Source of the DNA: Anastatus disparis
Taxonomy: Eukaryota; Arthropoda; Insecta; Hymenoptera; Eupelmidae
Assembly: GCA_017163975.1 (NCBI GenBank)
Contig: JAFFSR010000237.1
Coordinates: 2,914,001 to 2,978,000 of the forward strand
Length of the DNA: 64,000 bases
Direction of reading: 5' to 3'
Notes under the pieces: generated by a model
What the model saw: only the letters and a program-made list of their open reading frames with translations
Databases searched by the model: none
What the model was told of the DNA's origin: nothing
Shown here: piece after piece, positions 1 through 64,000 of the stretch
Position numbering within the stretch: position 1 is the first letter of the stretch
Layout: each line of letters begins with the position of its first letter
Made by a program: the position numbers and the translations under genes

Positions 1-232
1 TCCGTATTAATTAACATTGTATTGGAAAGTTGCCCCAAATGATTAAAAATTTTTATTTTATCAATACTAAACTTAAACTTAACGTATCGGGTTATAATAG
101 GTGTCAAAATTTTTGTTTTTTAATGTACCATAAACTTATTATTACCTGACGAATTGTTTCGTTCACACAGAATTATGAGATGTATTTTTAGACAACTTTT
201 TATTTTTGCAGCGCTTTCCAAAAATTTTGGAA
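1..232. repeat. 3' end of a further amplicon copy (copy 0), cut at a palindrome centre
   Basis: This stretch matches 16233-16464 and the equivalent part of 49180-49410 with few differences, so it is the right-hand end of the same amplicon found later in the window. It stops matching just past the centre of the GCAGCGCTTTCC palindrome: the other two copies continue into the second palindrome arm, while this one switches to unrelated sequence at about 233. The rest of this copy would lie left of the window. Confidence 0.85.
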
Positions 233-830
233 TGGCATATGGCTTGTTTGTCAACTGTAATGCAAATTTTATATATACAAATATATAAAAAGCATGCTTA
301 CTATAGTTATAATTTTATCAGCATGTTAATTATTTTTAAGCTTTATTCATTAAAACATAAATTGTTTTTCCATTTTTTAATTTCATGTATTAATATTTAG
401 TTAAATAGTAATGTATATAATAAAATAACTCACTCGTATAAGCAAACTATTCAGTTAAATACATTATATTAAATATTAATTCATCGTATATCATAAAATA
501 GCACACTTATATAAAATGAATAAGTAAATTATTCAAATTTTCATTAAAAATAGACATATAGCTTGTTCGTCAACTGTAATACAAATTTTATATGTTAATC
601 TATAACAAAGCTGCCTATCGTAGTCATACTTTTATCAGGGTGCAAATTATTTTCAAACTACATTTACTGAAAACACACATTTTATACTTCTATTTATTTA
701 TGTATTAATATTTAATATAATAAGTTTAACTAAATAGTATTGTATATTATGAAATAGCACACTCGTATAAGTAGATTCTTTAAATTTTCATTAAAAATAG
801 ACATACAGTTTGTTCGTCAATTGTATCATC
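233..830. repeat. Diverged tandem repeat, about 250-320 bp per unit, 2.2 units
   Basis: The phrase around AGCTTGTTCGTCAACTGTAAT recurs at about 238, 553 and 801. After the first two occurrences it is followed by related sequence (a TTTTATCAG block, then an AAACACA/AAACATA block). Units differ by substitutions and small indels. There is no coding potential. Confidence 0.7.
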
Positions 831-1452
831 CATTGTTATCAGTAAATTTTGATCTTGATTCATTCTAACCTTATTTTTTTATTAAAATGTGCATAAATTT
901 ATCTTTAAAACATTAGTTAAATATATTACTTTTTTTTGGTACTTTGATGATTTTTAATCTGAGTAATAGAAATATAGAATAATAAAACTTTCATAACCTC
1001 AAACCTTCATTTTCTGTTACTATACTTATTTTTAAATGAAAAACAATTAAAAATATATACATATTGTACCTGCATTAAGCAATACTTATGCAATAAAGGA
1101 ATAAATTACTTATCTGAATTGTTATATTATTTGATGTCTTTACAATTTTACTGGAATTTTTAAATAAAAGGTAGTCACCTTGCTTGTGCTCATAGTTATA
1201 TATTTTATCATTAAACTATACATTGGTTATATACATAAATAATATTGCTTGGTTTAAAATAAAATATTCTTATTCTATTTTAATTGAGTTACTTCTATTA
1301 TATTTAAAAAACAATGTTTAGAAATTAATTTTTATTTATTTAAAAAATCTAAACCCTTTAAAATTTAATTTTTGGCGCCTATTCTATATCGACCAATCAG
1401 GATTCGATCTTTAGATGCTTCAACATGGCGGCTCATCATTTTTTTAAGAAGG
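831..1452. other. AT-rich spacer with one GC-richer patch at 1372-1440
   Basis: There is no supported gene. The patch at 1372-1440 contains an ACATGGCGGCTC start-like context but opens only a 15-codon frame. It lies immediately left of the amplicon junction at 1453. It may be the trapped first exon or promoter of a gene disrupted by the duplication, which is speculative. Confidence 0.5.
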
Positions 1453-1808
1453 ATTTTAAAATTACTATTTAATTTTAAATTATTAAATTTTTCTTCAAAC
1501 AGAAGAATAGTTTTGATGTAATTACTTACTAATATAAAAATTATGTATGATAAACATTTCTTCTGTATCTTATTTTTTAGTTACTTGATAATATAAGATT
1601 TATTAATTTTAAATCGAAATTTTTCAGATTTTATTTTATTGCATGTCGGATCTAACAGTATATGTTATAGATGATTTAAATGTTAGTTTGAGATTTTATT
1701 TAAGAATGCTAACAATTAATCATCGTTTATAGTAAATTATATATTTAACTGATTATAATGAAATAAATTCATGAATCGATCCTGTTTCGCTGAAAAAAGT
1801 TCTTTATA

Positions 1809-1936
1809 TGGTCAATGTCCCAATTGCTACTAACGAACCTATTACTAGCCGCTCATTGTTAAAAATTTTTTTTCGTATCTAAATAGCATTGAGCGGTTAG
1901 TAATAGGTTCGAGAGTAGCGATTGGGACATTGACCA
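1809..1936. mobile_element. 128-bp Tc1/mariner-type MITE, TA target duplication, empty site known
   Basis: Long terminal inverted repeats begin TGGTCAATGTCCCAAT and end with the reverse complement. They are flanked by TA at 1807-1808 and 1937-1938. The paralogous position in copy 2 (about 42952) reads straight through TTTATATCTTT with a single TA, which fixes the boundaries. It folds into one hairpin almost end to end and is too short to code. Confidence 0.9.
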
Positions 1937-2247
1937 TATCTTTAATTATAAATTTTCTAATCAAATGCAATTTTCAATCATTGGTACTCGTATTATAATC
2001 ACAGCTATCATATTTCACGCAAATTTATCACCAAATTCCAATAAATGTGTATATTTATGTATTTTTTTATTATTATTATATTTATTTCCATGTATAGATT
2101 ACAAGTATCTTTTTACATTGTTTCCCTTTTTTCTTTTTTTGTACAACATCAAATATAATATATATACATTTTTTCCGCATATTTACATCGAGATTTACAA
2201 GTATTTCGCACGCCTCTCGCCTTTCTTTTTATTAGCCTATCCTATTA

Positions 2248-5200
2248 TTAAATGCAATTTCTACTCAGTTTGTCCCGTCTTTCTGCTCTTGATTTCGCAA
2301 TTTTTTCAAATTCCCTGCTATAAGCGCACAGCTCTACTATCGGATCGCCTCTCAGAATTTCCCCTACTTTAGCCTTAACAATCTCTTTTCTCCCTACTAG
2401 TCCCTTGTTTTCGACCTCTTTAACCCATTCTGCATTTATCTCATTTTTCGCTTCTTTACAAATCCATATATGTTCTATCGACTCTATCTCCGCTTCACAT
2501 ATTCTGCATGTTGCGTTTGTCAACCCTTTGAAATTTAATTTTCCTACACTACCACATCTCAGCCTTGCCCACTGCTCTTTTGTTTTCCCGTCCCATCGCC
2601 TACTCTCCCAGTATCTTTCTCTTCCTACCTCCTGTTTCCATTCTTTATAACCCTCGCAGAAGTGTGAGTTGTCTATTTTATGCCAGTCCAGCTGCAATTC
2701 TTGCTCTAACTTAGTTTTTAAGCATTCTTCTTGTTTTATGACGGCCTCGTTTATCGCCTCGCTATCAATGACCCAATCTAGACTCTCCCCGTTTCCTACT
2801 CTTTCGAATGCTTTTTTTAAGCTGTTACCCCATTTCGATGGCCATCCATTTTTTAGCCCTCTCAGTTCTTCCCTCAAGCATATTTTTGGCCATCTTTCTT
2901 CCCCCATCTTAGCTACTGTATTTAAATATTTTCCCGCCCTTCTCCTCGTTTCTAATTCCAGGCTATTTCTGCCAGCTTCCATCCTCCATATGTAAGACGG
3001 TGTGTTTTCGTTTATTCCCATAGCCATTTTTGTGTACCTTCCCTGAACTTTTTCAATCTCTTCCCATCGGTCCCAACCCCAGATTTCTGCTCCGTACAGA
3101 CAACCTGATTTAGCTATAGTGTCTAGTAAATACAACCTACGACTTAGATTATTTAGTTTGGCCCTTTTCCATAATCCCCAGACTGTGTTTATAGCTTTTT
3201 TTACTTTGGCCGCCATTCTTTTTATATGTAGACTATATGAATTTTTTGTCGAAAACCAAAACCCCAAATATTTATATTCATTTACTACTTCTAATTCTCT
3301 CTCTTTGTATACCCATTTATCGTTTTTCTTTCTTTTACCCCCTTTCTGAAATATCATAATCTTGGTTTTTTCTGTATTAACGCTCATTCTGTTTCTATCA
3401 CAAAATCTTTCTAAATCCTTCAGCATACTTTGTAACCCTTCTTTCGAATCTGCTATTGCCGCAATGTCGTCCGCGAATTTCAGACAGAATATTTTTTTGT
3501 TGCCTATTACCGCGCCACCCTCGTTCTTCCTTACCCATTGATCGTCGAGATCCTCTATGTACACGTTAAAGGTCGTGGGGCTCAAAGGGCATCCTTGTCT
3601 AACCCCCTTGATTGTTCTAAACTTTTCTGTTGTTCCCTCCTCAGTTATTACCTCATTTTGCGTGTTTCTGTATATCTCTTTTATCATGTTTAATAATTTT
3701 CCTTTAACTTCCTTCTTTTTTAGTTTTTCAAATAAAATTTCTCTATCGATTGAATCAAATGCTGTTTTAAAATCTATAAACCCAACATAAAGTTTCCCCC
3801 CTTTCTCTTTTATTTTATTATTTATAATACTATTCAGTACGAAGATGTGGTCCCTGGTTGCTCTTCCTTCCCTGAAGCCCGCCTGACTTTCTTTTAGGCC
3901 TCCCGTCTTTTTGAGCCAATCTCTCAACCTATTTGCCATTATGTTTGTTAGTAGTTTGTACCCAACGTCTAGCAAAGCTACGCCTCTATAATTTTTAGTT
4001 TCATTTTCATTCCCTGTTTTATGAATTGGAAAGATCCTTGCTACCTCCCACCCTTCTATTAATTTCCCGCTGTTGAAAATCCCATTTATTATTATTACTA
4101 ATTCTTTGATTCATACTATAGGAAGTCCTTTTAGGAATTCGATTACTATCCCGTCTTCTCCGGCCGCCTTATTGTTTTTCATTTTTTTCAGCGCTAGTTT
4201 AATCTCTGCGAATGTTATTTCGTCGTTCAGTTCTTCGCTGTCTCCTCCGTTCAACTCTTCTATTTCAATTTCTTTTTCTGCAGATTCGGCATCCCTATCT
4301 GTTGCCCCTAGTAAGTTTTTAAAGTGCTCGTACCAATCCTGTTTTTTTATGTTTATTCCCTTCCTATTTTTCCTTGGTCTGAATACTCTAATCGCATCCC
4401 AAAATTCTGTCAAGTCCCGGCTTTTTTCTATTTTTCTCCATTTTTCTTCCCTCCTCTCTTTCTCTTTTTTTCTTCTAATTTCTTTTAGTTTTTTTCTTTC
4501 GTTTTTAAGTTTTCCTTTATCCTCGGAGCTTCGCGAACTAACCCAGACTTTTAACGCTTTCCAAGTTACCTTTTTTTGTTCTTTTATATCTGCGTCTTTT
4601 TCTAATCTTAAATCCGAGTTTTTAAGTTTCTTTATCATGTTTAGCTCTCTACCTACTTCCCATATCGTTTTGACTAACCTATCCCATCTTTCCTGTGTCT
4701 GTAAATTTTCATTGGATAGTAGCCCTCCGCGCTCCTCCATTGCATTAGAATAATCGCTACTTTTTTCCGAGATCCATTTCAGTCTAACTATTTCGTTTTT
4801 TCTATTCTCCCCTATTTCTACTTCTTGTTTTCGACTTTCACATCCGTTTATTTTTAATGTAAATTCGACCGGGAGGTGATCCGATTCGATTCTTGGGATC
4901 ACTTTCATTTCGTCAATAATACTGCCGTTTTCATTTTCAAGTTCTATGACTAGATCGAGAACCGATTGGCCCCCATCGCCTACAAAGGTTTGTACCCCTT
5001 CCCAGTCCCCTTTGGTTGCTCCGTTTCTGATTGTACAGCCTAATTCTTCGCAAAAATTTAAAAGCTTGCTACCTTCGCTGTTGAGGCATTTGTCGCATGA
5101 TCTTCTGCTTTTACCCCTTTCACCTGTTAAATCTATTTGCCATTCTCCCACTCTTGCATTTAAATCTCCAGTAATTACTATCGCTTCTCCTCTTTCTACG

Positions 5201-5670
5201 CATTCCTCTACAATAGTTTTTAATTTCTTTAATGCTATTTCGATTTTCCCATTGTTGTATATTACTATAATACTGACCGGTTTTTCTTCGACAGTTTTTA
5301 ATCCTTTTAAAACTATTCCCCACTCCCATTCTTTTATCTCCTCTAGTTCTAAATTTTTCTTTATGCCTACTATAACCCCTCCCTTTGCCCTCCCCTTTTT
5401 ATTCTCTCTGGTTGCTGCTTTCGTTACCCAATTAAAATTTTTGTCTAATTTTACGGTCCATTCCCCTTCTTTGTGCTTTTCAACCCATGTTTCTTGTAAT
5501 GCTACAATGTCGTAACTCCCGTAGAAATTTTTCAGCCCTATTATATTTTTTATACCCGCAATATTCCACGAGACTACTTTTATTCCTTCTCTCCCGCGTA
5601 ATCTATCTCTATTAGTAGCGAAATGTTCTGTTGTCGCATTGTACCATCTTCCCTTCTGTTTCGTCCCACC
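2248..5670 (-). pseudogene. LINE ORF2: APE endonuclease + reverse transcriptase, one nonsense codon
   Basis: A single minus-strand frame runs from after a stop at about 5671 to the stop at 2248. It is interrupted only by an in-frame TGA at 4113-4111, in the context LPIV-stop-IKELVIIING, probably a TGG to TGA change. The endonuclease shows VVSWNIAG, ALQETW, ITGDLNARVG and SDHLPV. The RT shows GFREGRATRDHI, FIDFKTAFDSIDR, GVRQGCPLSPTTFN and the catalytic FADD box. A CRIC...EHIWIC finger lies near the C terminus. There is no RNase H. No ATG precedes the endonuclease in this frame; the frame overlaps the end of ORF1 by up to about 58 nt in the +1 register, so translation probably depends on reinitiation or frameshifting after ORF1. 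Apart from the one stop it looks recently functional. Confidence 0.9.
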
Positions 5671-7258
5671 TTAACCATTGGCCTTCAATAAATAGCTTTT
5701 GATAACCTACTCGCGTGTATAAGTCGTACTTTCTCTCCTCCCTAGCTATCCCTTCTAACCATCTTTGAATTTCCTTTTCTCTCTCTGTATAATCATCATC
5801 GATCCAAATTTCTATGTCTTTTAAGAATTTTTTATTTTTCATTATTTCTATTTTATTTTCGCGTGATTCCAGTTCTACAACTAGACCGCCTCCTATCGCT
5901 CTAATTTTTTTAATATAGATTGCCGTCTCCATTTTTGTTTGAATTATTTCTGCTATTTCCTCTTTTATACCCTCTCCTACCGTTCTGATGCCCCTTATGA
6001 AAATATTCTTTTTCCGCGCATTTCTTTCTGCTAATTCGAACTCATATTCTTGCTTGTTAAGCGTATCTGGCATGTTTTTAAAATAGATTCTTTTTCTCTC
6101 TACTTCCCCCGTATTGCTATCTCCCTCGTTTGGTTCTGAGTTCGTAGCGTTATATTTATTCGCGTTTTTGTCGGTTTGTTCTACTCTAACAATATCCTCT
6201 CTCACTATTTCCCCTTCATTATATTCGCTAAATTGTTGTCGCGTCAATTCGTCTTTCCGCGCATCGCTCTCTTTTCGTTGTTTAACATATAAATTATTTT
6301 TCAGTTCGTTTATGTCCGCGTTAATTTTATCTATTTCGATTTTAACTTTTAGTAAATCTGCTTGAAATTCTTTTTTAAATTCGCGTATTTCAATCATAAC
6401 CCCTTTTTCTAAACTTATGCAATCAGCTTGACTTTTTAATTCTCTTATCTCTTTTTTTAACCCTTCGTTTTCCTCTGTATAGTTTTTTATCTGTTTTTTT
6501 AAAACCCACATTTCTTTTTCAATCTTACCGTTTTCTAACCTACATGCTTTAAACTCACTTGATAACTTTTCGAAGGCTTCGTGCCAATCATCGCGCGCTG
6601 CTTTTTCCCCTTTGCCTACCTCAGTATTCTTCTCTGCGTGTTCTAGCTCGCTGCCGTCTACTGTTCTTGTCTCTGTCGAACTTCCTTCTTGCACCATCGT
6701 TTTGTCTTCGTCTTTTCGTGTCCCAGCTTACTGATGCCCTTCTTGTGCGATCCTTTCTGCTATCGATAAATTCGCTGCTGCCCTCTCTTGGATTATCGCC
6801 TCATTCATATTGGATTCTTTATCTTTGTCTATCCCGTTGATTTTTATAGCGTCCTTTTCTTTGTCTTTTTCCCGGTGTTTTTTTTTGTCAATTTCGCTCT
6901 TTCTAAGTTTTTCTCCTTTTCTGTTTTTCCTTGCTCGAAATTATTTTCTGTGCACATTGGTGCAGCCTCGTCTTTCTTTTCTTGGCTTATTCGCGTGCTT
7001 ATATCTTTTTTGCTCGGTGAATGTTTCAATGATTTTCCTTTCGTAAATGATATTTCGAAACCCACACTGCCTTTTTCTAAGAAGTTTTTCATTCTTATTG
7101 ATTCTTCCTTTACTTCATCATCGATTACTTTTTTCGGTCTGCCCCTTTTTTTTAAATGCTTCTTCTTTCTCCTCATTCGTATCGGTTTTTTCTATATTTT
7201 TGGCATCTTCAAGTTTCTTGCCTTTATCGGCTTTGATTTTGTCGTTACTCGCGTCCAT
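5612..7258 (-). pseudogene. LINE ORF1: nucleic-acid-binding coiled-coil protein, 5' part damaged
   Basis: The intact part is 6697-5612 (361 codons from an ATG). It has a Lys/Glu-rich coiled coil at about residues 40-130, then an L1-ORF1p-like RRM region with NIFIRGIRTV and WIDDDYTEREKEIQRWLEG. Upstream, a better-placed ATG at 7258 opens a Lys-rich frame that shifts register in an A-run near 7150 (into KKRGRPKKV, AT-hook-like) and then meets stops near 6846 and 6734. Either ORF1 originally began at 7258 and has decayed, or the short form from 6697 is the functional protein. It packages LINE RNA as an RNP by analogy with L1 ORF1p. Confidence 0.7.
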
Positions 7259-7501
7259 TTTTTTTCTTTTTAACCTCACTTTGACTTTTCCACTTTCTTT
7301 TATCTTAAACCGTTTTTCTTTTCAATTTTTCACCAAAATAATACTGCCGTTTACTCTACTTTTCTTTATATATTCGCTGGGGATACTTTTTCTCTCATTT
7401 AAACTTAATTTCCCTGCTTTTAAGCCTATCTTTCTCAGAGCGACTTTTCGTGCGTGTTGACCCCACGCCGTCCCGATACGGAATCCTGTATATTTATGTA
7501 T

Positions 7502-8414
7502 ATTATGTAAATATCAATAATAGGTTGATTAGTATGAGATAATTTGCAAATTTTCATAATTAAATATTCCATAAACGTGCTAATTATCTAATCTAATTAT
7601 TGATAGAATTGATTTCAATGATTATTAGCTAATGAGGTAATCCTAAGTTTCAAGAGTTATCAAAAAAGTTCTGAACCACCCATCATTTTTATCAGATCTC
7701 GCTGTCAGATGCTTTTTACCTTTATTTTTTAATGAAAAGATTAATAAAATGCATGACGATTGGACAATTGATTTTAGTATTTTTATTGGTTTAATTTTAA
7801 AGTAATTTTGTTTGTTGAAATATCAAATAAAATAAAAATCATGTACTTTGCGCTAACATATAGTATTATCATAGTTTCTATAAACAAAGATTATTTCGAT
7901 AAGCAATTGAAAATTATCTACTTTTTGTAGATAAAATTGCCGAAAATATTATTTTTAATGTTTTAATGCGTTTCACATTAGTTAAAAATAAAATAGCAAT
8001 GTTATTAATACAAAACATATAGAATTGAATTATTAAATTATTTCATCCTTATTAAAAAAATATATCTTTTATATTTAATAAAAAAATAGTAATAAAATAA
8101 TTACGATATTTTTTTTTAATTTTTGAACTAAGAACAAATAAACTTGAACGATAATGTGCAAAATTTCTGAATACTTTTTAATTAGCAAAAACAGAAAAAG
8201 CAATCATTTCTGATTTTTCTTTCTCTCAAAAAGTATTAATTTTTATAAAAATAAATATAAATATATTTTCTATTGGAAACTGTGTGTAGAATACATTTGA
8301 ATTTTTATAATTTAATAATGACTTATTCTGATAATTCAAACCTATCCACTAAAACCCTTATAAAAAAGAAATTTTAACATTTCATAACCTCACTTTTAAT
8401 TTATAAAATTCAGG
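7502..8414. other. Amplicon non-coding sequence, conserved in all three copies
   Basis: AT-rich, no ORF. The block at about 7630-7735 (including GTTCTGAACCACCCATC) recurs at about 43205 and 57770. The following block up to TTCAGG recurs at about 43320-43986 and 59380-60076. Nothing regulatory is recognised. Confidence 0.7.
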
Positions 8415-8727
8415 AGGACCACCCCCTGAAGGATTTTGTGTGGGGGGGTTGGTAAGGCAGAGCACGACTGCTCCACTACTGTAGTTGAGCCGGGCCGTTC
8501 TGCCGGGTTGGTGTGAGCTCTCGATGCGCTAAAAAGGATGGGTATGAACGAGTCTCCCTGCCTGAGTAGGCCTGCACGTCCGGGCACACACCTTCCGGGG
8601 TAAAAAAGTATGGTTTCGAACGCGAAAACACCGTAACATATAGGTGGTCGGTGTGTCCCGTAAACAGATATAAAAAATTTATACGGGGGTAAGGAGGCTA
8701 TAGAACATATAACATATAACATTTAGG
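8415..8727. mobile_element. GC-rich retroposon-like insert of about 310 bp (copy-1 instance)
   Basis: This patch is far richer in G+C than its surroundings. Copy 3 lacks it: there TTCAGGAAATAATAG is continuous at about 60072, so copies 1 and 2 carry an insertion. The right end is a short repeat tail (ACATATAACATATAACATTT), as in some LINE/SINE 3' ends, and a possible imperfect 6-bp duplication (TTCAGG/TTTAGG) flanks it. The minus strand stays open for 108 codons (8722-8396), but that protein has no recognisable domain. Family not identified. Confidence 0.6.
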
Positions 8728-10218
8728 AAATAATAGTATACAAAAGTTCAATTTTACTCATAATTAAAAATTAATACTTTTTGCGAGAGAAAAAAATCAG
8801 GAACTGTATGGTTAAGTCAAAAATTATTACTTTTTCTTTTTTACTAACTAAAAAGTTTTCGGATATTTTCTCTGTAGTTGCTAAAGTGTACTCGTTCTTT
8901 GTGAAAAAATTGAAAAACAAATCGTTTTAAAACGAATCAACCTGGACAGTTTTATCTATACCAAATAGTATTTTTTTACCAATCAAATAAACTAAAACAC
9001 CGGCGTATTGAATTTTCGAAAATTTGAATATATTCTACAACTTATTTTTAACCAAATATATTCTATTGAGTTTATAATTGATTCTTCTTCAATAAAAAGT
9101 TTATTGAGAAATTAATTTAACAAAAAAAAAATTCAAAAAATCAAAATATTTCATAGACCTTAACTTTTAACTCCTTTTATTTGAATTTCTAAAAAATTTT
9201 TTGTGTCTGGGGTACCAAATAGAATGTATTTCCAAATTTTCAATACTAATCATGTGAGTTGCCATGAAAAGTCTCACATTTAGAAATATGAGTGAGTAAT
9301 TAAGATGAAAATAAATATTACTTTAGCATTTAAATATAAATTATCTAAAGGTGAGTTCGCATATCTATGTACTGTTCTAATGAAATAATTTATTTTTTTG
9401 CAAAGATTAATAGAGGAAAATGCATCTCTTATTAAAAATGCAATATTTCCTTCTTTAAGAAAAAATTAATCGCTTCGTATTATAGAAAAACATAAAAAGA
9501 ATTTTTAAAATAAAATTTATGGTAAACAATTTGATTTTTCAATTCATTCTTGAAAACGAAGAGATAAAATTTAATTTTTGCATCAAAGAAAATATTGTTT
9601 ATCATGAGGACTGTTAGAGATATGCTTGTTTAAAGTTGAGCTACAAAAATTAAAAAAAAAAATTCATCAAATAAAAATCATATTCTTCATTGTTAGATAA
9701 GATATATTTAGCTAAATTGTAGTCCATAATAACAATCTAATTTACATAAAATCTATTGTAATTTTGATTGCTTTAAAAGGGCGTGATGTAAGAGTTCGAA
9801 ATATCTAAAGTAGCATTGAAATTTATTGTTTTACTGTAAAATTCACTTTAATAGTAGCAAAACAAAATGTATCAGAAATTTATTAATCGGTAGTCCTTTC
9901 AATTGCAAAAAATGTAAGAAAGGTGTGGGTATATTTTTGAATATTTTTTAAAATAAATTATTGTCTAGATATATATTTTTAAAAATATTTCAATTTTTTA
10001 TTAAAAATATTTATAAATTTCTTACAATAAAAAATATTTAAAAAAAATACAGTCATAGGATTACATCTTTCATAGGAGCTAAAATGATAATATTGAATTT
10101 GGATTACAAAGTTCGCACGAGTCATAGTAATTCTGATATCGTTACATTTTTCGTCTATTATATTATATTACAATCCTTTTCGATTAAAAATTATATTGAG
10201 ACTTATATAATATTTTCT
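8728..10218. other. 3' flank of the PAM2/ankyrin gene, non-coding
   Basis: AT-rich and collinear with about 44303-45791 and 60077-61833. It contains no ORF above background. A minus-strand transcript of the ankyrin gene would terminate in its right part, but no single poly(A) site stands out among many AATAAA-like words. Confidence 0.6.
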
Positions 10219-11913
10219 CTATAAAAGTGAACTCCCATAAGCATCTTTTGCATTGATGTTAATGCCAGAATTAATTGATATTTCTATCAAATCTTGACAC
10301 TCTTCTTTAAAAATATGACGCAAAGATTTTGAAGTACTCTCCAAAATCTCTCTGTATTTTCTCAACAGTTTAACAATATCTAATCGATTATGATAAATTG
10401 CCAAATCGTAAGGTGTGAAATCACGTTTATCTTTGATTGCAGTATCGCAACCACTCGATAAAAGTATTTTGGCAATATTTACATTACCATTCTGCGATAC
10501 TTCGTGCAATGCCGTCAATCCGAAATCATCTTTAGCATTGACGTTTGCTTCTTGCTGTATTAGCAGACGTACAAATCTTGCATTACCATATTTGCACGCT
10601 AAATGTAAAATGGTTTTGTTGTTCTTATATTTAATAATATTTATGTTAGCAAAACCTTTGATCAATTCAGCAAATATATCATAGTTCCTTAATTTTAATG
10701 ATATACTCAGTGGAGTATTTCCGTACTCATCTTTTATATCGGTAGGTGCTCCACTATCTAATAATGATTTCAACTTTTCCAATGAGCCCATATGCACTGC
10801 TATATGTAACGCTGTTGTTTTAAATATTTTATCACAGCAAGTGCACCTAACTGAATAAATAAATTTATCAAAAACATTGTCAAAATTATCTATAGTTTCG
10901 TTAAAGGAACCCTTTTTCAAAATGTCACACAACTTGTATAGCCGCTCACTATTATCTATTATGGAATCTGATATGCGTATTAAATCTTGATTAGATTGTT
11001 TATCGTCCAAAACACTAGAAAAGTCACTGCTTTCACTGGAAGAATCTTCTGAACTGTATTCTCGTGATGGTACAAAGGGCAGTGCATATACGTTGAGTGT
11101 TCTTGTAACTAGTTTGGTCTTACAAAACTCATACAGGCGATCAATATTATCAGGAATGAATTTTAATATTTGCATTGAATCTATAATCAATTGATAACCA
11201 GCCGAAACACTAGAATAGCCACTGCTTGTACTAGAATAATCTTCTGAATTGTATTCTCTAGATGGTAAAAAAGACAATGCATAGACATTCAATGTTCTCA
11301 CAACTTGTTTGGTTTTAGAAAAATTGTACATATTAAAAGATGGTAGAAAAGACTGCGTGTGTACATTGAGTATACTTTTTTTACAGAATGGAATGAATAG
11401 TAATGTATGTACATTCAGTTTCCTTTTCTTAGACGATGGAATAAAAATCTTAGCATCAACGTTAAGTATTTTCTTGCTATAAGATGGAGTAAATGGCAGT
11501 GCATTTGCATTCAGTTTACTTTTTTTAAACGATGGTACAAATACCATTGCATTGACATTGAGTATACTCTTATTGTTTGACGGTATGAAAGGCAACGCAT
11601 TTACATTCAGTTTCCTTTTCTTAGATGATGGAATAAAAATCTCAGCATCAACGTTAAGTATGTTCTTATTATAAGATGGAATGAATGGCAGTGCATTTGC
11701 ATTCAGTTTACTTTTTTCAAATAATGGTATAAATACCATTGCATTGACATTGAGTATACTTTTATTGTATGACGGTACGAAAGGCAATGCATTCACATTT
11801 AGGTTCCTTTTCTTAGACGACGGAATAAAAACCGCAGCATCAACATTAAGTATACTATTATAAGATGGAATGAATGGTGATGTATTTACATTCAACATTG
11901 TATTATTGAACAT
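10219..11913 (-). CDS. PAM2-array / ankyrin-repeat protein, copy 1 (564 aa)
   Basis: Intronless frame from ATG at 11913. Residues 7-283 hold 14 motifs LNxx[A/T]xxFxP, mostly spaced 16 residues (7, 22, 38, 54 and so on to 182), then at 208 and 273. This matches the PAM2 consensus, whose Leu and Phe insert into the MLLE domain of PABPC or UBR5/Hyd. From 208 the motifs lie in modules of about 65 residues, each with a Ser/Glu/Asp-rich linker and a helix of the form IxDNxxRLYxxC. A Cys cluster (VRCTCCDKIF, about 354-364) precedes five ankyrin repeats (about 364-520: TALHIAVHMG, NTPLSISLK, TILHLACKYG, TALHEVSQNG, TPYDLAIYHN). The C terminus stops inside a sixth (INAKDAYGSSLL). There is no signal peptide or membrane segment, so it is predicted cytoplasmic. 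Inferred role: multivalent poly(A)-binding-protein scaffold affecting mRNA translation or stability; target unknown. Confidence 0.85.
   Translation of the reverse strand: MFNNTMLNVNTSPFIPSYNSILNVDAAVFIPSSKKRNLNVNALPFVPSYNKSILNVNAMVFIPLFEKSKLNANALPFIPSYNKNILNVDAEIFIPSSKKRKLNVNALPFIPSNNKSILNVNAMVFVPSFKKSKLNANALPFTPSYSKKILNVDAKIFIPSSKKRKLNVHTLLFIPFCKKSILNVHTQSFLPSFNMYNFSKTKQVVRTLNVYALSFLPSREYNSEDYSSTSSGYSSVSAGYQLIIDSMQILKFIPDNIDRLYEFCKTKLVTRTLNVYALPFVPSREYSSEDSSSESSDFSSVLDDKQSNQDLIRISDSIIDNSERLYKLCDILKKGSFNETIDNFDNVFDKFIYSVRCTCCDKIFKTTALHIAVHMGSLEKLKSLLDSGAPTDIKDEYGNTPLSISLKLRNYDIFAELIKGFANINIIKYKNNKTILHLACKYGNARFVRLLIQQEANVNAKDDFGLTALHEVSQNGNVNIAKILLSSGCDTAIKDKRDFTPYDLAIYHNRLDIVKLLRKYREILESTSKSLRHIFKEECQDLIEISINSGININAKDAYGSSLL
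11065..11895 (-). repeat. Coding tandem repeat: 48-bp PAM2 units, higher-order 192-bp unit
   Basis: The 16-residue units come in a four-unit cycle (LNVNALPFVPS, LNVNAMVFVPS, LNANALPFIPS, LNVDAEIFIPS with linkers ending KSI, KSK, KKI and KRK). This gives a 64-residue/192-bp higher-order repeat present about 2.5 times. Variation is concentrated at the x positions and linkers. Leu, Asn, Phe and Pro are kept in all 14 motifs; position 5 is Ala in 11 and Thr in 3. Confidence 0.9.
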
Positions 11914-12012
11914 TTTTAAGAATAAAAAATTGATTATACAAAATTTGAAACTTATAACAGGTTAACTAATTATAAAAGTATTATTTTGAATTGATCAGTA
12001 TAGTTACAAATT

Positions 12013-12296
12013 CAAAAAATGTTGAACTACGAATATCTATGAAATACTTGTTTGATGTTAATTGATCAGTACTTAAGAGTGAACTGAAGATATTTTTGAC
12101 AAGCACCTTATTTATATGTGAGCAGATTCAAATTACTCTTACCTAAGGTAATAATAAAAATGTTGAACTATGAATATCTATGAAATACTTGCTTGATATC
12201 AATTGATCAGTACTTAAGAGTGAACTGAAGATATTTTTGGCAAGCACCTTATTTATATGTGAGCAGATTCAAATTATTCTTACCTAAGGTAATAAA
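12013..12296 (-). promoter_or_regulatory. Tandemly duplicated core promoter of PAM2/ankyrin copy 1
   Basis: Two direct repeats of about 141 bp (about 12013-12150 and 12158-12293) each contain, on the minus strand, a TATAAATA box (12109-12116; 12250-12257). In each a TCAGTT initiator has its A 31 bp downstream (12085; 12226). That is the standard TATA-to-+1 spacing of arthropod promoters. The proximal start gives a 5' UTR of 172 nt before the ATG at 11913. An additional TTACCTTAGGTAAGA element closes each repeat. Confidence 0.7.
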
Positions 12297-13562
12297 ATTA
12301 TTATTCTTTAATCCTAAATTTTTGACGTGGGAGGAGCAAATAGATATACAACAATAAAAATTCTTATTACATCTAGGATTAAGGGATTAGTGTATTGATT
12401 CTTTAATCTCACTAGCATTGAAGATTTTAAGGATTTAATACCTGAATAATTACTTTTGAGTTGACAATCAAAACTTTCTAAAGTAATTAAAGAATTAAGA
12501 AATTAAAAAATTTTTATGTTTAATATTGAATTTTGTCCAAAATTCAAATTGTTTCTTTTCAAACCGTTCAAATTGTTTAACAAATTAATATTATTAATTA
12601 AATAAAACTAAAAATTAAAATATTAATTTATATGTGTTTTCGTATATTTGCATCTAATAATGTACATTTCCGTAACCAAAATAAGAGTCACGTGTAAATA
12701 TATGCTGTGTAGAAAATAATAAATGATTTTCAAATTAATATTCATATTTAAAAAAAATTTATACAATACACATATGGTACCCTGCAAAAATCAGTGTATT
12801 TTACATCAATTCACAAAAAAGATACAAGTTTTTGCTGTGTATGCTGAAATTTGAATTTTTCGAACTACTGAAGTAAGCTTTGGACATTCTTTAATAAAGT
12901 TATATCACTGTAATTAGAGTGAAAATCCAAAAAATAAGATGAAAATATTGAAATTTATTTAAAAATTGATATTTTTTGTTGAAAAATTAGAAATTTCCAA
13001 TTTTCTAAGAATCCCTTCATTTATGCAAGAATGACATTATGAAGTCAAATTTATTTGGTAGTTATATTAGTTCATTAGGTTATTAGAGACCTTACGGCCC
13101 ACGAGTTATGGGTTCGAAGGTTCAGCGAGTGATCATGGAAGTATGACAAAATAACCTCAAGGGCTTATAATAAAGGTACTTATGTCTACTTTAAGTTAGT
13201 GTTTACAATATTTTAAAATTAATTCAAAGATTAATAAAAAAATTATATTTTGGTTCTCAGGTTCCAATATATATGTATCTACTTGGATAATATAAGTAGA
13301 TTTCAAATGTGTAATATTCATTTAACATAACATTAGTTTGGATCGAAAAAAACATTTTTTATTGAAAAGTTGCCTCATACATGGGGCAACTTGCCTTTTG
13401 AGTTGGGGCTATTTTCCGATTGTACTATTAAACTTGGAAAATACAATTAAATTTCTTATTTAACGAATTTTTTCAAATTTTTGACTATTTTATTAATCAT
13501 TAATACATTAATAATCACAAAAAGATAACATTAACAAAATAATATTTGTATGAATATTAAAT
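12297..13562. other. Upstream non-coding part of amplicon copy 1
   Basis: AT-rich, collinear with 47870-49131 of copy 2 and nearly identical to it. No gene is seen. It holds short features such as an AGGTTATT/AATAACCT-ended 85-bp segment (13075-13160) with a GGGTTCGAAG word, and a small GTTGCC...GGGGCAAC inverted repeat near 13370. Confidence 0.6.
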
Positions 13563-15230
13563 TACATTATATTAAATTTTTGTATGGTTTTTATTTTCAA
13601 TTTATTGGGACTTGCAAGGGGAATATCTAGATATTAGAACTAAAATACTTTTTCTACTTTTGCGATATTTTTTCTTACATAAAATTCTAAATATAGTCCA
13701 TATCTATAATATCTATAAAATAATTCAATGAAATTTAAAAATAAATTCACGTAAAAATGAACGAGAACAGTCATAAGTAAAAATCTAAAAGAAATTTTTA
13801 TTTTATTAAATCTCTGTAACCAACAAACTGAATATTATAAAAAGCTTACCTTTAAAAAGGTATATGATGGGCAAGTATGCTTAGCAATTTATTTTAATTA
13901 ACGATTTTAACTATTTTGATGTCTTAAACATATTATAAACTATTTTTTTTAGTGATAAAATCAAACCTTGACATTAGAATTTTATGAAATCATGAAACAA
14001 ATGTCAAGTATTTTTTTTATAATTGAATTTTACATGGTTCACAGAATTAATCCATTTATTTAGTATTTGAAACTATCGAATCTTGACATTAAAATTTCAT
14101 GAAATCACGAAACAAATGTCAAGTATATAGTAAAAGTGATAAAACTATGGCACCTTACCATAATTTTTAATAAAAGATTTTTCAAATTTTTTTTTTATAA
14201 ATAAACGTTGAATTTTACTAACCAAATTACTTCTTATCTTTTTTATCATTTATTTAAAAGTGTTCTGAAATTTTTTAAATCTTATTAAATATTTACAAAA
14301 TTACTTGCTAGGCCCGTGAATAAATATTTTATTGGTGAAATGCTTAATGAATGTATGTTCTAACATTTAAACTAGAAATTATAATAGGTGTAAGATACAG
14401 GTAATATACAATTATTTAAATGTATTAAGATGATACGCTCCTGAAAAATATACTGAACATAAAATACAATATTGTGTACAACGGGCCTAGCAAGTAATTT
14501 TGTAAATATTTAATAAGATTTAAAAAATTTCAGAACACTTTTAAATAAATGATAAAAAAAGATAAGAAGTAATTTGGTTAGTAAAATTCAACGTTTATTT
14601 ATAAAAAAAAAATTTGAAAAATCTTTTATTAAAAATTATGGTAAGGTGCCATAGTTTTATCACTTTTACTATATACTTGACATTTGTTTCGTGATTTCAT
14701 GAAATTTTAATGTCAAGATTCGATAGTTTCAAATACTAAATAAATGGATTAATTCTGTGAACCATGTAAAATTCAATTATAAAAAAATACTTGACATTTG
14801 TTTCATGATTTCATAAAATTCTAATGTCAAGGTTTGATTTTATCACTAAAAAAATAGTTTATAATATGTTTAAGACATCAAAATAGTTAAAATCGTTAAT
14901 TAAAATAAATTGCTAAGCATACTTGCCCATCATATACCTTTTTAAAGGTAAGCTTTTATAATATTCAGTTTGTTGGTTACAGAGATTTAATAAAATAAAA
15001 ATTTCTTTTAGATTTTTACTTATGACTGTTCTCGTTCATTTTACGTGAATTTATTTTTAAATTTCATTGAATTATTTTATAGATATTATAGATATGGACT
15101 ATATTTAGAATTTTATGTAAGAAAAAATATCGCAAAAGTAGAAAAAGTATTTTAGTTCTAATATCTAGATATTCCCTTGCAAGTCCCAATAAATTGAAAA
15201 TAAAACCATACAAAAATTTAATATAATGTA
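13563..15230. repeat. 1.67-kb near-perfect palindrome (arms about 750 bp, 165-bp loop)
   Basis: The left arm starts TACATTATATTAAAT (13563) and the right arm ends with its reverse complement (15230). The arms meet around GCTAGGCCCG (about 14310) and CGGGCCTAGC (about 14480). Within each arm a 47-bp imperfect palindrome with CTTGACATT/AATGTCAAG ends is present twice. There is no ORF. Copy 2 lacks this block and the sequence to about 16186, joining GAATATTAAAT directly to AAATTACTATTG, so it is an insertion in copy 1 or a deletion in copy 2. Confidence 0.9.
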
Positions 15231-16186
15231 ACATTTACAAACTTTTATATTTAAGAATATCAAATTATTAATAAAAAGAAAAGAAATGATTGATTCAATG
15301 ATATTATATTTTTTTAGCAGTACATGTCAATTTTATTGAACCATTATGTGATTACAATCTGTTATTTCTTTTCTTTAATATGATCTCTTTTATTTTACGT
15401 TCAAAAACTTTTATATTGTTCTAATGACGATTTTTAAATATTTTATTTGTATTTACAAAAGTTAAGCAAAATAAAAAAAAACTATGAAAAATATTTGAAT
15501 CGTAAGAAATAATTTAAATTTGTAACTTCCAAAAATTGAAACTTGTATTTACTAAAATTCAAAACAATTTTTACAAAATATTGTTAAAAGAATGTAAAAT
15601 TCAAATACTTTTAAAAATGTACATTACATGCAAATTAAAAACAAATGAAATGTATTTTTGAAATTCGAAAAAAAAATTAAATATAACCTTATTATTCAAA
15701 TCATAAACAGCACTCTTTTTTTATTAAAATGTAGTACCTATTTTTATTATCTATTTTTATTTCATATTATATATTTGTAAGTCGAAGAATCGACGAACTG
15801 GAGAAAAAGACGTGTGGTAGTATACCTATATATATATACATAAGTTAAAGAATTGACGAACTGGAGAAAAGCACGGCAGTATATCTATATATATGAGTTG
15901 AAGAAACTGGAGAAAAATTATAAGTAAAATAGTAATGCCGTCTGCTACGAACTTAAAAACTTACGTTACACAAAAAGTATTCATCAAATTATGTTGAATC
16001 TTTTAAAAACATAAATAAAATAGTTTTTTAAAGATTCAGCAATAATAAAATATAAAAAAATCTTTTAAAATAAAAATTTTTTTTTCAATTACGAGGTTAA
16101 ACACGAAAACTTAACGTATATAAAGGCTTGGAGCGCCCGATTGCTTCGCCTACTTGCCATCGGGGGCGCTGCCGCGCCCCTTGATA
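15231..16186. other. Right part of the copy-1-only block; short tandem repeat at 15779-15915
   Basis: No gene. At 15779-15915 a unit of about 60 bp (AAGTCGAAGAATCGACGAAC, then CTGGAGAAAA, then a TATATA run) is repeated about 2.3 times with divergence. The block ends with a GC-rich hairpin at 16132-16170 (separate entry). Confidence 0.6.
16132..16170. repeat. GC-rich hairpin with GCTTCGCC core
   Basis: AGCGCCCGAT pairs with ATCGGGGGCGCT (two-base bulge) around a loop containing GCTTCGCC. It sits at the right edge of the copy-1-only block. The core is shared with four other hairpins in the window (53.4, 54.3, 59.2 and 61.2 kb). Confidence 0.55.
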
Positions 16187-16434
16187 AATTACTATTGATA
16201 TAAAATGAATAAAAAAGCGATTTTCCAAAAAATCCGTATTAATTAACATTGTATTGGAAAGTTGCCCCAAATGATTAAAAATCTTTGAACTGTCAATACT
16301 AAACTTAAACTTAACGTATCGGGTTATAATAGGTGTCAAAATTTTTGTTTTTTAATGTACCATAAACTTATTATTACGTGACGAATTGTTTCGTTCACAC
16401 AGAATTATGAGATGTATTTTTAGACAACTTTTTA

Positions 16435-16477
16435 TTTTTGCAGCGCTTTCCAAAAATTTTGGAAAGCGCTGCAAAAA
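16435..16477. repeat. Perfect 21-bp-arm palindrome near the amplicon end
   Basis: TTTTTGCAGCGCTTTCCAAAA, one central base, then its exact reverse complement. It is conserved in copy 2 (49382-49424). In the partial copy at the window start the match ends within this palindrome (about 232). It could be back-to-back transposon ends or a break-prone cruciform. Confidence 0.85.
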
Positions 16478-17049
16478 AAAAGAAGTGGGTATTACGAATT
16501 CAAATTATCAAGTAATCTACTAGAAGTTGTATAAAAAAGTTCGTTTTTATATATATTTTTAATCTATCTTGCTGACCCCGGATGAAAATTTTCATGGGTG
16601 AGATTATTAAGCATTCTTAAAGCAGAGATTAGTAGAGATTGCCAATGAGCATAGGCGAGAGCGTGTCCGTTAAAATTCAATGTAAACTACTGCCGCCACA
16701 TGGACAAATGCCCGAACTATACGCGCAAAGCCCCTCCACGTTTATACGCGCGTAGAGAAGCAAGCGAGAGGGGAGGAGACAAACGCACGAAACACGCGTC
16801 TCCCAGTGGCGTAGGTAAACTTACGGCAAACTCGCTTTAGCTCGTTTTCACCGCGGCACGTTATAGCTTTATTTAAATGTGATTAACCGTCCCGAAAATT
16901 CGTTGATTAATCACATATTTTTATTTGAAACATAAATATATTTTTTAATAATAAAAATCGTTTAGGTATAATCAAATTAATAATAATAAATAAAATCTTT
17001 TGGGGGGCGATGAACATATGTAACTTTTTACCCTTTTCAATCAACGTAT

Positions 17050-17140
17050 GCGTTGGCTGTGGTCACTAAGTGCTAACGCACCTTGCTGTGATCCTAATTT
17101 TGCCAAGTTCGAACCCGATGTTCCGCCTTTTTTTTTTTTT
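17050..17140 (+). other. tRNA-like segment with Pol III terminator in the left arm
   Basis: A TGGTCACTAAGTGC stretch (A-box-like) is followed about 45 bp later by AGTTCGAACCC (a good B box), and at once by a run of T residues from 17129. This is the layout of a tRNA or tRNA-derived SINE head. A full cloverleaf does not fold cleanly by eye, so a degenerate or SINE-type tRNA relic is more likely than a functional tRNA. Confidence 0.4.
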
Positions 17141-20100
17141 GTTTTATTTTTAAATATTATATATTTTTATAATCCATTTTTATAGTGGAAAAAAGTAAAA
17201 TTAAAAATTTATTTAACACCTTAAATTCTATTTTATTTCAAAAATATAAAAAAATATATTTACAGATAGGGATAGAAAAAAAGTTTTAATGTCAATACTA
17301 CATCGATATATAACTTATATCAATATGAAATAAAAACCTAGCTAGTTCTGTAATTTTTTCCCGCTAAATAAAAGATGTTAAAGATTGAAAAAAATGATTA
17401 TAAATTAAGTTGTTTTTTCATTCTCACTCAATTGCGAATAATAAAACCTTTTTGTTTCTTAAAAAGGACCTTTTCTAAATTTATATAAATGTGTGACATT
17501 TTTAACTAATTTCATAAAAATAGAAAATAAATATAAATAATTCTAATTTTATTTTAGATAAGTGAAATGATAAATTTACCTGAAAAAATAAATAATTTTA
17601 CAAATTTAAACTTTATTAAAGCGCATTTTAAATAAAAATTGTATTGAATATCATTAATATTTTTAAAAATTGGACTTTTTCTTTTTATTAAATATCATAT
17701 CTTTATAATATCATTAACTTTTATTTCCAAAATAAAAAAATTGATAATTTTCTTTAACGAGCGTAATAATTTTCAGTTTTTATTAAACAAAATTTTGACT
17801 AAACTTTGAATGGTTGAATTATTTTTGTCCGTTAAAAAAGTGACATTTTCTAAAGTTATATAGGGGAATGATAACATTCTTTTTAATTAATTTTGAAATA
17901 ATAACATTTTATTTTAACAGTTACAAAATTTAAAAGGCGAAAATTCTCAATATTTAAAAATTACATAAACAGTTTTAAAATTTAAGTTACACAGAGATTA
18001 ATTATTTAAGAAAATTGAAAATTCTTTCAGAAAAATAACTATTTTGCATTTTATCTGACTGCTCGTTCTGTTAATTATTATTTTGTAATAAAATTACTTT
18101 AAAAAATTTAAGATGTCATGCAAATTAGTATTTTAATAATAAAGAGCTGAACGGTTCTTCAAGCTGAAATTATATGAATTTTAAATAAACACACAATACT
18201 GATTAGTTTATTGAGACCCAAAGTGATACTTTAGATGAGATTATCTTAAAGAAATGATCGGTGAGGCTATTTGAAAATTTACAGTAATAATATATGAAAT
18301 AAAAACCCATTTAAAGTTTCAAAAGAGTATCCGCCTTTTTAATAAACAACAAATTATAGCTGATGGAGGAGCTATCTGACTATTAACAAAATGTATATAA
18401 TTTTTAATCTTTGAAACTTTATGAGAAAAATATTGAGGATGACAGATAAAGGGAAACATCTCTTCCAATTATAAAATATTAAAGAATTATGAAATGTATC
18501 TTAAAATATCAATTTCGAATTGGTTATTATATTTGTTTAAATGGTTTATTATGGTTATATAAATTAAATATTTTTATTATATTTTTTTTGATTTAACAAA
18601 AATTTAACTTAAAACGAATAAAAGAATAATAAATGAATAGTTATTAATATTTTCAAAACAAAAAATTGATTTAACAAACATAATAATTTAAGTTCTCACA
18701 AGACATATTAAATGAAATTTTCACTATATTTTAAATCTAAACTTATATAAGAGCATGATAACATTATTTTTAATTCATTTAATAAAAATTCAACATAAAA
18801 TGTTGATAAACATCAATTTATTTTAGACACATAAAAAAATGAAGAAATGCTTTTATTAAAAGTATATCTTTTTAATATCAGTAATATAGTGGTATAGTGG
18901 CAAATATCTTGACATCAGGTTTTAAATGTTTTTTTATTGAATTAACTTAATATAAATTTATAATGTCGATAATTTGATTTAGGAAAGATGAAACTTTACA
19001 AAACCTTGCAAATTTCACGAAAGCGTTTCTATTTTATTTTTAAAAATTTTACATAGAATTCTAACATTTCCAAAAATAAGAAAAAATAGATTTCAACGTT
19101 TTTTTTTGTATTTATTAAAATCATTCTAAACTTTGAACAATGATATGAAAAGCATTTAAAAATTTTTTTAGTTTGACAATTAATTAGGAAAAAATTTTAT
19201 CTATGTTGTTAATTTTTAAAAATAGCAGTTTAATTATTAAATATATATTTTTTTATGTTTTGACGTTTATTATATCTTTTTAAAGTATATTTTCTACTGT
19301 TATTTGGGATAAATGTAATAAAATGCGTTAATACTTTATTATATCATAAAAAATGTATTTAAATACAATATTCCAAAAAACAGTGAAGAAATTTATTATT
19401 CAAATAAGAAAAATTTAATCATAAAAACGATGTGCAGCATGCAACGTGTTTGTCCTTAAAATGCTCATTTTATTAATTTTGTTATTTAATAATGAAAACT
19501 GTTTAGATAATTAAAAAAATTAAGTTTGGGGCGAGAAAGCGATAAAAATATGTTATTTGGTTTAAATAAAAAACGTACAATAGCTGTGTTGGCTAAGTTT
19601 TAGGGTACGTTGCAACAATTAAAATTTTTTTTAAGTTGAAATCTTATGCTTTGCCTTTTATTATTAAAAAAAATTAATAATATGCTTACAAATAAAATTT
19701 GTTACAATACAATAACAAAAATTTTTGACAAAAAATATTGACCTACAATACAGCCGTTTAAAATAAAATAACCGTTAACTACAAGCATTTTCTAAGCATG
19801 TGCTAATTAACGCTTTTTTAAACATAAAATTTGTAATTCAGACTTACTGTTCTTTGCATCGCTAGTATAAAAAAATTAAAGCTTTTTTCAAATCCTCAAA
19901 TGCAGTTAATTGCAGAATTTGCATACAAAAAAAATTTGAAATAAAAAAAATTTTTTTAATAAGAAAAACGTTTTTTTTAAATCTAGATTATTTTCTTAAT
20001 TTGAATGTAATGAAAATTTCTATTTGATATATATTTAATTTTCTCTTTTTAAATTCTTCTTTATTTTATAGATCCATTTCATATAAGTAATTTGTAGATT

Positions 20101-23100
20101 TAATTATTCTGACAGATTTTCTTTTATAATTGTAGCCAAAGCTCATTTGTTTTGATTTTTATGAAGTAATAATAATATTATTGTATTTTATATATTTTAA
20201 AGATAATACATTTATAAATATAATATAGTTATATAACGTTTATAAATATTATATAGTTATATAACGTTTATAAATATAATTTATAAATAGATCAAATAAA
20301 TTTATGCATAACATTTTAAAAGAATTGATAAAATATTAATTAAACTCTAAACATAAATAAATTGATAATGTACTTAAAAAAGAGTATATAATTTGAAAAT
20401 TGAACCTTATGAGAAACATGTTTCATAATAGAAAATGTTAAATAGAAAGTATTAAAACATAATAATGAAATAAAAATGTTTATGACATTAATAATAAATC
20501 TAAAGTATCATTAAATAAATAAATGTTTTTGAAAAAAGTTCAAAATTTGGCAATTTCAAAATTTTGAATAAACATTATATAAAGTTTAAATTAAGTTCAC
20601 AAAAATCTTACAAAAAGAATTACAAAATTTAATTTGAATGAAAATTTTTCAAATGAACAAGGAGAAGAAAGATCCCTATTTTCGGAAAACGAATTTAGTT
20701 GAAACTACAGAATCTGATTTTTTTATGAAAAAAAATGAAATGAAAAAAGGTTTCGGATATAAAAATACCGATATTTCATCAAAAATATAGTGAAAAAAAA
20801 CGCTTATCGGAACTTGAATAGCCAAACAGCTAAAATTCTTACTAGAAAATGTGTGATAGATCAAAGAAAGTACTTAAATATATTAATTTAAGCTGTATTG
20901 TATCAAAAAAGCTTATGTAGTTCAAAAGTTACGAACGATCAAAATATACAAGTGAAATAGAGTAAAAAATTTATCATGCTCAAACTATTAACAAACATGT
21001 AATAATTTTCAATCAAGCATAACTTTTTAAGCACATTTAGCTTTTTTGAGCTAATAAGACTTAAATTAAAGTATTTAATTTGTACTTTTTTAATATTTAA
21101 TACATTTTTCTGTAAGATTTTTAGTTGTCCGATCGTTCAAGTTCTTACGACAACTTCTTTTCATTATATTATTGAAAAATGTGTATAACTTTGTCACTGA
21201 AATCTATTTGAGCAAAAGAAAAAAAACGAGTTAATTTTTTTCATCACCAAATCATGTCTTGTAGTTTTAACCGGGTTTATTTCTCGAAGGTGGAGATGAT
21301 CTCTCCTTATAAGTAGGCTTTGATCATTAGTTATTTAAGTATGAAAAAAATATTTATACTCAAGATATAATTGCCTAATTAATTATTATAAGTACTTTAA
21401 ATGAACTTTGAGTTTAAAATTTCAAAAGTTTTTTTTTTGGTATTATATTTGTTAGGAAAAATTTGTAGTATTGGAAAAATTTCCAATTTAGTAAATGTTT
21501 AGGTGCAATATCAATATAATTAACATTTTATTTTAAAAAATACAACAAAATAACGTTTACCACATACTTTGAAAACTGTTTTAATAATAAAATGATCAAT
21601 AAATAATTTTTTTTACATATCATCGGCTTGGATTAAAATTCGGCTTACTTCAAAAAAGTTTTCGGGTAAATTTTAAAATGAAAATTCCAATAAAAAAATT
21701 TATAAAGAATATAAATTTTTTGAATAATGAAGTGTATAATTCTATGTAATGAGACAATTTAAATAATGAAGTACATATATTTTATGTAAATTTAACGAAA
21801 ATTTATTTTGTTTCAAAGCATACAAAAATTTTACGTTGATTTTACGTACTTATGTGATACGATTTCCTATGAAAATAATTTTCACAAATTACACAAAACA
21901 GTGCATTACTAACAAATATATTATTTTCAAATTTTATTGAGTCATATTTGAAAAGTAACTAAACAAATCCACCTTTACAAAATTAAACGAATACATTTTC
22001 TTTTTCAGTTAACTTTATAATATAAGAAGTTTTGAAAAAATGTAATGCATTCTTTTTATTGAATACTTTAAAATACCTACTATTTTCTTACGATATTTCT
22101 TTCTAAATATACGATAATTTTTTTGCATCAGGTTATTTTTTAGACTTTCATTTAGTCCGATAACACATAGCAAATTTATAAGCAGTATTGTAATTAAATT
22201 TTTTTAATTATAAAAATTAAACCATTTTTTTAATAAATGTTTTTTTAACACCAATGGTATTTTGCGTCATTTTTATTTAATGCGCTTTGATGAAGTTGAC
22301 AACACTTTTTAAAAAATATGTTTTATCAAAGCATATTCCTTAATTCTTTTATTTATTCTTTTATTATTCTTTTATTATTCTTTTATTATTATTCGTTTTA
22401 AGTTAAATTTTTGTTAAATCAAAAAAAATATAATAAAAATATTTAATTTATATAACCATAATAAACCATTTAAACAAATATAATAACCAATTCGAAATTG
22501 ATATTTTAAGATACATTTCATAATTCTTTAATATTTTATAATTGGAAGAGATGTTTCCCTTTATCTGTCATCCTCAATATTTTTCTCATAAAGTTTCAAA
22601 GATTAAAAAATTATATACATTTTGTTAATAGTCAGATAGCTCCTCCATCAGCTATAATTTGTTGTTTATTAAAAAGGCGGATACTCTTTTGAAACTTTAA
22701 ATGGGTTTTTATTTCATATATTATTACTGTAAATTTTCAAATAGCCTCACCGATCATTTCTTTAAGATAATCTCATCTAAAGTATCACTTTGGGTCTCAA
22801 TAAACTAATCAGTATTGTGTGTTTATTTAAAATTCATATAATTTCAGCTTGAAGAACCGTTCAGCTCTTTATTATTAAAATACTAATTTGCATGACATCT
22901 TAAATTTTTTAAAGTAATTTTATTACAAAATAATAATTAACAGAACGAGCAGTCAGATAAAATGCAAAATAGTTATTTTTCTGAAAGAATTTTCAATTTT
23001 CTTAAATAATTAATCTCTGTGTAACTTAAATTTTAAAACTGTTTATGTAATTTTTAAATATTGAGAATTTTCGCCTTTTAAATTTTGTAACTGTTAAAAT

Positions 23101-23872
23101 AAAATGTTATTATTTCAAAATTAATTAAAAAGAATGTTATCATTCCCCTATATAACTTTAGAAAATGTCACTTTTTTAACGGACAAAAATAATTCAACCA
23201 TTCAAAGTTTAGTCAAAATTTTGTTTAGTAAAAACTGAAAATTATTACGTTCGTTAAAGAAAATTATCAATTTTTTTATTTTGGAAATAAAAGTTAATGA
23301 TATTATAAAGATATGATATTTAATAAAAAGAAAAAGTCCAATTTTTAAAAATATTAATGATATTCAATACAATTTTTATTTAAAATGCGCTTTAATAAAG
23401 TTTAAATTTGTAAAATTATTTATTTTTTCAGGTAAATTTATCATTTCACTTATCTAAAATAAAATTAGAATTATTTATATTTATTTTCTATTTTTATGAA
23501 ATTAGTTAAAAATGTCACACATTTATATAAATTTAGAAAAGGTCCTTTTTAAGAAACAAAAAGGTTTTATTATTCGCAATTGAGTGAGAATGAAAAAACA
23601 ACTTAATTTATAATCATTTTTTTTCAATCTTTAACATCTTTTATTTAGCGGGAAAAAATTACAGAACTAGCTAGGTTTTTATTTCATATTGATATAAGTT
23701 ATATATCGATGTAGTATTGACATTAAAACTTTTTTCTATCCCTATCTGTAAATATATTTTTTATATTTTTGAAATAAAATAGAATTTAAGGTGTTAAATA
23801 AATTTTTAATTTTACTTTTTTCCACTATAAAAATGGATTATAAAAATATATAATATTTAAAAATAAAACAAA

Positions 23873-23965
23873 AAAAAAAAAAAAAGGCGGAACATCGGGT
23901 TCGAACTTGGCAAAATTAGGATCACAGCAAGGTGCGTTAGCACTTAGTGACCACAGCCAACGCAT
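23873..23965 (-). other. tRNA-like segment in the right arm (mirror copy)
   Basis: Exact inverted counterpart of 17050-17140: A run, GGGTTCGAACTT (B box on the minus strand), then the A-box-like block. It has the same uncertainty as the left copy. Confidence 0.4.
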
Positions 23966-24394
23966 ACGTTGATTGAAAAGGGTAAAAAGTTACATATGTT
24001 CATCGCCCTCCAAAAGATTTTATTTATTATTATTAATTTGATTATACCTAAACGATTTTTATTATTAAAAAATATATTTATGTTTCAAATAAAAATATGT
24101 GATTAATCAACGAATTTTCGGGACGGTTAATCACATTTAAATAAAGCTATAACGTGCCGCGGCGAAAACGAGCTAAAGCGAGTTAGCCGTAAGTTTACCT
24201 ACGCCACTGGGACTGACGCGTGTTTCGTGTGTTTGTCTCCTCCCCTCTCGCTTGCTTCTCTACGCGCGTATAAACGTGGAGGGGCTTTGCGCGTATAGTT
24301 CGGGCATTTGTCCATGTGGCGGCAGTAGTTTACATTGAATTTTAACGGGCACGCTCTCGCCTATGCTCATTGGCAATCTCTACTAATCTCTGCT

Positions 24395-25475
24395 AATATA
24401 CGTGTCTCAATTCAGACGCTTTTAAACAGTTATAAACAGTTATAAACAATTTTGTGCAATATCCATTTCCACTAGGGTTAATAGTAGTTTATAATAGTGA
24501 CTTGCATTTTCCGTCTTTCGTATAATACAAAATTTATTACGTAAAAAATAAGAAAAGAATTATTACCAATTAATATTTTAATAAATAGCTTTATTGTGAT
24601 CAGTTTTACACACAGATATATATCTATAGTCTACAGGGTCGAAATTTTCAAATTTTATCATATGGAAGTAGACAATTGCAAAATTACTGTGTTGACTCCA
24701 TCCTTTTCACTCAATTATATGTATACAATTTTAAACGGTTTTTTTAATAAGTTTTCAATTTGCGATCGGTGGATCTTGTAACTCAAGTCTACTGCGTCGA
24801 TCATTTTGAAATTTTATATATTGTTTGAATACAAAAATAATGAGATAACGCTGTTGAAATTTTTTATGTTTCAGCATTATCATTTATTTTACAACTAAAC
24901 GATAATCAACTTTTTTTTGTCAAAAATCGAGTCTTTGGCTTTTTTGACTTGTAAATGTCACCAAAATTTTAAAAATGAATTCAAAATAATCTCGACAGCA
25001 TTATGCAGATAAATTCGTCAACTAATCAAATTATTTTGGTTTTTAATTTTAAATTATTTAATAGTGAGTTATCAAATTTATTGCAAAACTTTATTTGTCA
25101 GGCGTCTGATATTAGAGTTCGCTGTCAATCGCTCATTCATCTATATAATATTTTACTGAAATGTTCACTGAACATTCTTGAAATTTCATTTCTTTGCATA
25201 GTTTTTACAGAAATAAATCTATATTAATCAATTTAAAAAAAAATTGTAGAAAATGTGATTTTTTCTATCCTTTAGTCCCTATTATCTTCTTAATCAAAGA
25301 AGATTTAGAAATATTAACTAAAATAATGAATTTTAATCCTTATAAACATTTGAATCAGTTAAAAAATGTAAAAAATTCTCTTTATTATAAACTTTACTTT
25401 ATAAAAAAAAATGATAAACAAAAGCATCGAACAATTAACATTTAAGTGTGGTGCTATTATAGTATTAAAGTTTGG
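24395..25475. other. AT-rich spacer
   Basis: No supported gene. Short frames near 24600-25600 lack homology, splice context or a convincing start. Two loosely similar blocks start GTCTACAGGGTCG (24629) and GTCTACTGCGTCG (24787). Confidence 0.5.
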
Positions 25476-25477
25476 TA

Positions 25478-25828
25478 CAGTAGACTCTCGATACAAGGGT
25501 ATCGACGGGGCTGTAGGAGAGGAAATTTCTTGGAAATTCTCTTATAGGAAGAGTCCCCAACACGTTCGAGTTAAGAGATATAGCTCCGCCCACTGTCTCG
25601 TAGTGTAAGCTTAATTTAACGTGCGTGTATACGAAGTAGACGCAGTAGCCACGCCTACTGATGCGTGTGGAATAGACTAGGGTTTTTTTGTTTAGCCATG
25701 TCTTATTCTATTGCTATACTGTGTCTCTCTCACTTACATAGTTGGTGGGGGAATTGACATACTTAGACTCGTTGGAGAAACAGCTCGGATTCCCTTATAT
25801 CGCGATCCCTTGTATCGAGAGTCCACTG
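25478..25828. mobile_element. 351-bp pogo/Tigger-type MITE, TA target duplication
   Basis: Ends CAGTAGACTCTCGATACAAG and the near-perfect reverse complement (CTTGTATCGAGAGTCCACTG) are flanked by TA at 25476-25477 and 25829-25830. CAGT..ACTCTCG termini with TA duplication are the signature of pogo-group Tc1/mariner elements. There is no transposase inside, so it is non-autonomous. Confidence 0.85.
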
Positions 25829-25976
25829 TATTGTAAAAGATTATAATCTTATATCCTACAAGTAATATTGAATTATTTATCCTAAAAGTAATATTGAAAA
25901 TAAAAGAAAATGTTTAGACAAGTGGATTATCTTATTATGTAGATTTATTAGTTTCTTCACGTTGAACAATTAAGTA

Positions 25977-26083
25977 GGGTATGAGTCCCGGTTACTGTGC
26001 CTGAACCTTATTCTGTGCTTTACATGTATTTCAAATGAAAAGCACAGAATTAGATTCAGGCACAGTAACCGGAACTCATACCC
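25977..26083. mobile_element. 107-bp hairpin MITE, TA target duplication
   Basis: The ends GGGTATGAGTCCCGG and CCGGAACTCATACCC belong to arms of about 45 bp that pair nearly completely, with TA on both sides (25975-25976, 26084-26085). It is non-coding. The ends are unlike those of the other MITEs here. Confidence 0.85.
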
Positions 26084-26085
26084 TA

Positions 26086-26693
26086 ATCCTTTTATATTGC
26101 CAGTAATATACATAGCTGGTCTCAGGTATAAGCAATAGTATTACAAAGGTTTATAATATAGCAATTTATAGAGATTTTGGGAAATCCGATATTTTTATTA
26201 TGACAAATTCTAAAAAATTTCCCATTAGTTACTATTATCTAATGATGTTTCAAATGTCATAGTTATCCAATTAGAAATAGTAATACAATTATTCCTGTTG
26301 ATATTATTAATGTTGATAATGATATTCTGTGAATATACATAATAATAGTTTTTTATTACGAAAATATAAGGCAATTTAACTGTGGATTTTGCGCTGTCTA
26401 AAGTACGTCTATAACTACTTTCATAAAAAGTTTTACTGATAAATACTTTTACATTTTATCATTAATTAGATTGATTAAGTATTCAATATTCACGACAAAA
26501 GAATTGAATATTGAGGTCTCTTTTTGCAACATGGATAGGAAAAAGAAATAAACTTTATTTTACATTTGATTAAAAAATAATTTTTATTGATTGAAATTTA
26601 TTTTAACAGTATGGTTTATAGAATATTTGTGAAATACATAATGTTTCATATAAAATTTTTTATTGAAGAAATAAATGTTCAGAAAAATAAATA
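26086..26693. other. Intergenic, includes probable 3' end of the Yb/TDRD12-like gene
   Basis: No ORF. On the minus strand an AATAAA (complement of TTTATT, about 26656-26661) lies about 33 nt past the stop codon at 26694 and is the likely poly(A) signal. Confidence 0.5.
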
Positions 26694-28853
26694 TTATTTC
26701 TTAGTCATTAGCGAAAGTGGATGATCATTTACGTTTGCTAAGTTACTATCTAGATACAATTTCATAAGATTTGTCCAATGTGCCTTATTTTCAGTAGCGT
26801 GTCCTTGTTTTTTTAAAAAATCGCTTACAGATATACTCTCTAAGTCTGCATAACCTTTTAATTTATAACGTATAGTTAGAGAATCTAACCAAATAGAATT
26901 ACCAATATGTAAAAGTACTTTTCCTACAATCGATGAAATATTACCTTTAGAATTATTTTCTAACCAATTGCTAACCGTTTTTTTAGCAATTATTGACCAT
27001 TCACGTTCTTCGTTCACGGGTGTAATATTGGTTAAAAAAATGTTTGCTATAGAACATTTATATTTTAAAAATTGCTCTGGCATTTCAAGCAATTGATTAA
27101 CATTAATCTTTCTCTCTATTTTTCCATCATCCAAAGATTGCAGACGAACAAATTTAGGTTCACCTGTTTCAAAATCTCTTTTTGAGATATTTAAAATTTG
27201 CACTCTTGAGTAAGAATGATCATCATTTTTAAAACCATAAATTTTCCCAACATCAATGTGATCAGGAATTTTGCAATTTTTCGGATCGGAATAATATTGC
27301 TTCATTTTTAAATTTAATTTTGGAATTTCGTTAGGTAAAGTAATGGTATTTGCTCTTCCAGTTTTACTACATATTCTTGTATATTCCAACACTCGAGCTA
27401 CAAAATGTGATGCATCCTGTACATGATTGATTTTTAATTTAACTTCATCATCCACGCTGATATCTGTTTGTGGAGCATCAATATCCGAAAATATTCTATG
27501 CCTATATGGACAAGAAAATTTTTCACAAACTCCAAAATATTTTATAGAATCGCATACAAGATAGTTTTTTTTCATCAAATCTTCCTTCAGATTTATTTTA
27601 TCAATGATTTCATGGCAACCATTGGGTAAAACTATGTCAAATCTCTGTAAAGTGTCTAATATTCCTTTAAAATTTGCGTTTTCTATAAGTTCATCAAATA
27701 AAATCAATATTTTACTCTTTAAATGCTTCTTGAATAGCCGGTTATTTGCATAAACAGAAAATCTATTGTTGAATTGCGTTATGGAAATATTTGAATGTGA
27801 GTAGCTAATTAAAAACTCTACATTTGAAATGTTTAGGACTGACAATTTTTGATCGGTACAAATAACAGTAGGATACTCTCCGTACTTGGAGTAATTCCAA
27901 TCAAATTCAACTTTGGCAATTCGAGAAAAATGCATTTTTTCGTGAATTAACAGTGTTTTAAAATAACCAGCTCTAAGAAACATGTTCAAATATTGGGCTT
28001 CCTCAATGTTTGAGCATAATATCATTGTTTTAACCTTTGAGGAATACTTTGCGAGATATCGCGCAGTTATGATTTTTTTCTTATCATTGCGACATATTAA
28101 AGCTTTCCCTCGGACTCTATGAAATTGAGCTATTTCTATAAATGAGCCAATACAAAGATATGGATTTATCGTAAACTTATTAACAAAAGAAGCTATTTCA
28201 TTGTTCCAAATTTTCGAAAAAGTAATTATTTGTAAAGATCTATTTGAAATACAATTTATAATTTTTTTGTTAAAAATTTCAAAATCCCTCATCAAAATCA
28301 TAATTTCTCTCAACTGTTTCGATACTAAAATGTCAATATTATCTAAGACCAAATAAGTTAATTCTGAAAAATTGATTTTGCTAGAATACTTCCGTAATAT
28401 CTCCAATAAAAATGATGGAGTAGAGACCAGAATTTGAAATTTGTTGATGATATTTGTCAATATTTTCTCGTCTATTAAACTATTATAAGCAATAAAAGCT
28501 TTGATATCCTTGTACGAACGTAAGCTATTGTTAATCTTTGAAGCCAGCTCTATGCAACTATTTGTAGATGGACATAAAACGAGGACTAGAGGTTTTGTCA
28601 TCGGAGCATCATGTTGTCTTTCAAGAATGATTTTTTCATTGTCGATAATGAAATTCAGAACTGGATCTATGTAACCGATTGTTTTTTTCCTTGATGAAGA
28701 ATTAACAATTACCGTATCAAGTCCTTGCTCAATAGCGGGCCACACGTAGGATTCAAAGCACTTTGATTTTTGAGAATAAGCATTATATACCACGTTCACT
28801 AGTTTTTTAGTTGATCGCAAATCAGTGATTTTTTCCTTTTGACATTCAGACAT
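26694..28853 (-). CDS. Yb/TDRD12-like helicase-Tudor protein (piRNA pathway), 719 aa
   Basis: Intronless frame from ATG 28853. Order: degenerate RecA1 helicase domain (PLVLVLCPSTNS at about 88-99, ILVSTPSFLLEIL at 141-153, YLVLDNID at 167-174 in place of DEAD), degenerate RecA2 (about 270-410), CCCH finger C434-C443-C448-H452, then a Tudor domain (about 475-640). This order is typical of TDRD12 and the insect Yb/SoYb/BoYb proteins, which act in perinuclear piRNA biogenesis bodies. The P-loop position reads NSSSRKKT instead of GxGKT and the DEAD box reads DNID, so ATP hydrolysis is doubtful, as already known for some relatives. The amino-terminal Tudor of full-length TDRD12 is missing from this exon; part may lie in the upstream exon at 29202-29116. 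Specific orthology within the Yb group is not decided. Confidence 0.75.
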   Translation of the reverse strand: MSECQKEKITDLRSTKKLVNVVYNAYSQKSKCFESYVWPAIEQGLDTVIVNSSSRKKTIGYIDPVLNFIIDNEKIILERQHDAPMTKPLVLVLCPSTNSCIELASKINNSLRSYKDIKAFIAYNSLIDEKILTNIINKFQILVSTPSFLLEILRKYSSKINFSELTYLVLDNIDILVSKQLREIMILMRDFEIFNKKIINCISNRSLQIITFSKIWNNEIASFVNKFTINPYLCIGSFIEIAQFHRVRGKALICRNDKKKIITARYLAKYSSKVKTMILCSNIEEAQYLNMFLRAGYFKTLLIHEKMHFSRIAKVEFDWNYSKYGEYPTVICTDQKLSVLNISNVEFLISYSHSNISITQFNNRFSVYANNRLFKKHLKSKILILFDELIENANFKGILDTLQRFDIVLPNGCHEIIDKINLKEDLMKKNYLVCDSIKYFGVCEKFSCPYRHRIFSDIDAPQTDISVDDEVKLKINHVQDASHFVARVLEYTRICSKTGRANTITLPNEIPKLNLKMKQYYSDPKNCKIPDHIDVGKIYGFKNDDHSYSRVQILNISKRDFETGEPKFVRLQSLDDGKIERKINVNQLLEMPEQFLKYKCSIANIFLTNITPVNEEREWSIIAKKTVSNWLENNSKGNISSIVGKVLLHIGNSIWLDSLTIRYKLKGYADLESISVSDFLKKQGHATENKAHWTNLMKLYLDSNLANVNDHPLSLMTKK

Positions 28854-29115
28854 TTCACTAGCGTTTATTATTTATCTTTTAAGGAGCAGAAAATTTACTT
28901 TTAAAATTATACAATCACGGTTTGTTCACTGACACTAGAAGCTAAGTATCTCAAGAAATTTATTTTTCAATTTAATAAAATCTATAACAGTATTCTTCAA
29001 AAAGACTAAAAGTCAAATTTTTATTTATACGTAAATCCCTATTCACTCCTCCCATACTTAACGAGATTGAGCTGAGAATTAATTTTTGAAAAGCCAATAG
29101 GTAAGAATGGCTTAC

Positions 29116-29202
29116 CTGAAAAAGAATCCGGAAGCTAATAAATTTAAAATCATTTATATTTGCTAAAAGAATTAACTTTTCAGCGTTAAAAGTATTTTTC
29201 AT
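29116..29202 (-). CDS. Possible 5' exon of the Yb/TDRD12-like gene
   Basis: An ATG at 29202 opens 29 codons ending at a good donor (CAG|GTAAGC, intron from 29115). A CTTTTCAG acceptor lies just upstream (about 29220), so the segment is bounded like an internal exon. The peptide LILLANINDFKFISFRIL resembles the start of a Tudor domain. I could not find an acceptor that joins it in frame to 28853, so the connection is unproven. Confidence 0.35.
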
Positions 29203-29777
29203 AATCTTTCATATACCTGAAAAGAGAATCAAACTTTACAATATTCTAATAATTCTTTAAATTAGGTAATTATGAAATTTGGTAAGCGTAAATGGTAAAG
29301 GAATTTCAATACCTGCGATAAATTTAACTTGTATGCAAAGGTATAAATGATATTTATGCTAATTTAAAAAGAACAAAAAAGTTTTAGGTTCAAAAAGTTT
29401 TATTGCAAATTTTAATAAAATTTTTACATGAAAAAATTTTAACAAATAAAATCAAAATTTTTTCGTTTACATAAGATTTTCGAAAGAAATTATTTTCTAT
29501 ATTTTTAGTTATTGACACTTATATATGAATTATTAATGAAGCGTAACATTTCTATGTGCCGACATTTCAAATGATATTGATGTTAATAATATCAGTGGAT
29601 GACTTATTTTACATTGATTTTGAATTATTTTATCAGAAATTATATTAAAAAAAATATTCAAAAAGTTATTGAATAATTTTCGGTAGAATTTAAAAAAAAA
29701 TATTAAAATTCTTTTTTCCAAATTTTTAAATTAAGGTAATAAAAGAGCTGATCATTCGCAATTATTAACGATTAATC
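29203..29777. other. Intergenic AT-rich spacer
   Basis: Nothing recognisable beyond the splice-acceptor-like sequence near 29220. Short frames here are background. Confidence 0.5.
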
Positions 29778-29809
29778 GATTCGCTAAAAAGCCTCGTTTT
29801 TAGCGAATC
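29778..29809. terminator. Perfect 13-bp hairpin directly after the homeobox stop codon
   Basis: GATTCGCTAAAAA, six-base loop, exact reverse complement. On the minus strand it starts 2 nt after the TAA at 29814-29812, so it would form in the 3' UTR of the homeobox mRNA. Whether it affects 3'-end formation or stability is unknown; it could also be an intramolecular relic of a tiny MITE. Confidence 0.4.
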
Positions 29810-29811
29810 TT

Positions 29812-31054
29812 TTAATAAAATGTTGAGTTTTGAAAATTGTTGCTGCTCATGTTAATATCGACACCATTGCAATCGTAAAAGTAATTATTACTATTGTTAT
29901 GGTATTGCGGTTGTTGCAGCTCATATTGCTGAATTATTTGCGTATTGTAATTTTCTTGTTGCTGAATTATTTGCGTATTGTAATTTTCTTGTTGCGGAAT
30001 TATTTGCGTATTGTAATTTTCTTGTTGCTGAATTATTTGCGTATTGTAATTTTCTTGTTGCTGAATTATTTGCGTATTGTAATTTTCTTGTTGCTGAATT
30101 ATTTGCGTATTGTAATTTTCTTGTTGCTGAATTATTTGCGTATAGTAATTTTCTTGTTGGTTGGGCAGTGTTGTGACTTCATAACTGCCTATAGTTCCCG
30201 GCTCTGCGATACTGTAAAAGAAAATTTAATAATACGTTAATTTTACGATTCTATAGTTATAAGTCTTGAATATTTGTTTTGATTAAAAAAATACATATAA
30301 AATAGATTAATATTTACCTATTAGGTCCTTCATCTAATATTTGATTAGACATTTCAGTATTTTGTGCATTCATATAGCCGTTATTTAATGTCTCGTTTTG
30401 ATAGTTACTTAGAAGCTCAAGAGTCATTCGTTCTAAAATCATCAAATCTAGACTGCTGAAATAAGGTTGCTGCTGCGGTAATGAAGTATATTGCGTATTT
30501 GTGTAGTTGCCCTGGCTGTATGAATGATCCGATGATGTAGCTGGGTTTTTTGGTAAAGTATTCAATAATTTTTCTTGGTTTTTAATTTTTGCTCGACGAT
30601 TACTAAACCAAACATAAATTTTACCTGCTGGAAGATTAAGCTCCTCTGCGAGTCGTAAACATTCGCTTTTGCAAGGATATATGCATTTATCAAATGCATT
30701 TTCTAGTTTCACTAACTGTTCGTTTGTAAAAGTAATGCGGGGCTGTCGAGTTTTAATTTCTTTAGTTTCTGGAATGAAAAGAAATTATTCATTAGATTTA
30801 TTTTCTTTTTAAATTACAATATAATTTAAAAATACTCTATAGATCATTTTTATGATGTTATATTTATTGAAAATATACGATTTAAAATTTTTATTTGTAT
30901 AAATTTTTTTATATTTTTCATGAAAATATAAAAATACAAATATAGAAACAGCGAAATAACATTTACCTGTCTCATTTCTTGAATTATAAAAATTACTTTC
31001 TTGCAGTTGATGAATAGGTAAGTAATTTTTCAATTGTTCGTCGTTATGATTCAT
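29812..31054 (-). CDS. Paired-class (S50) homeobox protein, three exons, 312 aa
   Basis: Exons 31054-30967, 30768-30318 and 30211-29812; all junctions are GT-AG and phases agree (G|AA, AG|T). The ATG at 31054 follows an in-frame stop. The homeodomain straddles the start of exon 2: RQPRITFTNEQLVKLENAF, YP at the helix 1/2 loop, and a recognition helix containing VWFSNRRAK. W48, F49, N51 and R53 are present. Residue 50 is Ser, the Pax/paired type, but no paired domain is visible in the window. The sequence is strongly diverged from familiar Pax, zen or bicoid types, so no symbol is given. The C terminus is Gln/Asn-rich, with seven copies of QQQENYNTQII encoded by a 33-bp minisatellite. Predicted nuclear transcription factor; a 5' non-coding exon may exist upstream. 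Confidence 0.8.
29929..30160 (-). repeat. 33-bp coding minisatellite, 7 units, in the homeobox gene
   Basis: Unit encodes QQQENYNTQII on the minus strand. Units are identical except for one CCG (Pro for Gln) and the first unit (YYT for YNT). The unit length keeps frame, and such homogeneity implies recent expansion. The opposite strand is open as well, but only because the unit length is a multiple of three. Confidence 0.9.
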
Positions 31055-33310
31055 GCTTTCAAGATTTTTCTTCACCACTTGTTGTCTCAATATCTAATAA
31101 GATTTTACTATAGTCGTCACGAAAAAAAACTTGCAATTTGAACTTGATTTAAGAGATATGCCACTAGTTCGACTACCAGTGTAAGAGTAAAAATTTGCAG
31201 CTTTTGGCTTTATATAATTTGTCAATCTTTGCAATATGCAGGTTACAGCTAAATACTTTAATCCTACTTGCAGAATGTTTGATCCTTTAAATTTCAAAAT
31301 CTTACGTTCGTTTTGCATGACCATAATTTATTGGCTCAGGTAAAGGAGCGCCAATCATAAAATTATTCAAAAAGGATTGGAATTTTAAAGTCTACAGAAA
31401 AAAATTTGGCAATAGAAGATTTTAATGTGGATTGAAATACTAAATGAACATACATTGAATAATACATTACTACTTTCAACTTTGTTAATGAAATAGTTGG
31501 TAATATATCATTTCAACAATGCTTGAAATACAGGATTCAATGCGCTTGACATCTGGGATGTCAAGATTTGTGATTTTTTTTCTCTTTCTTGACGGGATTC
31601 TTTTTCTCTTTATTGACGTGATTCTTTTTCTCTTTCTTGACATGTAGGATTTCAAGCATAGCATGTGGTATTTCGAAGCTTCTTAAAATGTTATATTACA
31701 ATTTTGAGAAAAATGCTTTACCAAATTTATATATTATTTTAAATAATTTTGAAATCCTAATTTAATATTTAAGGGGATGCAATGGGGTATTAAATGGGGT
31801 AATAAAAGATAAAGGATGGAATAACTGAACATTCTTAGCACTTTTGGACCAACAGGCTGAATTGCGGAGGTTCAATTATGAAATCTGTCTGGAAAAGTTA
31901 GGAATTTGTATGAGTGTGATTGAAGTGCGTTATTATTTATTGTAAAAATGTTAACCAAGTCCCATTTCTAGGCCAATAGGCTAAAATGAATAAAGAAAGA
32001 AGAATACACGAGATTTCTTTGCGCTAAAGAAAAAAATGCTTCAAATTAAAACTACAATACATTGCATTGAAGATAGATTACGTTGATATAAATATGAGTT
32101 CTATAATTTTAAAGAACCATGTTTTTCTTTCTAAGAAAATATATTCGATACAAACAAGTAATGCTTTGAGATGATGAAACGTATTATTAAAGAAAGTTTC
32201 GAAATATTGAAATTTATATCGCAATTTTCAAATCAAAGAAATATTTCTTAAATTGAATATTAGATCAAATTGATTTAAAACTTCAAAAATGGATATGAAG
32301 AAAAATTCCTTAAGTACAAGGAATATTTGGTTAAATTGATACGGTAAAATTTTGAACAATTTAAAATAGAATTTATTTTTTAAATTAATGAAATATTTTT
32401 TTGATCTGATAATATGTAACATTGATTAAGAAGGGCAATGATCAAGCAGTCTCTGATGTCCAACTCTAAATTCTGATGGAAAACTTTAAAGCAAATCTTA
32501 TATTTACATTGTTAATTAACCTTCATTTTTACATATAAATTCAAATCCCCAAAACTATTTAATAAATCAAACTATTTAAAAACTTCTGCATTTCTAAAAA
32601 AACTCCATATTTTTTGAAAATTTGAAGTCAGTTGATAAAGTACTATAATAAATCATTAAAAATTTAAAAAATGCCATTTTCGCTGTTTTCTTGTAATTTT
32701 TAATGTAAGGGGAACAGCAAATTCAGTTTAACACACCCCATTTTTTAAGTAGTTTTATTAGTTGAAAAATGCATTTATTATTGCTTTTTCTATCTATTCA
32801 TTTTCTTAGTATAGTAATGTAACAAAGATTTTTAATTTTCTTATTTTTCATATGCAATTTATCAACACATGATTATTTTTTGTATTCAATTTAGAACATT
32901 TTTCATTATAACTAAGACTTTTTTTAGTTTCAGTTTTTTTATGGTTTACATGAGTCAGGTGAAAATTTTAATTTTCAAAAGTGTTTACAAAATAAATAGA
33001 AATATATATTTTTGAGAATTTATTTATGAAAAAAGTTTTTAATTTTTCACAAAGCTTATATTTTACATATATACAATAAATGGGAAAATATAAAAGTTAT
33101 TATAAAAACATTTTTAAAAAACCAAATTTCTATTTTTTGAGTTATTTTGTTGATATTTCTGAATTTTTTCTTCGACAGTAGTTTGGTATATTAATACAGT
33201 ACAAGATAATAGTTTTGCTTAAAAAAATTATTAGAATTTTTATTTCAGTTCAATGCGATCAATGATTTTTCAATTAACATTCACCTGTTGAAATTATCAA
33301 CTAGATCAGA
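31055..33310. other. Intergenic; minisatellite at about 31571-31652
   Basis: No gene beyond possible 5' exons of the homeobox gene. At about 31571-31652 a unit of about 27 bp (GATTCTTTTTCTCTTT plus CTTGACGG) is repeated about three times, between the inverted words TGCTTGAAATAC (31518) and GGATTTCAAGCA (about 31648). The remainder is plain AT-rich DNA. Confidence 0.55.
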
Positions 33311-34722
33311 TTAAAACTGTTTGAAAAAATTTTTTAACTTGATTACGTAGATGGATACATAAATACAGACACTCAGCAGTTTTGCGATGCAAAATTGAAT
33401 TTTTTTTATTAGAAGTCTGTATAACTTCCGCTTGTTTTTATCAATAATTATTGAAAATAGCACTGCAGCACTGCTTTCAAATTTAATAAATATAAGTAAA
33501 AAAATTAAAAAGAATACAGCATTTACGTAATCACTGAGAATTGCCAAATGAATTAACACTGCCTTATCAATAGAAGATGGGTGATTGTCATCATCAACGA
33601 AATAAATCTTTCTAACGATTATTGTTATGACAAACGATTCAATAATGATAGTACTGAACCAATCCCTACAGAAAAAAATCATTATAATTAATTTTAAATC
33701 AGATAATGTTTTAAAGAATATTGTTTCATGTATTTTATAGTTATCAATGTTGTTTGAATAATAAACACAAACTATTATAAAATCAAATTTTAAGAATAAA
33801 AAATTGAAAATCACTATAAAAATACGACGAAGAAAAGGAAAAAATATTGAAAGCTTATATTTAATAAATGTAAAACTATTTTGTGAAATATTATTGTAAT
33901 TTTTATTACCTGATAATTGTCATCATAGAACGTTTTTCTTCCTCCATTAGCCTCTGTTCGACCTCTAAAATAGTGGTTCGTATACCACAATATAGAAAAA
34001 ATGTAACTAAGAATATTGTGCTCCAAGACATCAAAAATTTAATTTCCCAATTTGCTGAATCTAGTATTATGGAAAATGATGTTGTACCTGTAATTCCTAT
34101 AATTGTTACTGAATTAATAACTAACAATGCAAACAGATCTGGGGGACAATATAAAACCCTAGAAAAGAAACCAAATAAAATATATTAAATTAATGTTCTG
34201 TTTGAACCTTTTTTCTATATTCTATTACCTCAAAAATGTTTTGAATAGAATATCATCAGTTTCATCCGTAGAACAGTCTGACGGGACCATATACGTATAA
34301 AGAGAAATCATACCCATTAAAATTAACATTAACGTTATTATAAGTGCAATACATAAGTATGGAAAACTAGTTTTGTGAAAAATAATTTCATCAAGTATCG
34401 TCTCATTTTTTACCACTTGTTTATCTAATGCTTTAGTATCTAAATCTAATAATCTTTTAGTATCTAATTCTTGTATGAGTTGTTCTATCGAATTTTCAAT
34501 TTCGTTTGATTGTATATTGACTGAAAAGAAAATGAAACATTAGCTCCGGCTTATTTCATAATTTATGATAAAATAAAATTTCTAGCTAAACTTACCATAA
34601 ATAATTGATCCAAGCCAAATAGATGTCATAGAAAATAATATAATTGTACTTATAATAGTTATTTCAGTATGGCATGTGGATTCCTTTACAGAATGATTTT
34701 TACCATCCTCTATAATATTCAT
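33311..34722 (-). CDS. Multi-pass membrane protein of unknown family, four exons, 340 aa
   Basis: Exons 34722-34596 (coding from ATG; the exon itself starts at 34742 after TTTTAG), 34520-34229, 34158-33910 and 33665-33311. All introns are GT-AG, 70-245 bp, with matching phases. About seven hydrophobic segments are predicted, for example ITIISTIILFSMTSIWLGSI, FPYLCIALIITLMLILMGMI, LFALLVINSVTIIGITG, LMSWSTIFLVTFFLYCG and VNAVFFLIFLLIFI. A charged loop LEVEQRLMEEEKRSM follows segment 4. The seven-segment plan recalls insect chemoreceptors, but their C-terminal signatures are absent, so no family is assigned. A small exon near 34950-34900 might precede it. The last exon could also be spliced further. 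Confidence 0.55.
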
Positions 34723-34742
34723 TTTAACAAATTCATTACGAT

Positions 34743-37560
34743 CTAAAATAAAAATAATTGTATTTAGTTATTTACATTCGAAATAAATAAAGCCTTGAGT
34801 CTTAAATTATAGAATAAAGATGCGTGTGTATCATTAATTTTTATTTTCTCATGCAAAATACTTAATTGATATTTTAAAACGAAAATTCTTTGTCTTTCGT
34901 TTCCACCTTGCTTGCATCCGACATCAAACCTCCCTTGTAATTTAAGTTCTGTAAAACTTTTCACTTATTATACATTTTACTGAGAAAATATATAAGGAAA
35001 AAAACACGACAATAACTAGTGAAAAATAACATTTAATTAAATTTAAAATACCTAAGATTGAAATATGTTATTCTTTCGTACACTCAATTTGTTTATTCCT
35101 TAGATTAAAATATTTTCCCATTTTAAATACTCACATTTCATTGTAATGATGAAATTGTCAAAATCACTTCAAGAATTAATTATTTAAAAAATCGGTTTCG
35201 CACACCAGAAAATATATTAATATTGTGGCTAATCGAGAACAAACGCTTGCAAACGCTTGGTTTGTTCTGGACCGTGTACTTGTTATCTTCTTATTTAAAA
35301 AGGAAACCATAACTACAATATTAGAAAGAATCAATATTTTCCCTATGTGCATGTGTACAGATAAAACGTGATGCACTTCAATGCTTTAGTCTGCCGATCG
35401 ATATATGCAACCCTAGGGAGCTGAAAAGACCCTTTTTTGCATTGAGAAACTTTGTGTGCACTGTTTGTTTATCTCGTTGAGCTATCGCAGCGCCCACTCA
35501 CTCTGCGCAGAGTAATAGCTGCTCCAACTGCCGGCGCGCCGTGCACGCGTGCACGAAAAAAGGTTTTTACAATTTCAGCTAATAACTATTTTTTAATCGT
35601 TTTTACGTTTTAATCTGTACTATTTGTATTAAAATTTCATAGTTATGTACTATTATTTAAAAGTTTATTTATTGCAAACACTTAATTAACTTTTTCATAG
35701 TTAAGTAATTATTTTTTACTTTTTAATCTTTTTTATATTTTTAAATATGTCGCTAAGAAACAATTAATAGAAAAATGCAAGAGTACAAATATGCAGCAAC
35801 AAAAGAAATGTAATTGAAGATCAATTCTATGGATGCGAATAACTCAACGTTTGTGCACTGATTTGTCTTGCAAAAGGTTTAGCGTTTCATCTACATTGCA
35901 GACAATTTTTTTCTGCATTTTTTCTAAATTAATTATATATTTGTCGTTTAATGATAAAATAAAATTTGTAACTATATAATTCTGTACTGGAATTTCATAG
36001 TTTTATATTATTTGCTGCTAAAACTTTATCAACTTATTTATAATTAAGTTACCGATAAATTTTAGTATCGGATCTAATTTTCTCTATAAAAGTAAAGTTA
36101 TAATCTTGTTGAATAAAGTCTGTTTCTTTTTAACATCAAGCTCTACCTTAAACACATAAACATTTTATAAACAAACAGTCTTGTGCTCGAAAATCGAAAC
36201 ACATGACTTTTTACTTTTTTTAAATTTTATTATGGAGTTAGTTGTCTGAAAAAACAGATGAACCATAAAAAAATTTTGATTGAAAGTTATTTTCTTCAAG
36301 AAATTGGTTTTTGTGATTGTAGAGTCATTAAAAATATGGACTTTTTATTGATTTCGGCTACTTAAAAACTTTAAAACAACAGATTTCTTTCCAACAGATT
36401 TTTTATCAACACGTATAAAATCTGCTTGCATTTAGGCTTAGATTTTTAATAAATGCAAGAACACGCGTTAACACAATTTAATAAATAAATAATTTAAAGT
36501 TTTATATTGTAGACAGGCTTTCACATTACTTAAAATTTTATGATTATTATATAAAACTTTGTTAATTGAAATATTATGGCTACCGAATTTCGAAGAATCC
36601 CTATCTAGTTCCAATAATTTTTTTAAGTATTTTACTGTTTCTGATAATTTATCTCGTGTAATGAACTTATTCCTACTTGATTAATCACAAATACTGGTTT
36701 AGAGAATTGTTGGTCTAACGTTACTGAATCAGGTAAAAATTTTATTTTTAAAAAATGTTTACAAAACGGGATTCTTAATAATTTGTGTATGAAAAAAATT
36801 GAAACTTTTCACAAATCTTTTCATATTTTTTATATATCAAATATATAATGTTGTTTATGTTTTAACAAAAAAAAGTACTAAAATTAATTGAACAATTTTC
36901 AAGTATATGCAGCTCATTAAGGTTCAAACTTATAAAGTAGATATAACTAATATAAAATCTTTTAATTTATTTTTGAATTATATTTTATCTCTTTTTTTAT
37001 TGTTGAAATACGATCTAAAAAGTTTTTGATAACTTTAATAACGAGAGGGTTAATAATTTTTGTTTGAATTTAAAAATAAAAATATGAACATAAAAATTAC
37101 AATTTTGAACGATAAAATGAGAATTTATTAAATTAAATGTATATTTGATAAATTTATGTAACAATTTTCAGTAATTTTTAAATAATAAGTACACATTCTG
37201 TATTCAATTTAACGATAAGTTTTATTTTAATTTTTAAAGTATTGTGATATAGAAAAACCACAAAAAAATAATATTTTTTTGTCTTTACCCAAGAAACAAA
37301 ACTTCCCTGCACGAATAACAATTACACACTATATCGGCAACTCACCGACCTGGGCGCACGTCAGATAAATAAAACAACAAATAAAATAAACATTTCGTGT
37401 ACTTTTTTTTTGGTACCTCTAGGCGAAGCAACCGGTTAACAGGTAGCAGATGTTCGCAGAAACCATTCCTCACACACTCGTATGTCGCGTATATATGAGT
37501 GCCAATGCTAATACGACTAGGAGTAGACCACATATACACAAGTATAAAACTTGACCACGC
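34743..37560. other. Intergenic; GC-rich patch at 35480-35575
   Basis: No gene supported. The patch at 35480-35575 has GCGC-rich words (CTGCGCAGAG, GGCGCGCC, GTGCACGCGTGCAC) and may be a promoter or repeat end. A small CAAACGCTTG-based inverted repeat is at about 35235. A 107-codon frame at 37665-37342 has no recognised features. Confidence 0.45.
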
Positions 37561-38283
37561 TTGCACCAGGAGTTGGTACATGACAAAAAAAGAGGTTAAA
37601 AAAGGAAGAGAAAAAAGCACAAGAGATAGACAGAGATAGAAATATTTAGACACTATAATGATCATTCAACGTTCACGCGTCGTTTCGGTGCGCATCAAGC
37701 GAAGAGTGAGAGAGAACCGCGTAGAAGGCATATGAAGAGCAATAGAGATGATCGTATAATAAAGTTAAGGAGTAAAAGTGATAAAAGACAAAAAAAAACT
37801 AATGGCGGTAAATAGCAGCAAGAAAAAAGTGGAAGCAACGGATAATGAAGAGCAGATTATGCAAAATGCATTTATTGCGACAGTAGATAAAGAATCAAAC
37901 GCAGGATTCAAACTTAAAAAAAATGCAATATTTTTTTTGAAAATCGCGCAAAATTGAGTGCATGAGAGGTGGCAGTTACTAAATATTAAGGACCAATCAG
38001 AAAGTTTCAAATTTTTATTAATTAATTTATTGGACAGATTGAAAATTAGAAAAAGATAGAAGAATAAAAAGACCAGAGGACGCTGTCAAAAAGAAGGAAG
38101 TGGCCATTAAAATATTCGTTGTTGAACATTTGTTCGAATCGGAGACCTAGTTAAGCTTTTGCAAAAATAATTTTTTTTATAATTAGTCTGAGTTGTTTGA
38201 TGTTTGAAATTAAATTTTTTTGAGAAAGAGAGAAAAACGATTAAAATCAATTCCAAATTATATCCGAAAACCAGTATTGTTGT
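37561..38283 (+). other. Purine-rich region upstream of the gag-derived gene
   Basis: The plus strand is rich in A and G, like retroelement gag coding or leader sequence. An ATG at 37803 opens about 51 codons (MAVNSSKKKVEATDNEEQ...) of hydrophilic, gag-like composition before a stop near 37958. It could be leader or decayed 5' gag of the element that gave rise to the next gene. No LTR or primer-binding site is recognisable. Confidence 0.35.
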
Positions 38284-39982
38284 CAGTGGTAACTAAAAGA
38301 TAAAGACAGAGAGAGAACGAGTCCAGGGCGGCAACGACCACGTGCAAGGACACAATTCTTTTATCTTGCTGAGATTCTGTTGCCTGTTGAGCTACCAAAC
38401 TTCTTCAAGAATCTGCACTTAACGGTGAGTAGACTGTGTGTCTGAGCGAACATAAATCCAATTGTAACATTTGCGGCTTTTGACATTTCTGTGTATAATA
38501 AAGATTTAAATAAAATAGTACGTGCGTGAAATAATTCAAGTGACTATAGTATAAGTGATAAATAGAATAAATTTTGTTTTGTTCAAGTGATTTAAATTTG
38601 AAAATTTTAGTATTCTAGATTCCTTAAAAATTATTTAACTTGATAGTGATTTAAAATTTTTTTCACAATGAGAGTATAGAGTAAAAGAAGACGTGGGCTG
38701 AATCAGCCATATTTGTATGACTACGTTGCCTACCAAGACGATCTTCTTTCTTTTACCGATTAGATTCATTTATTTCAATTCTTTTTGTCAAATTTAAAAT
38801 TAAAAATTCTTATTTGGTGAAGTAAATGGAAATCTTATCTTGAATTGAGAATTATAAATTTCCTTTATAATTTCTTTCATAACAGGTTGAATAGGAAGAA
38901 GACCTGAACGAACAGATGAAGCAGTCGTCCATAAAACGAGAAATACCTGACACAGGTCTTCCAATAAAGACCTCGGGGGTCATGTTCAACGACGTGAGGA
39001 GAATTTCAACCGATGGCGAAGTAGACCCTCCACCCGGTGCATGTTTTAATTGTTGGCGACGTGGACACCGAGTTAAGATGTGTCCTATGTCCCAAAATAA
39101 AATATATTGTTACAACTGTGGCCGGCGAGGAGTGGACTTGACAGACTGTCCACGTTGCAGCGAGCCACACCGGAGGCACCTCACATCGCAATATGGAGAG
39201 GAAACCGCAGCCCAGATGTACTATTATCATCAACCAGGTGGCGTCCCTGGTCCCCATTGCCTCCCACCGATAGCAACTACCATTATTGCCTCAAAGATCA
39301 CAACAACCACCACTACCACAGCGACAACAAAACAACCATTGGAGCCAACCACCACTCTGCCGGGCACCTCAAAGACCAATATACAGCTGATTCCAGCATT
39401 ACGGCGACCTGGAGCAGTATCTAGTTCAAATCAACCAAAGACACATCCAAGCGAAGCCAAGTCAGAAAGCCTCATCACTCAGATGTGTCGACTCACAAAA
39501 GCACTGAATGACCTTCCCGTAAATACCCAGGATGCCGTCGTGCGATATACTCTCCGTGGAGAAGGAATGGACCAAATGTTGCGGTTAACGGAATCCCTGT
39601 CTGTATTTTCTGCCTCTACGCGGGATGCCGTAATAAAGCGGGTATTAGAGGACCAGTGGCAACAACAATCAGCAAACAAAAGAAAAAAGTAAGGAGTAGA
39701 AAAAGCAATAGGTGAAGAAAGGGGGCACAATCAAGGAAAGAAAAAAATAATAAAAAAATAAAATAGGGAAACATAAAATAAGAGATATGACCAGAAGAAA
39801 GAAGATAGGAGTTAGGATTAGATTAAGGAGGAAAGGAATGACCATGAGAAAATGAAGAGTTACTAAAGAATCAAGCTCCATAAAATTTTGTTTGTGTCTC
39901 GTTCTCTCGGTCTTTTGTATACAATATTAAAGGAGATCAAATTAAAATGTACTCTTAATAATTATTAATACAGGAAAATAAA
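38284..39982 (+). other. Transcription unit of the gag-derived gene (leader exon, intron, coding exon)
   Basis: A leader exon ends at CACTTAACG|GTGAGT (intron from 38425). The intron ends TTTCATAACAG (38885) and exon 2 starts at 38886. A TCAGTG initiator-like word at about 38283 is a candidate start. ATTAAA (39926-39931) and AATAAA (39977-39982) are candidate poly(A) signals. Spliced 5' UTR structure suggests a host-style gene rather than a raw gag fragment. Confidence 0.5.
38916..39692 (+). CDS. Gag-derived zinc-knuckle protein, 258 aa
   Basis: ATG in exon 2, 30 nt after the acceptor. The first knuckle is canonical CX2CX4HX4C (CFNCWRRGHRVKMC, about residues 43-56). The second, CYNCGRRGVDLTDCPRC, has Val where the His should be, and CPRC follows. 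This knuckle plus variant-knuckle pair is seen in gag proteins of insect LTR retrotransposons. A Thr-rich linker (about 125-150) and two similar C-terminal helical segments, MCRLTKALNDLPVNTQDAVV and MLRLTESLSVFSASTRDAVI, follow; the latter is an internal duplication. There is no protease, RT or integrase nearby and no LTR pair. It is read as a solo or domesticated gag-derived nucleic-acid-binding protein. GC content is well above the surroundings. Confidence 0.65.
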   Translation: MKQSSIKREIPDTGLPIKTSGVMFNDVRRISTDGEVDPPPGACFNCWRRGHRVKMCPMSQNKIYCYNCGRRGVDLTDCPRCSEPHRRHLTSQYGEETAAQMYYYHQPGGVPGPHCLPPIATTIIASKITTTTTTTATTKQPLEPTTTLPGTSKTNIQLIPALRRPGAVSSSNQPKTHPSEAKSESLITQMCRLTKALNDLPVNTQDAVVRYTLRGEGMDQMLRLTESLSVFSASTRDAVIKRVLEDQWQQQSANKRKK

Positions 39983-40449
39983 ATAATTTCTTATTTCCTT
40001 GGTTTATTGAAATAAATTCATATACATATTTTCTCTTCAATATTTTTACTATCTTTACTCAGGTAAACTTAATTCAGACATAAATAAAACGACTATATAT
40101 TTTAAAACCCATAAATAAATTTTTAATCGTTATGCATATTCCATCGCATTATATCAAAGTGTAATATAGTTATATTATTATTATATAAATTTGTTTAAAT
40201 ATCAGTAAAAATATAAATCTATTTAACTACTTTAAACGTGTGAAAATTTTCTTAGGATAAAATTATAACTTCAAATTCACATAAATTTCTAAAATCACAC
40301 TTTTTTATATTTATTAGTTATAAATCAGTCTTCATACTATAAAATCTCTTTAACTTTTATCATTTATTTTAATGTTTTTAATCCAATTTAAAATCGAATC
40401 AGTGACTGTTTGAAGAGTTTTATTTTTCTATAAATAATTTTATGGAACA

Positions 40450-40827
40450 TTATTTTAAATAATATATTCTTAATAATATTTTAAAATAAGGATACTTAAA
40501 AATAAACAGTTTATTTTCCTTACTTGTAACAAATTCGTACTTCACTTCAATATTTTTACTATTTTTATTCCAAAATAAATTTGTTTCAGGCTGAAAAAAC
40601 ATGCCAATGTATTTTGCGAACCATAGAGTAAATTTGTAATCAACACGCATATCAATATCATTACCAAAGTCTAAAGCATAATTATATCTTATACTAATCC
40701 AATCAGCCGTAATAAAATAGCCAGCTTGAGGTATTATCGGTGTGATACCAATTCTTCGTAAAATGTTAAGCACATAATCACGTCTCCATTCTAAATCCTT
40801 AGAATAATTTATAAGATAAGAATTGGT
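40450..40827 (-). pseudogene. Kynurenine-aminotransferase-like 3' exon or remnant
   Basis: After an acceptor (TTTATAACAG, exon from 40827) the frame reads KDLEWRRDYVLNILRRIG, then TPIIPQAGYFITADW and DYKFTLWFAKYIGM. These match the C-terminal region of PLP-dependent class I aminotransferases of the KAT/CCBL type (kynurenine or glutamine transaminase). The expected next block (IPPSAFYS...ENFVRFCF) is absent and is replaced by unrelated sequence to the stop at 40450. No upstream exons with the PLP lysine are seen in the window. A diverged duplicate of the tail (KNSKNIEV-like) occurs at about 40040-40100. Probably a pseudogene fragment or a truncated paralogue. Confidence 0.55.
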
Positions 40828-42593
40828 CTGTTATAAATTTTTTAAAGTATCGTTTAACGTTGCAGCTAACAGCTAACTCATAAATAATTAATATGGTTCA
40901 TATGAAAAGATTTAAAAGATGTATTTATTTAGATACTTTTTGATACCTGAGTACGGTAGTAGTAGTAGTCATAATGGTATCCAGATGTAATAATTTTTAA
41001 TTCTCAATGAGATAAGAGGGCCCATAAGCCCAACAAATCTTCCAACCACCAATAGAGTACTGAAAATTTTGATTTTTTTCTCAACCATTAATTAAATTAA
41101 TGTTGCATTTACTTTAAGAATGACAATGTAATTTAATTATTGACTGATTTGATTAATTATCTGTATCTGTATCTGTATCTTATGACTGTATATCAGTCAT
41201 AAGATAACATTACAAAAATTCGAATAAAACAATATTTCAGAAAAATTAACGCCTGGTTCATTTATCATCGGGATTATACACAATTAAAAGAAATTCTTCA
41301 AACTATTTTGGCTTCATAATTTCTCGTAGAGACTTTTAATCAAAATTTGTTAAAATACTCGAAGAATATATAAAAGAATGAATTAAAGCACTTAAGTAAA
41401 TCAAGTAATTTTGATATATTTTACGAAATATTGTGAAAAATTTATGATGAATATCAGAAATATTTGATAAGAATTGATTAATGAACTAAAGTAAAGTATA
41501 CATTCAAAGTAGAGAATATAACAAAGTATCGTAGTAAACGTCACGAAAGCACGTTTTGACTGAAAATTGTATCATGTACTATTTAAAACCATTTCAATAT
41601 TACAAAAAACATAAGAAAATCCTTTTTTTTAAACATAGCATGAAAAATACTTGAAATCAGCCTCCAGTTTTGAATTAAACTACAATTTTTTGAAAAATTT
41701 TGAATTTTCGAATAGTTTTTAACTATTTACTTAGTAACAACATATGATATTTAGAACTATTGATTGATACGAACGCTGGTTTTTTGTTATAAATTATTGA
41801 ACAAAAAAGTTGTATTGGTAAACTTTACAGACAGTTAATTTTGAAAAGATTAAAACAATCAGGAAATTCAACTTGATTGACGTGTTCGAAAGTAGATTTT
41901 TTTTCTATTTTTAATCGAGATGAGAAAAATTTACCATAGAACTTTTCACTTATGAACTTTTACGTTGAGGTGAATACTCGTGAACTAAAGAATCTTCTCT
42001 CATCGCTACACTTAATTGTTTTTTATAAACTCTTGTGGTGAATAATCTTATTGTCCCAAATAAATATCTACTGGATTGCATTGCATTTTGGTTTAAGATA
42101 TTGAAAATGTTTTCAATTTACGTAATAGTTTTTTCATTATTACGTTTGAGTAATTTAAATTTAACTTCTTTTCCGTCATTTACTCGTGAATTATTGAGAT
42201 CTTTTATGAACAATTTATAACATAAGCAAAAAAAAAGTTTTATTTTCATTTGATATTACAGTAAAGGTAGTATGAGATTGAAATTATTTATAAGATCGGC
42301 ACTTCATCTTCGTGCATAACAGTATTGAAATATTTCCATAAAAAATAGGATTGCGGATAATTTAAAGAAGAAATTTAATTTTTTCAATCTTAAGTTTTTA
42401 ACACGACGTTGAATGAAAAGATCATGAATATCAATATTGAAATGGTAATTTTTATATTTATTAATAAAATAGATTTCATCCTTTAATATTCAAAAAGTTC
42501 TTTGAAGCTTAGATTGCTGCATGTTTAGAAATTATTTGTAATCCATAAAAGATTTCGATTGGATTAACTTGATTCTCATAAAATCTTTATTGT
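40828..42593. other. Intergenic AT-rich spacer
   Basis: Apart from the hairpin at 41176-41206 I see no gene or element. A 61-codon frame at 42035-42220 looks like background. Confidence 0.5.
41176..41206. repeat. Perfect 13-bp-arm hairpin next to a TATCTG microsatellite
   Basis: TATCTTATGACTG, loop TATAT, then exact reverse complement. Immediately left is a (CTGTAT)n run (41161-41178). Confidence 0.7.
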
Positions 42594-43986
42594 ATTTTAA
42601 AATTACTATTTAATTTTAAATTATTAAATTTTTCTTCAAACAGAAGAATAGTTTTGATGTAATTACTTACTAATATAAAAATTATGTATGATAAACATTT
42701 CTTCTGTATCTTATTTTTTAGTTACTTGATAATATAAGATCTATTAATTTTAAATCGAAATTATTCAGATTTTATTTTATTGCATGTCGGATCTAACAGT
42801 ATATGTTATAGATGATTTAAATGTTAGTTTGAGATTTTACTTAAGAATGCTAACAATTAATCATCGTTTATAGTAAATTATATATTTTACTAATTATAAT
42901 GAAATAAATTCATGAATCGATCCTGTTTCGTTGAAAAAAGTTCTTTATATCTTTAATTATAAATTTTCTAATCAAATGCAATTTTTAATCATTGCTACTC
43001 GTATTATAATCACAGCTATCATATTTCACGCAAATTTATCACCAAATTCCAATAAATGTGTATATTTATGTATATTATGTAAATATCAATAATAGGTTGA
43101 TTAGTATGAGATAATTTGCAAATTTTCATAATTAAATATTCCATAAACGTGCTAATTATCTAATCTAATTATTGATAGAATTGATTTCAATGATTATTAG
43201 ATGAGGTAATCCTAAGTTTCAAGAGTTATCAAAAAAGTTCTGAACCACCCATCATTTTTATCGGATCTCGCTGTCAGATGCTTTTTACCTTTATTTTTTA
43301 ATGAAAAGATTAATAAAATGCATGACGATTGGACAATTGATTTTAGTATTTTTATTGGTTTAATTTTAAAGTAATTTCGTTTGTTGAAATATGAAATAAA
43401 ATAAAAATCATGTACTTTGCGCTAACATATAGTATTATCATAGTTTCTATAAACAAAGATTATTTCGATAAGCAATTGAAAATTATCTACTTTTTGTAGA
43501 TAAAATTGCCGAAAATATTATTTTTAATGTTTTAATGCGTTTCACATTAGTTAAAAATAAAATAGCAATGTGATTAATACAAAACATATAGAATTGAATT
43601 ATTAAATTATTTCATCCTTATTAAAAAAAAAATATCTTTTATATTTAATAAAAAAAATAATAATAAAATAATTACGATATTTTTTTTTAATTTTTTAACT
43701 AAGAACAAATAAACTTGAACGATAATGTGCAAAATTTCTGAATACTTTTTAATTAGCAAAAACAGAAAAAGCAATCATTTCTGATTTTTCTTTCTCTCAA
43801 AAAGTATTAATTTTTATAAAAATAAATATAAATATATTTTCTATTGGAAACTGTGTGTAGAATACATTTGAATTTTTATAATTTAATAATGACTTATTCT
43901 GATAATTCAAACCTATCCACTAAAACCCTTACAAAAAAAGAAATTTTAACATTGCATAACCTCACTTTTAATTTATAAAATTCAGG

Positions 43987-44302
43987 AGGACCACCCCTGA
44001 AGGATTTTGTGGGGGGGGGGGGGTCGGTAAGGCAGAGCACGACTGCTCCACTACTGTAGTTGAGCCGGGCCGTTCTGCCGGGTTGGTGTGAGCTCTCGAT
44101 GCGCTAAAAAGGATGGGTATGAACGAGTCTCCCTGCCTGAGTAGGCCTGCACGTCCGGGCATACACCTTCCGGGGTAAAAAAGTATGGTTTCGAACGCGA
44201 AAACACCGTAACATATAGGTGGTCGGTGTGTCCCGTAAACAGATATAAAAAATTTATACGGGGGTAAGGAGGCTATAGAACATATAACATATAACATTTA
44301 GG
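43987..44302. mobile_element. GC-rich retroposon-like insert (copy-2 instance)
   Basis: Same insert and same position as 8415-8727, with a longer G run (44012-44023) and a few substitutions. It was therefore present before copies 1 and 2 separated. The minus strand is again open (109 codons, 44297-43968) despite the indel differences. Confidence 0.6.
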
Positions 44303-45791
44303 AAATAATAGTATACAAAAGTTCAATTTTACTCATAATTAAAAATTAATACTTTTTGCGAGAGAAAAAAATCAGGAACTGTATGGTTAAGTCAAAAATT
44401 ATTACTTTTTCTTTTTTACTAACTAAAAAGTTTTCGGATATTTTCTCTGTAGTTGCTAAAGTGTACTCGTTCTTTGTGAAAAAATTGAAAAACAAATCGT
44501 TTTAAAACGAATCAACCTGGACAGTTTTATCTATACCAAATAGTATTTTTTTACCAATCAAATAAACTAAAACACCGGCGTATTGAATTTTCGAAAATTT
44601 GAATATATTCTACAACTTATTTTTAACCAAATATATTCTATTGAGTTTATAATTGATTCTTCTTCAATAAAAAGTTTATTGAGAAATTAATTTAACAAAA
44701 AAAAAATTCAAAAAATCAAAATATTTCATAGACCTTAACTTTTAACTCCTTTTATTTGAATTTCTAAAAAATTTTTTGTGTCTGGGGTACCAAATGGAAT
44801 GTATTTCCAAATTTTCAATACTAATCATGTGAGTTGCCATGAAAAGTCTCACATTTAGAAATATGAGTGAGTAATTAAGATGAAAATAAATATTACTTTA
44901 GCATTTAAATATAAATTATCTAAAGGTGAGCTCGCATATCTATGTACTTTTCTAATGAAATAATTTATTTTTTTGCAAAGATTAATAGAGGAAAATGCAT
45001 CTCTTATTAAAAATGCAATATTTCCTTCTTTAAGAAAAAATTAATCGCTTCGTATTATAGAAAAACATAAAAAGAATTTTTAAAATAAAATTTATGGTAA
45101 ACAATTTGATTTTTGAATTCATTCTTGAAAACGAAGAGATGAAATTTAATTTTTGCATCAAAGAAAATATTGTTTATCATGAGGACTGTTAGAGATATGC
45201 TTGTTTAAAGTTGAGCTACAAAAATTAAAAAAAATTCATCAAATAAAAATCATATTCTTCATTGTTACATAAGATATATTTAGCTAAATTGTAGTCCATA
45301 ATAACAATCTAATTTACATAAAATCTATTGTAATTTTAATTGCTTTAAAAGGGCGTGATGTAAGAGTTCGAAATATCTAAAGTAGCATTAAAATTTATTG
45401 TTTTACTGTAAAATTTACTTCAATAGTAGCAAAACAAAATGTATCAGAAATTTATTAATCGGTAGTCCTTTCAATTGCAAAAAATGTAAGAAAGGTGTGG
45501 GTATATTTTTGAATATTTTTTAAAATAAATTATTGTCTAGATATATATTTTTAAAAATATTTCAATTTTTTATTAAAAATATTCATAAATTTCTTACAAT
45601 AAAAAAAACTTGTTAAAAAATACAGTCACAGGATTACATCTTTAATAGGAGCTAAAATGATAATATTGAAAATGTATTACAAAGTTCGCACGAGTCATAG
45701 TAATTCTGATATCGTTACATTTTTCGTCTATTATTTTAAATTACAATCCTTTTCGATTAAAACTTATATTAAGACTTATATAATATTTTCA
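44303..45791. other. 3' flank of PAM2/ankyrin copy 2, non-coding
   Basis: Collinear with 8728-10218; no gene seen. Confidence 0.6.
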
Positions 45792-47486
45792 CTATAAAAG
45801 TGAACTCCCATAAGCATCTTTTGCATTGATGTTAATGCCAGAATTAATTGATATTTCTATCAAATCTTGACACTCTTCTTTAAAAATATAACGCAAAGAT
45901 TTTGAAGTACTCTCCATAATCTCTCTGTATTTTCTCAACAGTTTAACAATATCTAATCGATTATGAAAAATTGCCAAATCGTAAGGTGTGAAATCACGTT
46001 TATCTTTGATTGCAATATCGCAACCACTCGATAAAAGTATTTTGGCAATATTTACATTACCATTCTGAGCTGCTTCGTGCAATGCCGTCAATCCGAAATC
46101 ATCTTTAGCATTGACGTTTGCTTCTTGCTGTATTAGCAGACGTACAAATCTTGCATTACCATATTTGCACGCTAAATGTAAAATGGTTTTGTTGTTCTTA
46201 TATTTAATAATATTTATGTTAGCAAAACCTTTGATTAATTCAGCAAATATATCATAGTTCCTTAATTTTAATGATATACTCAGTGGAGTATTTCCGTACT
46301 CATCTTTTATATCGGTAGGTGCTCCACTATCTAATAATGATTTCAACTTTTCCAATGAGCCCATATGCACTGCTATATGTAACGCTGTTGTTTTAAATAT
46401 TTTATCACAGCAAGTGCACCTAACTGAATAAATAAATTTATCAAAAACATTGTCAAAATTATCTATAGTTTCGTTAAAGGAACCCTTTTTCAAAATGTCA
46501 CACAACTTGTATAGCCGCTCACTATTATCTATTATGGAATCTGATATGCGTATTAAATCTTGATTAGATTGTTTATCGTCCAAAACACTAGAAAAGTCAC
46601 TGCTTTCACTGGAAGAATCTTCTGAACTGTATTCTCGTGATGGTACAAAGGGCAGTGCATATACGTTGAGTGTTCTTGTAAGTAGTTTGGTCGTACAAAA
46701 CTCATACAGGCGATCAATGTTATCAGGAATGAATTTTAATATTTGCATTGAATCTATAATCAATTGATAACCAGCCGAAACACTAGAATAGCCACTGCTT
46801 GTACTAGAATAATCTTCTGAATTGTATTCTCTAGATGGTAAAAAATACAATGCATAGACATTCAATGTTCTCACAACTTGTTTGGTTTTAGAAAAATTGT
46901 ACATATTAAAAGATGGTAGAAAAGACTGCGTGTGTACATTGAGTATACTTTTTTTACAGAATGGAATGAATAGTAATGTATGTACATTCAGTTTCCTTTT
47001 CTTAGACGATGGAATAAAAATCTTAGCATCAACGTTAAGTATTTTCTTGCTATAAGATGGAGTAAATGGCAGTGCATTTGCATTCAGTTTACTTTTTTTA
47101 AACGATGGTACAAATACCATTGCATTGACATTGAGTATACTCTTATTGTTTGACGGTATGAAAGGCAACGCATTTACATTCAGTTTCCTTTTCTTAGATG
47201 ATGGAATAAAAATCTCAGCATCAACGTTAAGTATATTCTTATTATAAGATGGAATGAATGGCAGTGCATTTGCATTCAGTTTACTTTTTTCAAATAATGG
47301 TATAAATACCGTTGCATTGACATTGAGTATACTTTTATTGTATGACGGTACGAAAGGCAATGCATTCACATTTAGGTTCCTTTTCTTAGACGACGGAATA
47401 AAAACCGCAGCATCAACATTAAGTATACTATTATAAGATGGAATGAATGGTGATGTATTTACATTCAACATTGTATTATTGAACAT
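45792..47486 (-). CDS. PAM2-array / ankyrin-repeat protein, copy 2 (564 aa)
   Basis: Same length and layout as copy 1, ATG at 47486: 14 LNxxAxxFxP motifs (residues 7-283), two modules with the Ser/Glu linker and the IxDNxxRLYxxC helix, five ankyrin repeats, and a truncated sixth. About ten residues differ from copy 1 (for example ALY for ALS at about 213, TKLL for TKLV, HEAAQNG for HEVSQNG, CDIAI for CDTAI, REIM for REIL, RYIF for RHIF). By eye, most nucleotide differences between the two are non-synonymous. At several sites copy 2 agrees with copy 3, so copy 1 carries the derived state there. Confidence 0.85.
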   Translation of the reverse strand: MFNNTMLNVNTSPFIPSYNSILNVDAAVFIPSSKKRNLNVNALPFVPSYNKSILNVNATVFIPLFEKSKLNANALPFIPSYNKNILNVDAEIFIPSSKKRKLNVNALPFIPSNNKSILNVNAMVFVPSFKKSKLNANALPFTPSYSKKILNVDAKIFIPSSKKRKLNVHTLLFIPFCKKSILNVHTQSFLPSFNMYNFSKTKQVVRTLNVYALYFLPSREYNSEDYSSTSSGYSSVSAGYQLIIDSMQILKFIPDNIDRLYEFCTTKLLTRTLNVYALPFVPSREYSSEDSSSESSDFSSVLDDKQSNQDLIRISDSIIDNSERLYKLCDILKKGSFNETIDNFDNVFDKFIYSVRCTCCDKIFKTTALHIAVHMGSLEKLKSLLDSGAPTDIKDEYGNTPLSISLKLRNYDIFAELIKGFANINIIKYKNNKTILHLACKYGNARFVRLLIQQEANVNAKDDFGLTALHEAAQNGNVNIAKILLSSGCDIAIKDKRDFTPYDLAIFHNRLDIVKLLRKYREIMESTSKSLRYIFKEECQDLIEISINSGININAKDAYGSSLL

Positions 47487-47585
47487 TTTTAAGAATAAAA
47501 AATTGATTATACAAAATTTGAAACTTATAACAGGTTAACTAATTATAAAAGTATTATTTTGAATTGATCAGTATAGTTACAAATT

Positions 47586-47869
47586 CAAAAAATGTTGAAC
47601 TACGAATATCTATGAAATACTTGTTTGATGTTAATTGATCAGTACTTAAGAGTGAACTGAAGATATTTTTGACAAGCACCTTATTTATATGTGAGCAGAT
47701 TCAAATTACTCTTACCTAAGGTAATAATAAAAATGTTGAACTATGAATATCTATGAAATACTTGCTTGATATCAATTGATCAGTACTTAAGAGTGAACTG
47801 AAGATATTTTTGGCAAGCACCTTATTTATATGTGAGCAGATTCAAATTATTCTTACCTAAGGTAATAAA
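47586..47869 (-). promoter_or_regulatory. Tandemly duplicated core promoter of PAM2/ankyrin copy 2
   Basis: Same double arrangement as copy 1: TATAAATA at 47682-47689 and 47823-47830, with TCAGTT initiators whose A lies at 47658 and 47799, each 31 bp downstream. The duplication therefore predates the split of copies 1 and 2. Confidence 0.7.
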
Positions 47870-49381
47870 ATTATTATTCTTTAATCCTAAATTTTTGACG
47901 TGGGAGGAGGAAATAGGTATACAACAATAAAAATTCTTATTACATCTAGGATTAAGGGATTAGTGTATTGATTCTTTAATCTCACTAGCATTGAAGATTT
48001 TAAGGATTTAATACCTGAATTACTTTTGAGTTGACAATCAAAACTTTCTAAAGTAATTAAAGAATTAAGAAATTAAAAAATTTTTATGTTTAATATTGAA
48101 TTTTGTCCAAAATTCAAATTGTTTCTTTTCAAACCGTTCAAATTGTTTAACAAATTAATATTATTAATTAAATAAAACTAAAAATTAAAATATTAATTTA
48201 TATGTGTTTTCGTATATTTGCATCTAATAATGTACATTTCCGTAACCAAAATAAGAGTCACGTGTAAATATATGCTGTGTAGAAAATAATAAATGATTTT
48301 CAAATTAATATTCATATTTAAAAAAAATTTATACAATACACATATGGTACCCTGCAAAAATCAGTGTATTTTACATCAATTCACAAAAAAGATACAAGTT
48401 TTTGCTGTGTATGCTGAAATTTGAATTTTTCGAACTACTGAAGTAAGCTTTGGACATTCTTTAATAAAGTTATATCACTGTAATTAGAGTGAAAATCCAA
48501 AAAATAAGATGAAAATATTGAAATTTATTTAAAAATTGATATTTTTTGTTGAAAAATTAGAAATTTCCAATTTTCTAAGAATCCCTTCATTTATGCAAGA
48601 ATGACATTATGAAGTCAAATTTATTTGGTAGTTATATTAGTTCATTAGGTTATTAGAGACCTTACGGCCCACGAGTTATGGGTTCGAAGGTTCAGCGAGT
48701 GATCATGGAAGTATGACAAAATAACCTCAAGGGCTTACAATAAAGGTACTTATGTCTACTTTAAGTTAGTGTTTACAATATTTTAAAATTAATTCAAAGA
48801 TTAATAAAAAAATTATATTTTGGTTCTCAGGTTCCAATATATATGTATCTACTTGGATAATATAAGTAGATTTCAAATGTGTAATATTCATTTAACATAA
48901 CATTAGTTTGGATCGAAAAAAACATTTTTTATTGAAAAGTTGCCTCATACATGGGGCAACTTGCCTTTTGAGTTGGGGCTATTTTCCGATTGTACTATTA
49001 AACTTGGAAAATACAATTAAATTTCTTATTTAACGAATTTTTTCATATTTTTGACTATTTTATTAATCATTAATACATTAATAATCACAAAAAGATAATA
49101 TTAACAAAATAATATTTGTATGAATATTAAATAAATTACTATTGATATAAAATGAATAAAAAAGCGATTTTCCAAAAAATTCGTATTAATTAACATTGTA
49201 TTGGAAAGTTGCCCCAAATGATTAAAAATCTTTGAACTGTCAATACTAAACTTAAACTTAACGTATCGGGTTATAATAGGTGTCAAAATTTTTGTTTTTT
49301 AATGTACCATAAACTTATTATTACGTGACGAATTGTTTCGTTCACACAGAATTATGAGATGTATTTTTAGACAACTTTTTA
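47870..49381. other. Upstream non-coding part of amplicon copy 2
   Basis: Collinear with 12297-13561 and 16187-16434. It contains the empty site (about 49130) for the 2.6-kb palindrome block of copy 1. No gene. Confidence 0.6.
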
Positions 49382-49424
49382 TTTTTGCAGCGCTTTCCAA
49401 AAGTTTTGGAAAGCGCTGCAAAAA
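49382..49424. repeat. Perfect 21-bp-arm palindrome (copy 2)
   Basis: Identical to 16435-16477 except for the central base (G instead of A). Confidence 0.85.
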
Positions 49425-49619
49425 AAAAGAAGTGGGTATTACGAATTCAAATTATCAAGTAATCTACTAGAAGTTGTACAAAAAAGTTCGTTTTTATATA
49501 TATTTTTAATCTACCTTGCTGACCCCGGATAAAAATTTTCATGGGTGAGATTATTAAGCATTCTTAAAGTTACCCCATCTGGAAATTTGCCCCCCTCTCC
49601 CTTATACAATTTGTTTTTT

Positions 49620-50135
49620 ACAGATAGTGATTGAAATTCCGTACAATTTTCTTGCAAATGTTAGAACAAATCTATCGAATAACTTACGTAAAATAAAGAG
49701 AAAATAAAAAAAGAAGAATCAAAATTATATTTAAAATATTTGAAATTCTCTGTAACTATACTAAGAAAATTAGTTTTCAAAAGCTTGTTTTTTTCAGACA
49801 GTACCAAATAACTCACATACAAATTTTGGAGCAAATCCATCGAGTAGTTTACGTAAAATAGAAAATAAATAAATAATGAAAATTAAAAAAAAATTTTCAC
49901 AATGCTCTAAAACTAAAACCACGCTAAGAAAATCAGATTTCAAAAATTTTTCTTCTTTTGGCAATCGCAAAGAAGTTTCATGCAAATTTTTAAGCAAATT
50001 CATTGAGTAGTTTGCGTAAAAATTACGCTAAGAAAATTAGTTTACAAAAGTTTTTCTTCTTTTCGCAATCGCAAAGAAGTTTCATGCAAATTTTTAAGCA
50101 AAATCATCATATAGTTTGCGTAAAAGACAAAAAAA
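49620..50135. repeat. Degenerate tandem array, unit about 100-110 bp, 4 units
   Basis: Units share CTAAGAAAATTAGTTTTCAAAA, a CTTCTTTT-G-CAATCGCAAAG block, CATGCAAATTTT-GCAAAT and TAGTTTGCGTAAAA. The last two units are most alike, the first is most diverged. The array runs into the last coding exon of the F-box/LRR gene, whose final codons derive from the last unit. Confidence 0.7.
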
Positions 50136-52166
50136 ATTTATCAGTAACTATCTGTAGTAGCGGTGAAACCGAATTAATCTGTTTGACATCGATGCCCGTT
50201 CCATATACATACATTTTAAGTATAACATTGATGGTGCGATTTTTCATAGCTTTGATTGCAGTTTCAACTAATTCATTGCTTAAATGACTACATTCTTGGA
50301 AATCGAGAATCTCAATATTATGCGACTTTTGAATTAAATGGCACAGGCCTAGATTTTTAAGATTTTTATTCGATCCACATATCAATGCACGTAAATTTGG
50401 CATATCTGTCAATATCTCATCCGTAATTTTGTCAAGATGGCGTATGTTAAGGTATTGAAGTTTAGGTAATGAGACAATATTAGCCAAGCCTTCATTACTA
50501 ACTTTGTAACAATCTGCAAGTATAAAATTACCTATATTAACTAAACATTAAAAATGAAAATAGATACCTTAAATTTATAAAAATTACTATTCTAATCGAA
50601 TAAACTATATTTTATTATTTATAATATTAAAAATTTAAGAAAAAATAAATTCAAGGATTTCCAAAATACTTTATTATAAAAAATTATTCATTAAATATAA
50701 AAAATAATGTTCTAATAATGAACCGCAATATGTTGCATCAAAATCAATTAAAAATTTCAGATACGTTATATAATTATTTACATATAAACAAAAAAAAATA
50801 TTTACTTACTGCAAAGTGTTACATATTGCAATCGTTGGCAATGTGCTCCAATTGTTTTTAAAGTTGTATCATCTACACAATGATTGTTTGAAAAATTTAA
50901 GACTACAAGTTTGATTAATTGCGAAATAGGTGATAAATCAATTTCCTTCGGAATATAGAATAAAGGATTATTCCCAGCTGTTTGGTGATAATACATAAGA
51001 TGCAAATTTCTTAAATTTTTTGCATAAAAACATATATCTTTTATCATTTCATCATTTATAGTTTTACAGCTATTTAATGTTAACGTATGCAATTTTTGCA
51101 ATTGGTTTACAGCCTGTTAATGAATAAAACATATAAAATCAAAATTTAAATGAATAATAAACAAATTAAAATATATAATTAACTTACTTTAACAATATAA
51201 TGCGGTGATATATAAAAGGAGCAAGTTGTAATAAGTGTTTCTATAGAATCTATAGGTAGATTCAATAAACATTCTCCAGTGATTGTAGTAAAACCTAATT
51301 CAATATACCGAAGTTTCTTATTATTTAGGAACAACTGTGATAACTTATTTTCATATGTTAAATCTTCAATTGATGCTTGATCTTCCGGATGCTGAGAAGG
51401 CAAGGGAAGTGAATTATGAATAATTCTAATGTCCCGTAAATTAGGACAATATCTTGTTAAGGCTGATATAACTTCTCCACTGAAGTTTTTTCGAAGAAAG
51501 GGAGCTTTTGAGAAATCGATATGGGTGACAAAAAAGCCACAATGGTATAATACTTTTTCAAGATTTGGAATCATCACGAGGCTTTGAGTGGAAAGGCTGT
51601 CGTCGTCGACACCCCATGTTTCTTTTGTGCAATCAAATTTCTTAAAAGTGTTCCAAGATTGCAGACTAACAATTCTCCATCGTTTACAAACTATAAACAA
51701 ATGTCAAATAAATAATTATAAAGTTGAGTCATGTTTATTTACACGAAGAGAGATGCTGTAGAAAAAATGACTATTTTACAGTAGTAACCGTGGGACACAT
51801 ACTTGAATTTGCACAAAGTAAAAATGTACTTGGTGTATTAGAATGTTTACTACATATATAGCAATTTTTACTATTCAAAATAGTAATTTTTATACAAAAT
51901 AAAGTATGTCTCACAGTCACTATGTTAAATAGTAATTTTTACGATAGAATTTTTCTCCGTGTATGTTTTTATAAATAAATAAATAATAATTATTGCATAT
52001 TGTGCCTATAAGTAATACCTCTTTGCAATTTAAAGCGATCTATCAATGGAAGGAAAGTAAAGATATGCATTAAGCAATCATCATTTAGTTTGTGTATTTT
52101 TGCCTCATCATTTAGTATGCATTCAGTAGAAATATCTGTAACATGTTTGTAATTAATTTCTAGTGC
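50107..52166 (-). CDS. F-box / leucine-rich-repeat protein (FBXL-like), four exons seen, N terminus missing
   Basis: Exons 52166-52019, 51690-51188, 51113-50810 and 50513-50107; phases agree at every GT-AG junction, giving 453 residues. The F-box is split by intron 1: KLNDDCLMHIFTFLPLIDRFKLQR | VCKRWRIVSLQSW. It is followed by LRRs of the cysteine-containing type, for example LVMIPNLEKVLYHC, YCPNLRDIRIIHN, NKKLRYIELGFTTIT, LHTLTLNSCKTINDEMI, LQYLNIRHLDKITDEIL and NIEILDFQECSHLSNELV. F-box proteins recruit substrates to SCF (SKP1-CUL1) ubiquitin ligases; the LRRs bind the substrate, unknown here. Exon 1 has an acceptor (TATACTTCAG) and no in-frame ATG, so at least one more 5' exon exists upstream of 52166. 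The last codons come from a tandem repeat unit. Confidence 0.75.
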
Positions 52167-53407
52167 CTGAAGTATAAAATAATATGCTATGAAATGCTTT
52201 TACATATAAAGATTCAATCGGCATCATTTATTGACGGTTTAAATTTGTCTTTCTCGAAAAAAAAGATTAACAATCAAATCACTAAAATAATTAGGTAAAA
52301 ATTAAAAAATTAAATATATTTGTAAAGCTTTTCTTTATTACTTTATCATTATTTGTTTTCTATATTTTCTAATAAGATCAAAGAATGCAAGAAATGTATG
52401 GGATAATCGCGGATCCCATCATAAAAGATTGAAATTAATAAAAGTTATCATTTCAAAAAAACTAAATACGGAATACTGTAATGTGCATTAGTTAGGATTA
52501 GAAAAAAAATTCAGTTTCGTTATTGATTTTTATGAAATTTAATAATGGAAAGAGAATAGACAATCATTAGCTTGACAACTTTCTAATATTTTAATACTAT
52601 GGAGCTTGTCAAATTTCTTATATTTTAATACTATGTTTAAAATTGCAATTTTGGAAAATTCGCCTCTCAACTTTTGTCTTCAACATCAAAAGTTCGCAAT
52701 TATGCGGTTAAATTACACTCGAACCTCGCTATACCAAGCTTCGCAATCATAAACATTTAGACCCCGCTATTACAAATACAATGTCTTCCTTTCTTCTCTC
52801 ATTATTCTGTCTTTTCATAAGAAAATGCCTCCCTTTTTCGCATCTATTTTGTATCTAGGTTTGGTAGCATTGAATGGTAATCTCTTGCTCGAAATGGTGA
52901 GGTAAAACATTCCCGATGTACTTAGAATTTCGACATTTGAAAATAAATAAATTTAGAAAGATATTTTTTACACTTAAATTTGCGAATGATTGTACTAAAT
53001 ATTTATAAAGTAAAATTTTCAGATTTAAATATTTAAAAGCAAAAAATTTGTCAAAAAGCAGTTAAAGTCAAAAAAGCGTTGAAGCCACATATTGATGAAA
53101 ATAGTATTTTTTGTATAAAACAATTATGATATTGTCCTATTTTAATAATTAAAATTGTGTTATAAATATCTTCAAAATTTGGTCGAATTGGACAATGCTT
53201 ATACGGAGTATTCGCGCTGTGTACCCTAAAAGTAGGTTCGAGACCCTGAATTGTGTTCTATAAATACAATACATGTAAGAGAGAGAGAATGCTTATAGCT
53301 GGTGAAAATGATAGGCGTAACTCTCTTTATTCATTAAAAAAATTACTTATATTCATTTCTTATGATTATTCACTATAATTAATGATTCATAAAAATAATA
53401 GTATATT
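52167..53407. other. Region upstream of the F-box/LRR gene
   Basis: Must contain a further 5' exon of that gene, which I could not place. Otherwise AT-rich. A CTCGAACCTCGCTATACCAAG word at 52727 resembles a pogo-type terminus but has no partner. Confidence 0.45.
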
Positions 53408-53527
53408 ATGCACCTAGGGAGGTAAAATAAAGGACAGGCCGTAGCACGAGTGAATTGACACCCGAGGCGAAGCCGAGGGTGGCAAACTCGTACTATGGGT
53501 TGTCCATTTTACCTTCCGTGGTGCATA
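53408..53527. repeat. 120-bp hairpin with GAGGCGAAGCCGAG core
   Basis: Nested pairing: ATGCACC/GGTGCAT, GGTAAAAT/ATTTTACC, GGACA/TGTCC, ACGAGT/ACTCGT, then CACCC around the core (53459-53481) with a GGC-GAA-GCC tip. Its right end runs into ATATACGATTTTTTT, a motif shared with 54269 and 59185. Confidence 0.75.
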
Positions 53528-53532
53528 TACGA

Positions 53533-53622
53533 TTTTTTTCAACAATGAGGCTAAAATTAGCACTTTTCGTTTTCCGTGCCGGGAGCAAAAGTGGTATTTT
53601 TAGCCCACTGTTGAAAAAAATA
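53533..53622. repeat. Hairpin TTTTTTTCAACA ... TGTTGAAAAAAA
   Basis: About 35-bp imperfect arms (CAACAATGAGGCTAAAA pairs with TTTTAGCCCACTGTTG, and GCACTTTT with AAAAGTGG). It abuts the previous hairpin and, further out, 53515-53655 pairs with 54239-54285, so the region 53.4-54.3 kb is a nested inverted-repeat composite. Confidence 0.65.
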
Positions 53623-54296
53623 AGTTTTTTCTCATACTCCGGCTAAAAACACGTCATTAATGCTCGAACGCAAGCAGTACAAATTTATGCTTTCACGCTC
53701 CGACTTATTTTTCTGTTCTCGAGTCTCTCGTGCGTTTTAAGAGTGGGGAGTATACGCTTAGCCTTTTCTGTTTACCGGTTATAAGCATCAACTCTCTCTC
53801 TCTCTTTCTTTCTTTCATGTATATTATAGTCTATATTCTTTTCAATTCATCAGCAAGAACATTTGCTCTCTCTCTTTCTCTCTCTTTTATATGTATTATA
53901 GTCTACCCTGTTCTATTCAAACATAGACTCTCTCATATGTATCATAGAAAAGTTTGTAAAAAATATTTTTTGTTATAAAAAGTTAGAATGTGTGATGCGA
54001 TTGATTGTGTAATTTAATTTTTTAGTTTTTAGAATTATATTTGTTTTATTTTTATGAATTATAATCTATAGTGTGTTATAATAAGAGTATAAGTAGAGTG
54101 TATTATAATGATATATTGATTTAATGAATTATCACCAGTGAGAGAGTAGCAGACAAAGAGGAAACATATTTGGCCGAGAGTAGCAGATGATTTTTCGCGC
54201 TGGTTTTTCATTACTGATGAATTATCAAGTCCAAGTTGTACGTGTTTTAGCCCGGTATGAGAAAAAATCGTATATGCCACTTGGGATAAAAATGTG

Positions 54297-54366
54297 ACAC
54301 TATAGGCCGGCATTTTAGCTCTCTCAGCTTCGCCTCGAGAGCTAAATCCATGCCGGCCTACAGTGT
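54297..54366. repeat. 70-bp hairpin with AGCTTCGCC core
   Basis: ACACTATAGGCCGGCA pairs with TGCCGGCCTACAGTGT, and AGCTCTC with GAGAGCT, around CAGCTTCGCCTC. It lies next to AAAAAATCGTATATGCC (54264-54280). Confidence 0.75.
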
Positions 54367-55631
54367 TTGGAAAAAATTATCATATCTTGGAAAAAAAGTG
54401 TCGTAGAAAAATTCCAAAAAACAATTTTAAAGCACTCCTCAAGATCTTTAAAAACAATGTAAAAAATTATTTTCAAAGATTTTTATCGCATTAAAAAATT
54501 ACTTGAAAATAAACATTTTTTGCCAAATTTTTAAATTTTGTTCTAAACTAAGATTTCTTTAGGTATACAAATTTACCACAGTTTTTGTTTTCTGAATTTC
54601 TTGAAAGTTGAAAAACAGATGATCGATGGTTTGAGTCCTCCATAATTTCCATTTTTTATCTTGTTACGAAGAAATATTATAATATTTCTGAAAACGAATA
54701 AAAAAGACAATATTTTACTCTTTAATTCACAAAAACTATTATTGAGAAGTGTTGTTTAGCTATACTAAGTTTGGCCTTCTACCTGCACTGTGCACGCTCT
54801 TGTTAAACATAAAAGATTGAAATATTTTCAGCGCACTTACCTGAAAAAAGTTGGAGTGAACTAGTTCTAGCGACAGAGCTGCCACCTTTAAAAGTGGTGA
54901 GTTCTTCAACTAGCTTTGAGGAAAAAACCAGAGTTTCAGTTTCAGTTTCTGATTTTGGTAGCATTATTGTTCCAATGGCATCCATTACGATACCAATATT
55001 TTTCTATTCTATAGTAGGTTATTTGCATTTCAAGAGGTTTATCCAATTTTTCAGTTTCTTAGGAAGTTTCTAAAAATTTGTGTAGCTGAATCCCTTACCT
55101 ACAACTAGCTTAGTCAAATTTCAGGAAGTCTAAATTCAGCATGTTTTAGATATTCCAATGCAAAGTTCGTCAATTTATCATGAAAGATATAATTTTTAGC
55201 AAGCATATAACTTTTTAAATAATCTTAAAAATTTTTTTTTTTTTAAATCAAAAAGACTAGCTTCATATTTATTGAGAAATCTTTCACAGAAGTATACGAA
55301 ATCACGCTTACATTTTTCATATAGAAAATGCATGGAGCCAGCGATGTTAAAATCTGACAATGCTATTTTATTCGAATTTGAATTCTTATTTTAAGAATAT
55401 TACAATCGAGTTATTAAAAATTCAACTGCTACCAAATATAATTTATTTTTTATTCGGAAATCGATATTTTGACTTCTCAGTTTTACCAAGAATTAAAAAA
55501 TCAATTGAAAAAAATCTTGACAGCTTTACCTCGAATCTTATCAAATAACAAAATCATTTTGATTTTTTGATAATTCTTGATGTTTATACTTATTACATAA
55601 ATTAATTTATATTAACCATAATGTTAAAAAA
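54367..55631. other. Intergenic AT-rich spacer
   Basis: No gene recognised. A 60-codon frame at 54985-54803 and a 62-codon frame at 55360-55548 have no supporting features. Confidence 0.5.
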
Positions 55632-55827
55632 GGTAGTCGGTGGTTCACTCGGTAGAGCGATAGATTCATAATCTAGATTCAGAATCGCGTTCTCGGTGGG
55701 CAATTGACTCCAGCACCACTGTACGTTACATGTTCTTTGTTCACAAACACACTCAAATGATCTCCGTCGCTAATTAGCATCGTAATAATTGCATGAATAC
55801 AGCGACGTTAAATAAAATTTAAAAAAA
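55632..55827 (+). mobile_element. tRNA-derived SINE, copy 1 (about 195 bp)
   Basis: The head GGTAGTCGGTGGTTCACTCGG contains an A box; the anticodon-arm-like GATTCATAATC follows. The B box is degraded. The body (CACCACTGTACGTTACATGT, TTTGTTCACAAA, CTCCGTCGCTAATTAG, ACGTTAAATAAA) and the A-rich tail match 58061-58258 with roughly three-quarters identity. Confidence 0.75.
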
Positions 55828-56896
55828 TTTTTTTTAAAAATTATAGAAAATATGCTTTATTATAGATAAAGCATTGTATAATATCTCTCCTGCTTTGAAT
55901 AAATTAAATAATTAAGTATTTATTATATAAATGTATCGATAAACTTTTACAGATATTATTAGTTAAGATAATGTTTTCCATTGTTAAAGTGAAGCGCATT
56001 TTCTTAGATACATCATAAATTAAGTAATTAAATTTAAAAAATATTGAAATAATATGTCTATGCAATACAAAGGGGATAAATCATAAAAAGTCAGGTATAA
56101 TAATTTCAGGTAACTATGATAATTTAATTTGTTACCATATTCAATAAAATCGAAAAGGATTATATTTTAGGATTAATGAAAATTTTTATAATCCTTTCTT
56201 TTGGTTTTTCCAAAATTAATTCTGAGCTTAAAGTCTTCGGTAAATGTGATTAAAATTGATCCAAGTAAAAATTCAGGTACAGTTTAATTTCAGACTTCAG
56301 TTTGATTTCAGACTTTACTTGGAATAATTGACACGTACTATTGAGTCCGAAATAAGTAAAAATCAGATTTGTAATTTTCTTGAAGAATATTTTTAAAAAT
56401 TTTATATATAAACGAGAATAAAAATTTCACGGAATCAGTTATTACGAGCATTAGATAATTAGCTGCAATAAATTTTGTGATATTTTTATTTCATTATTCC
56501 AAAAGTCTATTTATTAATATTTAAAATGCAAGAAATAAAAATTTGTGACTCGATTGAAATTGAAAAAATAGGATCTATTAATTTTAAATCGAAATTTCTC
56601 AGATTTGATTTTATCGCATGTCGCATCTAGCAGTGTATGTTATAGATGATTTAAATGTTGATTTGAGATTTTATTCAATACTGCTAACTATTAATCGTCG
56701 TTTATAATAAATTATATATTTAATTTATTATAATGAAATTAATTTATGAATTGATCCTGTTTTGTTGAAAAAAGTTCTTCATATCTTTAATTATAAATTT
56801 TCTAATCAAATGTAATTTTCAATTATTGCTACTCGTATTGTAATCACAGCTATCATATCACGCGCAAATTTATCACTAAATTCCAATATATATATA

Positions 56897-57545
56897 TGGA
56901 ACATTTCACACCAACTGGAAGAGTAAAAAAATAAAAATCGCTGAAACTCTGAGAATGTATTCTGTTTGTTACCTAAAATATGTGAAAAAATTTTCAAGGA
57001 TCTAGATTGAAAGTATCAAGAGCTATAGACCCTTGAAATTTGAGAATTTTTGAAAATTTTTGAAAATTTTTGGAAAAGTCCCAACTTTATCATTTTTTTT
57101 CTGAAAATCCTGATGTTTTAGAGAGAAATTCATAAGAATACTTCTTGTTGTTAATAAAGAGGAGAGTAAGCATGATTTTTCACAGACCTTAATTTAAAGT
57201 GTTCTATTGGTTCTTATATGTATTACATAATAATAGAAATACATATAAGAACCAATAGAAAACTTCAAAATTCAGGTTTGTGAAAAATCATGCTTACTCT
57301 CCTCTTCATTTACGACAAGAAGTATTCTTATGAATTTCTCTCTAAAATATCAGCATTTTCAGAAAAAAAATGATAAATCTGGGACTTTTCCAAAAATTTT
57401 GAAAAATTTCAGGGATTTTTAGCTCTTGATCATTCCAACCTAAATCCTTGAAATTTTTTTTACATATTTTGGGTAATAAAAAGAATATATTCTCAGAGTT
57501 TCAGCGACTTTTATTTTTTTGCTCTTCCAGTTGGTGTGAAATGTC

Positions 57546-57548
<3 letters not shown>
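56897..57548. mobile_element. 652-bp palindromic MITE
   Basis: Ends TGGAACATTTCACACCAAC and GTTGGTGTGAAATGTCCCA belong to arms of about 320 bp that pair along their length with moderate divergence. The centre folds on GTTCTTATATGTATT/AATACATATAAGAAC. It sits in a TA microsatellite, so the target duplication (TA or longer) cannot be fixed. Absent from copies 1 and 2. Confidence 0.8.
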
Positions 57549-57581
<33 letters not shown>

Positions 57582-57685
57582 GATATATATATATATATAT
57601 ACATATATATTATGTAAATATATATATATATACATATATATTATGTAAATATATATATATACATATATATTATGTAAATATCAAT
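57549..57685. repeat. TA microsatellite with 39-bp higher-order repeat
   Basis: Long (TA)n runs; the phrase ACATATATATTATGTAAATAT recurs three times (about 57600, 57640, 57660). Confidence 0.8.
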
Positions 57686-58060
57686 ATCAGATTGATTAAT
57701 ATTCCATAAACGTGCTAATTATCTAATCTAATTATTTATAGAATTGATTTCAATGATTATTAGTTAATGAGGTAATCCGAAGTTTCAAGAGTTATCAAAA
57801 AAGTTCTGAACCACCCATCATTTTTATCAGATCTCGCTGTCAGATGCTTTTTAATCTTTATTTTTTAATTATCTGGTATATTAGATGAATGTTCTAACTG
57901 AAACTTTCATTGATTTTGATCAACATGGTTGATATTTAGTACAATTTATTAAAATATGAAATATGTGAATCCTTCTAAACGACATTTTAATAATATAAAA
58001 TTAAATTACCTTTTATTAATTTTAATACAATTTCTTAAATATAACGCATTAAGATTTAGA

Positions 58061-58258
58061 GGTAGTCAGTGGCTCATTCGATTGAGCGATGGATTCATAA
58101 TCTTGAGGTTCCGAGTTTGAATCCCGCTCTCGCTGGCTGATTGATACAAGCACCACTGTACGTTACATGTGCTTTGTTCACAAAACACACTTACGATCTC
58201 CGTTGCTAATTAGAATCGCGAAGACAGCATAAATAAGCAACGTTAAATAAAAAAAAAC
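58061..58258 (+). mobile_element. tRNA-derived SINE, copy 2 (about 198 bp)
   Basis: The better-preserved member. The head (58061-58140) has A box TGGCTCATTCGATTGAGCG, the anticodon-arm-like GGATTCATAATC (CAT as in tRNA-Met) and B box GAGTTTGAATCCC. The body and A-rich tail match 55632-55827. Inside the copy-3-only block, so younger than the split from copies 1 and 2. Confidence 0.8.
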
Positions 58259-58299
58259 TCGCGCTCTGAAAATTTGTTGTCTTTTTTCATCCATCTTAA

Positions 58300-58823
58300 G
58301 GTAGTTCTATTGGTCCAGTGGTTCTCATTGTAAAGTAATATGTTTTTTACAAATTCACACTATACGAAAGAGAAATTGGTTGAGTTCTGTGTCTGCACAA
58401 TAATTCAAAAACATGTTTGTGCGCAGATTCTGTAAGTATACACAATACGAATCATAAGACAGCATGTTTACATGTAAATTAATATAGAGTAAGAACATTA
58501 TTTTCCTATTATTTCAGAATTGAGGGTCGATTGCTATAATCTACAAGGTACCATTTTAATCCTTGAGATCTGAAGTATAATATATTTTAATTTCTTTGAA
58601 ATCTATAGAAAACTTTTTACACAATCTTATAAAATGTTACGTTTCAAGCGCTTCGCCCATATACTCTCATGTTAAATTCAGCAAAGATTAAACTAAAATA
58701 TCAAAAAGATGAAGGTGGATATCCACCCAAATCAAAATATCATTGTAAAGCGTAAATCTTAATTTACAACATATTTCAATTTCAAAAAATTCTATAGAAA
58801 AATGGAAAACCAATAGAACTACC
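58300..58823. mobile_element. 524-bp TTAA-flanked non-autonomous element
   Basis: Terminal inverted repeats GGTAGTTCTATTGGT and ACCAATAGAACTACC are flanked by TTAA on both sides (58296-58299, 58824-58827). TTAA duplication is typical of piggyBac-like transposition, but the ends do not start with CCC. The interior is non-coding. Confidence 0.7.
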
Positions 58824-59100
58824 TTAATTAGTTTTTTTCTTATTATATAAAAATAAAAAATATAAAATTTTAAAAGAAAATCACAGATAATATTGAATTA
58901 ATAACTAATATGTTATACTTTCGTTTATAGGTATTGAACAATTTTATAAGTTTGCTAAAATAATTGAATAAATATTAATAATATATTAAAAGCTCTATTA
59001 TGAAATATTTAGATTTAATTAAAACAAGACGATTAATCGTATGTTACCCACAATATTATAATATTCTTACAAGAAAATTTTTTTTTTAAATATATTTTCT

Positions 59101-59174
59101 ACACAGGGCGCGTACAGTGGGTACTTTACTCCCTCCTAACGAAAAGTAAGGTACCCACTGTACGCTGCCTGTGT
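59101..59174. repeat. Hairpin with GCGTACAGTGGGTAC arms
   Basis: ACACAGG...GCGTACAGTGGGTAC pairs with GTACCCACTGTACGC...CCTGTGT around a loop of about 25 bases. Immediately followed by the next hairpin. Confidence 0.75.
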
Positions 59175-59185
59175 TAAAAAATCGT

Positions 59186-59303
59186 ATATTCTCCACGGGA
59201 GTAAACGAAAAATCCCTGTTTGTCACCCTCGCCTTCGGCTCGGGTGACATTTAACATACGATTTAAGACATTTTTCGTTTTTACTCCCTAGGTGAATAAT
59301 ATA
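59186..59303. repeat. Hairpin with GCCTTCGGC core
   Basis: Outer arms GGGAGTAAACGAAAAAT and ATTTTTCGTTTTTACTCCC; inner stem TGTCACCC/GGGTGACA closes on CGCCTTCGGCTCG (59221-59249). Starts with ATCGTATATTCTCC, the motif shared with 53.5 and 54.27 kb. Confidence 0.75.
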
Positions 59304-60076
59304 CTATTAAAATTTTAAAAATATCCCGAAATAAAAATGTTTATATAACTATATATTAATAAAAGTTACTTTTCTGTTGAATGAAAAAATTAATAAAATG
59401 CATGACGATTGCACAATTGATTTTTAGTATTTTTATTGGTTCAATTTTAAAATGATTGTACAATAATTTCATTTGTTAAAATATGAAATAAAATAAAAAT
59501 CATCTTTGCGATAACATAGTATTATCATAGTTTTGTCATCTAGTAGTTAGTATTATCATCTACTTTTTGTAGATAAAATTGCTGAAAATATCCTTTTAAA
59601 TGTTCTAATGCATTTCACATTAGTTAAAAATGGAATAGCAATGTGATAATACAAAACATATAGAATTGAATTATTAAATTTTTTCATCCTTATTTAAAAA
59701 AAAAATAATATCTTTTAGATTTAATAAAAAAGATAGTAATAAAATAATTACGATATCTTTTTTTAGTTTTTGCACTAAGAACAAATAAACTTGAACGATA
59801 ATGTGGAAAATTTTTGAATACTTTTTATTTAGCAAAAACAGAAAAAGCAAATATTTTTTATTCAATCATTTCTGATTTTTCTTTCTCTCAAAAAGTATTA
59901 ATTTTTAGAAAAAAAAATATAAATATATTTTCTATTGGGAAATGTGTGTAGAATACATTTGAATTTTTATAATTTAAAAATGACTTATCCTAATAGTTAA
60001 AACCTATCTACTAAAACACTTACAAAAAAGAGATTTTAACATTTCAAAACCTCACTTTTAATTTATAATATTCAGG

Positions 60077-61833
60077 AAATAATAGTATACAAAAATTCAA
60101 GTGCATTTTACTCATAATTAAAAATTAATACTTTTTGAGAGAGAAAAAAATCAGGAACTGTATGGTTAAGTCAAAAATGATTACTTTTTCTTTTTTACTA
60201 ACTAAAAAGTTTTCAGATGTTTTCTCTGTTGTTGCTAAAGTGTACTCGTTCTTTGCGAAAAAATTAAAAAATCAAATAGTTTTAAATTTAATTAACCTGG
60301 ACCGTTTTTAGGTATACTAAATAGTATTTTTTTTTAGCAATCAAATAAATTAAAACATCTGCAAAATTGTAATTTGTGGAAATTTGAATATATTCGACAA
60401 CTTATTTTTAATCAAAAATATTCTATTAAGTTTATAACTGATTCTTCTTCAATAAAAAGTTTAGAAGTTTATTTAACAAAAAAAAATTCAAGAAATCAAA
60501 ATATTCCATAGCCCTTAACTTTTAACTCCTTTTACTTGAATTTCTAAAAATTTTTCTGTATGTCTGGGGTACGAAAAGGAACATATTTCAAAATTCTCAA
60601 TACTAATCATGTTAGTTGACATGAAAAGTCTCATATATATATATAAATGCATACGTATTGGCTGCTTCTTAAATTATCCAACATATGAGTGACTACATTT
60701 AGAAATATAAGTGAGTAATTAGGATGGAAATAAATATTACTTTAGCATTTAAATATAAATTATCTAAAGCGGAGATCGTATATCTTTGTCCTTTTCTAAT
60801 GAAATAATTTATTTTTTTGCAAAAACTAATAGAGGAAAACACATCTCTTATTAAAAAATGCAATATTTCCTTCTTTGAGAAAAAATTAATCGCTTCATAT
60901 TATAGAAAAATATAAGAATTTTCTAAATAAAATTTATTAATATAACAATTTGATTAATATAACAATTTTATTTTTCAAATTATTCTTGAAAACAGAAAGA
61001 TAAAATTTATTTTTCCTCATCAAAGAAAATATTGTTTATCATTAGGATTAGAGAAGCTTGTTTAAAGTTGAGCTACAGAAATTAAAAATTAAAATTCGTC
61101 AGACTAAAATCATATTCTACATTGTTATATATTAGTACATTTTGTAACGGGTATGAAAAGGTTTTATTTACGAAACGAGAAGTTTACGGCCCAAGCCGAA
61201 GGCGAGGGTCGTAACGAGTTTCGTAAAAAAGCCTTTTCATAACAGTTGTAAACCGTATTTTTTGCCATGAGAGCCAAGAAAGAGCGACGAAGTTGCCATT
61301 TTGGGGTTAGAATGGCAAAAAATATATTTAGCCAAATTATAATAACAATCTAATTTACATAAAATCTATTGTAATTTTAATTGCTTTAAAAGGGCGTGAT
61401 GTAAGAGTTCGAAATATTTAAAGTAGCATTAAAATTTATTGTTTTACTGTAAAATTCACTTCATTAGTAGCAAAACAAAATGTATCAGAAATTTATTAAT
61501 CGGTAGTCCTTTCAATTGCAAAAAATGTAAGAAAGGTGAGGGTATGTTTTTAAATATTTTTTTAAAATAAATTATTGTCTAGATATATATTTTTAAAAAT
61601 ATTTCTATTTTTTATTAAAAATATTTATAAATTTCTTACAATCAAAAATACTTGTTAAAAAATACAGTCACAGGATTACATCTTTAATAGGAGCTAAAAT
61701 GATAATATTGAAAATGTATTACAAAGTTCGCACGAGTCATAGTAATTCTGATATCGTTACATTTTTCGTCTATTATTTTATATTACAATCCTTTTCGATT
61801 AAAACTTATATTAAGACTTATATAATATTTTTA
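60077..61833. other. 3' flank of PAM2/ankyrin copy 3, non-coding
   Basis: Collinear with 8728-10218 apart from two insertions: an AT-rich stretch at about 60635-60690 and the hairpin block at about 61130-61320. No gene. Confidence 0.6.
61152..61241. repeat. Hairpin with CCGAAGGCGAGGG core (copy-3-specific)
   Basis: TATGAAAAGG/CCTTTTCATA, then TTACGAAAC/GTTTCGTAA, then ACGGCCC around AAGCCGAAGGCGAGGGTCGT. Inserted between AATGTAGAATATG-type flanking sequence and ATATATTTAGC, which are contiguous in copies 1 and 2 (about 9700, 45280). Confidence 0.75.
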
Positions 61834-64000
61834 CTATAAAAGTGAACTCCCATAAGCATCTTTTGCATTGATGTTAATGCCAGAATTAATTGATAACTCA
61901 ATCAAATCTTGACACTCTTCTTTAAAAATATGACGCAAAGATTTTGAAGTACTCTCCAAAATCTCTCTGTACTTTCTTAACAGTTTAACAATATCTAATC
62001 GATTATGAAAAATTGCCAAATCGTAAGGTGTGAAATCACGTTTATCTTTGATTGCAATATCGCAACCACTCGATAAAAGTATTTTGGCAATATTTACATT
62101 ACCATTCTGAGCTGCTTCGTGCAATGCCGTCAATCCGAAATCATCTTTAGCATTGACGTTTGCTTCTTGCTGTATTAGCAGACGTACAAATCTTGCATTA
62201 CCATATTTGCACGCTAAATGTAAAATGGTTTTGTTGTTCTTATATTTAATAATATTTATGTTAGCAAAACCTTTGATTAATTCAGCAAATATATCATAGT
62301 TCCTTAATTTCAATGATATACTCAGTGGGGTATTTCCGTACTCATCTTTTATATCGGTAGGTGCTCCACTATCTAATAATGATTTCAACTTTTCTAATGA
62401 GCCCATATGCACTGCTATATGTAACGCTGTTGTTTTAAATATTTTATCACAGCAAGTGCATCTTACCGAATAAATAAATTTATCGAAAACTTTGTCAAAA
62501 TTATCTATAGTTTCGCTAAAGGAACCCTTTTTCAAAATGTCACACAACTTGTATAGCCGCTCACTATTATCAATTATGGAATCTGATATGCGTATTAGAT
62601 CTTGATTAGAATGATTTTCGTCCAAAACACTAGAAAAGTCACTGCTTTCACTGGAAGAATCTTCTGAATTGTATTCTTCTGATGGTACAAAGGGCATAGC
62701 ATATACGTTGAGTGTTCTCGTAACTAGTTTGGTCTTACAAAACTCATACAGGCGATCAATGTTATCAGGAATGAATTTTAATATTTGCATTGAATCTGGA
62801 ATAATTTGATTACCAGCCGAAACACTGGAATAGCCACTGCTTGTACTAAAATAATCTTCTGAATTATATTCTAGTGGCGGAATAAAGGGCAACGCATTTA
62901 CATCCAGAGTTCTCACAGGTTGGTTGGGTTCACACAACTTGTATAGAAGCTCTCTATTGTCTCTGATAAGACTTAATACTTGCATTGACTTTTTATTCAT
63001 ATCATAAACACTGGAAACACTAGAAAACTTACTGCTGACACTGGACGAATCTTCTGAATTGTAACCTCGCGATGGTGTAAAAGAGATTGTATTAACATTC
63101 AGTGTTCTCACTAGATTGGTTTTACACAACTGATATAGATAATCTAAATTATCAAGGATAAATTTTAATATTTTCATTAAATCGGTATTCAAATGATTCT
63201 CAGTTGAAACACTAGAAAAGTTACTGCCAGTGGTAGAATAATCCTCTGAATTGTATTCTCTAGATGGTAAAGAAGGCAAAACATATACATTCAATGTTCT
63301 CACAACTTGTTTGGTTTTAGAAAAATTGTACACATCAAAAGATGGTAGAAAAGACGGCGCGTGTACATTGAGTATACTCTTTTTACACGATGGAATGAAT
63401 AGTAATGCATGTACATTCAGTTTCCTTTTCTTAGACGATGGAATAAAAATCTCAGCATCAACGTTAAGTATTTTCTTGCTATAAGACGGAATGAATGCCA
63501 ATGCATTTGCATTCAGTTTACTTTTTTTAAACGATGGTACAAATACCATTGCATTAACATTGAGTATACTCTTATTGTTTGACGGTACGAAAGGCAACGC
63601 ATTTACATTCAGTTTCCTTTTCTTAGACGATGAAATAAAAATCTCAGCATCAACGTTAAGTTTTTTCTTGGTATAAGATGGAATGAATGGCAATGCATTT
63701 GCATTCAGTTTACTTTTTTTAAACGATGGTACAAATACCATTGCATTAACATTGAGTATACTCTTATTGTTTGACGGTACGAAAGGCAACGCATTTACAT
63801 TCAGTTTCCTTTTCTTAGACGATGGAATAAAAATCTCAGCATCAACGTTAAGTTTTTTCTTGGTATAAGATGGAATGAATGGCAATGCATTTGCATTCAG
63901 TTTACTTTTTTTAAACGATGGTACAAATACCATTGCATTAACATTGAGTATACTCTTATTGTTTGACGGTACGAAAGGCAACGCATTTACATTCAGTTTC
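61834..64000 (-). CDS. PAM2-array / ankyrin-repeat protein, copy 3 (715+ aa, 5' end beyond window)
   Basis: The minus-strand frame is open to the last base; the true start lies outside. It has at least 17 PAM2-type motifs, including three nearly identical 64-residue cycles at the edge, so the array is longer than in copies 1 and 2. Four instead of two modules follow (motif, NSED-rich linker, IxDNxxxLYxLC helix), then the CTCC cluster and five ankyrin repeats almost identical to copy 2. A few motifs are decayed: LNVDAEIFISS lacks the Pro, LNVYVLPSLPS lacks Ala and Phe, and LDVNALPFIPP has Asp for Asn. The stop falls at the same place as in the other copies. The ankyrin half is far more conserved between copies than the module region. 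Confidence 0.83.
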   Translation of the reverse strand, partial: KLNVNALPFVPSNNKSILNVNAMVFVPSFKKSKLNANALPFIPSYTKKKLNVDAEIFIPSSKKRKLNVNALPFVPSNNKSILNVNAMVFVPSFKKSKLNANALPFIPSYTKKKLNVDAEIFISSSKKRKLNVNALPFVPSNNKSILNVNAMVFVPSFKKSKLNANALAFIPSYSKKILNVDAEIFIPSSKKRKLNVHALLFIPSCKKSILNVHAPSFLPSFDVYNFSKTKQVVRTLNVYVLPSLPSREYNSEDYSTTGSNFSSVSTENHLNTDLMKILKFILDNLDYLYQLCKTNLVRTLNVNTISFTPSRGYNSEDSSSVSSKFSSVSSVYDMNKKSMQVLSLIRDNRELLYKLCEPNQPVRTLDVNALPFIPPLEYNSEDYFSTSSGYSSVSAGNQIIPDSMQILKFIPDNIDRLYEFCKTKLVTRTLNVYAMPFVPSEEYNSEDSSSESSDFSSVLDENHSNQDLIRISDSIIDNSERLYKLCDILKKGSFSETIDNFDKVFDKFIYSVRCTCCDKIFKTTALHIAVHMGSLEKLKSLLDSGAPTDIKDEYGNTPLSISLKLRNYDIFAELIKGFANINIIKYKNNKTILHLACKYGNARFVRLLIQQEANVNAKDDFGLTALHEAAQNGNVNIAKILLSSGCDIAIKDKRDFTPYDLAIFHNRLDIVKLLRKYREILESTSKSLRHIFKEECQDLIELSINSGININAKDAYGSSLL

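Follow-up and report, generated by a model that had tools for sequence, protein, structure and literature searches.

The window analysed here is a 64-kb stretch (2914001–2978000) of contig JAFFSR010000237.1 (C235) of Anastatus disparis, whose assembly comprises 939 Mb in 399 contigs. It holds three genes, or parts of genes, in which an array of short motifs resembling the PABP-binding PAM2 motif is joined to an ankyrin domain (copies 1, 2 and 3, table 1). A search of the genome with copy 1 placed these genes in a cluster on one contig (2.91–3.30 Mb) consisting of four intact array-ankyrin genes plus four array loci that are shorter, decayed or broken, and copies 0, 1 and 2 display 98–100% protein identity. 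When the array alone was used as the query, 15 matches were obtained out of 43 candidates, every one of them within 2.911–3.296 Mb of C235. A neighbouring gene encodes a TDRD12-like protein with two database matches at E ≤ 0.001, one at 35% identity in Polistes dominula and one at 31% in Prorops nasuta. The array genes were assigned to the nuclear genome of the insect because both named matches of this neighbour are Hymenoptera.

Table 1. Features of the array-ankyrin cluster. Positions refer to the window, except for copy 0, g4, g5, g6 and g8, which are given in C235 coordinates.
Feature	Position	Strand	Description
Copy 1	10219..11913	-	Single ORF, 564 aa, ATG to stop: PAM2 array, Ser/acidic modules and ankyrin domain; stop codon 10219-10221
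Copy 1 packed array	11341..11895	-	Residues 7-191; 12 PAM2 units spaced 15-16 residues; 4-unit (192-bp) higher-order repeat
PAM2 unit 13, LNVYALSFLP	11263..11292	-	Within 65-residue Ser/acidic module; no Pfam PAM2 match when scanned singly
PAM2 unit 14, LNVYALPFVP	11068..11097	-	Second 65-residue module; 12.9 bits when scanned singly, below Pfam cut-off
Copy 1 ankyrin domain	10222..10818	-	CTCC-containing beta hairpin N-terminal, tail C-terminal; model of residues 331-564 with mean pLDDT 80
Promoter-like element, copy 1	12015..12295	-	Two tandem 141-bp repeats 5' of the gene
Copy 2	45792..47486	-	564 aa; 14/14 PAM2 units; ankyrin domain
Promoter-like element, copy 2	47588..47868	-	Same duplicated element as copy 1, 5' of the gene
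Copy 3	61834..64000	-	Truncated by window end; full ORF 774 aa, ATG 158 bases beyond window; 17 strict PAM2 units (15 in window) and ankyrin domain
Duplicated segment with copy 1	7487..13573	.	98.7% identity to 43059-49143
Duplicated segment with copy 2	43059..49143	.	Partner of 7487-13573
Copy 0	C235:2910622-2912313		Outside window; protein 100% identical to copy 1
g4	2983515-2984915		Array and acidic module, then stops; 10 strict/15 relaxed units; includes LNVNASSFTR
g5	3291019-3291597		Acidic array without ankyrin part; 2 strict units in ~10 slots
g6	from 3295396		17-residue period; broken into 154- and 106-residue frames (g6a, g6b), further motifs beyond
g8	3088623-3088844		Short; two intact motifs

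All 14 units of copy 1 fit the pattern LNxx[A/T]xxFxP with invariant Leu, Asn, Phe and Pro, as the first-pass annotation had stated, but the uniform 16-residue spacing that it also described does not hold: consecutive units lie 15, then ten times 16, then 26 and 65 residues apart, so that 12 units are packed and two sit in longer modules. The four core residues are not invariant in copy 3, which carries four deviating units (LNVDAEIFIS, LDVNALPFIP, LNVYVLPSLP, and LNVSELPIVT) besides the strict ones, whereas the predicted joining of 14–17 motifs to an ankyrin domain was borne out (14 in copies 1 and 2, 17 strict motifs in copy 3). Examples of array units are LNVNALPFVPSYNK and LNVDAEIFIPSSKK, and LNVHTLLFIPFCKK is a unit that bears Thr. 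In copy 1, position 3 (hydrophobic, usually Leu in PAM2), position 4 (polar, usually Asn), position 10 (Phe, the main determinant) and position 12 are occupied in 14 out of 14 units by Leu, Asn, Phe, and Pro, respectively, and position 5 (Pro, Val or Thr in PAM2) fits in 12 out of 14, the remaining two being Ala. At position 7, copy 1 has Ala in 11 units and Thr in the other three of its 14, and copy 3 has Ala in 16 out of 17 units. An Ala at this position is described as invariant in PAM2 (PMC2854688), and for the consensus LNxxAxEFxP a residue bulkier than Ala is described as very unfavourable (PMC7356810). The Thr-carrying units may accordingly be weak PAM2 motifs. Glu at position 9, which is a preference only in known PAM2 motifs, was found in none of the 14 units of copy 1 and none of the 17 of copy 3. 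Six-frame translation of the window yielded 43 matches to the strict motif, all 43 within copies 1–3, and a random unit of equal composition and 16 residues has a chance of ~1.6e-4 of fitting it.

The identification of the units as PAM2 motifs, made in that annotation, was supported by profile scans of the three proteins. The Pfam PAM2 family (PF07145, cut-off 20 bits) scored 87.6 bits in copy 1, 90.2 in copy 2 and 159.7 in full-length copy 3, only PAM2 and Ank families exceeded their cut-offs in these proteins, and the scan of copy 1 assigned the repeats to no unrelated structural repeat. Five out of five stretches tested from paralogues beyond copies 1 and 2 also exceeded the PAM2 cut-off, g5 only just (20.7). 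Ten of the 14 units were scanned singly (22 residues each) and gave 22.4, 21.5, 21.1, 20.1, 19.9, 19.4, and 12.9 bits, with four of the ten reaching the cut-off; the other three (LNVHTLLFIP, LNVHTQSFLP, and LNVYALSFLP) had no PAM2 match when alone. PAM2 was found in none of five control sequences (two of the six shuffles made and three column-permuted arrays). Each of the three permuted arrays matched other families (lowest E 3.8e-7), in two cases above that family's own cut-off (FNIP, 21.9 against 21; GhoS, 22.9 against 21), indicating that repetition alone can yield a Pfam match of ~22 bits. Repetition of this kind would not account for scores of 88–160 bits, nor for single units that reach the PAM2 cut-off on their own.

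A comparison of one unit with all PDB chains (E ≤ 10) returned a single weak match (E 1.6), residues 67–81 of eRF3a, aligned as RQLNVNAKPFVPNVH. A profile of ten units ranked GSPT1 (2rqh) first and eRF3a (5lzt) second (E 0.006 and 0.008), followed at ~0.02 by three sequences of one spider toxin that match chiefly FIPxxKK, and 186 array residues used as one query had no match in the PDB. The eRF3 residues 67–81 are the co-crystallised PAM2-N motif, in which Leu69, Asn70, Val71, Ala73, Phe76, and Pro78 make the contacts and Phe is the main determinant (PMC2854688).

A candidate receptor is encoded in the same genome. A whole-genome family search revealed two MLLE domains, one PABPC-like and one UBR5/Hyd-like, both with the sequence KITGMLLE. 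The former belongs to the cytoplasmic PABP, whose closest PDB match is PABP1 (E 3e-48), and its MLLE domain (C242:11335251–11335448) has the same residue as the human one at 70 out of 82 positions, with identity at 18 out of 18 PAM2-contacting residues among those compared. The eRF3 locus of the wasp was recognised by its GTPase exon (E 3e-94 to eRF3a). On the same strand, ~2.5 kb upstream, lies an exon that carries STLNVNAAEFVPSF, with the motif LNVNAAEFVP; this exon had no match in the PDB, and we infer that the two exons belong to one gene. In copies 1 and 3, g6a and g6b, the best unit agrees with this core at eight of the ten positions, so that the array repeats a motif that is seemingly already used for PABP in the same cell.

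Expressed as degenerate DNA, the motif matched 114 times genome-wide against 37 times for a reversed-pattern control, and at least 67 among the matches listed fall within the 0.39-Mb cluster (C235 2,911,838–3,296,436). Matches elsewhere include the eRF3 locus, a locus that we take, by its sequence, to be Paip2 (no Pfam family exceeded its cut-off in the exon upstream of it) and an overlapping pair on contig C218 that reads LNPNAKEFNPNAKPFTP and is presumably ataxin-2. The PAM2 identity of the units is well supported at the level of sequence because four lines converge on it: the Pfam profile, the unprompted eRF3 matches in the PDB, the intact MLLE pocket and the near-identical motif at the genome's own eRF3 locus.

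The AlphaFold2 model of copy 1, built from a three-sequence alignment, has a mean pLDDT of 49 and draws beta strands through the array, at ~57–75 over residues 1–140; a published account describes unrealistic beta-solenoids that AlphaFold2 models with confidence in tandem repeats (PMC11795689). Fold searches with the ankyrin part modelled alone (mean pLDDT 80) returned generic ankyrins, mainly designed DARPins, and viral ankyrin proteins, and gave no pointer to a partner. A database search with the whole protein found 194 proteins at E ≤ 0.001, and LN.{5}F.P was present in 0 of 120 among the matches listed. These matches were assigned to the ankyrin part because they cover 15–48% of the query and have ankyrin domains themselves. 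A search with residues 1–300 found no homologue among 7,991 scored candidates, both searches having scored only the candidates with most words in common. In viral contigs, nine stretches fitted the pattern and none was confirmed as a relative. Homologues of the same architecture, which the first-pass annotation had proposed to look for, did not appear in these protein-database and viral-contig searches but are present as the further copies on the contig itself.

Among 94 matching places are ankyrin-only paralogues elsewhere in the genome, which share 48–57% identity with copy 1 over approximately residues 275–564. None of the best 18 carries a full PAM2 motif, and five of them have a partial motif start (e.g., MNCNARAFSS) at the place of unit 1. 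The array may have been gained by amplification from such a partial start, loss in the other paralogues being the alternative. Within the cluster, the net charge of the array per 100 residues is +10 in copy 1, +12 in copy 3, +15 in g4, −14 in g5, 0 in g6a and +2 in g6b. A motif that recurs despite changes in period and charge acts as a linear motif would, although the g5 array, which diverges most, also shows the strongest decay when the strict rule is applied.

Copies 1, 2, and 3 are each preceded by a 141-bp element in two tandem repeats, each containing TATAAATA and, ~31 bases further on, an Inr-like TCAGT, and the nearer TCAGT is separated from the ATG by a leader of ~173 nt without any other ATG. 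Transcription would be expected to start at a TCAGT, ~173 or 314 nt ahead of the ATG. Counting both strands, the window contains ten occurrences of the strict TATA...TCA[GT]T pattern, four of which precede copies 1 and 2; it is also found upstream of g4, g6 and six of the 17 ankyrin-only paralogues tested and is absent upstream of g5. The combination of TATA and Inr forms a core promoter, and we take the TATA/Inr-like element as a putative core promoter.

Against copies 1 and 2, copy 3 gave dN/dS values of 0.32 and 0.36 over the full length; the values were lower in the ankyrin part (0.14 and 0.11) and higher in the array (0.41 and 0.42), these pairwise counts being mutually non-independent. 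Copies 1 and 2 differ by four synonymous and ten non-synonymous changes, and no constraint is evident at that distance. Copies 1 and 3 resemble each other in patchwork fashion (identity of 99.6% over 487 bp upstream, 95.3% over 500 bp downstream and 82–86% farther out), suggesting that gene conversion may act and may cloud comparisons among copies. Codon steps were counted on a tree over 42 slots defined by period (37 of them strict) in copies 1, 3 and g6, leaving out the near-identical copy 2 and the decaying g4 and g5; a count with units chosen by motif is biased to a stronger figure, and the by-period count was relied on. The Leu, Asn, Phe, and Pro codons show 15 synonymous and seven non-synonymous steps (below neutral, p 1e-5), and the other motif positions except Ala show 20 and 26, respectively (below neutral, p 1e-3). 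The difference between core and other positions reaches only p 0.07 (Fisher), which indicates that the whole unit is constrained and the core alone not clearly so.

The motif identity, the array, the intact receptor pocket, the multi-gene cluster and the constraint on the units can each be read from the DNA, and the whole is best interpreted, with good probability, as a young family of multivalent PABPC ligands that combine a PAM2 string with an ankyrin domain. If the genes are expressed, as we infer, the proteins would presumably be cytosolic, with the PAM2 string in the N-terminal half and the ankyrin domain at the C-terminus. In the manner of eRF3 PAM2-N, each motif would use Leu3, Asn4, Val5, Ala7, Phe10, and Pro12 to bind the MLLE domain of the wasp's cytoplasmic PABP, and perhaps that of UBR5/Hyd as well. 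A single molecule carrying 14–17 motifs could engage several PABPC molecules at once in the cell, whether on the same poly(A) tail or on different tails, and could outcompete single-motif partners through avidity, while the ankyrin domain would recruit a partner. The family itself probably originated by tandem amplification of both the PAM2 unit and the whole gene. The most likely function is predicted to be that of a competitive multivalent PABPC ligand with an ankyrin-borne partner. The translational regulator, condensate scaffold and antagonist suggested by the first-pass annotation are candidate roles.

A PABP sponge or antagonist (selfish, anti-viral or counter-host) that titrates PABPC and for which the ankyrin part is dispensable is a possible, if doubtful, alternative. 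It is in line with the existence of arrays that have no in-frame ankyrin part, namely g5 (open, with mostly decayed units), g6a and the short g8, and with a young, copy-rich cluster in which one copy is 100% identical in protein. The dN/dS of the ankyrin part is nevertheless lower than that of the array in both comparisons with copy 3, which, within the limits set by the patchwork identity, indicates that the ankyrin part is of importance, and the scan of viral contigs confirmed no relative. It is improbable that the chief target is the MLLE domain of UBR5/Hyd and not that of PABPC, with the array gathering the E3 ligase and the ankyrin domain supplying the substrate: both MLLE domains are encoded in the genome and share KITGMLLE, and ankyrin domains commonly bind proteins, but the units resemble the motifs of eRF3, which is a ligand of PABPC. 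We consider it equally unlikely that the genes are functionless recent duplicates kept only by youth and gene conversion. The near-identity of copies 0, 1, and 2, the ten non-synonymous and four synonymous changes between copies 1 and 2, the 95–99.6% identity of the near flanks of copies 3 and 1 and the broken or decayed state of adjacent array loci would all agree with this explanation; it is opposed by the overall dN/dS of copy 3, by a full ORF that is open in four copies and by a TATA/Inr-like element that also precedes diverged paralogues and is followed by an ATG-free leader. A structural repeat such as a beta-solenoid, with Leu and Phe buried and a likeness to PAM2 by convergence, is very improbable even though regular strands were modelled at the units and the packed array of copy 1 keeps a steady period of 15–16, since the model is of low mean confidence, rests on three sequences and falls into a reported class of artefact, g6 has a period of 17 and spacings of 26 and 65 residues occur as well (gaps of 30–34 and 90 in the family reflect decayed units that were skipped), the array charge flips among paralogues and the unit profile places the eRF3 PAM2 at the top of all PDB chains.

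It is an even question whether an animal lineage expanded a single N-terminal PAM2 motif into 14–17-fold arrays within a few hundred kb and fused them to an ankyrin adaptor, producing proteins specialised in cross-linking poly(A) mRNPs or in acting as PABP sponges, with the paralogues that have a partial MNxNAxxF start representing the pre-amplification state. Array-ankyrin genes, array-only loci, short and decaying forms, and ankyrin-only genes that lack the full motif coexist in this genome, a natural series on which the effects of valency, spacing and avidity at poly(A) mRNPs could be tested directly and which allows the amplification of a short linear motif to be watched. One test of higher valency in the literature used engineered tethers, in which two or four PAM2 copies suppressed NMD no more than one motif did (PMC5118804), suggesting that valency need not matter in every setting. 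The identity of the ankyrin partner would reveal what the cell ties to poly(A) tails.

The first-pass annotation knew of no described family with this design, which holds for the number of motifs: no precedent for 14–17 was found in the sampled PAM2/MLLE literature, where PAM2 proteins carry one to four. It does not hold for the combination of motifs and domains, since Upa1 of Ustilago maydis joins one PAM2 and two PAM2-like motifs to five ankyrin repeats (PMC4466420). Upa1 differs in being fungal and in having three motifs together with FYVE and RING domains, neither of which Pfam found in copies 1, 2, and 3. Upa2 of the same fungus is described as a "multi PAM2 protein" whose four PAM2 motifs are needed for the interaction with the Pab1 MLLE domain; it is a dimerising scaffold with four motifs and a C-terminal GWW, and no ankyrins are named in the part of the account cited (PMC9249222). 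The GWW motif is absent from copies 1 and 3. Ataxin-2 is comparable as a PAM2 protein that helps PABPC1-bound mRNA to aggregate in stress granules (PMC11347130). It differs in that its C-terminal region mediates self-aggregation. To our knowledge, ataxin-2 is not built on a long motif array. Within the same genome, the ankyrin-only paralogues have a related ankyrin part and in some cases the TATA/Inr-like pattern, and differ in lacking a full PAM2 motif. In eRF3/GSPT1, two overlapping motifs (PAM2-N and PAM2-C) that bind PABPC1 1:1 (PMC2854688) precede the GTPase, with neither an array nor ankyrins, but the motif itself is the nearest known: the array unit LNVNALPFVP and the eRF3a chain LNVNAKPFVP differ at one out of ten positions.

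A pair of ORFs resembling the LRR-like ORFs of the window adjoins g8, a short PAM2-array locus on the same contig (stretch L060, C235:3080001-3090000). The similar pairs at both places indicate that genes other than the arrays may be co-amplified with them; the LRR-like ORFs of the window are possibly F-box proteins. The zinc-knuckle-like ORF is duplicated at C235:2904001-2904516, inside a segment that matches window positions 39174-49179 at 99.2%.

Features of the window other than the PAM2-array/ankyrin genes
Feature	Position	Strand	Observation
LINE-type retroelement	2248-6727	-	reverse transcriptase and endonuclease domains
TDRD12-like long ORF	26694-28871	-	DEAD helicase match above cut-off
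Repeat ORF	29812-30225	-	about seven near-perfect 33-bp repeats, Gln/Asn/Tyr-rich; follows homeodomain ORF
Homeodomain ORF	30314-30784	-	66 bits
Zinc-knuckle-like ORF	38895-39692	+	20.1 bits, below its cut-off of 27
LRR-like ORFs	50107-51703	-	weak likeness, below cut-off

The LINE-type retroelement, whose ORF2 is split by a stop near 4111, lies in the interval between the stretches that the segment carrying array gene copy 1 has in common with the one carrying copy 2 (1453-1809 and from 7487). The TDRD12-like ORF, presumably a gene of the piRNA-pathway type, has a Tudor match just below the cut-off (20.9 vs 23 bits).

Stretches resembling the upstream region of the array genes (L034:2228-2548 and L035:7615-7965) precede ORFs, assigned by eye to the C2H2 zinc-finger type, that adjoin the array loci g5 and g6. 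A promoter is perhaps common to these unrelated neighbours.

Some ankyrin-only paralogues on contigs C225 and C256 (L017, L018, L019 and L020) have grown a different C-terminal repeat of acidic DNEYADGYV-type units, which were read in L017, L018 and L020; L019 is an ORF as long as L017. Judging by these repeats, growth of repeats is recurrent in the family formed by the array genes and the ankyrin-only paralogues.
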